A model generated the notes under the pieces. That model was not told where the DNA came from and made no database searches. It was given only the letters and a program-made list of their open reading frames with translations. 49,840 nucleotides of DNA from Blastocatellia bacterium (lineage in GTDB: Bacteria > Acidobacteriota > Blastocatellia > HR10 > J050), in contig JALSQX010000041.1 of the NCBI GenBank assembly GCA_026985075.1, forward strand, positions 1 to 49,840, written 5' to 3'. The number at the start of each line of letters is the position of its first letter. Within the stretch, counting starts at the first letter, position 1. Shown here piece by piece: positions 1 through 49,840 of the stretch. The translations under genes were made by a program, and so were the position numbers.

Positions 1-15
1 CTCTCGACGTGTACG

Positions 16-3000
16 GTCGCAATCCTCTCTGAAGCGAGTCCTGAATTCCCACGAATCCCCAAGGCCACGGGGTGATGAGGGAGGGAAAAGTCGCAATCCT
101 CTCTGAAGCGAGTCCTGAATTCCCACCGTCGCTTTGCTGACCGCCCTTACAGGGTGGGAGAGCGAAGGTCGCAATCCTCTCTGAAGCGAGTCCTGAATTC
201 CCACGAGACGCGGCTCACCGTTCGGTGGAGCCGTACAGGGCGGGTCGCAATCCTCTCTGAAGCGAGTCCTGAATTCCCACCTTCCGATAATGCTCTTTCG
301 TCGAAGTCCTACGTTCGGTCGCAATCCTCTCTGAAGCGAGTCCTGAATTCCCACCAAATTCCCCTAGCTCTCTAGAGAGCTAGGGGATTCTTAAGTCGCA
401 ATCCTCTCTGAAGCGAGTCCTGAATTCCCACATATGCGCCGGAGCTCCGTGAATTATACAACTAGTAGGCACGTCGCAATCCTCTCTGAAGCGAGTCCTG
501 AATTCCCACGGCAATCGTCTCTCTGCTTGCCACCCTGCAAGGGTGGGGTCGCAATCCTCTCTGAAGCGAGTCCTGAATTCCCACAGGATAATTGAGAACC
601 CGTCCCTCTCAATCAGGGAGTCGCAATCCTCTCTGAAGCGAGTCCTGAATTCCCACTCGAAGTCGATCCGCAGCTTGCCGCCGTGCTCGGCGACGGGTCG
701 CAATCCTCTCTGAAGCGAGTCCTGAATTCCCACGGTATGGTCTTGGGCCCGAAGCCGAATCTTGACGATTCGGGTCGCAATCCTCTCTGAAGCGAGTCCT
801 GAATTCCCACCCTAATCTAATCCCCCCACCGATGACGAATCGGTGGGTCGCAATCCTCTCTGAAGCGAGTCCTGAATTCCCACCCGCAGCGTTTCGCACA
901 CGGTCGGGTGCCGTCCTCGCCGTGTCGCAATCCTCTCTGAAGCGAGTCCTGAATTCCCACCGGGGAAGCCGGGAATGGCCGCCATTCCTATTCTGGTCGC
1001 AATCCTCTCTGAAGCGAGTCCTGAATTCCCACGTATCAGACGATAAACGGCGTTCCATTTCATGTATTGCCGGTCGCAATCCTCTCTGAAGCGAGTCCTG
1101 AATTCCCACACGAAAAACCACAATTATTCGAGAATTAGCGCGTCATGTCGCAATCCTCTCTGAAGCGAGTCCTGAATTCCCACAGTGTGGTCATTTTTGT
1201 GGCTACCATACGACAGAGAAAGTCGCAATCCTCTCTGAAGCGAGTCCTGAATTCCCACCAGTCTGCAACGATGGCAGCACGAGGGCCGCTTGACGGTCGC
1301 AATCCTCTCTGAAGCGAGTCCTGAATTCCCACACGGTTTAGGATTGTTTTTACGAGGATTGAGGAGAATTTTGTCGCAATCCTCTCTGAAGCGAGTCCTG
1401 AATTCCCACGGAAGGATCAACAAGCCGGTCCAATGGAGGAAATCGGTCGCAATCCTCTCTGAAGCGAGTCCTGAATTCCCACCTATCCTTGGACCAAAGC
1501 CTTCGCTCGACTCGGGCGAAGATGTCGCAATCCTCTCTGAAGCGAGTCCTGAATTCCCACATGCTGCAAAAATGGGAGCGCGAAGGCCGCTTGGACGCGG
1601 GTCGCAATCCTCTCTGAAGCGAGTCCTGAATTCCCACATCGAACGCTTGGACGGCTTGCCCGAGGACGAAAGGGCAGGTCGCAATCCTCTCTGAAGCGAG
1701 TCCTGAATTCCCACCAAAGTCTTGTCCACGATTGAGGAGATCGAGGAGGTAGGCGTCGCAATCCTCTCTGAAGCGAGTCCTGAATTCCCACCCGATCTTG
1801 AAGATCGGCTCCAGAACATTCTGGCCGATCGTCGCAATCCTCTCTGAAGCGAGTCCTGAATTCCCACGATAACCTCAAAGGTTTGCAACTTTGCATCTTT
1901 TTCTGTCGCAATCCTCTCTGAAGCGAGTCCTGAATTCCCACACGTTCGCTCGAACGCGAACGTTAAGCGCATTATCGAGGGTCGCAATCCTCTCTGAAGC
2001 GAGTCCTGAATTCCCACTTTGAATGACCTTCAAGACAGACTTCAGAACATCTTGGCGTCGCAATCCTCTCTGAAGCGAGTCCTGAATTCCCACGCTAGGG
2101 GATTTTTAATTTTTTGCAATCTTGCAAAAACCGTCGCAATCCTCTCTGAAGCGAGTCCTGAATTCCCACTCTTGGAGCAGGCCAACAAGCAGAGAGCAAT
2201 AGCCGGGAAGTCGCAATCCTCTCTGAAGCGAGTCCTGAATTCCCACTCTCCCAAGCTGAACAACTTCCATGGCCAGAGGGTATGGTCGCAATCCTCTCTG
2301 AAGCGAGTCCTGAATTCCCACTGTCGAGTCTCTTCTTACCGCTCTGATGCGATGGGAAAACGAAGTCGCAATCCTCTCTGAAGCGAGTCCTGAATTCCCA
2401 CGAGATGCAAGGGCGAGGTCGCTTCTTCGTCCATTCGGCTCCGTCGCAATCCTCTCTGAAGCGAGTCCTGAATTCCCACGCAAGGGGCGGTATTGGGGGC
2501 GAAGCCTAGGAGTTTAGATGTCGCAATCCTCTCTGAAGCGAGTCCTGAATTCCCACTGGAGTCACCGTCGTTGCCCATATGGACTCCTCAGTTACCGTCG
2601 CAATCCTCTCTGAAGCGAGTCCTGAATTCCCACTGGGGGAGCCGAACGGCTCCCCCGGACCCGAGCTAAGGCGGTCGCAATCCTCTCTGAAGCGAGTCCT
2701 GAATTCCCACTGTCGAGTCTCTTCTTACCGCTCTGATGCGATGGGAAAACGAAGTCGCAATCCTCTCTGAAGCGAGTCCTGAATTCCCACGCAGGCGTTG
2801 CAGAATTGGGAAAACGAAGGTCGACTCACGTGTCGCAATCCTCTCTGAAGCGAGTCCTGAATTCCCACACTCTATAACTAGGCAAGTAGGGGGGAGCCTT
2901 CGGCTCCGTCGCAATCCTCTCTGAAGCGAGTCCTGAATTCCCACGGTACGGAAATGACACAGGAAGAATTGAAGGAGCGGTTAGAGTCGCAATCCTCTCT

Positions 3001-6000
3001 GAAGCGAGTCCTGAATTCCCACTGAAAAAGAGGTGTTTGGGCATAGTTTACACAAGGATACGTCGCAATCCTCTCTGAAGCGAGTCCTGAATTCCCACAC
3101 AAAAAGTAACAACGTATGAGAATATGAGAATTAGAGGTCGCAATCCTCTCTGAAGCGAGTCCTGAATTCCCACGGATGAGGCGTAAGATCAAAGCTCCTA
3201 TTCCGCGAGGTCGCAATCCTCTCTGAAGCGAGTCCTGAATTCCCACGAACCCATTGGCGCAATATCCCACACAGGAGAACAAGCTATGGGTCGCAATCCT
3301 CTCTGAAGCGAGTCCTGAATTCCCACGCAAAATCAACAAGAGCGCGCTAGCCGATTTTGTTGGGTCGCAATCCTCTCTGAAGCGAGTCCTGAATTCCCAC
3401 GGTGGCCGGGTATATCATGGAACATTTATGCCAAATCTGTCGCAATCCTCTCTGAAGCGAGTCCTGAATTCCCACTCCAAAAGCCATATAGCTCTCACCT
3501 CCTTTGTCGATTTTCGTCGCAATCCTCTCTGAAGCGAGTCCTGAATTCCCACCAACCTCATTTTATTATTCTCTCAGGTTTTTAGGACTGAGCGTCGCAA
3601 TCCTCTCTGAAGCGAGTCCTGAATTCCCACTCTCTCTTCCCTTCCCTCATCCTACCACTATCTTACGTCGCAATCCTCTCTGAAGCGAGTCCTGAATTCC
3701 CACTATAACGAACAGTTTTGGATAAACATACCACAACACGAGTCGCAATCCTCTCTGAAGCGAGTCCTGAATTCCCACGCCATGTCAACGGCGACAGCTA
3801 ATACTACTGCCATCGTGGGTCGCAATCCTCTCTGAAGCGAGTCCTGAATTCCCACGCAAGGAATGATTCTTGGACCGAAACCCCGCTCAGTGGGTCGCAA
3901 TCCTCTCTGAAGCGAGTCCTGAATTCCCACATGGCGAACATCGAATATGATTATGATGAAGCCCGTCGGTCGCAATCCTCTCTGAAGCGAGTCCTGAATT
4001 CCCACGGTGCGGTCGTTGTATGCCCCCGAGCTGAAGGCGATGTGTCGCAATCCTCTCTGAAGCGAGTCCTGAATTCCCACGAGCAGTCTTGGGTGCGAAG
4101 CCCAAGAGCCTAGATGAGCGCGTCGCAATCCTCTCTGAAGCGAGTCCTGAATTCCCACGTCCTTTGTCTTCCAACTCATCGTTGGGGTGGTTCGGTCGCA
4201 ATCCTCTCTGAAGCGAGTCCTGAATTCCCACCCTCAACGCGTCCTTTGTCTTCCAACTCATCGTTGGGGTGGTCGCAATCCTCTCTGAAGCGAGTCCTGA
4301 ATTCCCACAAACTTGATATGCCAATCTTTGCCTACTGCTGTAGGTGTGGGTCGCAATCCTCTCTGAAGCGAGTCCTGAATTCCCACGCGCATGGGCGTTG
4401 TCCCGCACAACTTGCAAGTTGTGCGGGTCGCAATCCTCTCTGAAGCGAGTCCTGAATTCCCACGCGAGGCTCGACACGCTGCCCGAAGACGAAAGGGCAG
4501 GTCGCAATCCTCTCTGAAGCGAGTCCTGAATTCCCACATGAAAAAATGACGAGGGAAGAGCTTAAGGACAGATTGGCAGGTCGCAATCCTCTCTGAAGCG
4601 AGTCCTGAATTCCCACTCTTACCCCATCAAGATCAAGGAAACCCCATCATCCGGGGTGTCGCAATCCTCTCTGAAGCGAGTCCTGAATTCCCACACGTTT
4701 TGGTACGATGGGAAAGCGAGGGACGATTGACGGTCGCAATCCTCTCTGAAGCGAGTCCTGAATTCCCACGAAACGGCTTGCCGAATTGCCACCAGATGAG
4801 CGGGCAGCGGTTGGTCGCAATCCTCTCTGAAGCGAGTCCTGAATTCCCACCGATATGGAGTTTTTCCCTGAGCGAAGTGAAAATCTCAAGTCGCAATCCT
4901 CTCTGAAGCGAGTCCTGAATTCCCACGGGAGGCCGAGGGGAGACTGACAGCGCAGTTTGTCTTCCAGTGTCGCAATCCTCTCTGAAGCGAGTCCTGAATT
5001 CCCACTGAAAGGGGGACAACCATGACACAGGAAGAATTGAGGGAGTCGCAATCCTCTCTGAAGCGAGTCCTGAATTCCCACAGCCTAGACGAATCCGAAG
5101 ACGCCGTGGTGATGTACTTTGCGTCGCAATCCTCTCTGAAGCGAGTCCTGAATTCCCACTAATTTTTATCCCGGCTCCCGCCCCGGTGCCCGCCGGGTGC
5201 GGTCGCAATCCTCTCTGAAGCGAGTCCTGAATTCCCACACGATTGAAGAGCTGAATGAGAGACTTGAATCTCTTCCCGAGGGTCGCAATCCTCTCTGAAG
5301 CGAGTCCTGAATTCCCACCGGAGAAACTCGACGAGATCGCGTCGAGGAGATCCTCAGTCGCAATCCTCTCTGAAGCGAGTCCTGAATTCCCACGATTATA
5401 AGAGAGTTACTCGTTCAAGGCGCCGTCTTAGGGTCGCAATCCTCTCTGAAGCGAGTCCTGAATTCCCACGGATGTCGGCCTTGGTGCACCACCTGCCAAG
5501 GCCGCGGTCCTGTCGCAATCCTCTCTGAAGCGAGTCCTGAATTCCCACGAGACTTTCAACATCACCGTGCTCGCCGACGGCGAGCTGGTCGCAATCCTCT
5601 CTGAAGCGAGTCCTGAATTCCCACAGAAGCGCTTGGTCGATAGGTACGTTCGCAATTTCTGCGTCGCAATCCTCTCTGAAGCGAGTCCTGAATTCCCACG
5701 GTTTTTGGGAGATAACGCCGTCATCGGTGTTTCTCCCGGTCGCAATCCTCTCTGAAGCGAGTCCTGAATTCCCACGAGCACCCCAAGGCATCCGTACTCT
5801 TCCTCCCCTTGGCGTCGCAATCCTCTCTGAAGCGAGTCCTGAATTCCCACCCCATGGCGTGAGAAATCTGTACGCGCCCGAGTTGAAGGTCGCAATCCTC
5901 TCTGAAGCGAGTCCTGAATTCCCACAGTTGAAGCAACGCATCGAGATGCTGCCCGATGACGAGAGGGTCGCAATCCTCTCTGAAGCGAGTCCTGAATTCC

Positions 6001-7924
6001 CACATATGACGAAGGACGAGTTGAAGCAACGCATCGAGATGCTGGTCGCAATCCTCTCTGAAGCGAGTCCTGAATTCCCACGCTTCGGCAACCTCGAGGG
6101 GATGTGGGATAAAATCGCGGGGTCGCAATCCTCTCTGAAGCGAGTCCTGAATTCCCACGAACGCCTGGGGATCAAGTGGCGGCAGATCTACCGCTACATG
6201 TCGCAATCCTCTCTGAAGCGAGTCCTGAATTCCCACCTTCGTCGAGGTCGGGCGCCGCCGTCGTGCCGTAGCCGTCGCAATCCTCTCTGAAGCGAGTCCT
6301 GAATTCCCACGAACGCCTTCATCGACTCGTATCCGAAGGGTATAATACGGGTCGCAATCCTCTCTGAAGCGAGTCCTGAATTCCCACCCGTTCGCGACGT
6401 CGATCCCCACGTAGCGTCCCTGCTTCAGTCGCAATCCTCTCTGAAGCGAGTCCTGAATTCCCACTCATCGTCCAGAAGTCCGTTTACGCGAAGTATTCTG
6501 GGTCGCAATCCTCTCTGAAGCGAGTCCTGAATTCCCACCCTTGAGGCGTTGCCAAACGACGAAAGGGCGGCAATCGTCTCTGTCGCAATCCTCTCTGAAG
6601 CGAGTCCTGAATTCCCACAGGCCGCGGAGTCTCGACGATGGTCCAGATGCCATAGGTCGCAATCCTCTCTGAAGCGAGTCCTGAATTCCCACTGAAAGCA
6701 CGATTCAAGCAGCTTCCGCAAGACGAACAATCGGCTAGTCGCAATCCTCTCTGAAGCGAGTCCTGAATTCCCACCACCTCCTTTTGGATTTTACGCCTTC
6801 AATTATACTCAACGGTCGCAATCCTCTCTGAAGCGAGTCCTGAATTCCCACGAACATAAACTGACAGCAAGCTTTGTGTTCGATTTCGTGATAGTCGCAA
6901 TCCTCTCTGAAGCGAGTCCTGAATTCCCACGCTGTCGTTATTGACCGTACTTCAAAATATGGAGTACGAACATAAGTCGCAATCCTCTCTGAAGCGAGTC
7001 CTGAATTCCCACCCCATGCTGTGGCCAGGCGTGGAGCGAGCCCAGACCCGCGGTCGCAATCCTCTCTGAAGCGAGTCCTGAATTCCCACGGTTTGGGGGA
7101 GCAGAAGACTCCCCCATTTTTTTTGCCTGTCGCAATCCTCTCTGAAGCGAGTCCTGAATTCCCACAACTGATTAGCTTCCGCGATTCCGATTCTGGTTTG
7201 GGGGAGGTCGCAATCCTCTCTGAAGCGAGTCCTGAATTCCCACGCAAGAACTTCTCACCTCTCAAAGAGCCCAGTCCACGGTCGCAATCCTCTCTGAAGC
7301 GAGTCCTGAATTCCCACCCTGCAATATTCAATCTCCAAATCACGTTTACATTCAAGTCGCAATCCTCTCTGAAGCGAGTCCTGAATTCCCACTGAGAGAA
7401 TTAACATCATCTATCATTACAAGACGTGTACGTCGCAATCCTCTCTGAAGCGAGTCCTGAATTCCCACAAAAAGATTAGGACTATCACCAGCAACGGAAT
7501 TTGATTGTCGCAATCCTCTCTGAAGCGAGTCCTGAATTCCCACCGGAATCTCTATGCGCCGGAGCTGAAGGAATTGTACAACTGTCGCAATCCTCTCTGA
7601 AGCGAGTCCTGAATTCCCACACAGGAGGCAACTACTATGGCGAAGACGAAGCAAAAGGTCGCAATCCTCTCTGAAGCGAGTCCTGAATTCCCACCTTTTG
7701 CTCACGGCGTTGGTGCTATTTCTATTCATAGCACGTCGCAATCCTCTCTGAAGCGAGTCCTGAATTCCCACTCTTTCAGTTTGTGGTCGGTATCGTTTAC
7801 GCCTTGTTACGGTCGCAATCCTCTCTGAAGCGAGTCCTGAATTCCCACAGACGGGAGGTAGCTATGACCAAAGACGAATTGCAACAGGTCGCAATCCTCT
7901 CTGAAGCGAGTCCTGAATTCCCAC
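16..7924 (-). CRISPR. Type III CRISPR array, 104 repeats (runs off left edge)
   Basis: I counted 104 copies of a 37-nt repeat by eye, the first at 16-52 and the last at 7888-7924, with 103 spacers of 35-45 nt between them. The copies look identical; I saw no degenerate terminal repeat, and the 15 bases before position 16 look like the tail of another spacer, so the array continues to the left. On the plus strand the repeat begins GTCGCAATCC and ends GAATTCCCAC. On the minus strand it therefore ends GGATTGCGAC, which contains ATTGCGAC, the 8-nt crRNA 5' handle known from Thermus type III systems. This, together with cas genes on the minus strand and a leader at the right end, indicates transcription on the minus strand, with the newest spacer at 7849-7887. 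One spacer is duplicated (2322-2364 and 2711-2753). Many spacers encode pieces of the same protein families in plus-strand reading. Every open frame inside the array is an artefact of the repeat. Confidence 0.99.
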
Positions 7925-8130
7925 ATACCTCCGAGCTGAGTCTCTAAAATCAATCGCTTAGCGCCAGCCTGTGATACCCTACCCGAGGCGATCAAATTTC
8001 TCCTTGACAAACCCATGCCTCTTCCATCAGCTATCCTCTTCATCTCACTGAAAAACATCAGGTTATCCATTCTGTGATAACCTCCGCCAATATTCATACC
8101 TCATCATCAGGAAAAATGCAAGGATGAAAT
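7925..8130 (-). promoter_or_regulatory. CRISPR leader
   Basis: This is the comparatively AT-rich stretch directly next to the last repeat, between the array and cas2, on the side where minus-strand transcription would enter. It contains an inverted repeat at 8061-8082 (GGTTATC, 8-nt loop, GATAACC). A weak promoter-like pair reads on the minus strand near 8105-8130 (TTGCAT, 17 nt, TATGAA). The boundary at the right is approximate. A 96-codon open frame covers part of it but runs into the repeats and resembles no known protein, so I treat it as chance. Leader identity is inferred from position and composition. Confidence 0.7.
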
Positions 8131-8434
8131 GAATGAGTCGGCGACCGGGAGAAGCGTTCGACCAACCTGTGGGAACAATTCCACCTGGTCGAAGGCGTCG
8201 AGCCTCGGCGAGTTCTTCGGCCAACACATCCTGCGGCAAATCCACCTGTTTGAGGGCGCCGAGTCAACAGCGGAGAGGAAGACCAATCCGGTTCCGGCGC
8301 ATGATACCCCATGCACACACCTCGTCCGCGACGTCGCACCAGATGCCATCCAGCGCGACGCATTCTCGACAGGGCAACTCGCGGGCGACCGTCCCCGCTC
8401 TCCCCAGCCCCGACCACGGGCGGCACCCGCTCCC

Positions 8435-8550
8435 GATGAGCAGCCGGATGGGCGAGTCCGCATATGCCAGTCACAGAGTGCACCAATCGGCACGCTCGAT
8501 CGTGTCGCGCCATGATGAGCAGCCGGATGGGCGAGTCCGTACATACCAGA
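8435..8550. repeat. Direct repeats between leader and cas2
   Basis: A sequence of about 26 nt beginning GATGAGCAGCCGGATGGGCG occurs at 8435-8460 and again at 8514-8539. Just after the first copy, 8470-8499 carries TCACAGAGTGCACCAATCGG, which is nearly the same as two elements beyond cas1 (near 10344 and 10410). The rest of 8131-8641 holds only overlapping open frames in several frames with no recognisable protein, so I see no gene there. Confidence 0.6.
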
Positions 8551-8641
8551 CTCTTCTCGGCTGGAGGTGGCAGGCTGTCTCGCTGACCGGTTGAGCACCT
8601 CAACTCTACTCTCATCCCATCGCATGGATTCCGGCGCACGA

Positions 8642-8935
8642 TCAAAGAATGAACACGTCCTCGTCCTGAGTCACTTCGCCGCGACCTTCGAGTCGGATCT
8701 CATCCAGACAGGCGTTGCACAGTCGGTAGGAACGAATAGAATCCGTCGCCGGATCGATCAACGAGCGCAGTCGTTTGATGAGCACGTCGAACTGATCCTC
8801 GGTCAACAAGCACTCGAACACACTGTACTGGACCCGGGTGCCGAAGCCCTCCAGCGTCTTGGCCACCTGCATCCGGCGCTTATCATCCACGATGTCATAG
8901 CTGATGACGTAAAACATGATCCTCTTAATCGGCAT
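8642..8935 (-). CDS. cas2: CRISPR adaptation endonuclease-fold protein Cas2
   Basis: The 97-residue product begins MPIKRIMFYVISYDI, the beta1 strand of Cas2, with the conserved Asp in YDIVDDKRRMQVAK and a ferredoxin-like fold expected from its length. FGTRVQYSVFECLL is the typical middle segment of Cas2. It bridges two Cas1 dimers in the spacer integration complex. A second in-frame start (MFYVISYD) at 8917 fits the family N-terminus better than the annotated one. The gene lies 188 nt downstream of cas1 on the same strand, in front of the leader. That gap contains no gene that I can support. Confidence 0.95.
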   Translation of the reverse strand: MPIKRIMFYVISYDIVDDKRRMQVAKTLEGFGTRVQYSVFECLLTEDQFDVLIKRLRSLIDPATDSIRSYRLCNACLDEIRLEGRGEVTQDEDVFIL

Positions 8936-9123
8936 AGAGACCTCGTCGATTCGGGAATCGGGCCGGCTCGGGAATGGCTCCCGCGTTCGCGGCCACCGGC
9001 GAGATTCCTGCTCGCTTTTTTATGTCCTCGCGGTCACCGTGCTTCGCCTTCTCACCGCGTTGACTCTTTGGCCCCAGAACGAGTGATCCGCCGGCCGCAT
9101 CGCGCCTCAGCGCCCACTCCCGT

Positions 9124-10119
9124 TCAATGTTCAGCCACATAGGGGACGTACTCCTCGTTGAAGCTCACCGTGCGCGCCAGTCGCTCGGCCTGCCCCAGCA
9201 CGAGCCGGCGGAATGTGGTGCGATGCCCGGTGTGGCGGCTGACGAACTTGCGGCTCATCATCCGCTCGTACTCGCGGAGGAAGCGCTTCTTGCCCTCCTC
9301 GACCAGCCAGACGCCGCCATCGTCCAGCCGCCGGAAATCCCCCTCGGAGAGGACCTTGTTATTGAACAGGGTGAGTGCCAGCCGGTCAATCGTCGCGGCG
9401 CGGAATTCTTCGACGAGATCGAGCGCCAGACTGCACCGGCCATACTCCAGCCCGTGAAAGAACCCGATGTAGGGATCGAAGCCCACGGCGGTGACCACGC
9501 CGATGGCCTCGGCGGTGAGCAGCGTATAGCCGAATGAGAGCACGGCGTTGACCGGATCGCGTGGAGGCCGACGGGTCCGCTTCTGAAAGCGCATGGGGCC
9601 GGTGAACATGTGACCGAGAGTGTGAAAATAAACGGCCGCCGCATGTCCTTCCACGCCGCGAAGTCCATCCAGCGTCTCGGCGCGGGGCACCGAGAGCAGG
9701 GCGCGTTCCAGCTCGCGCAACTGGGCCTGGAAATCGACTTCCGGGTGGTTGCGACTGTAGCGAAGGATGACGCGCATGCTGCTGGTGATCTTTCCGGTCA
9801 CGATGTGCCGGGCGACGGTGAGCGGGAAATCGGGGTCCATGGCGCACTCGTACTGCTTCAGCCGAAGCGGCGCGTTTTTCGATTCGATGGCCGTCAAGCG
9901 ACCGCGGAGCTGACCGCGCCCGCTGAGGAAGGTCGTGTCGATGCCCATCTGCAACAGCGCATTGACCGCTCCGGTGGTCAGATGGACGCGGCCGAGAACG
10001 ACCACGCGGTCGATTTTGATGAGGGGAATCTCCCTGGTCTCATCGCCGTTTTTGACGATGAGGCGCTCGTTCTCCCGCCGCACGGTGGCCCCTTGTTCGG
10101 TGAGATATAACGTCGTCAT
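9124..10119 (-). CDS. cas1: CRISPR integrase Cas1
   Basis: The product has 331 residues, a normal Cas1 length. The N-terminal beta domain begins MTTLYLTEQGATVRRENERL, and the helical catalytic domain follows. The metal-binding residues are recognisable: Glu in LRGVEGHAAAVYF, His in YIGFFHGLEYGR, and the acidic pair in ALDLVEEFR. It would insert spacers into the array together with Cas2. There is no fused reverse transcriptase domain, so spacer acquisition directly from RNA is not suggested by this protein. It is the only cas1 in the window and lies between the CARF genes and cas2. Confidence 0.97.
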   Translation of the reverse strand: MTTLYLTEQGATVRRENERLIVKNGDETREIPLIKIDRVVVLGRVHLTTGAVNALLQMGIDTTFLSGRGQLRGRLTAIESKNAPLRLKQYECAMDPDFPLTVARHIVTGKITSSMRVILRYSRNHPEVDFQAQLRELERALLSVPRAETLDGLRGVEGHAAAVYFHTLGHMFTGPMRFQKRTRRPPRDPVNAVLSFGYTLLTAEAIGVVTAVGFDPYIGFFHGLEYGRCSLALDLVEEFRAATIDRLALTLFNNKVLSEGDFRRLDDGGVWLVEEGKKRFLREYERMMSRKFVSRHTGHRTTFRRLVLGQAERLARTVSFNEEYVPYVAEH

Positions 10120-10337
10120 GGCTCACTCCCAACCCTGAGCATACCAGGTCCAGCCTTCTGTCAGCGAGAAGAACAACCTTGTTCCCAGGTTGTCGGCCAT
10201 GGAGAGAATGAGCGGAGCGTGAGCCAGACCATGGTACACAGATGCACACGGCCAACGGCGGGATCTTCACAGATGCTCCCCCTCCCGGTCCCATCCGTGC
10301 ACACGGCCTCGATGCCCCACCCGGAATGGACGAATGG

Positions 10338-10437
10338 GTGCGGCTCACAGAGCGCTCCGACCGGCACTCTCGATGTCGCCGAGCCACAAGGCCCACGGCG
10401 CAGGTGCGGTTCACAGAGCACTCCGACCGGTACCCAT
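10338..10437. repeat. Pair of direct repeats upstream of cas1
   Basis: Two copies of an element of about 31 nt start at 10338 and 10404, 66 nt apart. Both contain a CACAGAG core followed by CTCCGACCGG. A third, more divergent copy lies near 8470 on the other side of cas1-cas2, so the adaptation genes are bracketed by this element. The rest of the 10120-10690 interval shows no convincing gene: its open frames overlap one another and match no family I know. Function unknown. Confidence 0.55.
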
Positions 10438-10690
10438 CCGTCATATCCGAGTGATCCGCGTCGCTCAAGTGCGGAGGTGTGATTCCAGAACGGGGTTATT
10501 GCGACGGGAACCCCGTCCCCTTGCGACCCTGGTGGACTCGCCATGCTGTTCTATTCAGTTGTCAAACATCATGGCGAGAAATGCCTCCGACGGCACCCGC
10601 CTCCGGATCACCGGTCGCCCGGGACCGATGATCCGGAGCGTGGTGCGCGTCGCGTTCGGTGTTTCACCGCAGTTGGTTCTGTCGCATCGA

Positions 10691-12004
10691 TCACGATTCC
10701 GGAGTCGCGCGTTTTGCGTCCGGATTCTGGTCGGCCCCGATGATCTGAATGCGCGTTTTATCCAGAGCCAGGCCATATCGTTTGGAGCCGTATGCGCCGG
10801 TGGTGACGATGTTCAACGATGGAGATAGCCCGGCTTCCTTGATCCGGCGATTGAGCGCGCTGAGGTAGCTGTGGAAATTCTCCATATCCAGGATCGGCTT
10901 ACCCTTCTTCTTCTTCTCGGCCAACCACTCGTCGAAGTTGAGCGCCGACCCGTGAAATGTCCGGCGATAGATCTGGAGGAAGCGCTGTTCATCGATCTCG
11001 CGGAAGGTCTGGAAACAGTCGGTGCATGGGCCACAGACGGGCAACTCGGGCCGGACACAATGATCGGTCTTGATTTCGGCGTAATAGGTGTAGAGGGCGA
11101 GCCGCATGCCGGTGAGCGGGAGGAACGTCTCGCCGAACCGCACCTGGCGGTGCCCAAGGTCGATGATGAGCGATTCGGGTCTGGTTTGCGCCAGATCGAG
11201 TTCGTGCTGGGCCAACTGGATGGTGCGCTCCACACTCGCGTCCAGTCGCGTGAACCGTCGGCCAAGGATATCGCGGAGGCGAATGAAGGGAATCTCGGCC
11301 AATTCGATGCGAGCTTGTTTGGCGTCGGCGGTGGCCGGTTGACCATCCCGGAGGATGCCGATGACCTTCTTGCGCCGGGTGGGGAAGAAGAAGTTGGGAT
11401 TGCTCTCGTATTCTTCGGGCACGAGCACGTGAGAGAGACTATCCTGGCGGCGACCGTAGAGAGTGAGCGCCAGCGCCATATAGGCGGACATCGTCTTACG
11501 ACCACCGGCCAGCGAGCAATGGAGCGCCGTCCGGGGATCGGCGGTGAGCTGTTTGATGAAGCCGAACAGTTGTTGGGCCAGCGCCCGATTATCGGCGACC
11601 GTCCGGATATCATCGAGCGGGGTGGCCGTCAGAGAGGAATCGGATGATCGCCGGCGACTGGACGCGCGTCGCCGTCTGCCGGATCGCCGATCGTGGCTCG
11701 CGGCTCGCTTCAACGTGATGATGTGCTGCTCATCGAAGGCGATGGACGCGGGATTGATGCCGTACTCGCGACAGAAGGCGAAGAACTGTCCGGTGGACGC
11801 ATCCAGGAGTGCCTGGCGAGCGATCTCGGCGCCGCGACGAGTGGTGAGGATGTAGATCTCGGAGATGGGCACGGGCGGTCGCCGCTGGATCATGAGGGCA
11901 TAGAGCGTCTCGGTGATGATCTGCGGCGTCTGTCCGGCCACGGCCACCAGGATGTGACGATACGTGCTCTGGGATGTCTTCCGCCCTCGTTTCATGATAT
12001 TCAC
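10691..12004 (-). CDS. CARF-domain protein, Cas_NE0113 / 'ring nuclease Csm6' family
   Basis: The 437-residue product starts with a CARF-type Rossmann strand, HILVAVAGQTPQIITETLYA (residues 18-37), and has the family signature HCSLAGGRKTMSAYMALALT near 162-181, then RRQDSLSHVLVPEEYE and FFFPTRRKK. These are the hallmarks of the NE0113 family, which binds or degrades cyclic oligoadenylate in type III systems. An Arg/Ser-rich insert (about 104-126) interrupts the CARF domain. The C-terminal half carries a CGPCTDCF cysteine cluster. In this locus it would sense or remove the second messenger made by Cas10. Whether it acts as an off-switch or an effector cannot be read from the sequence; I see no HEPN Rx4-6H motif. 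Start could be Met1 or Met4. Confidence 0.85.
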   Translation of the reverse strand: MNIMKRGRKTSQSTYRHILVAVAGQTPQIITETLYALMIQRRPPVPISEIYILTTRRGAEIARQALLDASTGQFFAFCREYGINPASIAFDEQHIITLKRAASHDRRSGRRRRASSRRRSSDSSLTATPLDDIRTVADNRALAQQLFGFIKQLTADPRTALHCSLAGGRKTMSAYMALALTLYGRRQDSLSHVLVPEEYESNPNFFFPTRRKKVIGILRDGQPATADAKQARIELAEIPFIRLRDILGRRFTRLDASVERTIQLAQHELDLAQTRPESLIIDLGHRQVRFGETFLPLTGMRLALYTYYAEIKTDHCVRPELPVCGPCTDCFQTFREIDEQRFLQIYRRTFHGSALNFDEWLAEKKKKGKPILDMENFHSYLSALNRRIKEAGLSPSLNIVTTGAYGSKRYGLALDKTRIQIIGADQNPDAKRATPES

Positions 12005-12060
12005 ACCGAATGGCTCACTCTATGTCTCTCAGCCTGACCTTCCTCTATTCCCATTGAAAA

Positions 12061-12295
12061 TGCGTGGCGCAAGATGGCGTCTTGCGCGGCATCCCTTGGC
12101 GAGTCCCTTTTCATCCTCGCCGTGTCGCTCGAACGGGTCATGAGTCACTCCCTGGAAAATCACCGCAAGGGCGCAAAGAACGCCAAGATCCCCGACAGGC
12201 TCTGTTCATCTTCCCGATGTGGCCGGCAAGGCCATGGAGAACTCCTCGAAAATAAGAGCGGCGCAAGTTGCCGGCTTGCGCGATGCGATCGAGCT
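12061..12295. repeat. GCGCAAG...CTTGCGC hairpin repeats
   Basis: Two hairpin elements are present: one at about 12064-12088 (GGCGCAAGATGGCGTCTTGCG) and one at about 12252-12277 (stem GCGCAAG / CTTGCGC). Related copies occur near 26233-26260, 30641-30672 and 30708-30785, the last with a shared tail around GGTCATGGATGACTCC. The second copy lies inside the annotated 3' end of the MNT gene. This is a dispersed family of unknown role. Confidence 0.55.
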
Positions 12296-12515
12296 CCATT
12301 CCGTCTGGCAGGAGTTGCCAGAGCGCCGAGAGAGCGGCAATGTACCGCTCAGGGGCGAGACCTTCCACCGCCAGATCGGTGTCCGATCGACTCTGTCCGG
12401 TCAGCGAGCCGAAGATGTAGACCTCGCGCGCGCCGAATTGCTCTTTCAACATGCGCGCGCACGCTTCAGCGGCTGCTTGCGCCTGGCGGCGTCGCCTGTT
12501 GTCGTGGTGTTCCAT
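12138..12515 (-). CDS. MNT-type minimal nucleotidyltransferase (probably with altered C-terminus)
   Basis: The product contains the nucleotidyltransferase core VYIFGSLTGQSRSDTDLAVE: Gly36-Ser37 followed by the Asp45-x-Asp47 metal pair. This is typical of MNT antitoxins, which AMPylate a HEPN toxin. No HEPN partner gene is adjacent. From about residue 80 the reading frame runs through a dispersed hairpin repeat (12252-12277), and the last 45 or so residues do not look like the family, so the original 3' end was probably replaced or read through. It starts 44 nt after the Csx1-Csx3 gene in the same direction, so it may be co-transcribed. It could be an orphan antitoxin, or could modify one of the HEPN proteins encoded upstream; this is inference. 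Confidence 0.7.
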   Translation of the reverse strand: MEHHDNRRRRQAQAAAEACARMLKEQFGAREVYIFGSLTGQSRSDTDLAVEGLAPERYIAALSALWQLLPDGMELDRIAQAGNLRRSYFRGVLHGLAGHIGKMNRACRGSWRSLRPCGDFPGSDS

Positions 12516-12559
12516 GTTTCCCTCTCAGGGTTGATCTTACTACGCCATCGAGCTCAGCC

Positions 12560-12823
12560 TCAAAACGGATCATGATCGAAGATGGTGACCTCGCCGGTGA
12601 CCGGCGACGAGTAGATGAGCCGCCGCGCCTTGCCGTGCAGAGCGTGAGCGACGCGCAGATAGAGCCAGATGGGCGCTTGTCCGGTGAGGATGATGGTGTG
12701 CCCTTCGCCGGCCAGCTCCAGAGCGCGGCGTTCGTATTCGGCGAGATCGCTGAGCTTGGCCGCGTCGGTGTAAGATGTGCCGAGATCAATGGTCACCGGT
12801 TGTTGAGTCTGCTCGTCGGTCAT
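12560..12823 (-). CDS. csx3: Possible internally started free Csx3-like protein
   Basis: Met441 of the fusion lies at 12823, at the start of the Csx3-like domain (MTDEQTQQPVTIDLGTSY). On the minus strand GGAGG sits 8 nt before this ATG, an almost ideal ribosome binding site at the domain boundary. The same DNA could therefore make an 87-residue stand-alone Csx3, a normal length for that family, in addition to the fusion. This is inferred from the site alone. Confidence 0.5.
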   Translation of the reverse strand: MTDEQTQQPVTIDLGTSYTDAAKLSDLAEYERRALELAGEGHTIILTGQAPIWLYLRVAHALHGKARRLIYSSPVTGEVTIFDHDPF

Positions 12824-14143
12824 CGATGAATCCTCCGCGGTCGAATCCTGAGCGCGCGAATCATCATTCAAAGAGCCCGTGTCGCTCAATGGGCGAGGCG
12901 ATTCTCCCGACGACTCCGGCCAGAGGGCATCCAGACCGGCCAGAATCTCGTCCACGGCGTTGACCAGCGCACTGGCCGATGCCGGTTTGAGACGCATGCC
13001 GGCGTGATCGACATCGTTGCGCGCTTCGGAGATCTTGTTCCAAAGGGTACCCAAGGCGCGAGTATCGACTTCGGGAGCGAGTTGAGCGACGGCGTCGTCG
13101 GGGCGTTCATCCCGCCAGGGCCTGCGCTTGTTCCGCGGCCGTTGCTGCCAGCCGAGGTAGTTCAACACCCGCTCGGCTTCCTTGCGCGAGAAATCGGCCA
13201 GCGGATCTTGGTAGCCGAGCATGAGGAGCGTCCAGGTCACCACCCATTCGCGCACCAGAGTGAGCGCTTGAGCATAGAGGCCGCGCTCGGCGTACCAGCG
13301 GATGATGGCCCGCTGGACATCGAGGTTCCTGGCGTCGGGCGCAGTGGCGAAAGGGATGAACTCGGCTTGAAGCAGGGGCGCGACGAGGGCGAACGGTTTG
13401 GCCCATTGTTCGATCTCCTGGCGGGCGGCGTCGGTGAACAGGTTGGTCAACTGCGCGGCCTTCTCCATCACTTCGCGGGGACGGATGAGGAGGAGCGCCT
13501 GAGAGAGCTCCCGGGAGCGCTGGCCGATGTTTTTGATGATCGTGGGCGACGGGCCTCCGGCGCGTTCCCGGTAGGCGCGATCCTGAATCTCTTTGAGCAA
13601 TCGACCGAGGTCGGCGGCGCGCCCGCTCTGCTGGAAGAGATAGACGGCGGCCAGCCAATCGAGCAGGCTCAGGAAGGGCGAGAGGTCGAAGACCGGCGCG
13701 CGATCTTGATCGTCTCTGGCCTCGAAAGCGCCATAGGTGACGGCCTGCAGACGGATGCGCTTGGTGACCTGCAGGTAGGCCATGGCCAGAAAGATGATGA
13801 ACGGGAGCGAGCGATAGCCATGCGTGATATCGAAGACGACGTCTTCGCCTTCATCGACGCTCTCGACGACGCGATCGAAGATGGTCCACAGCTCGTCCGG
13901 CGTCCGCCCCCAGGGAATTTCCACCGGCTGGGGCGCGATTTTCCCGGCCAGCCGGTCGCAGAGCTTCGTCCAGTACATGTCTCTGGATTCCGGCGTGACG
14001 AACACGGTGAGCATGTCGGGCGTGAAGAATTCGTAGAGGGCGACGGGGAACAAATCGGACTCCACGGCGGTGCCGCGATAGACGTATGTCACTGGCCGGT
14101 AATTCCCCGTGCCGATGAACGTGATGGCTTTCATCTGGGTCAC
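12560..14143 (-). CDS. Csx1-type CARF-HEPN ribonuclease fused to a Csx3-like domain
   Basis: There are three parts in 527 residues. Residues 1-170 form a CARF domain of the TM1812/Csx2 type, with start KAITFIGTGNYRPVTYVYRG and signature DITHGYRSLP at 105-114. Residues 170-410 are helical and end in a HEPN RNase motif, R375-NDVD-H380 (Rx4H). After an acidic, low-complexity linker (411-440), residues 441-527 resemble Csx3: LTGQAPIWLYLRVAHALHG, then a short Tyr-Ser-Ser-Pro segment and a final FDHDPF. Csx3 proteins bind and degrade cyclic tetra-adenylate, so this would join an activated nuclease to its own off-switch. The Csx3 motif usually written YDPR is YSSP here, so ring cleavage may be impaired. 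The ORF lies 70 nt downstream of hicA. CARF and HEPN assignment is firm; the Csx3 call rests on motif order and spacing. Confidence 0.85.
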   Translation of the reverse strand: MTQMKAITFIGTGNYRPVTYVYRGTAVESDLFPVALYEFFTPDMLTVFVTPESRDMYWTKLCDRLAGKIAPQPVEIPWGRTPDELWTIFDRVVESVDEGEDVVFDITHGYRSLPFIIFLAMAYLQVTKRIRLQAVTYGAFEARDDQDRAPVFDLSPFLSLLDWLAAVYLFQQSGRAADLGRLLKEIQDRAYRERAGGPSPTIIKNIGQRSRELSQALLLIRPREVMEKAAQLTNLFTDAARQEIEQWAKPFALVAPLLQAEFIPFATAPDARNLDVQRAIIRWYAERGLYAQALTLVREWVVTWTLLMLGYQDPLADFSRKEAERVLNYLGWQQRPRNKRRPWRDERPDDAVAQLAPEVDTRALGTLWNKISEARNDVDHAGMRLKPASASALVNAVDEILAGLDALWPESSGESPRPLSDTGSLNDDSRAQDSTAEDSSMTDEQTQQPVTIDLGTSYTDAAKLSDLAEYERRALELAGEGHTIILTGQAPIWLYLRVAHALHGKARRLIYSSPVTGEVTIFDHDPF

Positions 14144-14213
14144 CTCTCAGACCACGGTTGGAATCCGCCGTAATGCCTTCGCCTTATCCACCGTCAGCGC
14201 CCTCCTTTCCGAA

Positions 14214-14435
14214 TCACAGGTCAAGAAACCTCTGCACCGTTAATCCAGCTTGCCGGACAATGGCTCGTAACACGCCGCGCTTAATATCTCGACCGGCGTG
14301 GTAGGGCACGACCGTTCGTCTCCCATCTGGATGGCGCAGAATATAAAGGCTCCCGGTGACGTGATCGATTTGGAATCCGGCTTTTTCCAACTTCCGTATG
14401 ACCTCCCCAGGTTTCACTACAGGCAAGCGAGTCAT
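14214..14435 (-). CDS. hicA: HicA-family toxin, catalytic His replaced
   Basis: The 73-residue product MTRLPVVKPGEVIRKLEKAG continues with a dsRBD-like fold typical of HicA mRNA interferases (PF07927), ending IVRQAGLTVQRFLDL. HicA enzymes carry a catalytic His in the segment G-S-H; here it reads TGSLYILRHP, with Leu (codon CTT) where CAT would give His. One base change would explain it, and the toxin is probably inactive. The start overlaps the stop of hicB by 4 nt, the usual antitoxin-first, translationally coupled arrangement for hicBA in this order. The pair sits between the CARF-RelE gene and csx1-csx3. Confidence 0.9.
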   Translation of the reverse strand: MTRLPVVKPGEVIRKLEKAGFQIDHVTGSLYILRHPDGRRTVVPYHAGRDIKRGVLRAIVRQAGLTVQRFLDL

Positions 14436-14674
14436 GGAGCGGTTCCCACTTCAACTTCCACCACCTCAACTTCTCCCACTTCGTATCCAAAGGGGAGTGA
14501 TTCGCCATGTTTGCGCAGGCTGGCGACATAGCCACGAATTGCATCTTGAATCATCGCCAGAGCTTCTTCTTTTGTTTCGCCTTGCGTCACGCAACCGGGG
14601 AGAGCCGGAGCGGACACAATGTATCCCCCCTCTTCTGCTGGTTCCAGATAGACGAGAAATCGAGCCATAGTCAT
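14432..14674 (-). CDS. hicB: HicB-family antitoxin
   Basis: The 80-residue product has the degenerate RNase H fold N-terminus of HicB: MARFLVYLEPAEEGGYIVSA, then LPGCVTQGETKEEALAMIQD. A C-terminal DNA-binding domain is absent, as in the short HicB forms; the protein ends with an acidic EVGEVEVVEVEV tail. It would neutralise HicA by direct binding. The second Met (MARF) is the likelier start. It lies 91 nt after the CARF-RelE gene on the same strand. A HicB-like scrap is also found at about 17610-17706. Confidence 0.92.
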   Translation of the reverse strand: MTMARFLVYLEPAEEGGYIVSAPALPGCVTQGETKEEALAMIQDAIRGYVASLRKHGESLPFGYEVGEVEVVEVEVGTAP

Positions 14675-14765
14675 AACCTCCCTTACCGAGCCCTTTGTAT
14701 TTTAACAAATCACATCCGATTCGGTATATCGCGGCATCCGGTGAGAGCGATGGCTCTCATACAGG

Positions 14766-15812
14766 TCACCTCTCAGGCCATGGTTGGAATCCGGTGTAGT
14801 AATCGCGCTTCACGCCGCGATCCAGCGCCTGCTCATAGCTCTTATCGCTATGCCGGGTGAGCTCGCAGACCAGAATCCTCCCTTCGTCGTCCTGGAAGTA
14901 GAAGATGCGCTCATCCCGGCGGCCCTTGGGAAACACCAGACAATCGGAGTTTCGCACTTGATCGGAGCCGGTTCGTCGGAGTTCGGCCAGGCGAAGTTTG
15001 TTGAGTACGCGATCGAAGGATTGGCGTACGCTGGGTTCCAATGACCGATAGGTCGATCGGGCTTTTTCCGAGAGGAAGATGGGAATGGCCTGAGCCTCGG
15101 CTTCTTTCTGCCGAAAAGCCTCATAGAAGGCTTCGCCGGCGGGAGAAAGAAACGTGAAGCCTGCTTCTTCGGCGAGCAGCAGGCGAATTTCGCCGGGAAG
15201 TCCACGGAGTCGGCGATCGACTTCTGGAGTTGTGTGTACTTGGCTGACCCACTCGAAGAATTCTTCATAATCGGCCAGGAGCGAGTAATCCCAACTGATG
15301 GGCGTCGGCGGCATCTCGATGATATCGCGGAAGGCCTCGTGAATGTAATAGACGGGCGCGTCGAACAGAAGACCGACCAGCGTGGCATAAGCGATTTCCG
15401 CTTTGAAACCGCCGGTGGCATTGATGAGGACTGGACGCTGTTGCGCGCGTTCTTTTCGAATCTGCTCGATGAGTGTAGCCACCAGCGAGCGCAGGCCGCG
15501 GAGTTTGAAGCGGCTCTCGGCATAGGTGAGATCGCGTACTTCGCGCAGTTCGACGCTGTAGTGCTGCCGCGTATAATGCCGCCGCAGGGCTTCGGCGCAC
15601 TGCCGCCCCTCGTCGGTCTGTGAGTGGAGAAAGACGATGCGATCTCCGGTCTGGAGGAGTCGTCCGAGCGAATTGGTCTCGGCGCTGGCCTTCTCCGACT
15701 CGGTCTCTTTCAAATACTGATCGAGTTGCCGGTCGGTGACCTCCTCGACGCGGAGGATGCGCCTGGCGTTCGAGAGCAACGATGTTCCCACGGTGACGAT
15801 GATCGTCCGCAT
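14766..15812 (-). CDS. CARF-RelE fusion, Cami1-like CRISPR mRNA interferase
   Basis: The N-terminal part is a CARF domain of the APE2256 type: first strand MRTIIVTVGTSLLSNARRIL, and the ligand-loop signature VLINATGGFKAEIAYATLVG at 128-147. A winged-helix-like linker (about 190-245) follows. The last 100 residues look like a RelE/ParE-fold toxin: SVRQSFDRVLNKLRLAELRR, then ERIFYFQDDEGRILVCELTR and HSDKSYEQALDRG. This is the architecture of Cami1, which cleaves ribosome-bound mRNA when its CARF domain binds cyclic oligoadenylate. It begins 27 nt after cmr6 and is probably co-transcribed with it. The CARF call is firm. The RelE call rests on the pattern of beta strands and basic residues and would need structural comparison. 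Confidence 0.8.
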   Translation of the reverse strand: MRTIIVTVGTSLLSNARRILRVEEVTDRQLDQYLKETESEKASAETNSLGRLLQTGDRIVFLHSQTDEGRQCAEALRRHYTRQHYSVELREVRDLTYAESRFKLRGLRSLVATLIEQIRKERAQQRPVLINATGGFKAEIAYATLVGLLFDAPVYYIHEAFRDIIEMPPTPISWDYSLLADYEEFFEWVSQVHTTPEVDRRLRGLPGEIRLLLAEEAGFTFLSPAGEAFYEAFRQKEAEAQAIPIFLSEKARSTYRSLEPSVRQSFDRVLNKLRLAELRRTGSDQVRNSDCLVFPKGRRDERIFYFQDDEGRILVCELTRHSDKSYEQALDRGVKRDYYTGFQPWPER

Positions 15813-15839
15813 GATGGGTTACTCCGTTGGCCTCTCCCG

Positions 15840-17177
15840 TCACTCAGTCGAGTCAAACCGAGCGACGAATTCCTGGAGTTCTTTCACCCATTCTTTATCT
15901 TTCCAATCCTTCAATTTCTTCGCCTGTCGAAGCTTCTCAAGAATTGCCTCAGCCAGTATTCGTCGTGCTTCTTCATCCGAAAGTTTCTTCCATGCTTCAT
16001 AATACTGGCGGATTTGACTGGCCACCTGATTGACCGGCATAAGTTGCACGGCCCGGATTTCAGGCACCTTTTCTACAGGAGACAGGGACTTCGACTGACT
16101 CGCAACTGGCGAAGCGCCCACATCCTGTTTTGCATGTGCGGAGGAACCGGGGATGACTTGCGTGAAGTACCCATATCCCGCTACAGTCTTTGCCCCCACG
16201 CCCATTTCTGTTAATCCCGCTGTCAACCAGTTCTGCGCCTGTTGTGCTAACTTTACGTCCTTGGAAGCAACAGCAAAGAGGAACTCACTACCTGGCGCGA
16301 TGGTGAGGAAGAAAACAGGGATCGGATTCAGGTAGTCGGCAGGAGGTGTGTCACCGCCTTGGTAATATTGACTGTAGTGAGGGTTCATCACGTCCAAGTC
16401 CAGTTTCAGGTTGGCTGAGTTGGCAGGTATAGCGTCAAAAAAGATGACCTTACCCGTACCGGCGATCGTCCCGAACACATCGCGGATGGGTTTGACTTTT
16501 TCCTCAACAGTTGAGAGATTCATCTGACGTACGGGAACTGACGAAGGAACGGCCTCATCACACTGCAAGTCATTGAGAAGTTTCGAGCGACGATTTTCAT
16601 CAGGCTCGTTGATGTATGCTTCTAGCTTCTGGATAGGCGAGGGTTGTCTGCTTCTCTCGCGTGCTGCTACTTCATCTGGCGACAGAGCAAGCACACCTAA
16701 CTGTTCTGCTACTTGCCACAGGGCATACGATCGTGCCAAGCCTTTTAACGCGCTGCCGGGGATGATGGGGAATCCGTAAGTGCGGTGCAAGTGGATGCTG
16801 GTTTCCAACACACTTTCCGCCCCTAACCCGATAATGACGCGGCCCTCGGCGCGCATCAGAAACTGCCTTACTATATAATTGTGCTGCTGGCAGTCGTTGA
16901 GCATGGTCTCCCATCGAGCTTTGTGAGCACTGATGAGGCGGGACAGATCACCTTGATTGAATTCACGAACGCCCCGTCGCTCCCTGGTTGGTTTCGCTAA
17001 TTCCCAACTGTCCCGATCACACTTTAACAGCCGTTCTGTCCGTAAGCCGTAATTGAGGCACCGTTCCCCGCGCACTTCTGCTAGAACACCAGTATCCTGC
17101 GGGAGAGGATAGATCTCTCGCCGCTCAGGAACTCGGCCACCCCGCCTTCGTTGCCGTGAGTGCCTACCTCGTGGCAT
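15840..17177 (-). CDS. cmr6: Type III-B Cmr complex subunit Cmr6, with C-terminal extension
   Basis: This is a RAMP/Cas7-like backbone subunit that caps the Cmr filament. Recognisable segments are YGFPIIPGSALKGLARSYAL (the RAMP insertion loop), RDVFGTIAGTGKVIFFDAIP, LDLDVMNPHYSQYY, and the Gly-rich VGAKTVAGYGYF near the end of the RAMP fold. At 445 residues it is longer than usual: after the glycine loop come about 100 extra residues, a linker of Ser/Lys/Pro followed by a charged, helical tail (ARRILAEAILEKLRQAKKLK). The basic N-terminus (MPRGRHSRQRRRGG) may bind RNA. It starts 3 nt after the cmr5 stop. Confidence 0.95.
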   Translation of the reverse strand: MPRGRHSRQRRRGGRVPERREIYPLPQDTGVLAEVRGERCLNYGLRTERLLKCDRDSWELAKPTRERRGVREFNQGDLSRLISAHKARWETMLNDCQQHNYIVRQFLMRAEGRVIIGLGAESVLETSIHLHRTYGFPIIPGSALKGLARSYALWQVAEQLGVLALSPDEVAARERSRQPSPIQKLEAYINEPDENRRSKLLNDLQCDEAVPSSVPVRQMNLSTVEEKVKPIRDVFGTIAGTGKVIFFDAIPANSANLKLDLDVMNPHYSQYYQGGDTPPADYLNPIPVFFLTIAPGSEFLFAVASKDVKLAQQAQNWLTAGLTEMGVGAKTVAGYGYFTQVIPGSSAHAKQDVGASPVASQSKSLSPVEKVPEIRAVQLMPVNQVASQIRQYYEAWKKLSDEEARRILAEAILEKLRQAKKLKDWKDKEWVKELQEFVARFDSTE

Positions 17178-17180
17178 AGT

Positions 17181-17603
17181 TCATCCCTCCTCCGTTGGTA
17201 GTTCCGCTTCAGCAAAGCGCTTAAGCCACATCAAATAGGCCAGCGCTTCAACTGTCGCGCGACGATAAGCAGCGCTGTCGTTGTTAAGCACCCAACGAAG
17301 CAGGTCCTGATTGCCCGCGCTGGGCGCGAGCTGACTCATCGTCCATACGGATAGATGTTTGAACACCTCACCACTTGCTTGAGCATCAGCCCCACGCTTC
17401 TGTGGTGCTTCTTTAAGCTTCGCTTTAGAAACCAAAAACGCCAGCGTCTGTCCCAGACCGTTGGTCAGCACCAACATTGGGACTTTCCTAGCAAGCGAGC
17501 CATATTTCTTTTTGAACTCATCAGAGCGATTGATGACGCTCTGAATGTCATCCCAGGCTTGTTTTGCTCTCTTCTGGTCTAAAGTCTGTTGAAAGCTTGG
17601 CAT
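17181..17603 (-). CDS. cmr5: Type III-B Cmr small subunit Cmr5
   Basis: This is a small all-helical protein of 140 residues, MPSFQQTLDQKRAKQAWDDI, with the Cmr5 landmarks KVPMLVLTNGLGQTLAFLVS (inner helix) and YRRATVEALAYLMWLKRFAE (C-terminal helix). It forms the minor filament of the Cmr complex next to Cmr4. I prefer the start at 17603 because AAGGA lies just before it; an in-frame Met at 17618 would add five residues. It is separated from cmr4 by about 580 nt of toxin-antitoxin debris, although cmr4 and cmr5 are usually adjacent. Confidence 0.95.
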   Translation of the reverse strand: MPSFQQTLDQKRAKQAWDDIQSVINRSDEFKKKYGSLARKVPMLVLTNGLGQTLAFLVSKAKLKEAPQKRGADAQASGEVFKHLSVWTMSQLAPSAGNQDLLRWVLNNDSAAYRRATVEALAYLMWLKRFAEAELPTEEG

Positions 17604-17609
17604 ATTCCT

Positions 17610-17706
17610 TCCCTCCATCTTGGCGACGAATCACGCAGCCGGAGAGGACTGAGATGTAGCCACCCTCTCGGCCGGTTTCAAGCAAACAATAGATCCAGCC
17701 ATGACA
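17610..17706 (-). pseudogene. HicB-like N-terminal remnant
   Basis: Read on the minus strand from 17706, the DNA encodes CHGWIYCLLETGREGGYISV followed by LSGCVIRR. This parallels the HicB start found at 14674 (VYLEPAEEGGYIVSAPALPG and then a Cys-Val pair). No good start codon precedes it, and it runs into the cmr5 start. I read it as a fossil of a second hicB gene. The similarity is short, so the call is tentative. Confidence 0.4.
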
Positions 17707-17752
17707 TTTGTTTTCCGATCCATTCCCCGTAGAATCTCATCAGAGTCTCTGT

Positions 17753-17902
17753 TCACAGCCAATTGTTTCCTTCTTCTACCAGTTCCTCATGAACGGTCTG
17801 GGAGATAATCAGCTGCTGGAAGGCGAGCTGAAGAGAATGCAAGCCCTCCGCGCACGCCAAGGTGATAAGAGGTGATGTATTGCGAATGGTCTTCCCCCTC
17901 AT
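17753..17902 (-). pseudogene. Truncated PIN-domain (DUF3368) toxin
   Basis: The frame starts at the TAATG overlap with the UPF0175 stop and encodes 49 residues: MRGKTIRNTSPLITLACAEG, then QLIISQTVHEELVEEGNNWL and a TGA. N-T-S-P-L and VHEELVEEG are the opening motifs of DUF3368 PIN toxins, which normally have about 150 residues and partner with UPF0175 antitoxins. The first Asp of the PIN site, usually D/N-T-S/T-P, is Asn here. Everything after the first third is missing, so the toxin is broken. Confidence 0.75.
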
Positions 17903-18165
17903 TACTCACTCTGTCCTCCCAAGACCTTATGATCAGCTTCCACGTCCTCTCGGCGATAATGGAACCAAGGGATCTCATAGCCAGCCAGCAATTGCGGAAG
18001 ATCCCAGAGATTGATGTCCAGGAGTTCCGCCGCTTTTGCCCGGGAGATCAATCCTCGGCGCACCAGGTTGAGCACGAGGGCCTCGCGAGCTTCCGCTTGA
18101 ACCCTCTCCTTGGAGCCAAGCAGATTCATGATCTCGTCTGGGATTTGAACGGAAAGTGTTTTCAT
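17902..18165 (-). CDS. UPF0175-family antitoxin
   Basis: The 87-residue product MKTLSVQIPDEIMNLLGSKE continues with RRGLISRAKAAELLDINLWD, the ribbon-helix-like start plus helix-turn-helix of UPF0175 (PF03683), and ends in the typical IPWFHYRREDVEAD. These proteins are antitoxins of DUF3368 PIN toxins. Its partner follows with a 1-nt TAATG overlap but is truncated, leaving the antitoxin as an orphan. The gene begins 23 nt after cmr4 in the same direction and so splits the cmr operon between cmr4 and cmr5. It may still be made from the cmr transcript and could act as a transcription regulator. Confidence 0.88.
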   Translation of the reverse strand: MKTLSVQIPDEIMNLLGSKERVQAEAREALVLNLVRRGLISRAKAAELLDINLWDLPQLLAGYEIPWFHYRREDVEADHKVLGGQSE

Positions 18166-18188
18166 GACCTATCCTCTCCCTCTTCAGT

Positions 18189-19100
18189 TTAGACACCAAC
18201 GCGCACTTTCACAAAGCCACGCCCGACGGTGCTATCGCCACCCAATTGCAGCCGCTCGCCGTCAACGCAGTCTTTGACGAATTTTATTACTTCCGCCACC
18301 CTATCGCTCGCTTGTTTCCAGTCCTCTGGTAGCTCGTCATCCCTGACTCGTGGCTTGCTGGCAAAGAGCGATGCATAAAGCAGAGTGTCGGAAGGCAAAT
18401 GCTCCTCTGACCACAGTGCACCGCGAGCGACGGTTTTCGTTTCGTCATCCAGGCGAATGCGGCTGATGACTTCGGTTGAAAATTGTGTGAAATCGCGGAA
18501 GGCGTTTTCGGGCAAGATGACCAGACGCTGTGGCAGGGCCTGACGCCAATAGTCATATTCATTGCCCGACGGTAAGGCATTGTCCTTGAGCCAATTTGCG
18601 ATCTCTTGCACGCTGTTATCCTGCCGAGCCACAAACGCAAACTCTTCTAAGACAACTTTGTCGTTACTGACGAGAACACTGCCGGGCGCAACCAGAGCTG
18701 CATCATCTCCTGTTGGGTGTGTCTCCGTCCAGTTCACAGTGACGTCAGCCATCTGTGCATCGCGCTTGAAGCGAGCTAGCACATCCTTGCTCGTCACCCA
18801 TGCAAACACACCCATGAGCGATCGCACAGGAAAGAGCAGAATCCGCGCGTCACCGACCGACAGCGCTCCGGCGTGGTCGCTGGAGGCTTGCGTGTCGGGT
18901 CCGAAGACGATTTTGACCTTCTGAGTATCGTTGCCCGCGGCTTCCCGTAGACAGCCCTTGAGCCCTGACGCTTGCACGATGGGATAGCCCGTTGTGCGCT
19001 CGCGCTGGATGGGCAAGTCCACGATGCCTAAGCTCGTGCCGCTACCCGCATGCAGCGGTGTTTCAACATACAAATACAGCATGGCTGCTTTCTTGAACAT
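18189..19100 (-). CDS. cmr4: Type III-B Cmr backbone subunit and target RNase Cmr4 (Cas7)
   Basis: The product is 303 residues with the Cmr4 N-terminal block LYLYVETPLHAGSGTSLGIV followed by DLPIQRERTTGYPIVQASGL and KGCLRE. The Asp in this loop (residue 28) corresponds to the catalytic Asp that cuts target RNA at 6-nt intervals. The glycine-rich C-terminus reads LQLGGDSTVGRGFV. Several copies make up the backbone of the complex along the crRNA. The gene starts 16 nt after cmr3. Nothing looks degenerate, so RNA cleavage activity is expected. Confidence 0.97.
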   Translation of the reverse strand: MFKKAAMLYLYVETPLHAGSGTSLGIVDLPIQRERTTGYPIVQASGLKGCLREAAGNDTQKVKIVFGPDTQASSDHAGALSVGDARILLFPVRSLMGVFAWVTSKDVLARFKRDAQMADVTVNWTETHPTGDDAALVAPGSVLVSNDKVVLEEFAFVARQDNSVQEIANWLKDNALPSGNEYDYWRQALPQRLVILPENAFRDFTQFSTEVISRIRLDDETKTVARGALWSEEHLPSDTLLYASLFASKPRVRDDELPEDWKQASDRVAEVIKFVKDCVDGERLQLGGDSTVGRGFVKVRVGV

Positions 19101-19116
19101 AATTTATCTCCTCCAT

Positions 19117-20247
19117 TCAGGCATAATCCCAACTGGTTACTATCGCGCCACCAAAACCAATCTGACCAAAATCACCCTCGCTGTCAGGCGTTTCAGTAAA
19201 AGGTTTGTTGCTTGTAGTGACGCTTCCATCACTGTCAAAAAAGAAAACACTCCCAGCAGGAATAAATCGGCGCATGGTCTTCTGGAAGTTGCCGTGATTG
19301 CTACGCTGTCTGTCATCGGCAAATGCGCCACCGATGGACTGGGCGCGTGGTACAGCAGCCGCAACAAGGCGGACATTCGCGCCATTAAAGAACTGTCCCC
19401 AGTCGTCGTCCCGAGGCTTCCATCCGCCGGAAAACCATGCGGGCGTCAGCAACACGATCTTGAACCGTTTTGGCAGCGGATTTTGCGATGATACAGACGG
19501 AAGCGGCGATTGCAGCACCTCGTAAGTCGCTGTCCTCGCATCACCTCCGACTTGCAGGAAGCCTCTCTGTGGAGTGAAGACACCAATGCCATCCACTTCC
19601 AGCACAAAACCGATGCCCTCCCGCAGACGTAGAAACTCCATCGTGTAAAGCATCCCCTCCTCCGTGCTACGCCGCTTGTAGTCTAGCGCAATCCCCAAAC
19701 GCGGCTCACGCACGAACAAGTCACTTTCGGGTGTGACGCAGAAATCAGTCTGCCCGGCCAGATACTTTTTGAATTCGTCCTCCACCAGCCAGCCGTGTAC
19801 TTCTTTAATCGACTCATGCGTGCGCACCCACAGCGGTCGCACAGTGGCAGGAGAGTTGTCATGGCAAGGCGAATTGCGCAAGGGTTTGGCAACAACAAAG
19901 CGATCGTTCACTTTCACGACATCGGCGGGCAGTGGGAAATATCGTGTGATGCTACCATCGTCATTGCGCTTGGCCACAAACGGACCGCGTAGTTGAAGTT
20001 GTCCGTAGCCACTGCCGACACCGCCGATCCTTCGGATCAACCCCTGCGCGGCCGGAGTCGCGGCATAGGCGTAATCATGTGGACTCACGCCACTGTCGAA
20101 AAGAACTTTCGAGCGAATGACACCTTGCATCGTAAACGGTGTGGGTGGGAAGAGGCTTTTAGCACGATGGTCTTCGCCCGCTACGAACGGCTTGCCGTCC
20201 CGGAACAGCAGCACATCATTTGGTTCAATGAACACTTGCCACATCAT
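19117..20247 (-). CDS. cmr3: Type III-B Cmr subunit Cmr3 (Cas5-like)
   Basis: This is a Cas5-group RAMP protein of 376 residues, MMWQVFIEPNDVLLFRDGKP followed by FPPTPFTMQGVIRSKVL, both characteristic of Cmr3. The glycine-rich loop near the C-terminus reads FGQIGFGGAIVTSWDYA. It binds the 5' handle of the crRNA and contacts Cas10. The start overlaps the cas10 stop by 4 nt (20244-20247), which implies translational coupling. Confidence 0.96.
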   Translation of the reverse strand: MMWQVFIEPNDVLLFRDGKPFVAGEDHRAKSLFPPTPFTMQGVIRSKVLFDSGVSPHDYAYAATPAAQGLIRRIGGVGSGYGQLQLRGPFVAKRNDDGSITRYFPLPADVVKVNDRFVVAKPLRNSPCHDNSPATVRPLWVRTHESIKEVHGWLVEDEFKKYLAGQTDFCVTPESDLFVREPRLGIALDYKRRSTEEGMLYTMEFLRLREGIGFVLEVDGIGVFTPQRGFLQVGGDARTATYEVLQSPLPSVSSQNPLPKRFKIVLLTPAWFSGGWKPRDDDWGQFFNGANVRLVAAAVPRAQSIGGAFADDRQRSNHGNFQKTMRRFIPAGSVFFFDSDGSVTTSNKPFTETPDSEGDFGQIGFGGAIVTSWDYA

Positions 20248-23165
20248 TCCTCACCTCCTCGGGCTAGGAAGCGCGCTAGCAGGAGCCACTCGGCCATTTG
20301 TTCAAAACCGCGTTTACCGACTTCACTGACGTGTGTGTTTAATTTCTCCGCGAAGATAGTGAGCCTAGCAGAGAGTTCCTCGGCTTGCATGTCACGCTCA
20401 CCGCGTGAGAGGCCTTCAGCATGCCTCTTGAGCAAGCGCTTAAGCTCCGCTTGTTGCGCTTCTCTTGGCAAGTATGACAACGTGCGAGCTTCTTCAAAGA
20501 CCGCGTGTGCCGCTTTCATAGACAGCCGTCCATTCTTGAAGCGATTGCAGACATCGCTAACTAATGCCACAGTATCCCAATCAGCTTCCCCATAAAACCA
20601 CCGTGCCCCAACACGAGCCTCCTCACCCGACCGCTTAAGTAAATAGACACAAAGGGCATTGCGGTCGTAAAGCTCCTTGGCGTCGCGTTCGGCATAGCGG
20701 ACAGCCTGTAATGCAGCATCCAGCGGTTGTGTATGGTGAGCCATGGCAATGCCGAGAGATGCCGTTGCTGTCGGACCCATCGTGAGCAGGATTTCCCTTG
20801 AAGGCGTTTCGCGGTTGACCAAGTAGCCGCTCAACTGCTGATCCCCGAAGTCCACAGGTAAACCTTCACTGGGGGCAAACTCAGTGAGCGCCTTTTGATG
20901 TTTGACCTGTCCAGAAAACAACGCCCGCAACTCCCGCGCCGCCGGTAACGCCTGGTCAAGTGGAAGCAAAGCCAGCACATCATCGCCACCGGCGTAAACC
21001 ACACGCCCTGCGTACCGCTGCTCCACTACCCAGCGCACGATGTTCAATGCAAAGCTCGCCAGCGCGTTAGAAACTGCTGCGTGCACGGCCGGGGAAATAA
21101 GACGCCGAGCTTTCAAGAGATCTGCCCATCCTGGAAGCTTCTCCAATTCCATTTTCACCTTTGGATGAAGCACCCTCCCAAAACATGCTAATCCGTCATG
21201 TGTACCGCTGAGCCATCGTCCAGCGTGGTCACCGTCCATGTGAAGGATAGCATAGTATTTCGATGGGCGAGGGATGCCAGCTTCGTCAGCAGCTTTGAGC
21301 AATTTCCCAAGCGAGTCGCGCGCGGAGAGCGCGTCGCTTTCACTCATCGTCAATCCATAATCGGCCTTCAAACGTTTAGGTGTGAAGGTCTCCACGAAGA
21401 AGGCTTCACCATCATAATCCAGAAACTTGTCGGCGTATACCTTTGCCTGCGGGGATACGTTCGATAGTCGTTGCCAAGTCCGATGATGTTTTGGAATCGC
21501 ACGTTTGGCGACTGTTCGCGGGAAGCCGAGATGTTGCAACATCTCAATGTGATCTTTGAGCGCGTTGGTCAATCGCTCGCCATGTTGATCATCGCTCAGT
21601 TTGTTCAGCACCGCTACCTTAAAGGAAGCCACAGCGATTTCGCTGGTGGAAGGGAAACCACCCGTGATGCTCAACTTGTCTTTCAACACTTCACGCTGGA
21701 CAAACCGCTTGACGGAACACACGGCACACAGTCGTTCACGTCCGTCGGGTTTGATCTCAGCATGACGCCCTCGTTCTTTCAGATTCGCTGCCACTTGTGA
21801 CCACAGAGCGCGGACACCAGCGCGGCTACCATCCTGTTTGCGCAGCGCAGCGCGCTGTCCGCAAACGGTGCATTTCTCGCCGCGCTCTTCGGTCGGCTCA
21901 AAGCCACGCAGGCTCTTCCGTGCATTAAGGGCGCGGTCAGCAAGGGCGTATAGCAGACTGTAAGTCGTGCCCCAATTCGGGTGATACTGTCCGCCACCTT
22001 CTGCTTTGGGCTTGGCGAAGAGAGCGTAAATCTTGCTGAATGGCCAGTCTGTGGGAGGCTGACCTGTAAAACTCAGATGTTCATATAACGACTTCACAGC
22101 TTCTGCCTGTTTTTTGCCTTCACTCTCGCCTTCGCCTGCCCATGCCCATGGCAATACGACCCAGTAAATTTCCAATTGGTGTGCGACCTGCTCCTGCCAC
22201 ATCTGGCGCGTTATCTCATCGACAGGCATGATGCCATTGGACAACGCCGCAAGTACCGTGTTGGTCAATTGTTTCCATTCATCACATACGGCTTGTTCTG
22301 CTTTTTCCGCCGCCGACTTCGCCTCCGATGCAGGCAGCAGAGCAACGAACTTATTAGGCAGTGTGGCGAGCGCGAGGGCATCACCACCAGGTTTCGTAAT
22401 GGGAACGCCCTGCTCATACAACCACCAATCGCACAGCGGTTGACCGCGCAAGGATGGGAAGATGACGACATCTGGTCCAAATTCTTCTGCAAGAGTCTTC
22501 ATTGCCGCCCAAGTCAGATACGACAGCAGATAACTTCCCATCCATAAATCCTGCGTGCGCCGTGCAGCAGCAATGAACTCTTGCACGGGACCGATGGAAA
22601 AGACCATTAGTGCAGGGTGAGGCAAAGCATCTGCAATCGCTGCCGTGATGGACAAATGCTGATGGAGCGGATGATCGGGCTGACGTGTCTCAGCGGGAAG
22701 CATCCCAAACAGCGCACCCACGCGAGGGAATTCCTGGCCTAATTTATCGGGCAATAGTCGCCACAGTCGGAGAAACCGATCCCTGGTGTCCGCCGCATCC
22801 TTTGTAAGTTGCTCCATGGCTCTTCGCGCTGCATCGTGTGTGTCTGTCACGCTCACGTCAGCCATCATATCCAACTCAAGCGAGCGCCCCGCCAGCGGAT
22901 GAATCAGCACAGCTTGTTGCTTTTGCCAGTAGGCGGCGAGATATTCGCCCTGCGCGTCTTTTTCAGGAAAATCCACACGATCAGCAGCGGAAGCGACCTG
23001 GTCAGCACGTTTCGCTCGGTTCGCTTCATCCGCATTAGCTGCGCGACCTAGTGCTATCTGTATCAATTTGTTTGCACGCCCCTCATGCCCGCTGATAGCA
23101 AATGGTTTGTCAGGCGGATCATGGAGCAGAGCAACAATTTTGCGAGACCAACGGTCAGTTACCAT
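20244..23165 (-). CDS. cas10: Type III-B signature protein Cas10 (Cmr2)
   Basis: The 973-residue product starts with an HD-like region, KIVALLHDPPDKPFAISGHE, with His15-Asp16. A zinc-finger region with two CxxC pairs (CTVCGQRAALRKQ, then CAVCSVKRF) lies near residues 430-490. The polymerase palm carries the intact cyclase motif YAGGDDVLALLPLD, with Gly-Gly-Asp-Asp at 726-729, so synthesis of cyclic oligoadenylate is predicted. A helical C-terminal domain follows. Whether the HD part cuts DNA is uncertain, since only part of the HD signature is evident. Its start overlaps the cmr1 end by 7 nt. It is the source of the messenger for the CARF proteins encoded downstream. Confidence 0.98.
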   Translation of the reverse strand: MVTDRWSRKIVALLHDPPDKPFAISGHEGRANKLIQIALGRAANADEANRAKRADQVASAADRVDFPEKDAQGEYLAAYWQKQQAVLIHPLAGRSLELDMMADVSVTDTHDAARRAMEQLTKDAADTRDRFLRLWRLLPDKLGQEFPRVGALFGMLPAETRQPDHPLHQHLSITAAIADALPHPALMVFSIGPVQEFIAAARRTQDLWMGSYLLSYLTWAAMKTLAEEFGPDVVIFPSLRGQPLCDWWLYEQGVPITKPGGDALALATLPNKFVALLPASEAKSAAEKAEQAVCDEWKQLTNTVLAALSNGIMPVDEITRQMWQEQVAHQLEIYWVVLPWAWAGEGESEGKKQAEAVKSLYEHLSFTGQPPTDWPFSKIYALFAKPKAEGGGQYHPNWGTTYSLLYALADRALNARKSLRGFEPTEERGEKCTVCGQRAALRKQDGSRAGVRALWSQVAANLKERGRHAEIKPDGRERLCAVCSVKRFVQREVLKDKLSITGGFPSTSEIAVASFKVAVLNKLSDDQHGERLTNALKDHIEMLQHLGFPRTVAKRAIPKHHRTWQRLSNVSPQAKVYADKFLDYDGEAFFVETFTPKRLKADYGLTMSESDALSARDSLGKLLKAADEAGIPRPSKYYAILHMDGDHAGRWLSGTHDGLACFGRVLHPKVKMELEKLPGWADLLKARRLISPAVHAAVSNALASFALNIVRWVVEQRYAGRVVYAGGDDVLALLPLDQALPAARELRALFSGQVKHQKALTEFAPSEGLPVDFGDQQLSGYLVNRETPSREILLTMGPTATASLGIAMAHHTQPLDAALQAVRYAERDAKELYDRNALCVYLLKRSGEEARVGARWFYGEADWDTVALVSDVCNRFKNGRLSMKAAHAVFEEARTLSYLPREAQQAELKRLLKRHAEGLSRGERDMQAEELSARLTIFAEKLNTHVSEVGKRGFEQMAEWLLLARFLARGGEE

Positions 23166-24301
23166 CCTGTCACCTCCAATCGTCTTGCAACTTTACTGTC
23201 CAAATCGTTCAGGAAGTCGTGAATGATAGTCAGATCGGGCGGATTAACCGTGGCGTGTTGCAGTTGGAGTTGCTCGCCGTGAGACAGCAACTGGGCTTGG
23301 AAGAGGGTTAGCACAACGGTACACCGGCCATTGGTTAACTTTGCTACGCGCATCATGAGCGGTGAAGCACGGCGGTCGTGGCGTTCGCCCTCCAGCGTGC
23401 CCCGTTGTCCGCCCAACGAGCGGTAGTAAAACACGATAGGTAAGCCGAAAGCAGCGCGCTGTACAGGCTGGTTTAATCCTCGTCCCTGCACGGCCGCTTT
23501 TACATTGGCATAGTCTGATGGGTAGCGGCAGCGAAACTGCTGCATCACCTGACCAATTGTGTCTAACGCCTCTTCCCAGGAGTTGAATGATCTGTTTACC
23601 ACCCACACCTTGCATACGTTCGGATGTAGCACATCGAAAGCAGAAGGAGTATTGATGCTCCCAGGCGAAGTGGTAGACACCAATTGCCGCAAGCATCGCA
23701 GCCCGTCAGCGAGTTCCTTCTGCAATTCATCAGGCGTTGTCGCACGGACGATGAGAGATGGCAGATTAGTGGGCTCTCCTGGCGCTTGTGTTGCCTGCAA
23801 ACTCCCCGCGCCACGCCGTGAACGCGCGCCTAAGCCGCCAAGATGGGTTAGTAGCCATAAGGCCGCATACGCCCGCTGCAAGGCCATGTTGTCCAATTCG
23901 CTTACACCTGCTCGCACATTAAGCAATAGTTTGAATGAACTCTCTGCCACAATGGCGCATCGTTCGGCTTCACGCCTAGTTCCTCGTGCTGCGAAGTAAA
24001 GATAGCAGACACCCGCTCTATTTGCGGCAAGCTCAGAAAAGCTTTGTGTTCGGAGAGAACCATGCCAGACTCGCACCACCACAGGCGATGCGCCGGTGTC
24101 GGTGCTGCCAAAGACAGCGGATTCGGCTTGTCGCAAAGCATCCAAATCGTTATCTCCGATGATCCCACCTAACAGTGCCCGCAACCAGAAACGCAATGCG
24201 CCACGCACCGACGCTGCCCGTAGTTCAGGTCGTCCACGTGGGTCAGCACCTCCCAGAAACAACGGTGTGACCGTCTCCAACGTGAAGCTCACTTTTTTCA
24301 T
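23159..24301 (-). CDS. cmr1: Type III-B Cmr subunit Cmr1
   Basis: This is a RAMP protein of the Cas7 group. It begins MKKVSFTLETVTPLFLGGAD, and LRAASVRGALRFWLRALLGG is the Cmr1 RNA-binding segment; NQPVQRAAFGLPIVFYY is typical of its second half. Cmr1 binds the 3' end of the crRNA and sits at the end of the filament. I place the start at 24301 because GGAGG lies 6 nt before it; an upstream in-frame ATG at 24313 has no ribosome binding site. It is followed by cas10 with an overlap and preceded by 200 nt separating it from cas6. Confidence 0.94.
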   Translation of the reverse strand: MKKVSFTLETVTPLFLGGADPRGRPELRAASVRGALRFWLRALLGGIIGDNDLDALRQAESAVFGSTDTGASPVVVRVWHGSLRTQSFSELAANRAGVCYLYFAARGTRREAERCAIVAESSFKLLLNVRAGVSELDNMALQRAYAALWLLTHLGGLGARSRRGAGSLQATQAPGEPTNLPSLIVRATTPDELQKELADGLRCLRQLVSTTSPGSINTPSAFDVLHPNVCKVWVVNRSFNSWEEALDTIGQVMQQFRCRYPSDYANVKAAVQGRGLNQPVQRAAFGLPIVFYYRSLGGQRGTLEGERHDRRASPLMMRVAKLTNGRCTVVLTLFQAQLLSHGEQLQLQHATVNPPDLTIIHDFLNDLDSKVARRLEVTGW

Positions 24302-24506
24302 GCCGACCTCCATATCATGATGGGTTTTAGCACACCCACCGGTTCACTTCACTCACAACAACCTTGAAACAACCTTGTTTTTCTTCGCCGATCTCAGGTT
24401 CATCGGCACTCAGGCCACCGAGCAGTGCGCCCATCCTCTTCGCCGAGGCGAAGAGAACCTCCCGACGCTACTCCCTCCTCCCCCGCTCTCTCCGCACCCA
24501 AACGCA

Positions 24507-25493
24507 TCACCCGACGGGCGCATCCCCGGACGCCTCTTCCACCGGCTCCACCTCATACTTCCCCAATCCAAACGTCGTTCCCGCCCCCACATGGAGCAGC
24601 TCCCCAAGGATGAACAGCGGCAGAAGCTCACTCAGAACCTCAGCCGGTCCACCATACACGACCTCACCCACAAAGCCCCCCAATCGCATGGCCGTCCGCT
24701 GCCGATGCGAATACCGCTCCCAATCCAGCCAGCGCAACTCGCTCCTCACTACCCGAACGGCCCCGGCGCGCTCGATCAGCCGACGATGATCAATCTGCCA
24801 CGGCCCTCCCCCATGCACGAGCATCAACTGCCATATCCGCCGGAGCAGGCTGCGCGCCAACCGAGAGAAATCCGCTTCCCCTTGCAAATCGCCGCCCACC
24901 CGAATGCGCACCGGCGTCATAAATCTTAGTTTCACACCCGCCGAGCCCGCGCCGGAGAAATCGAAACCGGCCAGCCGACGCCGGACGAACGCCTCAATGT
25001 CCAAGGCGAACGGCCCGGCGGCCAACCGTTGCTCGCGACCATCGTAGATCAACCGCTCATCTCCTTGAGCATCAATTACATACGCCGATTGGAGCACGAA
25101 CCGCCCGCGCTCCCGCCCCAGGCCATGATGCCCGGCCCGGTCCAGGGCATAAATCACATACGGCAAGTAATCCACCGCCCGACCAATCAGCGTGAGCCCG
25201 AAGCAGAGTCGCTCGCCGGGCCGATAATACAGCTTCTCATCCGAGGGCGGCTCCAGGATGAACGGCCGCGGCGCGTACTTCTGCCCGCGAAACGCGGCCA
25301 CGCCCTCGGGGGGCAACGTCTCGAAAACGAGCGTGTAGGCGCATTGCGGACGGACCAGACAGGCCTCGCAATCCAGATCAGCGCGGATGCACACCAACCG
25401 CTTGAGCCGATGACCGAACGCTCCCCGAAGGGTCGATCCCTTGTAATGCGGCAAGTGGGCTTCCGTCTCGGCGCACAGCTCGAAACGGAACAC
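24507..25493 (-). CDS. cas6: CRISPR pre-crRNA processing endoribonuclease Cas6
   Basis: The product carries the N-terminal block LPHYKGSTLRGAFGHRLKRL, a cysteine cluster (CEACLVRPQCAYTLVFE), and the C-terminal Cas6 signature GGFVGEVVYGGPAEVLSELL followed by HVGAGTTFGLGKYEV (PF10040 type). It cleaves the repeat to leave the 8-nt ATTGCGAC handle. The only start in frame is GTG at 25493. However, the open frame continues upstream with LDQAKRLPLSV, which also looks like Cas6, while an ATG sits in another frame at about 25577. Either the true start is a rare codon or there is a frameshift near a TTTT run at about 25556-25559. It is the first gene of the locus. Confidence 0.93.
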   Translation of the reverse strand: MFRFELCAETEAHLPHYKGSTLRGAFGHRLKRLVCIRADLDCEACLVRPQCAYTLVFETLPPEGVAAFRGQKYAPRPFILEPPSDEKLYYRPGERLCFGLTLIGRAVDYLPYVIYALDRAGHHGLGRERGRFVLQSAYVIDAQGDERLIYDGREQRLAAGPFALDIEAFVRRRLAGFDFSGAGSAGVKLRFMTPVRIRVGGDLQGEADFSRLARSLLRRIWQLMLVHGGGPWQIDHRRLIERAGAVRVVRSELRWLDWERYSHRQRTAMRLGGFVGEVVYGGPAEVLSELLPLFILGELLHVGAGTTFGLGKYEVEPVEEASGDAPVG

Positions 25494-25888
25494 CGACAGG
25501 GGAAGCCGCTTCGCCTGATCGAGAAATGCGCCGTTCGTTTGGCCCTCCTCGGTAAGAAAATGCGACCCGGCGATTCATCCCGCCCTCCCGTAGCTTCCGC
25601 TTCCATTCACACCAGGCGAGAATGCACCTCCCCGTTTGCAGAGACCACTCAGTCGATAACAGGCTGGGATAACTCTACCCGGCGGGATGAATCCAATGTG
25701 CTTGGTCCTGCCCGCATCACTGACCCACCCTCCTCAGGGTCCGGTGCATCACCGACCGCTGAGTCACGCTCGGCAGGAGCACCACCCTCTCTTAAAGGAA
25801 CGTATCCATCGGTCTGTCAGAACTCTCGCGCTTCGCAGTCACTTCAGGAACAATCTCCATCCATTTCCGTACCACCTAAACCAACAGG

Positions 25889-25917
25889 AGTCTACCAAAA
25901 ACTGGCAATGATGTAAA
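25889..25917 (-). promoter_or_regulatory. Sigma70-type promoter candidate for the cas6/cmr operon
   Basis: On the minus strand TTTACA (25912-25917) and TAGACT (25889-25894) are separated by exactly 17 nt. The match to consensus is 5 of 6 and 4 of 6. It points to cas6, giving a long leader of almost 400 nt. No other match of this quality was noticed in 25494-26397. Confidence 0.45.
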
Positions 25918-26397
25918 GAAAAAATTTCGCCGTCGCGCCAAAGGGTGAAATACCCCACGCCCCCAGGGCCGGCAGTCCAAGGGATGGGCCGAATGGGTCG
26001 AAAGTTAAAAGGTTTGACATTCGAAGGTTTAAAAGTTGCGCCTCAGGCGTCTGGCGAAGTCTCCCTCGAGAATAGACGAGGGACGACCGATGACGGACGA
26101 CTGACGTTTTCTGTTCATTCCCCCTAAGGCCATGAGGGACGCCCTGGAAAATGGACGATGGACGACGGGCGACCGACGTTCTCTGTTCATCTCCCGGTGT
26201 GGTTCGGACGCACCATGGACGACTCCCTCCAAACTGTGGCGCAAGCTGCCAGCTCGCACTCCATCCCCGGTGCGACTCGCCGGGTCGCGGGTGATTCCCC
26301 AGAAAGTGCCCCCTGGGAGGGATCTCAGAGCCCATCCCCCGGCGTCCTCTGCGGCAATTGAAGGCGGGAAGAATGCCGGCCATCAGGCCACCGCCAC
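25918..26397. repeat. Gene-free spacer between cas6 and purL with short repeats
   Basis: There is no gene that I can support here. Two similar blocks at 26063-26108 and 26150-26194 share GACGA, GGGCGACC-like and TTCTGTTCAT segments and look like decayed direct repeats. At about 26233-26260 the hairpin element GTGGCGCAAGCTGCCAGCTC, related to those near 12.1 and 30.7 kb, is present. Confidence 0.45.
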
Positions 26398-28668
26398 CTA
26401 TTCGGCGATCACGTTGAGCGAGAGCCACTCGTCCAATGGCCGGCGCCAGATCATTTCCAGCTCGGTGACCGGCTCATCGATGATCGTCTGTCGGTTGAGG
26501 TTCACGCGATAGCGCTCGCCACCGACGCGCCCCAACTCGGTGATCGGCACGCCATGAGCGCGAGCGAGCTCTCGCAGCCGATCGGCCTTGACCGGCTCCA
26601 GTGAAACGATGATTCGAGACGGGGACTCGCTGAACAGGAAGATGACGGGCCACAACGCTTCCGGAACCTCCGGCGGGGCGAACTCCACGTCTATCTCCAC
26701 GCCGTGACGCCGATTCCGATGACCGGAGAAACAACACTCGGCCAAGGCGATGGCCAATCCTCCATCGGAACAATCGTGCGCCGATTTGATGAGACCTTCC
26801 CGAATGGCCGTCAGGCAAACCTCCTGGACGGCGCGTTCTCTGGCCAAATCGAGGCGAGGGACCGGCCCGACCACGGCGCGGTGCATACGCTCCAGATACT
26901 CCGATCCACCCAGATCATCGCTCGTCTCGCCCAGCAGCAGGATGAGATCTCCCTCGTCCTTGAATCGATGAGTCATCAGATGGCGCGATTCTTCGATCAC
27001 GCCGATCATGCCGATGACCGGCGTGGGATAGACGCCTCGGCCTTCCGTCTCGTTATAGAAACTCACATTGCCTCCGGTGACCGGCGTCCCGAAGGCGCGA
27101 CAGGCTTCGGCCATCCCGTCGATCACCTCGCTGAAGCTCCACATCACGTCGGGGCGCTCCGGCGAAGCGAAATTCAAGCAATTGGTGATGGCCAGTGGAC
27201 GAGCGCCCACACAGACGACATTGCGCGCCGCTTCGGCCACGGCCAGTCGAGCGCCAGCGCGCGGATCGAGGTGACAATACCGACCATTACCGTCTAGCGT
27301 CATGGCCACGGCGCGACGCGTCTCCTTGACGCGAATGACGGCAGCATCCTCGCCCGGGAGCGTCAACGAATTGGTCCGCACCATATGGTCGTACTGACGA
27401 TAAACCCACTCTCGGGAACAGAGATTGGGCGAAGCGAGCATCCGACGTAACACTTCACCATAATCCTCGTGCCCGCTCGCCTCTCGCCAGAACGGCAACC
27501 GATGATAATCGCCTTCGGGCAGTGCCGGCGTCATCGGTCGATGATAGATGGGCGCATCCTCGGTGAGCAGCCGATTGGGGAGATCGACGACGACCTTGCC
27601 ACCATGGCGAACGACCAGACGATTGGTCTCGGTCACCCGTCCGATGACCACGGCATCCAGACCCCATTTCTCGAAGATCTTGATGATCTCGCGTTCACGC
27701 CCGCGCTTGACCACCAGCAGCATGCGCTCTTGCGATTCCGAGAGCATGATCTCATAGGCGTTCATGCCCTGCTCGCGCTGCGGCACGCGATCCAGATCGA
27801 TCTCAATACCCGTCCCCGCCCGAGCGCCCATCTCGCAGGTGGAACAGGTCAACCCGGCGGCGCCCATATCCTGCATGCCGACGACGGCCCCCGTGCGCAG
27901 TGCCTCCAGACAGGCCTCCAGGAGTAACTTCTCCATGAACGGATCGCCGACCTGAACCTGCGGACGCTTTTCCATGGCCTGCTCATCGAATTCGGCCGAC
28001 GCCATGGTCGCTCCGTGAATGCCATCGCGCCCCGTCTTGGCGCCCACGTAGAGAACGGGGTTGCCTACGCCGCCCGCCTGAGCGTAAAACACCCGTCCTT
28101 CTCGCACCAATCCCAGGGCGAAGGCATTGACCAATGGATTGCGGGCATAGCATTCGCCGAACATGATCTCCCCCCCGACGGTGGGCACGCCGAAGGAATT
28201 GCCGTAATCGCCGATGCCCTTGACCACGCCGGCCATGATGGCGCGATTCACCGGCTCGGTGAGCGGACCGAATCGGAGCGAATTCATCGCCGCCACCGGT
28301 CGCGCTCCCATGGTGAACACATCGCGAAGGATGCCGCCGACGCCGGTGGCCGCACCCTGATACGGTTCGATGAAGCTGGGATGGTTGTGCGATTCGATCT
28401 TGAAGACGACGTACCATCCATCGCCAATATCCACGACGCCGGCATTCTCGCCCGGACCCTGGACCACACATTCGCCCTCAGTCGGTAACCGCCGGAGATG
28501 CACTTTCGAGGATTTGTACGAGCAATGCTCGGACCACATGACGCCGATGATGCCCAGTTCGACGAGATTCGGTTCCCGGCCCAAGCGCTCTACGATGCGT
28601 CGATATTCATCCTCGGTGAGGCCTTGCGCTTCGATGAGTTGGGGAGTGATTACTGGTTGTTCAAGCAT
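26398..28668 (-). CDS. purL: Phosphoribosylformylglycinamidine synthase II, PurL
   Basis: This is the 756-residue ATP-dependent FGAM synthase subunit of purine synthesis, which works with PurQ and PurS (not in the window). Typical segments are [20 protein letters not shown] near the N-terminus, [20 protein letters not shown] with the catalytic His, [18 protein letters not shown], and [20 protein letters not shown] in the second half. Length fits the small bacterial PurL. It lies upstream of the CRISPR locus on the same strand, separated from cas6 by 0.9 kb, and marks the chromosomal border of the locus. Confidence 0.98.
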
Positions 28669-28815
28669 GCCGTTTGTCCAATGAAAAAGGGGCTATTATA
28701 GCCACTGATCCACAAGAGTGGCAAATGACCACCATAGGCGCCAGAAGTTTCATAGAACCGCGCTCCCATGAAGACCCCGAAGTTCCGGGGATCACTCCAT
28801 TCTTCGCTCAGCACT

Positions 28816-29340
28816 CAACTGAGCCTCCCCGCGGACGAGCCGCGGGGCTTCCCTAAAGGTGGGAATGGGACTTCACACTAGCTGACACCTGACCCCTCCC
28901 CGCTGATGAACAGCGGGGCTTCCTCAGAGGAGGGATGCGCCGCCTCTCTAGCTCACACCTGACTCCTCCCCGCCAGCACGCGGCAGTGGCTTCCCGGAGG
29001 GGGGATAGGCCGCCTGACCAGCGACCAATGTGAACCTCCCCGCTGATGAACAGCGGGGCTTCCCGGAAGTGGGGAATGGATCGCCTGACTAGCGGCCAAC
29101 GTGAACCCTCCCCACGGACGAGCCGCGAGGCGTCCCCAAGCCCCGGAACTCGTCTCCGGGGTCCGTGACATCGCCAGCTAGTTAACACGACATCCCCTCA
29201 TCCCCATGATGGCCCCGCGGTCTAGCTGCAGAGCCCCCTTGCTCCAGGCCCCGGAGCTCGCCTCCGGGGTGGGTGACTTGCCAGCTAGTTAACGCCTCGC
29301 TCGCCCCACTCCCAAAGGCCCCGGTGCTCGTCACCGGCGA
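28816..29340. repeat. 70-bp hairpin repeat cluster 1
   Basis: Five tandem units start at about 28820, 28890, 28960, 29031 and 29102, spaced 70-71 nt. Each has a CTCCCCGC...GCGGGGCTTCC hairpin, then a less conserved part containing GGGAAT and CTAGC. The third unit is degenerate. They are followed by two copies of a second hairpin, CCCCGGAG...CTCCGGGG with a tail CCAGCTAGTTAAC. Stems vary in a compensated way (CCGCGG/CCGCGG versus CCGCTG/CAGCGG). No gene is evident in 28669-29440. Confidence 0.85.
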
Positions 29341-29440
29341 TCGTTCCTTCCCTCGCTCATCATCCCCATGATTCTCATGCCCAGCTCAGGGTTGACGCAG
29401 CGACCACACCCCCTTATGGTTATTCGTGAGCTGATCGACT

Positions 29441-29908
29441 ATGTCCACCATCACCATCCGCTGCATGAGTCTCAAGGACTTGACTGCCGTCCTGGAGATC
29501 GAGCGCGCCAATTTTCCGCAACCATGGACGCGCCGGCATTTCCTCACCGAGCTCGAGCGCCACGATGCCTCTTTGCCCCTGGTGGCCGTGATCGATTCGC
29601 AGATCGTCGGCTACAGCGTCTGCTGGTTCATCGCCGATGAGATGCAGATCGCCACTGTCTCCGTCCATCCGCAATATCATGGTCAACGCATCGGCGAAAC
29701 GCTCCTCAGGAAATCGCTCGAGGAGGCGCATGCTCGCGGCTGCCGACGAGCTTTTCTGGAAGTGAGGAGGTCTAACCGCGCGGCGATTCATCTTTACCAA
29801 CGACTCGGCTTCCATCCTATTGGCTCCCGCCCCCGGTTTTACGGCGATGAGGACGCTCTTCTCATGAGCAAACGATTGACACCACCAGAATCCAATCCAT
29901 CCACCTGA
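29441..29908 (+). CDS. rimI: RimI-like N-acetyltransferase (GNAT)
   Basis: The 155-residue GNAT protein has the acetyl-CoA site VHPQYHGQRIGETLLRKSLE (V-x-P-x-x-x-x-x-R/Q-x-x-G/A pattern) and the RimI-type ending FLEVRRSNRAAIHLYQRLGF followed by HPIGSRPRFYGDEDALLM. The family acetylates the N-terminus of ribosomal protein S18 and similar substrates. It is a single plus-strand gene between minus-strand genes, preceded by the hairpin repeat cluster. Substrate assignment is by family only. Confidence 0.88.
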   Translation: MSTITIRCMSLKDLTAVLEIERANFPQPWTRRHFLTELERHDASLPLVAVIDSQIVGYSVCWFIADEMQIATVSVHPQYHGQRIGETLLRKSLEEAHARGCRRAFLEVRRSNRAAIHLYQRLGFHPIGSRPRFYGDEDALLMSKRLTPPESNPST

Positions 29909-29979
29909 ACGGACGGTGGCCCGGGAGGCAGCAGCGAAAGAGGAGAACCCTGTCCGTCTTTCCAGATGTTCTGGAGCGA

Positions 29980-30612
29980 TTACTCTAGGGCACCTCGATC
30001 GATTCGGGCCAGGCGCGGCGCCATCAGCGTGACCATCCAGCCGAGCACGAGCGTCGCCACCACATAGGTCCATCGCGGGATGCCACGGAGCGGCAGCGGG
30101 AAGAGCCAAGGCGTGCACCCGCCGGCGGCATCGCGAATGACGTGCGAAGCCAGCGCGACCATGACGATCAATCCGGCGCGTCCCTCTCTGCCGATGATCC
30201 ACGTGATGAGCCCACACAATGCGGCGAAAGTGAGACTGTGCGTCCACGGTCGGCACCCGAGCGCGATGGCCTCATCGAAAGAGAACGATCCGGCGGCGAT
30301 GAAATGATCGATATCGATGAGCGAGCCAACCGCCCCGGCGACGATGAGCGTCCTCCATCCCGCCCGGGGCGAGAGCCGAACCATGGGCCAGACGATGAGC
30401 GCGGCAATGATTCCGTGAAACAGACTGTCCATCGGTCCCCACACCCAGATGGGCAGCGCGCTTCGGAGCCCTCCGGTGGCGTCGGCCACGCGCATGGTGA
30501 CCAGGAGAAGCGCCGTCTGAACGATGAGAGCAACGAATACTCTGGATGCGCCAATGGACGTCTCAACAGGAGAGCGTGCCACAGGGATAGCATCATGGAG
30601 ATGTCGATCCAT
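29980..30612 (-). CDS. YdjM-like membrane-bound metal-dependent hydrolase
   Basis: This is a polytopic membrane protein of 210 residues with hydrophobic helices such as VFVALIVQTALLLVTMRVAD and GLIVMVALASHVIRDAAGG. The YdjM/DUF457 residues are present: DIDHF, RPWTHSLTF and SHVIRD, a set of His/Asp expected to bind metal at the membrane face. I chose the start at 30612 because the upstream 30 codons (to 30702) are encoded by a dispersed hairpin repeat at 30641-30672. Its substrate is unknown. It is convergent with rimI; the two stops are about 70 nt apart. Confidence 0.7.
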   Translation of the reverse strand: MDRHLHDAIPVARSPVETSIGASRVFVALIVQTALLLVTMRVADATGGLRSALPIWVWGPMDSLFHGIIAALIVWPMVRLSPRAGWRTLIVAGAVGSLIDIDHFIAAGSFSFDEAIALGCRPWTHSLTFAALCGLITWIIGREGRAGLIVMVALASHVIRDAAGGCTPWLFPLPLRGIPRWTYVVATLVLGWMVTLMAPRLARIDRGALE

Positions 30613-30640
30613 AAGCGTCCGTTTCTCCTCTGGAAACAAG

Positions 30641-30785
30641 GTCGCGTAAGCTGCCGGTTTGCGCGATTTCATGTTCAGTCCTCGTGGCGTGCTTTTGCCC
30701 ATGAGCGATTGTGGTGCAAGATGCCATCTTACGCTACATCTTCTTCATCCCTTCGGTGTGGCCCGCAGGGTCATGGATGACTCCG
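30641..30785. repeat. GCGCAAG-type hairpin repeats
   Basis: Two elements of the family also seen near 12.1 and 26.2 kb are present: GTCGCGTAAGCTGCCGGTTT at about 30641-30660 with its closing TGCGC, and GTGGTGCAAGATGCCATCTT at 30709-30728, followed by a shared tail (TTCGGTGTGGCC, GGTCATGGATGACTCC). Stem positions differ between copies with partial compensation. Confidence 0.5.
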
Positions 30786-31355
30786 TCCCACGCGCTCTCT
30801 GGTCGGCGGTGGCGGGTTTCCCCATCTCTCTTGAAATTCCGGCGATTGTTTGCGCAGCTCGAGCCAATCATCGAACACCGGCGGATTGTAGAGCCAGAGC
30901 GTGAACCATTCGACGATCTCTCGTTTGACATCGCGCGTTTCGGCCGACCTGGCCCGACGAGCGGCGGCCTGCGCCCGGCGCTTCCCCACCAGAGCGATCG
31001 AGCGAGCGTACCTCATGCCTTTCTCGTCGCCCGCGGCCTTGAATTTGCGATAGAGCGCGCTCAACCGGCGAAGCGACGCTTCGGCCTGCTCGAGCGTGCC
31101 GAATTTCAGGATGTCCCGGAATTGTTGCTCGTAAGGCTCCTCCATGGGCGGCAGGCTGAAGGCATCAGCGATGTGGACCGGTTTCCCCGCCTCGGCGAGG
31201 ACGCGAGCGATGTATCCGGGAGAACTCGCCCCCGATGGCCCTAGACTTTCAACGAGCTTCTTCTGAATCCGTCGTACCTCGGCCCGGCCCAAGCTGGTCA
31301 TCGCCTCTCGTTCGAAGATCTCCAGGATCAATTGTTTCTTCGTCGGACCGGACAT
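30771..31355 (-). CDS. Hypothetical protein
   Basis: The product is 194 residues from MSGPTKKQLILEIFEREAMT; I do not recognise the family. It is charged and mostly helical, with a region PGYIARVLAEAGKPVHIADA that could be a winged-helix-like N-terminus, then an Arg/Lys/Ala-rich stretch KRRAQAAARRARSAETRDVK, and a Trp-rich end (EIVEWFTLWLYNPPVFDDWL). The start is set at 31355, with AGGTG just before it. An in-frame Met at 31379 is possible, but further extension runs into repeat DNA. Its stop at 30771 overlaps the tail of a dispersed repeat. Confidence 0.65.
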   Translation of the reverse strand: MSGPTKKQLILEIFEREAMTSLGRAEVRRIQKKLVESLGPSGASSPGYIARVLAEAGKPVHIADAFSLPPMEEPYEQQFRDILKFGTLEQAEASLRRLSALYRKFKAAGDEKGMRYARSIALVGKRRAQAAARRARSAETRDVKREIVEWFTLWLYNPPVFDDWLELRKQSPEFQERWGNPPPPTRERVGRSHP

Positions 31356-31380
31356 GACTTCACCTGTATTGTACTTCATT

Positions 31381-32375
31381 TTCTGATGATGAGCGACCAG
31401 ACGGGAAGCTGACCGAGCCGCGGGGACTTCCCCGGGGGGAAGGGCACTTTGAATGAGCCGACAATTGACTCCTCCCCGCGGACGAGCCGCGGGGCTTCCC
31501 CGAGAGGAAATAGACCGCCTGACGAGCAACCAAGGTGAACCTCCCCGCAGCCAAGCGGCGGGGCGTCCCCCAGGCCACGAGGCTCGCCTCCGGGATCTGT
31601 GACATGACCAGCTCGTCAACCTGAGCGGTACACTGGGAATCGCTGGCGGCCAAACCACCTCCGGGATCTGTGACATGACCAGCTCGTCAACCGGTCGCCC
31701 ACCCCCACCCCGAAGGCCCCGCAGCTCGCCTCTAAGGATTGTTACTTCCCTCACTACCTGCGCTCTCAACTGAACCCTTCCCGCTATGAACAGCGGGGCT
31801 TCCCCGAGCCTTGGCACTCGCCTCTGGAGCCTGCTGCTCCCACCCGCTATTCACTCATCCTCTGCCATGAAGGCCCGAAGCTCGCCTCCGAGGTCCATGA
31901 CGTCCCCGCCAAGAGCACAAAACGTGACCCCTCCCCGCAGCCGAGCTGCGGGGCTTCCCCCAGGCCCCGCAGCTCGCCTCCGGAGTCCGTGACATCGCCG
32001 GCTAGTTAACGCCGCGCTCGCCCCATCCCCACAGGCCCCGCAGCTTGCCTCCGGAGATCATGTCGCTGCCCGCTGGTCGCCGCTCGATTTGGCGGAGTAC
32101 CTTACCCTGGCTGCCTCCGGAGATCATTTCGTTGCCCGCCAGTCAACGCGACCTCCCTTCTCTCCATGAATGCCCCGGAGCTCGTCTCCGGGGTTCATGA
32201 CTTGTCAGCTAGTCAACGCAACATCCCCTCTCCTCATGAATGCCCCGGAGCTCGCCTCCAGGGATCGTTACTTCCCCAGCTACTCAACGGCCCCCTCCCC
32301 ACGGTCCAGCCGCAGAACTTCCCCAGGCCCCGCAGCTCGCCTCCGGAGCTCATTTCGTTGCCCGCCAGTCCCAGG
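31381..32375. repeat. Hairpin repeat cluster 2
   Basis: About 1 kb without a gene is made almost entirely of the two hairpin types: CTCCCCGC...GCGGGGCTTCC (for example near 31471-31500 and 31931-31960) and CCCCGCAGCTCGCCTCCGGA-like elements with a tail CCAGCTAGTTAAC or CCAGCTCGTCAAC. The unit at 31933-31952 has the stem CCCCGCAG/CTGCGGGG. Spacing is irregular, about 60-110 nt. The nhaC 3' end abuts it. Confidence 0.8.
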
Positions 32376-32379
32376 ACAT

Positions 32380-33792
32380 TCATCCACCCAGGAGACCGGC
32401 CATGAGGTAGAGCCCGGCGGTCAATCCCGCCGCCACCAGCGCATAGGGGAGCTGGGTGATGAAATGATCGACGAGATCGGCCACGGCCGCCATCGCCGAG
32501 ACGATAGTCGTGTCCGAGAGAATCGAGGCATGATCGCCGAATACGCCTCCGGAGAGCACGGCACCGACGGCCAGCGGCAGGTTCACATTCAACGCCATGG
32601 CCGCCGGGACGGCGACCGGAATCATGATGGCGAAAGCGCCCCAGGAACTGCCCGTGGAGAAAGAGACGAGACAGGTGATGAGAAACACGACGGCCGGCAA
32701 TACCCAGCCGGGCAGCAACTCAGAGAACACCTGAGCGACATAGGTGCCGGTTCCCACATCCTGACAGACCCCACCGATGGCGTAAGCCAGGACGAGCATC
32801 ACATTCAACGGGACTAATCCCGCGATCCCTTTGAGAATCAATTCGGAGATCTCGCCGAGAGAGAGGAGCCGTTGCCCGAGCGACAAGAGGACACTGATCA
32901 GCACGGCCGCCGTCACGCCCCAGAGCACGGCCGTCGCTCCCGATCCGCTCAACATCCGGCCCGATCCCGTCACATAGAGGCCCACGGGAATCATGCCCAC
33001 CATAGCGATCATCGGCAAGACCATATTGCGCGCCCGCCGCGGGATGCCCGGTTTAGACGAGATCTCGGCCACGTCTTCGGCCATGAGGGGCATCGCGCCA
33101 TCGCGGAGCAGCTTCCCTTGCTCCTCGGCGCGTCGTTCGGCCGCGCGCATGAGACCCCAATCCCGCCCCATCAGGATGGCTGCCATCACGACGCCGATGG
33201 AGAGAAACAGATAGAAGCTCAACGGAACGGCCAGCGCCAATACGCGCACCGGTTCAGAGACGGCCTGAGCCGACAACAGGCTGATGATCAATGCGCCCCA
33301 TCCGTTCAATGGGATCATCATGCAACAGGCGGCATCAGAGGTATCGATGAGCAGAGAGAGTTTCTCTCGCGAGACGCGCAACCGATCACACACGGGACGC
33401 GCCACCGCACCCTTGACCAGCGCGTTGATGTTCGATTCGACAAACAGGGGAAAGCCGAGAAGTAAGGCGAACAATTGTGCCCCCCGGCGGGTGCGGATGA
33501 GGTTTCTTCTGAGGAGATAATTGACGAATCCTTCCAGACCGCCGGAGCGCTCCACCAGAGCCATCAGACTTCCCACCAGCGAGCAGAAAAAAATGACCCG
33601 CACATTGTCGGCCTCGGCGAACACCATCACCAGCCGCTCCAACGTATCACCCACCGCCTCGAACGGATGGCCGGAGGCCATGATGAGCGAACCGCTCAGA
33701 ATGCCCAGAAACAGAGCGACGTAGACCTGTCGCGTGCCGATAGCCAGAACGATGGCCAGAATCGGTGGAACGATGGAGAGCCAGGAATTCAT
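32380..33792 (-). CDS. nhaC: NhaC-family Na+/H+ antiporter
   Basis: This integral membrane protein of 470 residues has about 11-12 hydrophobic segments, beginning MNSWLSIVPPILAIVLAIGT. FPLFVESNINALVKGAVARP and SLLIDTSDAACCMMIPLNGW are typical of the NhaC-like branch, and FSTGSSWGAFAIMIPVAVPA near residue 380 is the conserved half-helix region. It would exchange Na+ for protons across the inner membrane; the substrate of this subgroup could also be another cation or a small organic anion. It stands alone, 64 nt downstream of the peptidase gene on the same strand. Confidence 0.85.
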   Translation of the reverse strand: MNSWLSIVPPILAIVLAIGTRQVYVALFLGILSGSLIMASGHPFEAVGDTLERLVMVFAEADNVRVIFFCSLVGSLMALVERSGGLEGFVNYLLRRNLIRTRRGAQLFALLLGFPLFVESNINALVKGAVARPVCDRLRVSREKLSLLIDTSDAACCMMIPLNGWGALIISLLSAQAVSEPVRVLALAVPLSFYLFLSIGVVMAAILMGRDWGLMRAAERRAEEQGKLLRDGAMPLMAEDVAEISSKPGIPRRARNMVLPMIAMVGMIPVGLYVTGSGRMLSGSGATAVLWGVTAAVLISVLLSLGQRLLSLGEISELILKGIAGLVPLNVMLVLAYAIGGVCQDVGTGTYVAQVFSELLPGWVLPAVVFLITCLVSFSTGSSWGAFAIMIPVAVPAAMALNVNLPLAVGAVLSGGVFGDHASILSDTTIVSAMAAVADLVDHFITQLPYALVAAGLTAGLYLMAGLLGG

Positions 33793-33856
33793 CGCCGGAT
33801 CGATCGCCCCTCCCCGAGCATCATACCCCGGTGCTCAACCGCAACGATGAAGATGC

Positions 33857-35902
33857 TCATGGGACGGCCTCCACGATGCCGATGGAGGCCAGCGCCCGCA
33901 AGTACTCGACGACGAGGTCCAGCGGAATCGGTCCGTAGATGGCCGAGACGGCATCGCGAATCTCCTGAACCGTTCGGCGACCATCGACGAGATTGAGCAC
34001 TTCGTAGGCGTAAGCGCCGCCCGCGGCGCGCTCTCCGCGAAACCGCAGCAAGCGAATCGTACGGGCGCGCTCGGCTCCATAATGATCGACGAAGTAATCG
34101 TAGCCGAAGACCGAGAGCGGACCTTTGACCGCGGACGAGCGTCGATAGACGAGACGTCCCTGGCCCGTGGGCGGTGGCGCTGGCGCAATCGGTCCCACTA
34201 ATGTTTCCAGAGCGGCGAAGAACGTCTCGGCCTCCCGGCTCAATGACGCGGGGATGGTGAAAAATCGGCTCAGAGAGTGGAACACGGCCCGCTCATACCA
34301 GAGATGGAATCGCGTCACGTTGTCGGCTTCCTGGCGCGGCAACTCAGCCCGACGCTGGAGCATCCGCGCCGTGCGTCGCAATGCCTGCGCTTTGAGGAGC
34401 GACCAGAGTTCAGGCGCTTCTTTCTGGCTCACGTTGGCCAGGAAATAGCCGCTGGCCGCTCCAATGAACGCCGCCCGTTTCAACTTGGTGGGATCGATGT
34501 TGGCCGGTGAGTCGAAATTGGTGTGGATGTACCGGTCGGGCCAATCGTTGAGATAGATGGCCGGAATGCCAAATGAGCTGTCGGTGTAGACCTGGTGGTC
34601 GCTGCCCATGGTGAATTCGGCGAATTCGGCTTGAAGCGCTTCCTTGCCGCCTTCGGGAGCGACCAACGGATACGGCGGACGCTCGCCGCTCGCGAAAGCC
34701 GCCGATTGCTCGTTGACGAAAGCGCCGAACGCTTCGGCCACGTCGTAAACGAACGACGGCAAGCTGGCCGGGCCGCGGGTGATGTGGAAGATGGCTTTGG
34801 TCGTCGGACCACCACCGACCATATCCATGTGAATGACCGCCTTGATGCGAGCGGCCAACTGGGGACGAGCATTGAGCAGCGCCAGCGTCCCTTCGATCTC
34901 CGGCGGCCAGATGAACCGGAGGCTGCGGGCCGGTCGGGAGATTTTTCCCTCGCGGATCAACTTCATCAGCGCCCGAGCAACTTCCAGGATAGTGGCCGAT
35001 CCGCTGGCGTTATCGTTCGCTCCGGGACGTTGGTGATCGAGGTGGCAACTGTAGGCGATCTCTTCGTCCTTCCGACGGGGATCGGCGCCGGGAATGCGGG
35101 CGGTGACCACGTGATAGAATCCCGGATGCCGCCCGGCGCGAACGACGGCGTGGAGTCGAATCGTCTCCCCTTGAGAGAGCCGCCGTTGAAAGGCGCGCGC
35201 CTGCTTGAGCGAGATCATGAAGGCGAATGTGGATGTCGACGAGAGGCTCTCCAGATGGCCCCAGCGCACCAGATTCTCATCTTCGCCCCACCAGGCCGTC
35301 CGTTGATTCTGGGCGTAGCTCACGATGCCCACCGCGCCATATCGCTCGACGGCCAGACGCGCCACCGGTCCCGGTTGGGCGGCGGCCAGCACGATCTTCC
35401 CGCGCACGTCCTTGCCCGCGTAATCGCTCTCCGAGGTGCCCTCGCCCACGTCTATGAGGTCGGCGGTGACGTCGGCGCTCTCGCTATCCTCGGCCAGCGT
35501 AATGGGCATGGCCTCCCAACTGGCCAGACGGCGATGAGGAACCCATCGGTCGGCCGTGCGTCGAAGTTCCCAGAGTTCGGCGAACTCGGCATCCCAGGCG
35601 GGACGAGCCTTCTGGGTGCCGTAGAACGTGCGACCGTCGGCGGGAAATTCTTCGATGCGCACGTCCTCGAATCCATAGGTTCGGAGTCGCTCGGCGATAT
35701 ATTCGGCGGCGGCTCGGAATGGGCGCGAGCCGCGAATGCGATGGAGCCGCGCCAGGTATTCCACGTGATGTTTGGCCGTTTCGCCGGAGAGTTCCTCGGC
35801 GAGCGCGGCAATCACCGGCTCGGGGAGCAGTGGCGGGCGCTGGGCCCTAACGCCTCCGGCTGAGATGAGACACAGGAGTATGGCGACGATGGCTCTTTTC
35901 AT
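33857..35902 (-). CDS. Secreted M28-family zinc peptidase
   Basis: The product is 681 residues from MKRAIVAILLCLISAGGVRA, a clear signal peptide ending near residue 20. A PA-like insert lies at about 140-260. The M28 di-zinc site is visible: AYSCHLDHQRPGANDNASGS (His and bridging Asp), WPPEIEGT (Glu pair region), HMDMVGG (Asp), and DRYIHTNFDSPANID (last His). It is probably an aminopeptidase acting outside the cytoplasm. The C-terminal 150 residues are an extra domain. An in-frame Met 25 codons upstream has no signal-like features, so I chose 35902. Confidence 0.88.
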   Translation of the reverse strand: MKRAIVAILLCLISAGGVRAQRPPLLPEPVIAALAEELSGETAKHHVEYLARLHRIRGSRPFRAAAEYIAERLRTYGFEDVRIEEFPADGRTFYGTQKARPAWDAEFAELWELRRTADRWVPHRRLASWEAMPITLAEDSESADVTADLIDVGEGTSESDYAGKDVRGKIVLAAAQPGPVARLAVERYGAVGIVSYAQNQRTAWWGEDENLVRWGHLESLSSTSTFAFMISLKQARAFQRRLSQGETIRLHAVVRAGRHPGFYHVVTARIPGADPRRKDEEIAYSCHLDHQRPGANDNASGSATILEVARALMKLIREGKISRPARSLRFIWPPEIEGTLALLNARPQLAARIKAVIHMDMVGGGPTTKAIFHITRGPASLPSFVYDVAEAFGAFVNEQSAAFASGERPPYPLVAPEGGKEALQAEFAEFTMGSDHQVYTDSSFGIPAIYLNDWPDRYIHTNFDSPANIDPTKLKRAAFIGAASGYFLANVSQKEAPELWSLLKAQALRRTARMLQRRAELPRQEADNVTRFHLWYERAVFHSLSRFFTIPASLSREAETFFAALETLVGPIAPAPPPTGQGRLVYRRSSAVKGPLSVFGYDYFVDHYGAERARTIRLLRFRGERAAGGAYAYEVLNLVDGRRTVQEIRDAVSAIYGPIPLDLVVEYLRALASIGIVEAVP

Positions 35903-36129
35903 CCTCCCCCTCCTCTCGGATAAACTTCCGAAGGGCGTTCGCCCTCGTATGGTGGGTAGCATGCGAAGACCTCGCACGTCGTTGCTGTTCTCAAACGCGA
36001 TGCGGTCGTCCTCGCATGATGGATGGTATTCATGACGATGACCGCGCGGATTCTATCCTCTATGAGAAACGGGCGTCAAGGCGGGCGACTGAAGCGCAAC
36101 GTCTTGTTGGTAGAGCGTTCGTGCTGAGC

Positions 36130-36560
36130 GAGGATGCTTAGCGACAAACGTGACGCCTCCCCGCAGTCTAGCTGCGGGGCTTCCTCCAGGGGAGTGAAAG
36201 ACCGTCGTGAACTAGCGGACAAGGCGAACCTCCCCGCCGACCAGCGACGGGGCTTCCCGGAACCCTCCCTGCATCCAGGCGGATGCTTCCACTCCAAGCC
36301 CCGGAGCTCGCCTCCGGGGTTCATGACCCCTCACTGGCCGCTGGTGTCCTAGCCGTCACTAGTATCCTCCAAGCCCCGGAGCTGGGCTCCGGGGTTGGTG
36401 ACTTGCCCGCTAGTCAACGCGACATCCCTTCTCCCCATGAATGCCCCGGAGCTCGACTCCGGGGATCGTTACTTCCCCAGCTACTCAACGGCTCAACTGA
36501 CCCCTCCCCATGGACAAGCCGCGGGACTTCCCTACGAACCCTCTACATCCCCCAGCATCC
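36130..36560. repeat. Hairpin repeat cluster 3
   Basis: This is the third cluster of the same family. The unit at 36159-36179 has the stem CCCCGCAG/CTGCGGGG; another near 36230-36251 is CCCCGCCG with a partly matching arm; three copies of CCCCGGAG...CTCCGGGG follow at about 36300, 36374 and 36443, two with the tail CTAGTCAACGC or CTACTCAACGG. The 36561-36681 stretch is the untranslated lead of the next gene. Confidence 0.8.
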
Positions 36561-36681
36561 CGGTGGCGCACTGGAAGGTTCATTTCTTCTGGTCATCGCC
36601 CTCGCCTCTGCGGTAAAATCATCCATTGACAACAGGAGAGTTTCATCGAGCACCGGGCGATCTCTCCATGGAGGACGAAAA

Positions 36682-37836
36682 ATGGCCGTGAAGGAACTCA
36701 AGGTGGAACCCGAACCAACTCCCATCACCCGAAGAGAGAGACGAAACCGCGCCAGTCAGTTGGCCGAGCTTCTCGAACGCCATCGCGGCGAGCGCCATGC
36801 TATCGTCTTGCAGGATTATCCCGATCCCGATGCCATTTCCTCAGCATTCGCGCATCGTCTCATCTCCGCGCGATTCGAGATCGAAGCCGATCTCCTCTAC
36901 AAGGGTCGCATCTCTCACCAGGAGAATCGCGCCCTGGTGCAGCTCGTGGAGGTGCCCCTGGTGCGCATCTCCGACGAGGCGCAATTGAAAGGCTATCAGC
37001 ACAGCGTGTTCGTGGATAATCAGGGGACGACCTCATCATTGACGCCGATGCTGGACCGAGCAGGCATCAAGCCGCTGGTCATCGTCGATCACCACGAGGT
37101 CCAGGATGTCATTCACGCCGAATTCGAAGACATTCGAAAAATCGGAGCGACGGCGACCATCTACACCGAGTACTTGCGCGACGGATTGCTCAATCTGGAT
37201 CGCTCCAACACGGCCCACGTGCGACTGGCGACGGCGCTCATGCACGGACTGCGCAGCGAGACGAACGGGCTCATTCATGCACGTCAGGAGGATATGGAAG
37301 CGGCCACTTTCCTGACGCCTTTCATCGATGCCTCATTGCTCGATCAGATTCTCCACATCAAACGATCCAAACGCGTCATGGACATCATTCGCGACGCCCT
37401 GGCCAATCGCATGGTGGTGGAAAACTACAGCATCTCTGGCATCGGCTTTCTGCGCGCCGAAGATCGTGATGGCATTCCCCAAGCCGCGGACTTCCTCATG
37501 ACCGAAGAGAACGTTCACACGGCGATCGTCTACGGCATCGTATTCAAAGAGGATGGCGAAGCCCTGATCGGGTCCATGCGAACGACCAAGCTCACGCTCG
37601 ATGTGGACGAATTCCTCAAAGATGCCCTCGGGGGGAGAGAACGCGGGCACTACTACGGTGGGGGGCGTCGCGGCGCCGGTGGCTTCGAGATTCCCATTCG
37701 CTTTCTCGCTGGTCAATTCGATGAGGAGATGATGGCGCTCAAATGGAAGATCTACGATGAAGTCATCAAGCGAAAGCTGCTGGCCAAAATCGGCGTCTCC
37801 GCGCCTAAGACGGCCGGCGAAGGAAGCAAGCAGTGA
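36682..37836 (+). CDS. DHH-family phosphoesterase (NrnA-like)
   Basis: The product is 384 residues from MAVKELKVEPEPTPITRRER. The DHH motifs are present: HAIVLQDYPDPDAISSAFAH (D-x-D), VFVDNQGTTSS, and VIVDHHEVQDV (the D-H-H triad). The C-terminal DHHA1-like part ends near FEIPIRFLAG. Members cut short oligoribonucleotides or cyclic dinucleotides (NrnA, PAP phosphatase). Here the first motif is longer than in NrnA, so the substrate is uncertain. Start at 36682, with GGAGGA 6 nt before it; an upstream extension to 36283 is repeat DNA. A role in degrading linear products of cyclic oligoadenylate is possible but speculative. Confidence 0.85.
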   Translation: MAVKELKVEPEPTPITRRERRNRASQLAELLERHRGERHAIVLQDYPDPDAISSAFAHRLISARFEIEADLLYKGRISHQENRALVQLVEVPLVRISDEAQLKGYQHSVFVDNQGTTSSLTPMLDRAGIKPLVIVDHHEVQDVIHAEFEDIRKIGATATIYTEYLRDGLLNLDRSNTAHVRLATALMHGLRSETNGLIHARQEDMEAATFLTPFIDASLLDQILHIKRSKRVMDIIRDALANRMVVENYSISGIGFLRAEDRDGIPQAADFLMTEENVHTAIVYGIVFKEDGEALIGSMRTTKLTLDVDEFLKDALGGRERGHYYGGGRRGAGGFEIPIRFLAGQFDEEMMALKWKIYDEVIKRKLLAKIGVSAPKTAGEGSKQ

Positions 37837-37867
37837 GCCGTGAAGTCGGTCACGACGCCACCCGACC

Positions 37868-38923
37868 ATGGCCGGGATGAACTCCCATCGACTGAGATGC
37901 GCCGCGACCGTCGTTTTGGTGGCGGTTCTCACGCCGACCACGTTTCCCTCTCCGCGGAATCCGGCTCGCCCACCTCTCCCGGCGACCATTAGAATTCCCG
38001 TCACCGTCCTGGACAAAGAGACGGGCGCACCCTATTCCCAATTGAACAGAGAACGCTTTCAGGTCCTGGAGGATGGCGTTGGCCAACCGATCACCGGGTT
38101 CATCCCGGCTGAGGAGAGAACGAGTGCAGTGATCCTGCTGGAGGCCAGTCGTCGGCTCTATTGGATATACCCGGGCGACGCTCGCGCGCTCCTGGAGACG
38201 CTGACGGCGTCGCTCGCTTCTTCACTCGGCGTGTTGCTCGACGCGGCCGACTATCTGGCGCTGGTGAGCTTCGATGCCCGGCCTCACGTCTGGGTCGACT
38301 TCACCAGCACCGGTCGCCCGCTGCAGCACGCGCTGGCCAGTCTCCAGGAGCAGGCCCTCCCGCGCCCCAGCAGCAATCTCTACGACGCCCTCCTCTTCCT
38401 CCTCAGCGGCGGCACTGATGACCAGGGGACCGAATATCGAGGGATGCCAGAGATCGGAGGGAAGACGGCCATCATCCTGATGGCGACGGGATGGGACACG
38501 GCCAGTCGAGCCTCGGCGAAAGTGGTGTGGCACCGGTTAGAGCGCGCCGGCGTGCCCGTTCACGTCATTGGCCTGACCGAGCTCATCTATGAGCGCCTGG
38601 AACCATTCGTCTCATCTTCAGCGTTGCTCGGCGTCGCCCGGGCGGTTCGCACGCTTCGCGCGCTCGCCGAGCGAAGCGGCGGTCGCTTCGTGGAGCTGAC
38701 CGCCGAAGGGCAACTCTCCTCAGCGCTCCACCTCATCGCCAATGCCCTCAGCGGTCAATACGTCCTGGAGGTCACCCTCACCCCGTCCGGGCGCCGGCCC
38801 GGAAAACACACTATCGACGTCCTCGTCGATGTCGATGGAGATGGTCATCCCGACAACGCTCGATTGACGCTCTCTCATCCCCGAACTCTTCATATGCCCA
38901 AATCGAGCGCTTCCGTGAAGTGA
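37868..38923 (+). CDS. Acidobacterial VWFA-related secreted protein
   Basis: The 351-residue protein has a signal sequence (RCAATVVLVAVLTPTTFPSP) and a VWFA-related domain of the kind common in Acidobacteria: PVTVLDKETGAPYSQLNRER, FQVLEDGVGQPITGFIPAEE, then SAVILLEASRRLYWI. In most members the last part has a D-x-S-x-S metal site; here it reads LEASRR, so the MIDAS is lost. The fold continues with DYLALVSFDARPHVW and LYDALLFLLSGG. Extracytoplasmic, function unknown. It starts 31 nt after the DHH gene, so the two may be one operon. Confidence 0.8.
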   Translation: MAGMNSHRLRCAATVVLVAVLTPTTFPSPRNPARPPLPATIRIPVTVLDKETGAPYSQLNRERFQVLEDGVGQPITGFIPAEERTSAVILLEASRRLYWIYPGDARALLETLTASLASSLGVLLDAADYLALVSFDARPHVWVDFTSTGRPLQHALASLQEQALPRPSSNLYDALLFLLSGGTDDQGTEYRGMPEIGGKTAIILMATGWDTASRASAKVVWHRLERAGVPVHVIGLTELIYERLEPFVSSSALLGVARAVRTLRALAERSGGRFVELTAEGQLSSALHLIANALSGQYVLEVTLTPSGRRPGKHTIDVLVDVDGDGHPDNARLTLSHPRTLHMPKSSASVK

Positions 38924-39013
38924 CCGATTGTGTGGTTCATGGCCGCTCGACCAGGCTGGCTTCACGACCGCTCCTCCCTTCGGAGAGCGCCTACAATTTC
39001 GTGAGGGCCCGGC

Positions 39014-41404
39014 TCAGGCGACCTCGGCCACGGCCAGGCGCTCGGCCAGTTGAGGGATGGCGGCGGTGAGGACTTCCTCAATCCGCTCGACGAAGATGAA
39101 TTCCATCTCCTGGCGCACATGGTCGGGCAGCTCGCGCAAGTCTTTTTCGTTCTCTTTGGGCAGAATGATGCGTCGAATCCCGGCTCGACGCGCGGCCAGG
39201 ACTTTCTCCTTGATGCCGCCCACCGGTAACACCAATCCGGCCAGGGTGATCTCCCCGGTCATCGCCGTATCGCTCCTGGCCGGGCACTGGGTGTACAACG
39301 AGGCCAGCGCCGTGGCCATGGTGACGCCCGCCGAGGGACCATCCTTGGGGATGGCGCCGGCGGGGACGTGAATATGTACGCCCGAACGGCGGAAGATCTT
39401 GGAATCGATGCCCAGTTCCTGAGCGTGAGACCAGATGTAACTCTGCGCCGCCCGCGCCGACTCCTTCATCACATCGCCCAACTGTCCGGTCAACGTGAGC
39501 CCGCGGCCATCGGGCAGCAAGGCCGCCTCCACATAGATGACATCCCCGCCCGTCTCGGTCCAGGCCACGCCCGCGGCTACGCCCGGGGGCAACTCCGGCC
39601 GCGCCTGTTCGCGGGAATAGGTCTCCGGCCCCAACATCTCCACCAGATCTTCGACTCGAATGGTGACCGGATCGGTCTTGCCCTCGGCGAATCGCAAGGC
39701 CACTTTTCGCGCCAGACGGCCGATGGCGCGCTCCAGTTGTCGCACGCCGGCTTCGCGGGTGTACCGGGCGATGATGCGCTCCAGCGCCTCATCGGTGATC
39801 ACGCACTGCTCTTCGGTCAATCCCGCTTCTTTCAACTGCCGGGGGATCAGATAGCGCTTAGCAATTTGAACCTTCTCTTCATCGCTATAGCCCGCCAACC
39901 GCAAGACCTCCATGCGATCCAGAAGCGGACTGGGAATGCTGGCCAAGGTGTTGGCCGTAGTGATGAAGAAGACTTTGGACAGATCGAAGGGGAGGTCGAG
40001 ATAGTTATCCCGGAACTGCCGATTCTGCTCGGGGTCCAGGATCTCCAGCAGCGCCGCCGCCGGATCGCCGCGGAAATCCCGCCCCAACTTATCCACCTCG
40101 TCCAGCATGAGCAGCGGATTATTCACGCCCGCCCGACGAATGGCTTGGATGATGCGGCCCGGCATGGCGCCGATGTATGTCCGCCGATGCCCCCGGAGTT
40201 CGGCTTCATCGTGGAGGCCGCCCAGGCTCATCCGCTCGAACTTCCGCCCCATGGCCCGAGCGATGGATTGACCGAGCGACGTCTTGCCCACGCCCGGCGG
40301 CCCGACGAAGCAGAGAATGGGCGCTTTGGCATCGGGATTGAGCTTGAGCACGCCCAGGTGTTCCAGAATCCGCTCCTTGACCTCCTCCAGATTGTAATGA
40401 TCCTCGTCCAGCACCTGTCGTACGCGGGCCAGGTCCAATCGGTCCTCGGTGCCCTTGCGCCAGGGCAATTCCAGGACCAACTCCAGGTAGGTGCGAATGA
40501 CATGATGCTCGGGCGAGGCGGCGGGCAGCCGCTCCAGGCGCGATAACTCCCGCTCGGCTTCCCGGCGCACTTCGTCGGGCATGTCCGTCTCGGCCAGCCG
40601 CTGACGGAGTTCCTCGATCTCCGCCTGTTCGGGGCTCTTCTCGCCCAACTCTTGTTGAATGGCCCGCAATTGCTGCCGGAGCAAGTATTCGCGCTGCTCC
40701 TTGGTCATCTCGGTCTGCGCCTGAGTGGCGATCTTCTTGCGCAACTCCAGCACCTGGATCTCATGCGCCATGTACTGATGCATGAGCCGCAACGCCTCGA
40801 CGCGCGTCTTGGCTTCCAGCAACGACTGCGCCCGTTCCACGTCCAGGCTCATCATCGACGCCAGCAGATAGACGAGCTGCAAGGGATTCTGCGTCCCGGC
40901 CAACAATTGCGTCACTTCCGCCGGAGCCTGCGGTTGAATGAGCTCGACGGCCTTCCCCACCAGATCGAGTAGCTCCCGATGCAGCGCCTCAACCTCTGCC
41001 CCCTCATCCTCGGGCAGGGGAATGACCTCCACGCGCGCTTTCAAATAAGGCTCGGTTTGCTCCATCTCGATGAGTCGCACCCGCTCCACACCCTGGACGA
41101 TGATGTCCATGGTGTTCTCTCCCGAGCGAACCATCCGTTTGATGACCGCCTTGGTGCCCATGGTGTGGAGATCTTCCTGACGCGGCACTTCGATGGAGGC
41201 TTCCCGCTGGGCGACGACCAGGATCTCTTTCTCCTCGCTGGCCAAGGCCGCTTCCACCGCCGCGAGCGAAGCCGGCCGTCCCACCGACAGCGGCATCAGG
41301 AGATAGGGGAAGAGCACGGTGTTCTTGACCGGAAGAACGGGGAGTACGTATTGCTTCGTCACTTGGAGTTCTCTTCCTTCCTCTCGTCTTGTTTCTTCGT
41401 TCAT
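39014..41404 (-). CDS. lon: ATP-dependent protease La (Lon)
   Basis: The 796-residue LonA has an N-terminal substrate domain from VTKQYVLPVLPVKNTVLFPY, a AAA+ module with Walker A FVGPPGVGKTSLGQ and Walker B NPLLMLDEVDKLGRD, and a protease domain with catalytic Ser in PKDGPSAGVTMATAL (near residue 690) and Lys in LPVGGIKEKVLAARRAG (near residue 732). It degrades misfolded proteins and could degrade antitoxins such as those encoded in the CRISPR region (inference). I chose the start at 41404 (MNEETRREEG); an upstream Met at 41458 adds 18 residues unlike the family. A strong promoter candidate lies upstream. Confidence 0.98.
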   Translation of the reverse strand: MNEETRREEGRELQVTKQYVLPVLPVKNTVLFPYLLMPLSVGRPASLAAVEAALASEEKEILVVAQREASIEVPRQEDLHTMGTKAVIKRMVRSGENTMDIIVQGVERVRLIEMEQTEPYLKARVEVIPLPEDEGAEVEALHRELLDLVGKAVELIQPQAPAEVTQLLAGTQNPLQLVYLLASMMSLDVERAQSLLEAKTRVEALRLMHQYMAHEIQVLELRKKIATQAQTEMTKEQREYLLRQQLRAIQQELGEKSPEQAEIEELRQRLAETDMPDEVRREAERELSRLERLPAASPEHHVIRTYLELVLELPWRKGTEDRLDLARVRQVLDEDHYNLEEVKERILEHLGVLKLNPDAKAPILCFVGPPGVGKTSLGQSIARAMGRKFERMSLGGLHDEAELRGHRRTYIGAMPGRIIQAIRRAGVNNPLLMLDEVDKLGRDFRGDPAAALLEILDPEQNRQFRDNYLDLPFDLSKVFFITTANTLASIPSPLLDRMEVLRLAGYSDEEKVQIAKRYLIPRQLKEAGLTEEQCVITDEALERIIARYTREAGVRQLERAIGRLARKVALRFAEGKTDPVTIRVEDLVEMLGPETYSREQARPELPPGVAAGVAWTETGGDVIYVEAALLPDGRGLTLTGQLGDVMKESARAAQSYIWSHAQELGIDSKIFRRSGVHIHVPAGAIPKDGPSAGVTMATALASLYTQCPARSDTAMTGEITLAGLVLPVGGIKEKVLAARRAGIRRIILPKENEKDLRELPDHVRQEMEFIFVERIEEVLTAAIPQLAERLAVAEVA

Positions 41405-41626
41405 ATCCGATCCTCCTCGGGCGAAGACCGCATCGAGCCACTCAATGCCGTCGGCCATGGACCGCCCCGGCGTGCTCTCTGCCCGGCCCTCAATTCCCGG
41501 ATGGGCGTCACTATTGTCTCACTCGACCAGATTGCCAGAGGGTTCGTCGGCACCGCTCTGCCTCCCTCTCCATCGACCAGAATGACCACCGGCGACCACT
41601 CTGATCGAAAACTTGACTTCATAACC

Positions 41627-41655
41627 ATAATAAAATGTGAGTCGCTTGCTGTCAA
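41627..41655 (-). promoter_or_regulatory. Sigma70-type promoter candidate for lon
   Basis: On the minus strand TTGACA (41650-41655) is followed after exactly 17 nt by TATTAT (41627-41632). The first box is perfect and the second is 5 of 6. It points to lon with a leader of about 215 nt. The flanking 41656-42018 shows no gene that I can support. Confidence 0.65.
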
Positions 41656-42018
41656 GATACTTGACGCTCATCGAGAAATTCGCCACGGCCACAGAGTCAA
41701 TGGCTGTAGAATCAATGGGTTACAGTGCACCGAGGAACGATCTCGAAAAGATCAGTGATGGGTCGAGTTTGTCAGAAACATGGAACTGCCGGGATCGCCG
41801 AGGTCTCAGAGGGTCTTTCTCTTTGCACTCGTCGCCTTGGCCGGTATCATCTCCGGCCACTGGGCCGGAGGAGTCTCGGAGGGTCTTCTCTCTACGCGCC
41901 CGGCGCCTTCGTGAAGATGAGGCCCGGGATGACGAATCCTCCCGTTTTTTCTCGGCGCGCCTGGCGCCCCCTGGGATGATTTTGACGATCTCTGCGCGAG
42001 GGGCGCCTGGATTACACT

Positions 42019-42780
42019 TTATGTCCTCCTTTTTCGATGAGCCCGGAAATGTTTGTCCAGGAGTTCGCGCGCCCGGCGCCGGTTATCGAGGTATTCGACC
42101 TCGTAGCCGGGATCGGGCGCCTGGGTGAGGATGGATTCCAGAAGGCGCCGGGCCTCTTGCCGCCGACCGGCCTTCAGGTAACTCTCGGCCAGGAACAGTT
42201 CGGCCAGCGAGTTATTGGGACCGATCTGGAGGGCCCGCTGGAGGGAGCGAATGCCACGGTTGAGATTCCCGCCGAACAGGCCGGGCACTTCGGCGTCCAG
42301 CTTTCCCAGCACGGCGTAAGCGCTCCCATTTTCGAACCGAGGATCGAGCCGGATGACAGCCTCCAGCTCGCGGCGCATGGGTTTGACCAGTCGCCAGCGC
42401 GTGAAGATGCTCTTCTGCTGACCGTACTCGCCGTAGTTGGCTGCCAGCCAGAAGTGCCCCTCGGGTCGATCGGGCTTCAATTGGACGGCGCGCCGGCCCG
42501 CCTCGATGCCGCGCTTGAAGGTGATGACTCTCTCTCGCTTGACGGTGAGGTGTTTGCCGAGAAAGTGATAAGCCCGCGCCAATCGCCAGAGCGCCGCGTA
42601 ATCGTCCGGGCGCTCATCGAGTATCTCGTTGAGCAGGGCGATGGTCTGGTGCACGTGCTGGAGGTCGGCGCGCTGGGCGAACAGGCGATCGGCGCGAGCG
42701 AGCCGCTCATTCTGAGCCTCGGCGACGATGGCGACGAGCAACAGGCTCCCGATCAGCCATCGACATCGTTTGAGCGCCAT
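42019..42780 (-). CDS. TPR-repeat protein with signal sequence (TatT-like)
   Basis: The 253-residue product starts with a hydrophobic export signal (WLIGSLLLVAIVAEA) and continues with tetratricopeptide-type helix pairs such as QTIALLNEILDERPDDYAAL and SLQRALQIGPNNSLAELFLA. The segment HFWLAANYGEYGQQKSIFTR and GSAYAVLGKLDAEVPGLFGG resemble the TatT component of TRAP-associated proteins, so a periplasmic scaffold role is possible. It begins about 80 nt downstream of the subtilase gene in the same direction and may be co-transcribed with it. Confidence 0.7.
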   Translation of the reverse strand: MALKRCRWLIGSLLLVAIVAEAQNERLARADRLFAQRADLQHVHQTIALLNEILDERPDDYAALWRLARAYHFLGKHLTVKRERVITFKRGIEAGRRAVQLKPDRPEGHFWLAANYGEYGQQKSIFTRWRLVKPMRRELEAVIRLDPRFENGSAYAVLGKLDAEVPGLFGGNLNRGIRSLQRALQIGPNNSLAELFLAESYLKAGRRQEARRLLESILTQAPDPGYEVEYLDNRRRARELLDKHFRAHRKRRT

Positions 42781-42858
42781 GGACGCATACCCCTCGCGAT
42801 CTTGCGCTGAGCTGACTCGGGCGAATGGGCCGAGATCAGCCTGGCATGATCGCCGCCA

Positions 42859-44685
42859 TCACGGCGAAATGGTGACCTCCAGTTGATTGGATTCTGCCAT
42901 GTTGCCCACGTTATCGAACACGCGAATGAGGAAGTAGTAAGTGCGCGGCAGAAGTCCCTCGGGCACGGTGAGCGTCTCGGGCGTACCCGCCGGTTGCGGG
43001 AAACGCACGTCCTCAATGCGCTGAGCGAATCGCAGATTCGATGGCGTGATTGGTGCAGTGAGGAATCGGATGTCGTAAAACGCCGCTTGTCCCTCCTGAC
43101 CGTCATCTCCGGTCGCCGTCCAGGCGAGCGTGAGCGGAGACGACCCCTCGACCACGTGGAAATCGGTGATCGGCGCCGGAGGAACGCGATCGTCTTCCAG
43201 CGCCCGCTCGGCGTTGATGCGCCCGCCCGAGACAGTGGTATCGAGCAGGGTCTCGAACCGATCCACGCATCCCCGCAGGCGCGTTTTCACCTGAGCTGGC
43301 GCGATCTCGGGAAAGGCCGAATAGATCAGCGCCGCCACGCCGCTGGTGATGGCCGTCGCCGGCGACGTCCCCAGTCCGCTGAGGATGCCATCGGCGCGGC
43401 CGAGTTCAGCCGAGGAGTCGCGGACGGTGAGGCCGAAGATTCCCTCGCCGGGAGCGCCGACATCGACGCTCCGGCGACCGAAATTGGAGAATTGACTCAA
43501 CCGATTGAACCGATCGGTGGAGGCCACCGAAACGACATTCTCCAGAGTGAGCGAATAATTCGACGGGTAGAACGCCGCCTGGTCATTATCATCGCCGATG
43601 CCGTCCTCGCCACCGTTTCCGGCGGCGGCCAGGGCGACGATGCCCGCCTCACCGGCGGCGCGCAAGGCCTGTTCCACGCTGCGACTGCGCCCGGCGCCGC
43701 CGAAGCTCATGTTGATGACGCGGACGCCGTGCGCAGCCATCATGGTGGCGTAAGCGATGGCCTGCACTTCCAGAGAGACGAACACCCTGCCGGAGGCGCC
43801 GGCGACTTTCAATGGGAGCACGCGGCTTCCCCAACTCACTCCGGCGACGTCCCGGGCGTTATTGGTGGCCGCCGCGGCGATGCTGCTCATCCAGGTGCCG
43901 TGTCCGTTCTCGTCATCGGGCTGTGGATCTCGACGCGGGAAATCCCAACCCGAGACGTCGTCGACGAATCCGTTGCCGTCATCATCGCGCCGGTTGTTGG
44001 GAATCTCCCCCGGATTGACGAAGAGTTTGCCCTCCATATCGGGATGCGTCAGATCCAATCCCGAATCGATCACCGCGATGACGACGTCAGGATCGCCGGT
44101 CGTGATGTCCCACGCCTCGGGCGCTCGAATATCGGCGCGCCGGCGGACGTCGGCGATCCGATGCTTCAAATGCCACTGGAATCGAAACAGCCGGTCATTG
44201 GGCACGATGGTGAGGTGGCGAATGTAGTCCGGCTCGGCGTATTCCACGATATCCGGATACTGCCGCATGAGTTCTTCGGCCAAACGCGGCGCATCGATAG
44301 GCCGAGCGAACCGCAGCAGAAACAGGCGATCCAACCCGTATTTCCGGAACAGCCGAGCGGCCGCCTGAACGGCCGGAGATTGAGAGGCGAGCGTCGCCCG
44401 ATCGAGACCCGGCGATGATTGGCCCGTCCCTCTCAGTGGAATCAATCGCTCCACTTCCACCAGGGAGGCTCGGGCCCTCAGATCCCTCAACACGGGATTG
44501 ATGAACGCAGCCAGGGGCGCGCTGACGCGAACGTCGGCGGGGACGGGCGCTCGCTGAGTGAAACAGACGATGAGGTGGTCATCGACGTATTCGACGTCGC
44601 TCGATGACGACCTTCCAACGCCGAGAGAATGAACGGAGAGAGAACCAGCGAACAGGACGATGAATAACGCGATGGGAACCCTCAT
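42859..44685 (-). CDS. Secreted subtilisin-family (S8) serine protease
   Basis: The product is 608 residues from MRVPIALFIVLFAGSLSVHS, a signal peptide. An inhibitor-like propeptide (about 25-155) precedes the S8 domain with the full triad: Asp in VIAVIDSGLDLTHPDMEG, His in DENGHGTWMSSIAAA, and Ser in LGTSPATAITSGVAALIYS. A fibronectin-like C-terminal domain (DFHVVEGSSPLTLAWTATGD) follows. It should act outside the cell. I set the start at 44685 because GGAGGAG lies just upstream and the signal peptide begins there; the frame is open to 44826 without family features. Confidence 0.93.
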   Translation of the reverse strand: MRVPIALFIVLFAGSLSVHSLGVGRSSSSDVEYVDDHLIVCFTQRAPVPADVRVSAPLAAFINPVLRDLRARASLVEVERLIPLRGTGQSSPGLDRATLASQSPAVQAAARLFRKYGLDRLFLLRFARPIDAPRLAEELMRQYPDIVEYAEPDYIRHLTIVPNDRLFRFQWHLKHRIADVRRRADIRAPEAWDITTGDPDVVIAVIDSGLDLTHPDMEGKLFVNPGEIPNNRRDDDGNGFVDDVSGWDFPRRDPQPDDENGHGTWMSSIAAAATNNARDVAGVSWGSRVLPLKVAGASGRVFVSLEVQAIAYATMMAAHGVRVINMSFGGAGRSRSVEQALRAAGEAGIVALAAAGNGGEDGIGDDNDQAAFYPSNYSLTLENVVSVASTDRFNRLSQFSNFGRRSVDVGAPGEGIFGLTVRDSSAELGRADGILSGLGTSPATAITSGVAALIYSAFPEIAPAQVKTRLRGCVDRFETLLDTTVSGGRINAERALEDDRVPPAPITDFHVVEGSSPLTLAWTATGDDGQEGQAAFYDIRFLTAPITPSNLRFAQRIEDVRFPQPAGTPETLTVPEGLLPRTYYFLIRVFDNVGNMAESNQLEVTISP

Positions 44686-44745
44686 GTATCTCCTCCACTT
44701 TTCGTCGATGTAGCCCGAATCGACCATCTCTATGGGCCTCGTCCT

Positions 44746-44754
44746 AGTATAGCA
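44746..44754 (-). promoter_or_regulatory. Extended -10 promoter candidate for the subtilase gene
   Basis: On the minus strand TGCTATACT (44754 to 44746) fits an extended -10 element (TGn followed by TATACT). It lies about 60 nt before the subtilase start. No good -35 box is seen. Confidence 0.45.
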
Positions 44755-44827
44755 CGCTGGCGGCGATTCTTCACTGGCTGGAGAATCGCGATGACCACTG
44801 ACGGGAGATATGGGGCGCCGAGGCATC

Positions 44828-44856
44828 TTTACGCCACCACGACCAGCCGGTATACT
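44828..44856 (+). promoter_or_regulatory. Promoter candidate for the aconitase-family gene
   Basis: On the plus strand TTTACG (44828-44833) and TATACT (44851-44856) are 17 nt apart, matching 4 of 6 and 5 of 6. It lies about 40 nt before the start codon at 44897 and diverges from the subtilase promoter. Confidence 0.5.
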
Positions 44857-44896
44857 AACGTATGCGGCTTCAATCCTCGACGAGGAGTAATGGACG

Positions 44897-46981
44897 ATGA
44901 TTCAAAGTCTGCTCAAGCGGCGCGTCGAGAAGCGACCGGACAAGGTCCGTTTCGAGGGACGCATTCTTTTTCTCACCGAAGATCCCGAACTCATCCGACG
45001 ACAGATCGCAGGCGAGGATCTGGATTGGCATCCCGGGATTCCTCTGCGCCATGATATCAGCACCGATGAGATTGCGCCCGCCTACATCTGTTTTTATTTC
45101 GATGAGACGCTGGGCGAGTTTCCCTATCTCGGGCTCAAAGCGGGCGGTCAATTCCCCATCGGGCGCGGCGATGTGAAGCGAGGGGGTTTCGTCGCCTCGG
45201 TTTCTGGCAAGCGTCGCGGCAAGGGATCCAGCCGGGAACAAGCGCCCTATGCCGAACTCATGGCCGGCATTCGCCTCATCATCGCTGAGAACATCGAGCG
45301 CATCTACAAACAGAATTGCCAGAACCTGGGATTGTTCACCTCGACCAATTTCGACCTCATCGATCGCATTCGTCGCGGCGAAGAGATTCCGCTCAGCGAG
45401 TTCACCCGGGGCGAGGACGAGATCACCCGCCAGATCATCGAGTACGGCGGTCTGTTCGCCTTCAATGTGGCACGGCTTCAGGGTCGCGCCCGGGTGCCGC
45501 GCATCACCACTGCACCGCGACCGATGACGTTGGCCGAGAAGATCCTGGCCCGCCATCTGGTCGTCGATCTGGCGGAGGATCGCGTCGGCGTGCCCGCGGT
45601 GAAGCCTGGTGATGCCGGTTTCGTTCGCGCTGATATTCGTTTCAGCCACGAATACGTCACGCCCATGGCGGCCATGTTTTTCAAGAGACTGGTCGGCGAA
45701 CACGAACGGGTCAACGATCCCTCGTCCATCTATTTCTTCCGCGATCACCTCACGTTCCTCGACGAGGTGATGCCGCCCGAGCGACGAAAGATGGGATTGC
45801 TCGACCTGGCGCTCAAGCAGAAAGAGATGCAGGAATCGTTCGCCCGCCAGCAGGGAATCACCTACCACGGCGAGTTGACCGATCGTAAAGGATCTGAGGG
45901 CATCTGTCACAGCATCATGTTGGAGCGATATGCGCTCCCCGGACAGGTGGTCATCGGCACCGATTCGCACACCCCTCATTCGGGAGCCATCGGGTGTCTG
46001 GCATTCGGTGTGGGAACGACCGACATTTTCAACTCCTGGATCACCAAGGACGTGCGGGTATGCGTTCCGCCATCGGTCAAGGTCGTCGTCCGCGGGCGAT
46101 TGCCCGACAACGTCACCGCCAAGGACCTCATCCTGGCCATTCTACGGATGGACGACATCAGAAGTGGACGGGCCATCGGCAAGGTGATCGAATATACCGG
46201 CGAGGCCGTCCGGGCGCTGAGCATCGACGAGCGAGCGACGCTGACCAACATGGCCGCCGAAATCGGCGGATTCACGGGCATCGTCGCCCCCGATGAGAAG
46301 ACGGTCGATTTCCTCGTCGAGCGGCGCGGGATGGCCCGCGCCGACGCCGAGCGACTCTGCGAAGGATTGGCCAGCGATCCCGATGCTGAATATGATCAGG
46401 TCATCGAGATCGATGCCGCCCAACTGCGACCGATGGTGGCGCTGCCCAGCGATCCGGGCAACGGCCTGTTTCTCGATGAACTGAAGGATGAGGTGAAGAT
46501 CGACATCGCCTATGGTGGCTCGTGCACGGCCGGCAAACGGGAAGACATGGACATGTACGCTCGCGTCTTGCGCCAGGCGCTGGAGCGTGGTCGGCGCGTT
46601 CATCCCGATGTGCGATTCTACATTCAATTCGGATCGCAGGATGTACGCGAGTATTGTCTCCAGCGCGGCTATGTGGACATCTTTCGACGAGCCGGCGCCA
46701 TCGTCATCGAACCGAGCTGCGGCGCTTGCATCAACGCCGGCCCGGGAGCCACCGTTCGCCCCGAGGAAGTGAGCATCAGCGCGCAGAATCGCAATTTCCC
46801 CGGCCGCAGTGGTCCCGGCCAACTCTATCTGGCCAGCCCGCTGACGGTGGCCGCTTCGGCCATCGCGGGCAAAATCGTCGCCTACCACAGCGAGGACGAG
46901 CGCCCCGAGTCATCGGAGCGGTCATCCGGGTCCGAACGCTATGGCGACATTATTCACACGTTAAAATCGAGAGACATCTAG
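44897..46981 (+). CDS. Aconitase-family [4Fe-4S] hydro-lyase with N-terminal swivel domain
   Basis: The 694-residue product joins both parts of the aconitase/isopropylmalate dehydratase fold, but in reverse order. The swivel (LeuD-like) part comes first, with SGKRRGKGSSREQAPYAELM near residue 105-124. The catalytic (LeuC-like) part follows, with VVIGTDSHTPHSGAIGCLAF, then the cluster cysteines in GGSCTAGKREDMDMY and EPSCGACINAGPGATV. All three cluster Cys are present. The substrate (isopropylmalate, homoaconitate, methylcitrate or another) cannot be read. It stands alone on the plus strand. Confidence 0.88.
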   Translation: MIQSLLKRRVEKRPDKVRFEGRILFLTEDPELIRRQIAGEDLDWHPGIPLRHDISTDEIAPAYICFYFDETLGEFPYLGLKAGGQFPIGRGDVKRGGFVASVSGKRRGKGSSREQAPYAELMAGIRLIIAENIERIYKQNCQNLGLFTSTNFDLIDRIRRGEEIPLSEFTRGEDEITRQIIEYGGLFAFNVARLQGRARVPRITTAPRPMTLAEKILARHLVVDLAEDRVGVPAVKPGDAGFVRADIRFSHEYVTPMAAMFFKRLVGEHERVNDPSSIYFFRDHLTFLDEVMPPERRKMGLLDLALKQKEMQESFARQQGITYHGELTDRKGSEGICHSIMLERYALPGQVVIGTDSHTPHSGAIGCLAFGVGTTDIFNSWITKDVRVCVPPSVKVVVRGRLPDNVTAKDLILAILRMDDIRSGRAIGKVIEYTGEAVRALSIDERATLTNMAAEIGGFTGIVAPDEKTVDFLVERRGMARADAERLCEGLASDPDAEYDQVIEIDAAQLRPMVALPSDPGNGLFLDELKDEVKIDIAYGGSCTAGKREDMDMYARVLRQALERGRRVHPDVRFYIQFGSQDVREYCLQRGYVDIFRRAGAIVIEPSCGACINAGPGATVRPEEVSISAQNRNFPGRSGPGQLYLASPLTVAASAIAGKIVAYHSEDERPESSERSSGSERYGDIIHTLKSRDI

Positions 46982-47081
46982 GAGTTCGCCCGCACCAAGT
47001 CCTTGGGTTTAGAAGCGCCAGGAGTAAAGGCAACGACACAAAGGCGAGTGCGCAGTCAGATATCAAGAAAGGCCCCGAAAG

Positions 47082-47168
47082 GGTATATCTTCATGTGTGA
47101 AGGTAACGGAGCATCTCGGCCGCCTGGTCAGGCATCGGCGTCGGTATATCCTCATGTGTGAAGGCAAC
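47082..47168. repeat. Short direct repeat in intergenic region
   Basis: A 26-nt element starting GGTATATCTTCATGTGTGAA occurs at 47082-47107 and, with two changes, at 47143-47168. The 46982-47321 interval otherwise holds nothing recognisable. Confidence 0.6.
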
Positions 47169-47321
47169 AGCCGGAGCTCACCATTGCTGAAGGCGCTCTT
47201 TCGAAGTGTTCTGTTCAAACCGAGTCGGTGTTCCTTTCTCCTGTTGTCGCTGCGCCTCTCTCACACCCGCTTGATTATCAAAGGGATTGGTCTGGATAGG
47301 CACTCCTCCGTGCTGTTGTTG

Positions 47322-47984
47322 CTACTGCTTCTCCCTCACCCGCTCGATCATCCCCAGCCAATACGGCGGCTCCTCATACAACACCTTCCTATCCACCCGC
47401 TTCATCCGGGGCCTGTTCCCATCGGGCGGCCGCAACCCCTTCCGCTCACTGAGCGCTCTCACCCGCTCATAGGCCCGAATCGCCCGGTCATACGCCTTCA
47501 TCTGCTGCTCGTAAAACTCCCCCAACCGCAACCATGGCCATGTTGAATCAGAATCGGCCACCGTCCCGGCTATCAACTCCGCCGCCGCTGCCACGTTCCC
47601 CTCCTTGATGTACTGCTGTGCCTTCAGATAGTGGTAGTTCGCCCGATCCGCCGCCGTCCGCACCTCCCGCACTTCAAAATACCCCACCAAAGCCGTGAAG
47701 ATCCCACGATGACTAGGAGGCAGTCGCAAACCTAAATCCCGGGCATCAAACTCAGCCTCAATATAGTATTGCCCTGGCCCCAGGGGGTCACCATCATTGC
47801 TCAGTATCTCGATCACCGCTTCAGCGTAGTTCTCCTGATCTAATACCGGAGGAAATTCGGTCACCACCTCTGTTACCCAATTTATAATCGTCATATTCGT
47901 CAGGCTTCGGCTGATAGCCGTAATTGGGATCAAATTCGTACCGGGTCGGAGTAACAACCGCACCATTACGCAAATACTCAATCC
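47322..47984 (-). pseudogene. Downstream fragment of IS-disrupted gene (TPR-like end)
   Basis: This is the segment on the far side of the IS. The long open frame carries FPPVLDQENYAEAVIEILSN and a TPR-like stretch YLKAQQYIKEGNVAAAAELI, ending YWLGMIERVREKQ. In a second frame next to the IS the DNA reads IEYLRNGAVVTPTRYEFDPN and then YGYQPKPDEYDDYKLGN, which looks more protein-like than the start of the long frame. A +1 frameshift near 47880-47895 would join the two. Alternatively, a separate gene starts at the ATG in MTIINWVTEVV. The presence of an IS at its upstream border suggests that it is the broken 3' part of the next gene. Confidence 0.5.
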
Positions 47985-48933
47985 TGCTCAGTTGCAAAGA
48001 TCGAGGTGGAGCGTGAACAAGCTAGCGGTGCAGGTCATAGACCAACCCCTTGACCGCCGGCTCTCGGTGCCGGTGACTCGCCTTGCGGGAGCGAATCGTC
48101 TCCCCAAACTTGCGCTTGATCACCGAATGGACCGTCTCGCACTTTCATCTCTGCCCATAGATCCCATCCAACCGCGCCGCAGCCACCAACTCGGCTCGGG
48201 CTCTGCGCTCAGAAGAGACCAGGTTGCCCCCTCTGCGGACTGGAGGGATCAGGTCCCCTTCCTCCACCCCACACCCATCGAAGCCCCCATCGGCCCACAT
48301 CATCCAGGCCCGTGCTCGCCCTTGGTAGCGGCCGTAGCGCCGGGCCTCTCGCCGCAGACCGCTCAGATACGGGGCATCGCTCCCCGGTCCGCTCCCGCTC
48401 CTCCAGGCCAGGATCAGCGGCGCGTCGGCGCCGACCGTGTAGACCCCCTTGATCCCCTCTCGGCGCCTCCGCCCGGCGCGGCTCGGGTAATAGGCGCTGG
48501 CCTGGGTGAGCCGAAACCCGGTAGAGTCCGAAGCCATCACCTCCTCCTTCACTCCCAGCTTCGCCAGCCACCTCTGCTTCATCCGCTCCAGGTCCCGCAT
48601 CCGCCACCGACGGTACGCCCGGTAGAGAGTGGTGTGATCCGGCACCCGCCTCAGGCCCAGGGCGTGGCCGACCCGGTCGCTGGCCAGCAACCACTCCTCC
48701 ACATCCCGATAGCTCACATCGAGGTAGAAGCCCAGCAACACGCAGGCGGCCAACTGGGGGAAGGTGTAGATATGCGGGCTCTTGGGATGAGTATATGGGG
48801 GCAAAGTCTGCTGAGCGATCGCGTAGGCCAGGCGGGCCATCCGGACGTAGCGGCTCTCTCGTTGTTCCTTGCTCCTTTTTCGGCGGGCCATGAGGTCTAT
48901 TTACCATCGCCCGTCAATCTTTGCAACTGAGCA
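47985..48933 (-). mobile_element. IS element with 17-bp terminal inverted repeats
   Basis: The ends are TGCTCAGTTGCAAAGAT at 47985-48001 and its reverse complement at 48917-48933. The element is about 949 bp and carries one transposase gene of IS5/IS4-like DDE type. No clear target duplication is visible at the borders. Confidence 0.8.
48022..48891 (-). pseudogene. IS transposase (DDE, IS5/IS4-like) with in-frame TGA
   Basis: The frame starts MARRKRSKEQRESRYVRMAR. DDE residues are Asp in VMASDSTGFR and Asp in WADGGFDGCG. After DGIYGQR at 48148 the frame meets TGA (48145-48147), but continues unbroken with KCETVHSVIKRKFGETIRSR, which contains the third acidic residue (Glu), then HREPAVKGLVYDLHR and TAG at 48022-48024. 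A Trp TGG at this position is expected from the family, so a single change to TGA truncates the enzyme before its Glu. The IS is probably inactive unless the stop is read through. Confidence 0.85.

Positions 48934-49840
<907 letters not shown>

Follow-up and report, generated by a model that had tools for sequence, protein, structure and literature searches.

The type III-B locus

The window analysed here is a stretch of 49,840 nucleotides from a Blastocatellia bacterium (contig JALSQX010000041.1). It carries a CRISPR array, adaptation genes, genes for three CARF proteins and a set of cmr genes:

16–7924, minus strand: type III-B CRISPR array, 104 identical 37-nt repeats and 103 complete spacers
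7925–8093, minus strand: probable leader side of the array, placed by its position between array and cas genes
8642–8935, minus strand: Cas2-like ORF, 97 aa (MPIKRIMFYVISYDIVDDKRR...), named by eye without a profile run
9124–10119, minus strand: Cas1, 331 aa, without reverse transcriptase (RT) domain (Pfam/NCBIfam)
10691–12004, minus strand: Csm6/NE0113-type CARF protein
12560–14143, minus strand: TM1812/DxTHG CARF protein with C-terminal Csx3 ring-nuclease domain
14766–15812, minus strand: APE2256-type CARF protein
15840–24313, minus strand: Cmr6, Cmr5, Cmr4, Cmr3, Cas10/Cmr2 and Cmr1 in a single locus

Cas10/Cmr2 is found together with Cmr1, 3, 4, 5 and 6, all on the minus strand, which assigns the system to type III-B (Cmr), and the array is accompanied by its own adaptation genes (the Cas1 and, as judged by eye, the Cas2-like ORF). 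Transcription of the array probably runs from right to left: the reverse complement of the repeat has ATTGCGAC as its end, a handle as in Thermus type III systems (PMC8157118), and the repeat decay seen on contig C63 lies at the end opposite to the presumed leader. Judging from these two features, III-B guides would be antisense to the target mRNA, the direction that type III systems require, and the crRNA 5′ start is predicted to be AUUGCGAC. The exact III-B repeat is absent from GTDB contigs, so there is no sister array for comparison.

A spacer family encoding one protein

Sixty of the 166 III-B spacers (39 of the 103 in the window and 21 of the 63 on contig C63) encode, on the plus strand, pieces of one protein. 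The original prediction had named 19 spacers of this family, all of which occur at exactly their coordinates, with the peptides attributed to them and in one register. These 19, along with 127–167 and 6931–6975, are the following:

2945–2985, plus strand: start segment MTQEELKERL
4538–4579, plus strand: start segment MTREELKDRLA
5006–5044, plus strand: start segment, AGGGGG then MTQEELR
6004–6044, plus strand: MTKDELKQRIEML, 26 nt exact overlap with 5926–5966
7849–7887, plus strand: leader-proximal spacer, GGGAGG then MTKDELQQ
5239–5281, plus strand: TIEELNERLESLPE
5926–5966, plus strand: LKQRIEMLPDDER
1638–1677, plus strand: IERLDGLPEDERA, 29 nt in common with a spacer of the I-B array
4464–4500, plus strand: ARLDTLPEDERA
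4770–4813, plus strand: KRLAELPPDERAAV
6539–6581, plus strand: LEALPNDERAAIVS
6693–6737, plus strand: KARFKQLPQDEQSA
510–547, plus strand: AIVSLLATLQGW
127–167, plus strand: VALLTALTGWESE
2322–2364, plus strand: VESLLTALMRWENE
2711–2753, plus strand: identical copy of 2322–2364
6931–6975, plus strand: LSLLTVLQNMEYEH
1259–1295, plus strand: SLQRWQHEGRLT
1561–1600, plus strand: MLQKWEREGRLDA
2791–2831, plus strand: QALQNWENEGRLT
4695–4732, plus strand: VLVRWESEGRLT

Since spacers 2322–2364 and 2711–2753 are identical copies, they count as one observation. The window holds about 21 members more than the 19 first named, and these cover residues 22–95 and the stop codon (sp18 and sp101 are weak members, score 28). 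Apart from 127–167 and 6931–6975, given above, they are listed here, with one possible divergent member at the end:

4927–4968, plus strand: EAEGRLTAQFVFQ
6852–6893, plus strand: EHKLTASFVFDFVI
4159–4194, plus strand: SFVFQLIVGVV
4232–4271, plus strand: LNASFVFQLIVGV, 31 nt the same as in the adjoining spacer 4159–4194
7772–7811, plus strand: FQFVVGIVYALL
5394–5432, plus strand: IIRELLVQGAVL
2480–2519, plus strand: QGAVLGAKPRSLD
3856–3893, plus strand: QGMILGPKPRSV
734–773, plus strand: GMVLGPKPNLDDS
4081–4121, plus strand: AVLGAKPKSLDER
1483–1523, plus strand: ILGPKPSLDSGED
6619–6655, plus strand: RPRSLDDGPDAI
5082–5122, plus strand: SLDESEDAVVMYF
7695–7734, plus strand: weak member FAHGVGAISIHS, score 28
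1333–1372, plus strand: weak and doubtful member, possibly a chance match, score 28
5851–5888, plus strand: HGVRNLYAPELK
4006–4043, plus strand: VRSLYAPELKAM
7544–7583, plus strand: RNLYAPELKELYN
432–472, plus strand: YAPELRELYN then stop
2869–2907, plus strand: LYN, stop codon and, 7 nt on, a GC-rich UUCG hairpin
1792–1830, plus strand: possible divergent member DLEDRLQNILAD, score 24, resembling spacer 2018–2056

All window members are sense on the plus strand, as had been claimed. In both III-B contigs taken together, the family amounts to 37% of the spacers, with 60 sense and 2 antisense members, about 1 being expected by chance (binomial P about 2e-15, unique spacers). At a BLOSUM62 score of at least 30, 57 III-B spacers match on the plus strand and 2 on the minus strand, while a shuffled set gives 0.4; an equal number of matching peptides in shuffled spacers, which the original prediction had named as fatal to it, is thus not what is seen. 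A profile with residue counts from window spacers only, its register having been set in an alignment across all arrays, found 20 sense and 2 antisense spacers among the 63 of C63 and 0.0 in dinucleotide shuffles (score of at least 18), and it also recovers the C4 members. It could be argued that short peptides had simply been matched by eye across many frames, since every match is only about 12 residues long and the first consensus was derived from the very same spacers, but the shuffle and held-out results, the codon-position pattern and the exact DNA overlaps that chain adjacent segments refute this reading, whose probability is negligible.

The proposal that the spacers come from many homologues is borne out: family spacers differ at codon positions 1, 2 and 3 by 38%, 25% and 62%, protein identity exceeds DNA identity, and at least 13 distinct alleles or homologues are represented. 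The leader-proximal spacer 7849–7887 scores 25, under the cut-off, yet with the peptide RREVAMTKDELQQ and an RBS-ATG it matches the start segment, so that its proposed membership holds. This position agrees with a conflict that is recent, as had been suggested; the conflict is not merely recent but long-lived, because members are spread through both contigs.

The encoded protein and the search for its source

Instead of an N-terminus of about 40 residues only, as first thought, the spacers together cover the full length of a protein of about 95 residues, its ribosome-binding site and stop codon included. Its approximate consensus, a mosaic read from many spacers and not a contiguous coding sequence, is MTxEELKERLEELPEDERAAVVSLLTALQRWENEGRLTASFVFQFVVGIVRALLMQGAILGPKPRSLDDGADAIVGIFAHGVRNLYAPELKALYN. 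The segment ERFNVLAEAMIKRWSSFADSY, present in the overlapping spacers c63_61 and c63_62, was dropped from it, because other spacers join KPRSLDDG to DAIVGIFAHG. One spacer extends past the stop codon and includes a hairpin that resembles a terminator. Hairpin spacers are in excess in the III-B arrays, and they may reflect flanks of the family gene.

No relative of the protein was found in IMG/VR (four scans), GTDB genomes, phage or plasmid records (searched with consensus or mosaic profiles), Pfam, PHROGs or PDB. The profile search once proposed as a check thus matched no phage, plasmid or host protein, which comes close to an outcome that the original prediction had listed as refuting it; the family is nevertheless real according to the shuffle and held-out tests. 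The array DNA itself has no match in phages and only chance-level matches in plasmids. Samples of the order, phylum and class of the host's lineage contain no homologue; weak relatives from this search were chance matches. Matches on G382 and G151, likewise due to chance, were read by eye as membrane-protein and ferredoxin sequences. With respect to a self-target, the host genome, which is 98.7% complete, has no copy of the gene outside the arrays, and weak matches on contigs C10 and C104 did not hold up as host copies.

Three arrays in one cell

The same genome carries three arrays with separate adaptation genes, namely the III-B array with plain Cas1, an array linked to an RT-Cas1, and a type I-B array. 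The RT-Cas1 (803 aa, with a cas2-like ORF) is encoded on contig C44, the only place in the genome with an RVT_1 match. The array linked to it has no family spacers (0 of 69).

In the I-B array the family makes up 6% of the spacers, 8 of them sense and 9 antisense. The III-B share is 5.8 times as high, and the strand ratios of III-B and I-B differ (Fisher P 5e-6), the I-B array being only a proxy for unselected spacers. The III-B spacer 2869–2907 has 19 nt in common with an I-B family spacer. CCN is present in 16 of the 19 inferred 5′ flanks of I-B protospacers, three of which belong to family spacers, and this PAM indicates that the family gene exists as DNA. An RNA-only or viroid-like target, such as an RNA phage, is rejected, given that the I-B array has spacers, with a CCN PAM, against both strands of the gene.

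How the III-B arrays came to be filled

The III-B arrays are likely to be a selected record of mRNA-complementary guides against one gene of diverse DNA elements. The cell would have been attacked repeatedly by diverse mobile elements made of DNA, most likely phages, that have one short expressed gene in common. Ordinary Cas1-Cas2 would capture spacers from invader DNA, but the Cmr/Cas10 complex would respond quickly enough only with a guide that pairs with an mRNA made early or in abundance; because of this, cells with sense-strand spacers from the family gene would survive and the array would fill with such spacers. A strong strand bias within one narrow region, like that of Thermus phage phiFa, is what the arrays display (60 versus 2, in a gene of 95 codons). 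Against selection alone, strand selection could raise the share of the family no more than twofold, and the excess over I-B is 5.8-fold. Neighbouring spacers from the same gene copy (4159–4194 with 4232–4271, 5926–5966 with 6004–6044) hint at an acquisition hotspot besides selection.

Such a hotspot would arise if the gene were over-sampled through its location at a free end of the DNA or on a small element of high copy number, and it could itself account for the family, strand selection then removing antisense spacers in III-B only. The I-B array takes 6% of its spacers, without strand bias, from a gene of 290 nt, which is above expectation for one gene of a typical phage, and the neighbouring pairs are also in its favour. 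However, the 5.8-fold III-B share is not given by strand filtering alone, and no second dominant target family was found among the other III-B spacers. We regard this explanation as possible, though clearly less probable than a selected record.

A further explanation is that the RT-Cas1 acts in trans and copies one very abundant mRNA into the III-B array. The enzyme is present, the first 19 nt are common to the RT-Cas1-linked and III-B repeats, and the sense bias is extreme. Nevertheless, none of the 69 spacers in its own array belongs to the family, as compared with 60 sense members among the 166 in III-B, and the III-B locus encodes a Cas1 of its own that has no RT fused or adjacent to it, as the cas1 of an RT-Cas1 system serving this array would. 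Moreover, spacers 7090–7128 and c63_33 extend beyond terminator-like T-runs, two family spacers are antisense, and RT-Cas1 systems reportedly take up spacers in either orientation (PMC5576922). RNA-templated acquisition is therefore unlikely, and less likely than selection for mRNA-complementary guides. If it were true, the array would record the expression of one dominant transcript of an undiscovered element and would not be a survivor-selected record of DNA.

Relation to known systems and significance

Different reports bear on selection for mRNA-complementary guides. In Thermus, whose type III system lacks an RT, both strands contribute unselected spacers, but those of survivors are transcript-complementary and fall in a narrow early region; for phiFa in T. 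thermophilus, this bias was shown to be due to survival selection (PMC7515739). The present array resembles that case in its RT-less type III system, its narrow region and its nearly all transcript-complementary spacers. However, phiFa was a known phage in a laboratory infection and its region was early, whereas here a natural array targets a single gene for 95 aa in at least 13 homologues, the element being known from spacers alone. Preference for the coding strand is general in type III arrays, for instance 88% in Moraxella III-B (PMC8482600); the direction is the same here, the sense fraction reaches 97% inside one gene family, and the I-B array of this cell, which targets the gene without strand bias, serves as a control.

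As in Arthrospira, with its RT-Cas1 III-B systems (PMC5513706), a large III-B repertoire derives from a source not in databases. There, the puzzling spacers sit in the RT-linked array, whereas here the plain III-B array carries the family and the RT-linked one is without it; unlike in Arthrospira, the source yields a readable protein. In Marinomonas mediterranea, too, DNA- and RNA-targeting systems of one cell (III-B and I-F) face the same invaders, although its III-B module has RT-Cas1 (PMC5576922) and not plain Cas1. In virioplankton, some viral genes are matched by spacers far more often than others (PMC6401485), but those are known genes pooled over communities, whereas a protein family without database match dominates the array of one organism here.

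All of a protein from an unseen mobile element can thus be read from spacers, its start, stop and conserved residues as well as at least 13 variants, and the sequence can be used to look for this element, which is missing from the searched databases. Since the three arrays differ sharply in recording one gene, the contributions of acquisition and selection to strand bias become testable in one organism, and so does the question of what RT-Cas1 samples. Targeting this gene evidently pays off against many relatives of the element, and the gene is therefore a candidate essential or early gene.

The III-B locus and its spacers

The window, which is the beginning of contig C41 in a 5.2-Mb draft genome, carries a type III-B CRISPR array. 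To its right, on the minus strand, lie genes for CARF proteins and ring nucleases, all of cmr1-6, and the adaptation genes:

16-7924: III-B CRISPR array, 104 identical 37-nt repeats and 103 complete spacers of 35-45 nt
8642-8935, minus strand: cas2-like ORF, right of the array
9124-10119, minus strand: cas1 without RT, right of the array

In a 527-aa protein (12560-14143, minus strand), a TM1812/DxTHG CARF region is followed by a C-terminal Csx3/Crn3 ring-nuclease domain, apparently fusing sensor and off-switch. Contig C63 of the same genome contributes 63 further spacers with the III-B repeat, and its far end has degenerate repeats; C41 and C63 may carry two pieces of a single array. Some III-B spacers are duplicated, such as the three-spacer block c63_50-52 (numbered along the C63 array), repeated as c63_55-57, and single spacers elsewhere (for instance, window 2322-2364 and 2711-2753), which suggests recombination between repeats.

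It had been proposed that at least 19 spacers of the window encode pieces of one protein family. All 19 listed coordinates and peptides were correct, two of the spacers being identical copies. Every spacer was scored against the family consensus (BLOSUM62) in all six frames, three per strand. At a score of at least 30, 57 III-B spacers matched on the plus and 2 on the minus strand, against 0.4 per shuffled set; at 28 or more the counts were 60 and 2, and the window alone gave 39 and 0. Since the consensus itself came from spacers, a second profile was made with residue counts from the window spacers only and applied to the other arrays. On C63, held out for residues but with the alignment register of the full set, it found 20 plus and 2 minus matches at 18 or more (shuffled, 0.0). 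The original observation holds and is stronger than had been claimed.

The reconstructed protein and its source

From M1 through to the stop codon, some 95 residues, family members align gap-free, and the pooled arrays cover each residue with 4-17 spacers, most thinly at residues 53-55 and 72-86. Several include a Shine-Dalgarno-like motif and the ATG, and spacer 2869-2907 encodes LYN and a stop codon, followed 7 nt on by a GC-rich UUCG hairpin. Overlapping members differ at codon positions 1/2/3 by 0.38/0.25/0.62, mean identity is higher for amino acids (61%) than for DNA (56%), and no two of 13 mutually overlapping members are identical, so the spacers derive from at least 13 homologues constrained at the protein level.

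No relative was found in phage/plasmid records, IMG/VR, GTDB contigs, Pfam, PHROGs or PDB, nor in 396 genomes sampled from the phylum and 162 from the class. We infer that the target element is a phage. Among the non-family III-B spacers, 21 of 104 form hairpins with a perfect stem of 7 bp or more, where about 2 would be expected. Some are followed by T-runs, and one pair of hairpins, GTGGGAC...GTCCCAC and then CAGTTTGCAAACTG, recurs. Part of these hairpin spacers may come from terminators of the family gene or of neighbouring genes. Strong hairpins outside the family include:

Window: 355-394, 2094-2132, 2634-2673, 4387-4426, 7090-7128
C63: c63_16, c63_20, c63_25, c63_42, c63_43

Three arrays compared

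Two other arrays of the genome lie on contigs C4 and C44:

C4: type I-B array, 265 repeats, directly after I-B cas1 and cas2, in a locus with cas8b, cas7 and cas3
C44, segment 20001-40000, about 3127-8532: third array, beside RT-Cas1, a CARF protein and a SAVED protein
C44, same segment, 9621-12032, minus strand: RT-Cas1 fusion, 803 aa
C44, same segment, 12144-12437, minus strand: cas2-like

The family accounts for 37% of III-B spacers, 6% of I-B spacers (17, of which 8 sense and 9 antisense) and 0% of those linked to RT-Cas1, where none of 69 spacers exceeded chance. Spacer-spacer overlaps alone give a CCN 5' flank for 16 of 19 I-B protospacers, three of them belonging to family spacers, which points to acquisition from DNA guided by this PAM.

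The I-B locus shares its cluster (C4:56386-96385) with a type III-D module (Csx10, Csx7 and a split-looking Cas10). In the C44 array, the first 10 nt are altered in the three repeats closest to RT-Cas1 (AAGGGAGAAG or CAGGGAGAAG instead of GTCGCAATCC), which would change the crRNA handle. One sequence starting CTAGTACTTTACCACAGTG interrupts both the III-B and I-B arrays at contig ends (C63:1-126, minus; C4:96260-96385, plus), with a third copy on C66 (88251, plus); this is apparently the end of an insertion element that has invaded two CRISPR arrays.

Origin of the sense bias

Reverse-complemented, the III-B repeat ends in ATTGCGAC, the published 5' handle of Thermus type III (PMC8157118), and repeats decay at the array end opposite the cas genes. 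The predicted guides are therefore reverse complements of the spacers as read on the plus strand, which would make them antisense to the family mRNA.

This pattern agrees with survival selection. In Thermus, a type III system that lacks RT acquires spacers from either strand, but nearly all spacers of the survivors are complementary to transcripts and come from a narrow early region (PMC7515739); type III arrays generally prefer the coding strand (PMC8482600). The I-B array serves as an internal control, having the same target and no strand bias. Strand selection accounts for at most a factor of two in the 5.8-fold III-B excess over I-B, and the remainder needs selection for the family transcript, an acquisition hotspot, or both; as these can act together, confidence in one overlaps with confidence in the other. 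A less likely alternative is that RT-Cas1, acting in trans, takes III-B spacers from RNA; the enzyme's own array, with no family spacers above chance, speaks against it.

The process is of a known kind. Judging from a limited search of the literature, three things are new: the focus on one gene, the rebuilding of a whole unknown protein from spacers and the comparison of three arrays.

Follow-up and report, generated by a model that had tools for sequence, protein, structure and literature searches.

In Csx1 ribonucleases, binding of the messenger cA4 to the CARF dimer activates the HEPN RNase. One such enzyme, Csx1-Crn2, is joined to a ring nuclease domain and is self-limiting (PMC7293037). 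In the ring nuclease Crn3/Csx3 of Archaeoglobus (AfCsx3), cA4 is sandwiched between the D69 face and the H60 face of neighbouring dimers; the H60A and D69A variants are dead singly and complement each other when mixed, R71A is nearly dead and H80A is very weak (PMC7371418). Csx15 proteins sequester cA4, and one tested member also cleaves it (PMC13148439). A CARF-HEPN-Csx3 architecture is already catalogued in PADLOC-DB (2023), and the passages of text covered by our literature searches contained no published description or test of such a fusion or of the active site of its tail.

The window analysed here, a stretch of 49,840 nucleotides, is contig C41 of a 5.2-Mb Blastocatellia genome (completeness 98.7%). 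An earlier note on this DNA had described a Csx1 nuclease fused to a Csx3-like domain and knew of no Csx1-Csx3 fusion, a novelty that the dedicated CARF_HEPN_CSX3 model of PADLOC-DB removes. The csx1-csx3' gene itself (12560..14143, reverse strand, as are all genes and domains given below for the window) is a single uninterrupted frame of 527 aa from a GTG at 14143, and the ATG at codon 4 (14134; 524 aa) is the likelier start because homologues begin at MKALTF. The encoded protein consists of a CARF domain (residues 4-160, 13664..14134; TIGR02221, DxTHG domain, alignment A4 and model secondary structure), a middle helical region in the predicted model (161-265, 13349..13663), a HEPN ribonuclease domain (about 266-407, 12923..13348; PADLOC CARF_HEPN and model), a low-complexity linker predicted to be disordered (408-448, 12800..12922; pLDDT below 50 at 411-414 and 416-445) and a C-terminal domain, hereafter Csx3' (449-527, 12563..12799; Pfam, predicted fold and residue alignment). 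The motifs named by the note are all present: DITHGYRSLP at 105-114, with D105/T107/H108 as DxTH; the HEPN motif R375-x4-H380 (13004..13021), correctly numbered in the note, in which R375, N376 and H380 are invariant across the 15 rows of alignment A4; and, in the tail, GQAPIWLY at 488-495, AHALH at 499-503 and the terminal DH at 523-524.

The first 407 residues have the family score of a Csx1 (TIGR02221 gives 107.6 bits on the CARF part, above its cut-off of 76.25), the DxTH CARF motif and a HEPN R-x4-6-H, and the gene is part of a type III locus (Cmr1-6) whose Cas10 carries the cyclase motif GGDD. CARF, HEPN and Csx3-like domains share one frame, and the PADLOC-DB model PDLC01844 'CARF2--CARF_HEPN_CSX3' spans residues 4-525 with E 3.3e-125, better than plain CARF_HEPN at E 6.6e-108. 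The protein is not a Csx1-Crn2, as its tail has the Csx3 fold and not that of Crn2 (DUF1874). In the full-length model (pLDDT 84.8; linker 416-445 below 50) the nearest solved chain is Csx1-Crn2, 8y6z, whose CARF-HTH-HEPN arrangement is also the closest solved layout to the middle helical region. A sequencing error hiding a stop between the parts is unlikely because five other complete fused frames occur, plus a fragment in genome G132; chance similarity or a frameshift behind the fusion was likewise considered and is rejected in view of those five frames, the fold and selection.

The assignment of the tail stood up to two of the checks that the note had proposed, a profile search and a structure prediction. 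With the Pfam Cas_csx3 model (cut-off 21 bits) the whole protein scores 23.5 bits and the tail by itself 27.7 bits. Against the NCBIfam Crn3 equivalog the score is 24.6 bits, well short of the cut-off of 55.4 bits, and two stand-alone cellular copies of Csx3' reach 28.7 and 24.3 bits. An AlphaFold2 model of the tail built from 20 aligned rows has a mean pLDDT of 90.2 and the order strand-helix-strand-helix-strand-strand. In a Foldseek search of the PDB its top 11 chains are all AfCsx3 (probability 1.00, TM 0.59-0.66), followed well below by CARF chains of Cat1 and Crn1, and VIA-align superposes it on 6yud_F with Z 8.2 and an rmsd of 2.2 A over 75 residues, the next non-Csx3 entry scoring 6.1. 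The predicted tail therefore has the Crn3/Csx3 fold, and Csx3' is a sister subfamily of this ring nuclease.

The fusion gene belongs to a III-B locus that adjoins an array of 104 repeats. Upstream of it lie a Cami1-like CARF-RelE effector (14766..15812; PADLOC CARF7--CARF_RelE, E 5e-120), cmr6, cmr5, cmr4 and cmr3 (15840..20247, profile matches), the Cas10/Cmr2 that is the putative messenger source (20244..23165; TIGR02577, 276 bits), with both GGDD cyclase and HD motifs, and cmr1 and cas6 (23159..25493, profile matches). Downstream are a CARF5/NE0113 protein (10691..12004; TIGR02584, 204.6 bits) and cas1 (9124..10119, profile match). A HicA toxin gene and a HicB-like antitoxin gene (14214-14674, reverse strand) separate the fusion from the CARF-RelE gene, and a 125-aa frame at 12138-12515 (reverse strand) looks by eye like a small nucleotidyltransferase, with no Pfam or NCBIfam match. 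Elsewhere in the window, short diverged repeat families with GC-rich hairpins, often spaced by about 70, occupy 28824-32369 and 36156-36485, and the contig end (49741-49838) is almost pure poly-C, possibly a sequencing or assembly artefact. The Pfam model found no second Csx3 above chance in the window genome. Contig C4 of the same genome carries a decayed second Csx1-Csx3' gene (L002 1397-1602; G000:C4:73413-73618), in which a CARF start and a 31-residue Csx3' end (77% identical) stand in different frames and the middle is missing.

Comparison of the active-site residues showed that Csx3' keeps one face of the Crn3 site. In alignment A5, all 18 cellular Csx3' rows (seven fused and 11 stand-alone) have the equivalents of H57, H60 and H80, which are H500, H503 and H524 in the fusion protein. 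At the position of R71 all 18 rows have V, A or I, and at that of R46 none has Arg and one has Lys. The position of D69 is occupied by Ser in the MAFFT alignment, or corresponds to the variable residue 512 (Asp once, in L032) according to hhalign. The absence of D69 and R71 rules out the tail as a canonical Crn3 domain, and because this half of the Crn3 site is missing, the chemistry or rate of Csx3' must differ from that of AfCsx3. Residue 512 is Arg in 10 of the 11 stand-alone rows versus none of the seven fused copies, which may for that reason be weaker or inactive. The A5 counts leave out four of the 12 matches from the phylum of a Binatia MAG: L099 and L100, with a broken N-terminus and all three histidines kept; L101, which is divergent, keeps the three histidines and may have the D and R; and L102, a fragment with only H80. 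In 13 Csx3-type comparison rows, D69 is kept in 12. Six AAA-fused Csx3 domains (L037, L040, L103-L106) keep D69 in five cases, H60 in one and H80 in none. By these counts, Csx3' and AAA-fused Csx3 have mostly retained opposite halves of the site, a pattern for which our literature searches on Csx3 found no published report. A canonical Csx3 was also seen at L107 2902-3186, in a Pyramidobacter plasmid record, beside integrase, LexA and DUF2800/DUF2815 genes, probably in a prophage-like element.

The whole protein was matched in 28 of 396 genomes of the phylum. The fusion is encoded by one complete frame each in the window genome, G331, G383 and G086 and by two such frames in G315, and G132 contributes a contig-end fragment; in G224, G387 and G344, Csx1 and Csx3' are separate genes that neighbour or overlap each other. 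Csx3' was found in six of 162 genomes of the class and in 11 of 198 genomes of the Binatia MAG's phylum, there always as a short separate frame. In the phylum of the Anaerolineae MAG G512 it was found in none of 350 genomes, a search that had no known positive and so shows nothing alone; searches of plasmids and GenBank phages were empty, and a scan of genome contigs found only L034 and L035, neither with Csx3'. A single origin of the fusion is supported by only 14% of bootstrap trees.

Overall, seven genes encode Csx3' joined to Csx1, and it is a gene of its own after Csx1 at four loci and after other messenger effectors at six. Of the 11 stand-alone cellular copies in A5, all but L093 have a messenger effector directly upstream: Csx1 in L015, L017, L019 and L096, CARF-PDDEXK in L092, L095 and L098, TM-CARF in L094 and L097, and TM-SAVED in L091 (calls by PADLOC at eight of the 10 loci, and by phmmer for L015 and L017). 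Reverse-transcriptase-like frames, recognised by eye, directly follow Csx3' at L094 (1898-2794) and L101 (10113-11990), the latter apparently fused to a Cas6-like part. Among the nine best Csx1 matches in the 396 genomes, six have a fused Csx3', two (G235 and G063) are followed directly by a Csx15 gene and one (G267) lacks both. This replacement of Csx3' by Csx15 in the same slot is the best evidence for what the tail may do. The L034 Csx1 (58% identical) is the closest relative lacking the domain; no ring nuclease could be recognised downstream of it, so the tail is dispensable there.

The tail is under purifying selection: pN is 0.04-0.23 and pS 0.32-0.79 for the Csx3' domain in six of six fused pairs, and identity to L005 and L006 is 77-80% in the tail versus 54-55% in the helical/HEPN part. 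A possible internal start codon, M441 (12821..12823), stands at the Csx3' boundary behind GGAGGA at 12831-12836, and such a start might supply free Csx3' in addition. Across 13 window genes, a GGAGGA-type site precedes three of the 109 ATGs that are internal and in frame, and in G331, G383 and G132 the linker FGGE(Q/H)xM encodes GGAGG-ATG, which resembles the ribosome site preceding the separate gene in L015; the L008, L032 and L010 fusions have a GTG at the equivalent place, without GGAGG. As synonymous-codon draws often yield the same site (56% for the window; 37%, 30% and 18% for others), the internal start is only suggestive.

An alignment-based scan of IMG/VR, membership of which is itself a prediction, identified Csx3' on eight probable phage contigs (L074 and L108-L114), with nine copies in total, two of them on L074. 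H57, H60, H80 and D523 are intact in six copies (L108-L113). All four are gone from L114 and from the second copy on L074; the first copy there lacks H60 and D523. In the flanks of L108-L114, 17 queries detected no cas gene besides Csx3', and none was found in the annotated gene list of L074. PHROGs matches among the neighbours include a terminase small subunit, a RecE-like exonuclease, an integrase, a phage RNA polymerase beta subunit, a DNA methyltransferase/ParB and Sak4; the tested neighbour on L114 had no PHROGs match, and a search for Csx3' in BFVD gave no hit that reached E 0.001. Surveying 28,114 phage genomes, a 2025 study reports AcrIII-1, Csx20 and Csx16 in phages, and the accessible portion of its text names no Crn3 in phages (PMC12409355). 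Canonical Csx3 was also observed on 11 IMG/VR contigs (L115-L125, not vetted), possibly as anti-CRISPR ring nucleases; the seven of the 11 that were scored all have R46, H57, H60, D69, R71 and H80. At columns where no more than one cellular row dissents, the L074 copies are changed in 11 of 28 His-side cells versus none of 12 on the other side (Fisher p 0.017), a result of little weight, as the sides were assigned from topology, the test was post hoc and the two copies are related to each other. E480 was considered as a new catalytic residue, as it is invariant in 18/18 cellular rows and missing from the L074 copies, but was rejected since it is replaced in L109 and L111-L113, where the histidines are kept.

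By analogy with known systems, we consider it somewhat probable that the fusion is a Csx1 that limits itself by removing cA4 through its tail. The Cas10 of the same III-B locus, judging by its GGDD motif, would make cA4 on target recognition; cA4 on the CARF dimer of the fusion would turn on the HEPN RNase; the C-terminal Csx3' would remove cA4 from the same chain; and both this RNase and the neighbouring CARF-RelE effector would shut down once cA4 synthesis ends. Csx3' would most likely act through its His-centred, probably metal-binding face, composed of H500, H503, D523 and H524. cA4 is the putative ligand, which the tail may cleave rather than bind. A messenger-removing role is favoured by the pairing with effector genes, the displacement by Csx15 and the viral copies, and the reading also draws on the predicted fold, the invariant histidines, the purifying selection on the tail and the precedent of Csx1-Crn2. 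Points against it are the loss of D69 and R71, the score below the Crn3 cut-off, the L034 Csx1 without a partner and the pattern at residue 512. The note's off-switch, proposed by analogy with Csx3, is supported only in part: the domain has invariant equivalents of H57/H60/H80, and D69 and R71 are absent from this and all related copies.

The main rival is a pure sponge: Csx3' would be a non-cleaving second binding site for cA4 that buffers the messenger and sets the threshold of Csx1, its histidines serving binding or dimer stacking. This would account for the loss of D69, R71 and R46 in all Csx3' copies and for the persistence of three viral copies without the full set of histidines. It also has a precedent in PfCsx15, a published non-enzymatic cA4 sponge whose His is needed for inhibition (PMC13148439), and Csx15 stands in for Csx3' beside two Csx1 genes. 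The same source argues that sponges are inefficient at the signal levels of type III systems (PMC13148439), and the constancy of H57/H60/H80 in 18/18 cellular and 6/9 viral copies seems to exceed what a pure sponge needs, so we consider this rival unlikely, though to be taken seriously.

Less probable still is a split site, in which Csx3' contributes the His/metal face alone and its substrate is cA4 bound to another surface, such as a partner CARF or SAVED domain or a D69-type Csx3. In AfCsx3 the faces of two dimers make one site and H60A and D69A complement in trans (PMC7371418); Csx3' retains one face where AAA-fused Csx3 mostly has D69 without H60/H80, and G132 encodes both kinds. However, G132 is the only one of the nine Csx3' genomes in the phylum sample with a D69-type Csx3, the effector partners include non-CARF SAVED, and on the viral contigs no partner accompanies Csx3' in cis. 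As a general rule, a D69-type partner in trans was rejected, the window genome having none.

It is very improbable that the tail acts on RNA or on Csx1 oligomerisation instead of the messenger, although Csx3 was reportedly first described as a Mn-dependent 3' exoribonuclease. The RNA activity of AfCsx3 needs H60, as cited in PMC7371418, and the ring nuclease domain of Csx1-Crn2 also trims RNA 3' ends (PMC7293037), but such a role leaves the pairing with membrane effectors, the displacement by Csx15 and the viral presence unexplained. Accidental read-through, with the csx1 stop lost and the tail a relic, would fit the GGAGG-ATG of the G331, G383 and G132 linkers and can practically be dismissed, since the tail is under purifying selection, is more conserved than the helical/HEPN part and is fused in five other genomes (G331, G383, G132, G315 and G086).

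Returning to cA4 removal by the tail, we tentatively suggest a wider scheme, which we hold as a speculative possibility: the two-faced site of Crn3 may have been split in evolution, with a Csx3' family, joined to cA4 effectors or paired with them, retaining the His face alone and removing cA4 by altered chemistry, perhaps when presented by a partner, and phages may have captured the family as an anti-CRISPR, the His-less copies being sponges or dominant negatives. If the tail removes cA4, the fusion would be a second, independently built self-limiting Csx1, and the joining of this RNase to an off-switch would have occurred with two unrelated folds. The residue pattern of Csx3' makes it testable how much of Crn3's two-dimer site is required, and the viral copies would add a family to phage counter-defence. 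The one-faced active site and the viral spread are what is new here beyond the catalogued architecture.

Among known systems, the PADLOC CARF_HEPN_CSX3 entry, whose name presumably derives from the 2020 CARF classification paper, has the same domain order as the fusion over its whole length, as a bare model. The Csx1-Crn2 of Marinitoga (8y6z, 8y7g) is likewise built from a CARF-HTH-HEPN Csx1 and a C-terminal cA4-removing domain, and a RelE gene predicted to be activated by cA4 is found in the Marinitoga genome as well (PMC7293037), whereas its tail has the Crn2/AcrIII-1 fold in place of the Csx3 fold. Archaeoglobus Crn3/Csx3 (3wzi, 6vjg, 6yud) has its fold and H57/H60/H80 in common with Csx3', which at 20% identity lacks D69, R71 and R46, has a different N-terminal part and ends no more than three residues past the H80 equivalent, unlike the Archaeoglobus protein. 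In Csx3-AAA proteins (L037, L103; Synechocystis Slr7080) the Csx3 domain is also fused to a partner, and by keeping D69 and mostly losing H60/H80 it forms the mirror image of Csx3'. The sponge or ring nuclease Csx15 occurs in the position of Csx3' behind Csx1 genes of this clade but belongs to a different family (NF040560). Finally, AcrIII-1/Crn2, although of an unrelated fold and differing in that the phage role of Csx3' is inferred only, resembles Csx3' as one family found in cells, fused to Csx1 and in phages.

Follow-up and report, generated by a model that had tools for sequence, protein, structure and literature searches.

Hairpin repeats in the window and across the genome

The window, the whole 49,840-nt stretch of a Blastocatellia bacterium contig that was analysed, contains three clusters of a unit of about 70 nt. 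A sequence-only reading had described this unit and placed its clusters between genes; the unit is real, its hairpins have an 8-bp stem and a 5-nt loop, and all three clusters are flanked by genes on both sides. Two families are present between positions 28500 and 37000: type A, with 12 copies in plus orientation, and type B, with 14 equivalent hairpins that lie on the minus strand and whose loop reads CTCGC or CTCGT. These minus-strand units, about half of the total, were absent from the sequence-only reading. The clusters and hairpins are as follows.

28806..29349, unstranded: cluster 1, between divergent genes, purL-like (minus) and GNAT acetyltransferase (plus)
28827..28847, plus: type-A hairpin CCCCGCGG/acgag/CCGCGGGG, cluster 1
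28898..28918, plus: type-A hairpin CCCCGCTG/atgaa/CAGCGGGG, CTAG upstream, cluster 1
29038..29058, plus: type-A hairpin CCCCGCTG/atgaa/CAGCGGGG, cluster 1
29141..29161, minus: type-B hairpin CCCCGGAG/acgag/TTCCGGGG (read on the minus strand), cluster 1
29249..29269, minus: type-B hairpin CCCCGGAG/gcgag/CTCCGGGG, CTAG upstream on the minus strand, cluster 1
31395..32370, unstranded: cluster 2, between an uncharacterised gene and a Na+/H+ antiporter gene, both minus
31474..31494, plus: type-A hairpin CCCCGCGG/acgag/CCGCGGGG, cluster 2
31543..31563, plus: type-A hairpin CCCCGCAG/ccaag/CGGCGGGG, one mismatch, cluster 2
31933..31953, plus: type-A hairpin CCCCGCAG/ccgag/CTGCGGGG, cluster 2
32173..32193, minus: type-B2 hairpin CCCCGGAG/acgag/CTCCGGGG, CTAG upstream, cluster 2
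32243..32263, minus: type-B1 hairpin CCCTGGAG/gcgag/CTCCGGGG, TAG upstream, cluster 2
36139..36537, unstranded: cluster 3, between divergent genes, M28 peptidase (minus) and DHH-like protein (plus; Pfam score slightly under cut-off)
36159..36179, plus: type-A hairpin CCCCGCAG/tctag/CTGCGGGG, cluster 3
36232..36252, plus: type-A hairpin CCCCGCCG/accag/CGACGGGG, one mismatch, cluster 3
36299..36319, minus: type-B hairpin CCCCGGAG/gcgag/CTCCGGGG, cluster 3
36374..36394, minus: type-B2 hairpin CCCCGGAG/cccag/CTCCGGGG, CTAG upstream, cluster 3
36444..36464, minus: type-B1 hairpin CCCCGGAG/tcgag/CTCCGGGG, TAG upstream, cluster 3
36506..36526, plus: degenerate type-A hairpin CCCCATGG/acaag/CCGCGGGA, cluster 3

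Collecting copies throughout the 5.2-Mb genome, as had been suggested, located the exact core CCCCNNNGNNNAGCNNNGGGGC in 314 places (154 + 160 on the two strands); the reversed control pattern did not occur. A sequence profile gave 423 matches within 30 fetched loci. Where neighbours of the same orientation lie less than 200 nt apart, 133 of 164 are spaced 67-75 nt. Of 392 copies, 243 have TAG 17-21 nt ahead of the stem and 180 have CTAG; at 26-30 nt TAG is seen in only 1.

Covariation in the stems

The named copies CCCCGCGG/CCGCGGGG, CCCCGCTG/CAGCGGGG and CCCCGCAG/CTGCGGGG differ by swapped base pairs, so the stems do change and still pair, as had been noticed. Significant covariation, the proposed check, was observed in the alignment, per-pair and nearest-pair tests. 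When 141 distinct copies were aligned with a profile that uses sequence alone, 96.1% of pairing cells were paired, compared with 86.0% for shuffles and no more than 55.4% when the register was slid. The covariation score of these copies is 0.236 versus 0.074, and none of 500 shuffles scored as high as 0.236. Three stem pairs vary. Columns 32/42 (C-G or G-C) mostly divide type A from type B and may record one old event; repeated swapping is located at the other two pairs, where type-A copies are Watson–Crick in 150/164 and 124/164 cases (shuffled means 100 and 49). Among type-A copies grouped into 69 disjoint nearest pairs, both sides had changed in 8 pairs and one side only in 6 at the first of these positions (Fisher p 4e-7), and in 26 and 16 pairs at the second (Fisher p 5e-6). 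Folding of six single-unit DNAs gave z-scores of -0.98 to -5.72, which taken alone is weak support. The covariation supports the earlier suggestion of selection on a folded form.

A fused double-Y1 transposase and its relatives

A search for a RAYT-type transposase had also been proposed. A transposase is present, but it is a fused double-domain protein resembling those of IS200/IS605. Its gene (24052-24912 on another contig, C95) is the sole Y1 transposase gene found in the genome; the only two genome matches to PF01797 are the two halves of this one ORF. It sits inside a repeat array: repeat units adjoin it on either side, and its final codons fall within a B-type unit. Each half matches Y1_Tnp, so that two IS200/IS605-type domains are joined in one chain, and the best PDB matches are ISDra2 and IS608 TnpA. 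NF033573 and PF01797 are matched above cut-off, with the corresponding fold; for the IS200/IS605 model the bits, added up over two stretches, come to 120-149 against a cut-off of 55. The RAYT model NF047646 scores 44.1 to 64.6 bits in 5/5 proteins, with a cut-off of 80. The half-1 Y motif is Y---Q--HH in 10/10 proteins and not the RAYT motif Y---NP. Judged by these sequence tests, the double-Y1 protein is not RAYT-type.

Ten double-Y1 proteins were aligned, eight of which cover the half-1 HUH region. Half 1 has the Tyr and Gln in 10/10 and lacks the second HUH His in all eight that cover it. Half 2 has HUH in 10/10 and Gln in 0/10; its Tyr is kept in 1/10 and replaced by F in seven and W in two. 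Thus the nucleophilic Tyr (Y115) and the Gln that binds metal (Q119) would come from half 1 and the HUH histidines H200 and H202 from half 2, together making a single active site in trans between the halves. In IS608 TnpA the active site is described as assembled in trans (PMC5934647). HUH and Tyr occur in one domain only in half 2 of the window genome's protein, which keeps Y265 and may thus form a site in cis. In the predicted model, pLDDT is below 50 across the linker (119-147).

Loci of relatives have other stems (CCACCAAC, CCCCCAAC, CCACCCAC, CCCCAACC and more) with the same geometry: TAG lies 18-20 nt upstream of the stem (scan range 16-22) and tandem periods are 66-73 nt. The nearest flanking units are directed away from the gene in 6/6 loci having repeats on both sides. 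Among 162 genomes of the class, many closely related, a double-Y1 gene (E<=1e-15) is present in 5/9 genomes with at least 10 pattern hits and in 3/153 others. G001, of the same genus, has 85 repeat matches and no double-Y1 gene at E<=1e-3; the gene is also absent at E<=1e-15 from G025, G141, G143 and G144, which have between 14 and 36 pattern hits. Two of these assemblies are drafts (G001 with 480 contigs, G025 with 520), and in G001 several repeats are less than 100 nt from a contig end, so gene loss and an assembly gap look alike here. The search against G001 gave no clean empty site; array turnover was seen instead. At E<=1e-25, a phylum sample of 396 genomes contained no host besides G000, G017 and G021. 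Scanning named genomes with the protein returned only one weak relative, in Desulfobulbaceae, and no match in plasmid records spanned 80% of the protein. Viral contigs hold 49 relatives at 18-30% identity, the majority matching half 2 alone.

Origin of the arrays and comparison with known systems

The selected form points to DNA rather than RNA, since strand numbers are equal, there is no G·T excess and no Rfam match. Type-A mismatches are A·C in 32 cases versus G·T in 8; those of the outer stem (T·G 44, C·A 40) show no wobble excess on the read strand. At gathering thresholds, Rfam gave no match in 28500-36700. An RNA element was dropped on the empty Rfam result and the mismatch types. Structured RNAs under selection (mRNA stabilisers, attenuators or small RNAs), with the nearby transposase incidental, would suit the covarying stems and the intergenic clusters, two of three within divergent promoter regions; we consider them quite improbable, as other genera, too, have the same hairpin geometry beside their transposase gene. 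Alternatively, the host alone, by template switching between arms, slippage or unequal recombination, could keep the palindromes and grow the arrays with no transposase action. Such processes are consistent with a block of units present twice with identical scores on contig C70, with two species having differing arrays at the same site, and with units being more alike within a locus than between loci (0.65 vs 0.568). However, just 14/222 type-A copies have the adjacent unit as their nearest relative and 110/222 have theirs in another locus, and the TAG tag, its 18-20 nt distance common to different stems and the association with the double-Y1 gene are left unexplained, making this account unlikely. 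Units resemble their immediate neighbours no more closely than they resemble the rest of their locus (mean similarity 0.65 vs 0.648), so no single growth mechanism is picked out.

The repeats are short high-copy palindromes, extragenic in the window clusters, as expected of REPs. An ordinary RAYT/REP system would share with them hundreds of such palindromes in both orientations, inverted and tandem composite arrays, and a single Y1 gene flanked by palindromes. The clusters had been called unlike single REP elements; this is partly right, REPs being known to form tandem composite arrays according to PMC8266576. In GTAG-type REPs the GTAG is at the 5′ stem foot, whereas the tag here is 18-20 nt away. 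Unlike TnpAREP (RAYT), the protein is two-domain and IS200-like, falls below the RAYT model cut-off and carries Y---Q--HH instead of the Y---NP given in PMC6006769; a RAYT/REP system of the usual kind is highly improbable.

We favour, with a probability of roughly 0.68, the reading that the clusters are REP-like extragenic palindromes acting as ssDNA substrates of the genome's single fused-dimer Y1 transposase with its trans site. A unit would comprise the TAG tag (often CTAG), about 15 nt and then the 8-bp hairpin. The transposase would bind the folded hairpin on an exposed single strand and cut near TAG, about 19 nt 5′ of the stem; units would then be copied or moved by it, and joining of one unit 3′ of another unit's TAG would yield head-to-tail arrays of about 70 nt. 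We propose that stems remain paired because unpaired units would no longer be recognised. A new REP/transposase class, marked by complementary losses, only one trans site, cutting about 19 nt 5′ at TAG and the building of ~70-nt arrays, is put forward tentatively, at slightly less than even odds; the protein would then be a half-site enzyme of IS200 type, fused by nature, that has become an array builder.

No fused or double Y1 transposase turned up in a literature search; the 2018 TnpAY1 survey is described in PMC6006769 as having discarded unexpectedly long proteins, so such fusions may have been met there and dropped. PMC8266576 treats the spread of REP-like repeats as an open question. In a fused dimer with one composite site, binding of the hairpin would be uncoupled from the two-site chemistry by which IS elements transpose, and point mutations placed in each half could thus test single-cut models. 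Ready enzyme/substrate pairs for specificity tests would come from the several genera that share one geometry but differ in their cognate hairpins.

The protein resembles IS608 and ISDra2 TnpA (subclass 1.1) in fold, HUH and Tyr/Gln motifs and hairpin substrates, and a trans site between subunits, as in IS608, is proposed. It differs from IS200/IS605 TnpA in that its two subunits are fused and most members have a single composite site. Instead of several IS copies with one left and one right end each, there is a single gene with hundreds of solo hairpins and arrays on both sides. TnpAY1 subclass 1.2, as described in PMC6006769, shares Y---Q--HH (10/10 in half 1 here), the DHxH HUH motif and low copy number; it is single-domain (median 148 aa), without REP and hosted mainly by Cyanobacteria and Bacteroidetes, in contrast to the two Y1 domains and flanking repeats seen here. 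TnpAY1 class 3 is closer in its hosts, which include Acidobacteria, and in having atypical hairpins at high copy number (a single genome has about 600), but is distinguished in the same source by the motifs Y----Q and NHVH, a median of 178 aa and the hairpin foot CnGA.

Hairpin units, their arrays and turnover

The window is contig 41 of a 5.2 Mb genome in 105 contigs (98.7% complete), and a unit of about 70 nt forms three clusters within its 28.8–36.5 kb. The stems and coordinates reported for these hairpins in the sequence-only reading hold on re-inspection; about half of the units are carried by the other strand. Three unit types are distinguished, with stem arms bracketed in the consensus.

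Type A, plus strand in the window: CtAGCtnnCAacTGAcncCT[CCCCgCnG]aCnAG[CnGcGGGG]CTTCC
Type B1, minus strand: gtagcggggAaGTAACgAT[CCCCGGAG]gCnAG[CTCCGGGG]
Type B2, minus strand: AcTAGCnGgcAAGTCAngGA[CCCCGGAG]nCnAG[CTCCGGGG]

Elsewhere in the window (23159–25490, minus strand) there are CRISPR genes for a RAMP protein and Cas6.

Genome-wide, there are 314 occurrences of the exact core (154 on one strand, 160 on the other) and none of its reversed control. In 30 loci (262 kb) selected for having repeats, a sequence-only profile gave 423 matches (E ≤ 0.001); the number across the genome is at least this. Same-orientation neighbours less than 200 nt apart are spaced by 67–75 nt in 133 of 164 cases, from a list of 392 copies that includes some palindromes counted on both strands. 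The arrays share a recurring plan, type A units in one direction followed by B1 and B2 in the opposite direction (89 A to A and 44 B1 to B2 among 164 transitions). At locus L006 (1742–2412) a block of several units is present twice, around 309 nt apart. A second dispersed repeat of the CTGTGAAGATCTGTGG...CCATTCC type adjoins several arrays, for example at locus L012 (17930–18200 and 1180–1500).

A genome of the same genus, G001, has 85 repeat matches at E ≤ 1e-5. Its site orthologous to cluster 3 holds a different set of units; at cluster 2 synteny is lost at the array start and G001 has other DNA there. Turnover was also seen at three further sites compared with G001, where a clean empty site was not found. 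We note that the DNA at the position of cluster 2 (L145, G001:C35:1–3174) is unrelated and by eye resembles a transposase gene.

Stem covariation and mismatches

Compensatory stem changes had been proposed from the sequence, and the covariation check bears this out at two type A pairs that exceed every shuffle. Copies were chosen irrespective of pairing in the middle of the stem, and those within the retrieved loci were used (285 of the 314 cores). Pair a5-b4 is Watson–Crick in 150 of 164 copies (shuffled mean 100, maximum 114) and a7-b2, at which all four Watson–Crick pairs occur, in 124 of 164 (mean 49, maximum 71); a6-b3 shows little excess (145; mean 139.9, maximum 145). When type A copies are grouped with their nearest relatives into 69 disjoint pairs, two-sided and one-sided changes number 8 and 6 at a5-b4, and 26 and 16 at a7-b2. 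Three of seven control column pairs also give low values: loop position 3 paired with a7 or with b2 (p about 1e-3), and loop position 1 paired with a7 (p 0.009). The apex as a whole thus co-segregates to some extent. A separate count had the same outcome; it used 141 distinct copies collected by a profile that was trained on stem-bearing copies but itself has no base pairs.

G·U would be expected to be tolerated in a sense RNA. Type A has more A·C than G·T mismatches (32 against 8); type B has nine G·T and five A·C, and the outer stem 44 T·G and 40 C·A. The repeat copies behind these counts are not independent of one another, and the mismatch types are an indication, not proof, against a sense RNA; type A mismatches alone would also fit an RNA from the opposite strand. 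An Rfam search of the hairpin clusters matched no family.

A double-Y1 transposase within the arrays

PF01797 has two matches in the genome, the two halves of one 286-aa open frame on contig C95. This double-Y1 gene sits within repeat arrays, with an A unit at left and B units at right; a B-type unit encodes the last codons of the protein, its C-terminal tail (L004:6876–6912). Where the sequence-only reading had looked towards a RAYT-type transposase, a transposase gene is indeed present in the arrays, but not of that type: it scores 44.1 bits with the RAYT model (cut-off 80) and 120.6 bits with the IS200/IS605 transposase model (cut-off 55). The structures closest to its AlphaFold2 model (mean pLDDT 78.3, pTM 0.77) are ISDra2 and IS608 TnpA (Foldseek E 2.4e-9), also best in a VIA comparison (Z 15.7, rmsd 4.5 over 133 residues); the RAYT structure 4er8 ranks 35th by Foldseek and has Z 10.6 in VIA.

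Counting the window's genome, homologues were found in 8 of 162 class genomes (E ≤ 1e-15) and 3 of 396 phylum-sample genomes (E ≤ 1e-25). Residues were counted in an alignment of 10 proteins, two being fragments without the half-1 HUH region, and excluding the degenerate or truncated loci L052, L055, L056 and L059; aligned homologues are 36–43% identical to the double-Y1 of the window's genome. In half 1 the second His is missing from 8/8, and Tyr and Gln are present in 10/10; the complementary half 2 keeps HUH in 10/10, Tyr in 1/10 and Gln in 0/10. The one protein with Tyr in half 2 is that of the window's genome (Y265); the second half at L056, which keeps HUH and a terminal Tyr motif, is a second case. 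In IS608 TnpA the site is built in trans, with Tyr from one subunit and HUH from the other (PMC5934647), so that one site of this kind can form in the fused protein. In some relatives (L049, L050, L051, L054, L058) the gene is split or its matched stretch is interrupted by an in-frame TAG, suggesting decay.

Hairpins in relatives and class membership

Thirteen double-Y1 loci were scanned for perfect 8-bp stems with TAG 16–22 nt upstream. Eleven have this geometry, every one at 18–20 nt; none was found in L052 and L057. Stem sequences vary between genomes, tandem periods are mostly 66–73 nt, and wherever repeats flank the gene left and right (6 loci) the nearest units are directed away from it. 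Of the 162 class genomes, 17 have matches to the relatives' hairpin pattern (none to the control), with counts of 237, 188, 70, 36, 27, 21, 21, 15 and 14 and the remainder ≤4. Five of these top nine genomes (14–237 matches) have the double-Y1 gene; the remaining carriers (G000, G132, G145) have 0–3 matches, and the stem of G000 itself differs.

In their mode of action the repeats are like REPs, and the enzyme acting on them is likely a fused-dimer IS200-type Y1 protein. It would cut near the TAG, the units would be mobile and the arrays would grow. RAYT membership of the double-Y1 is rejected on the tested features. Its domain organisation differs from that of IS200/IS605 TnpA, with which it agrees in both sequence and fold.
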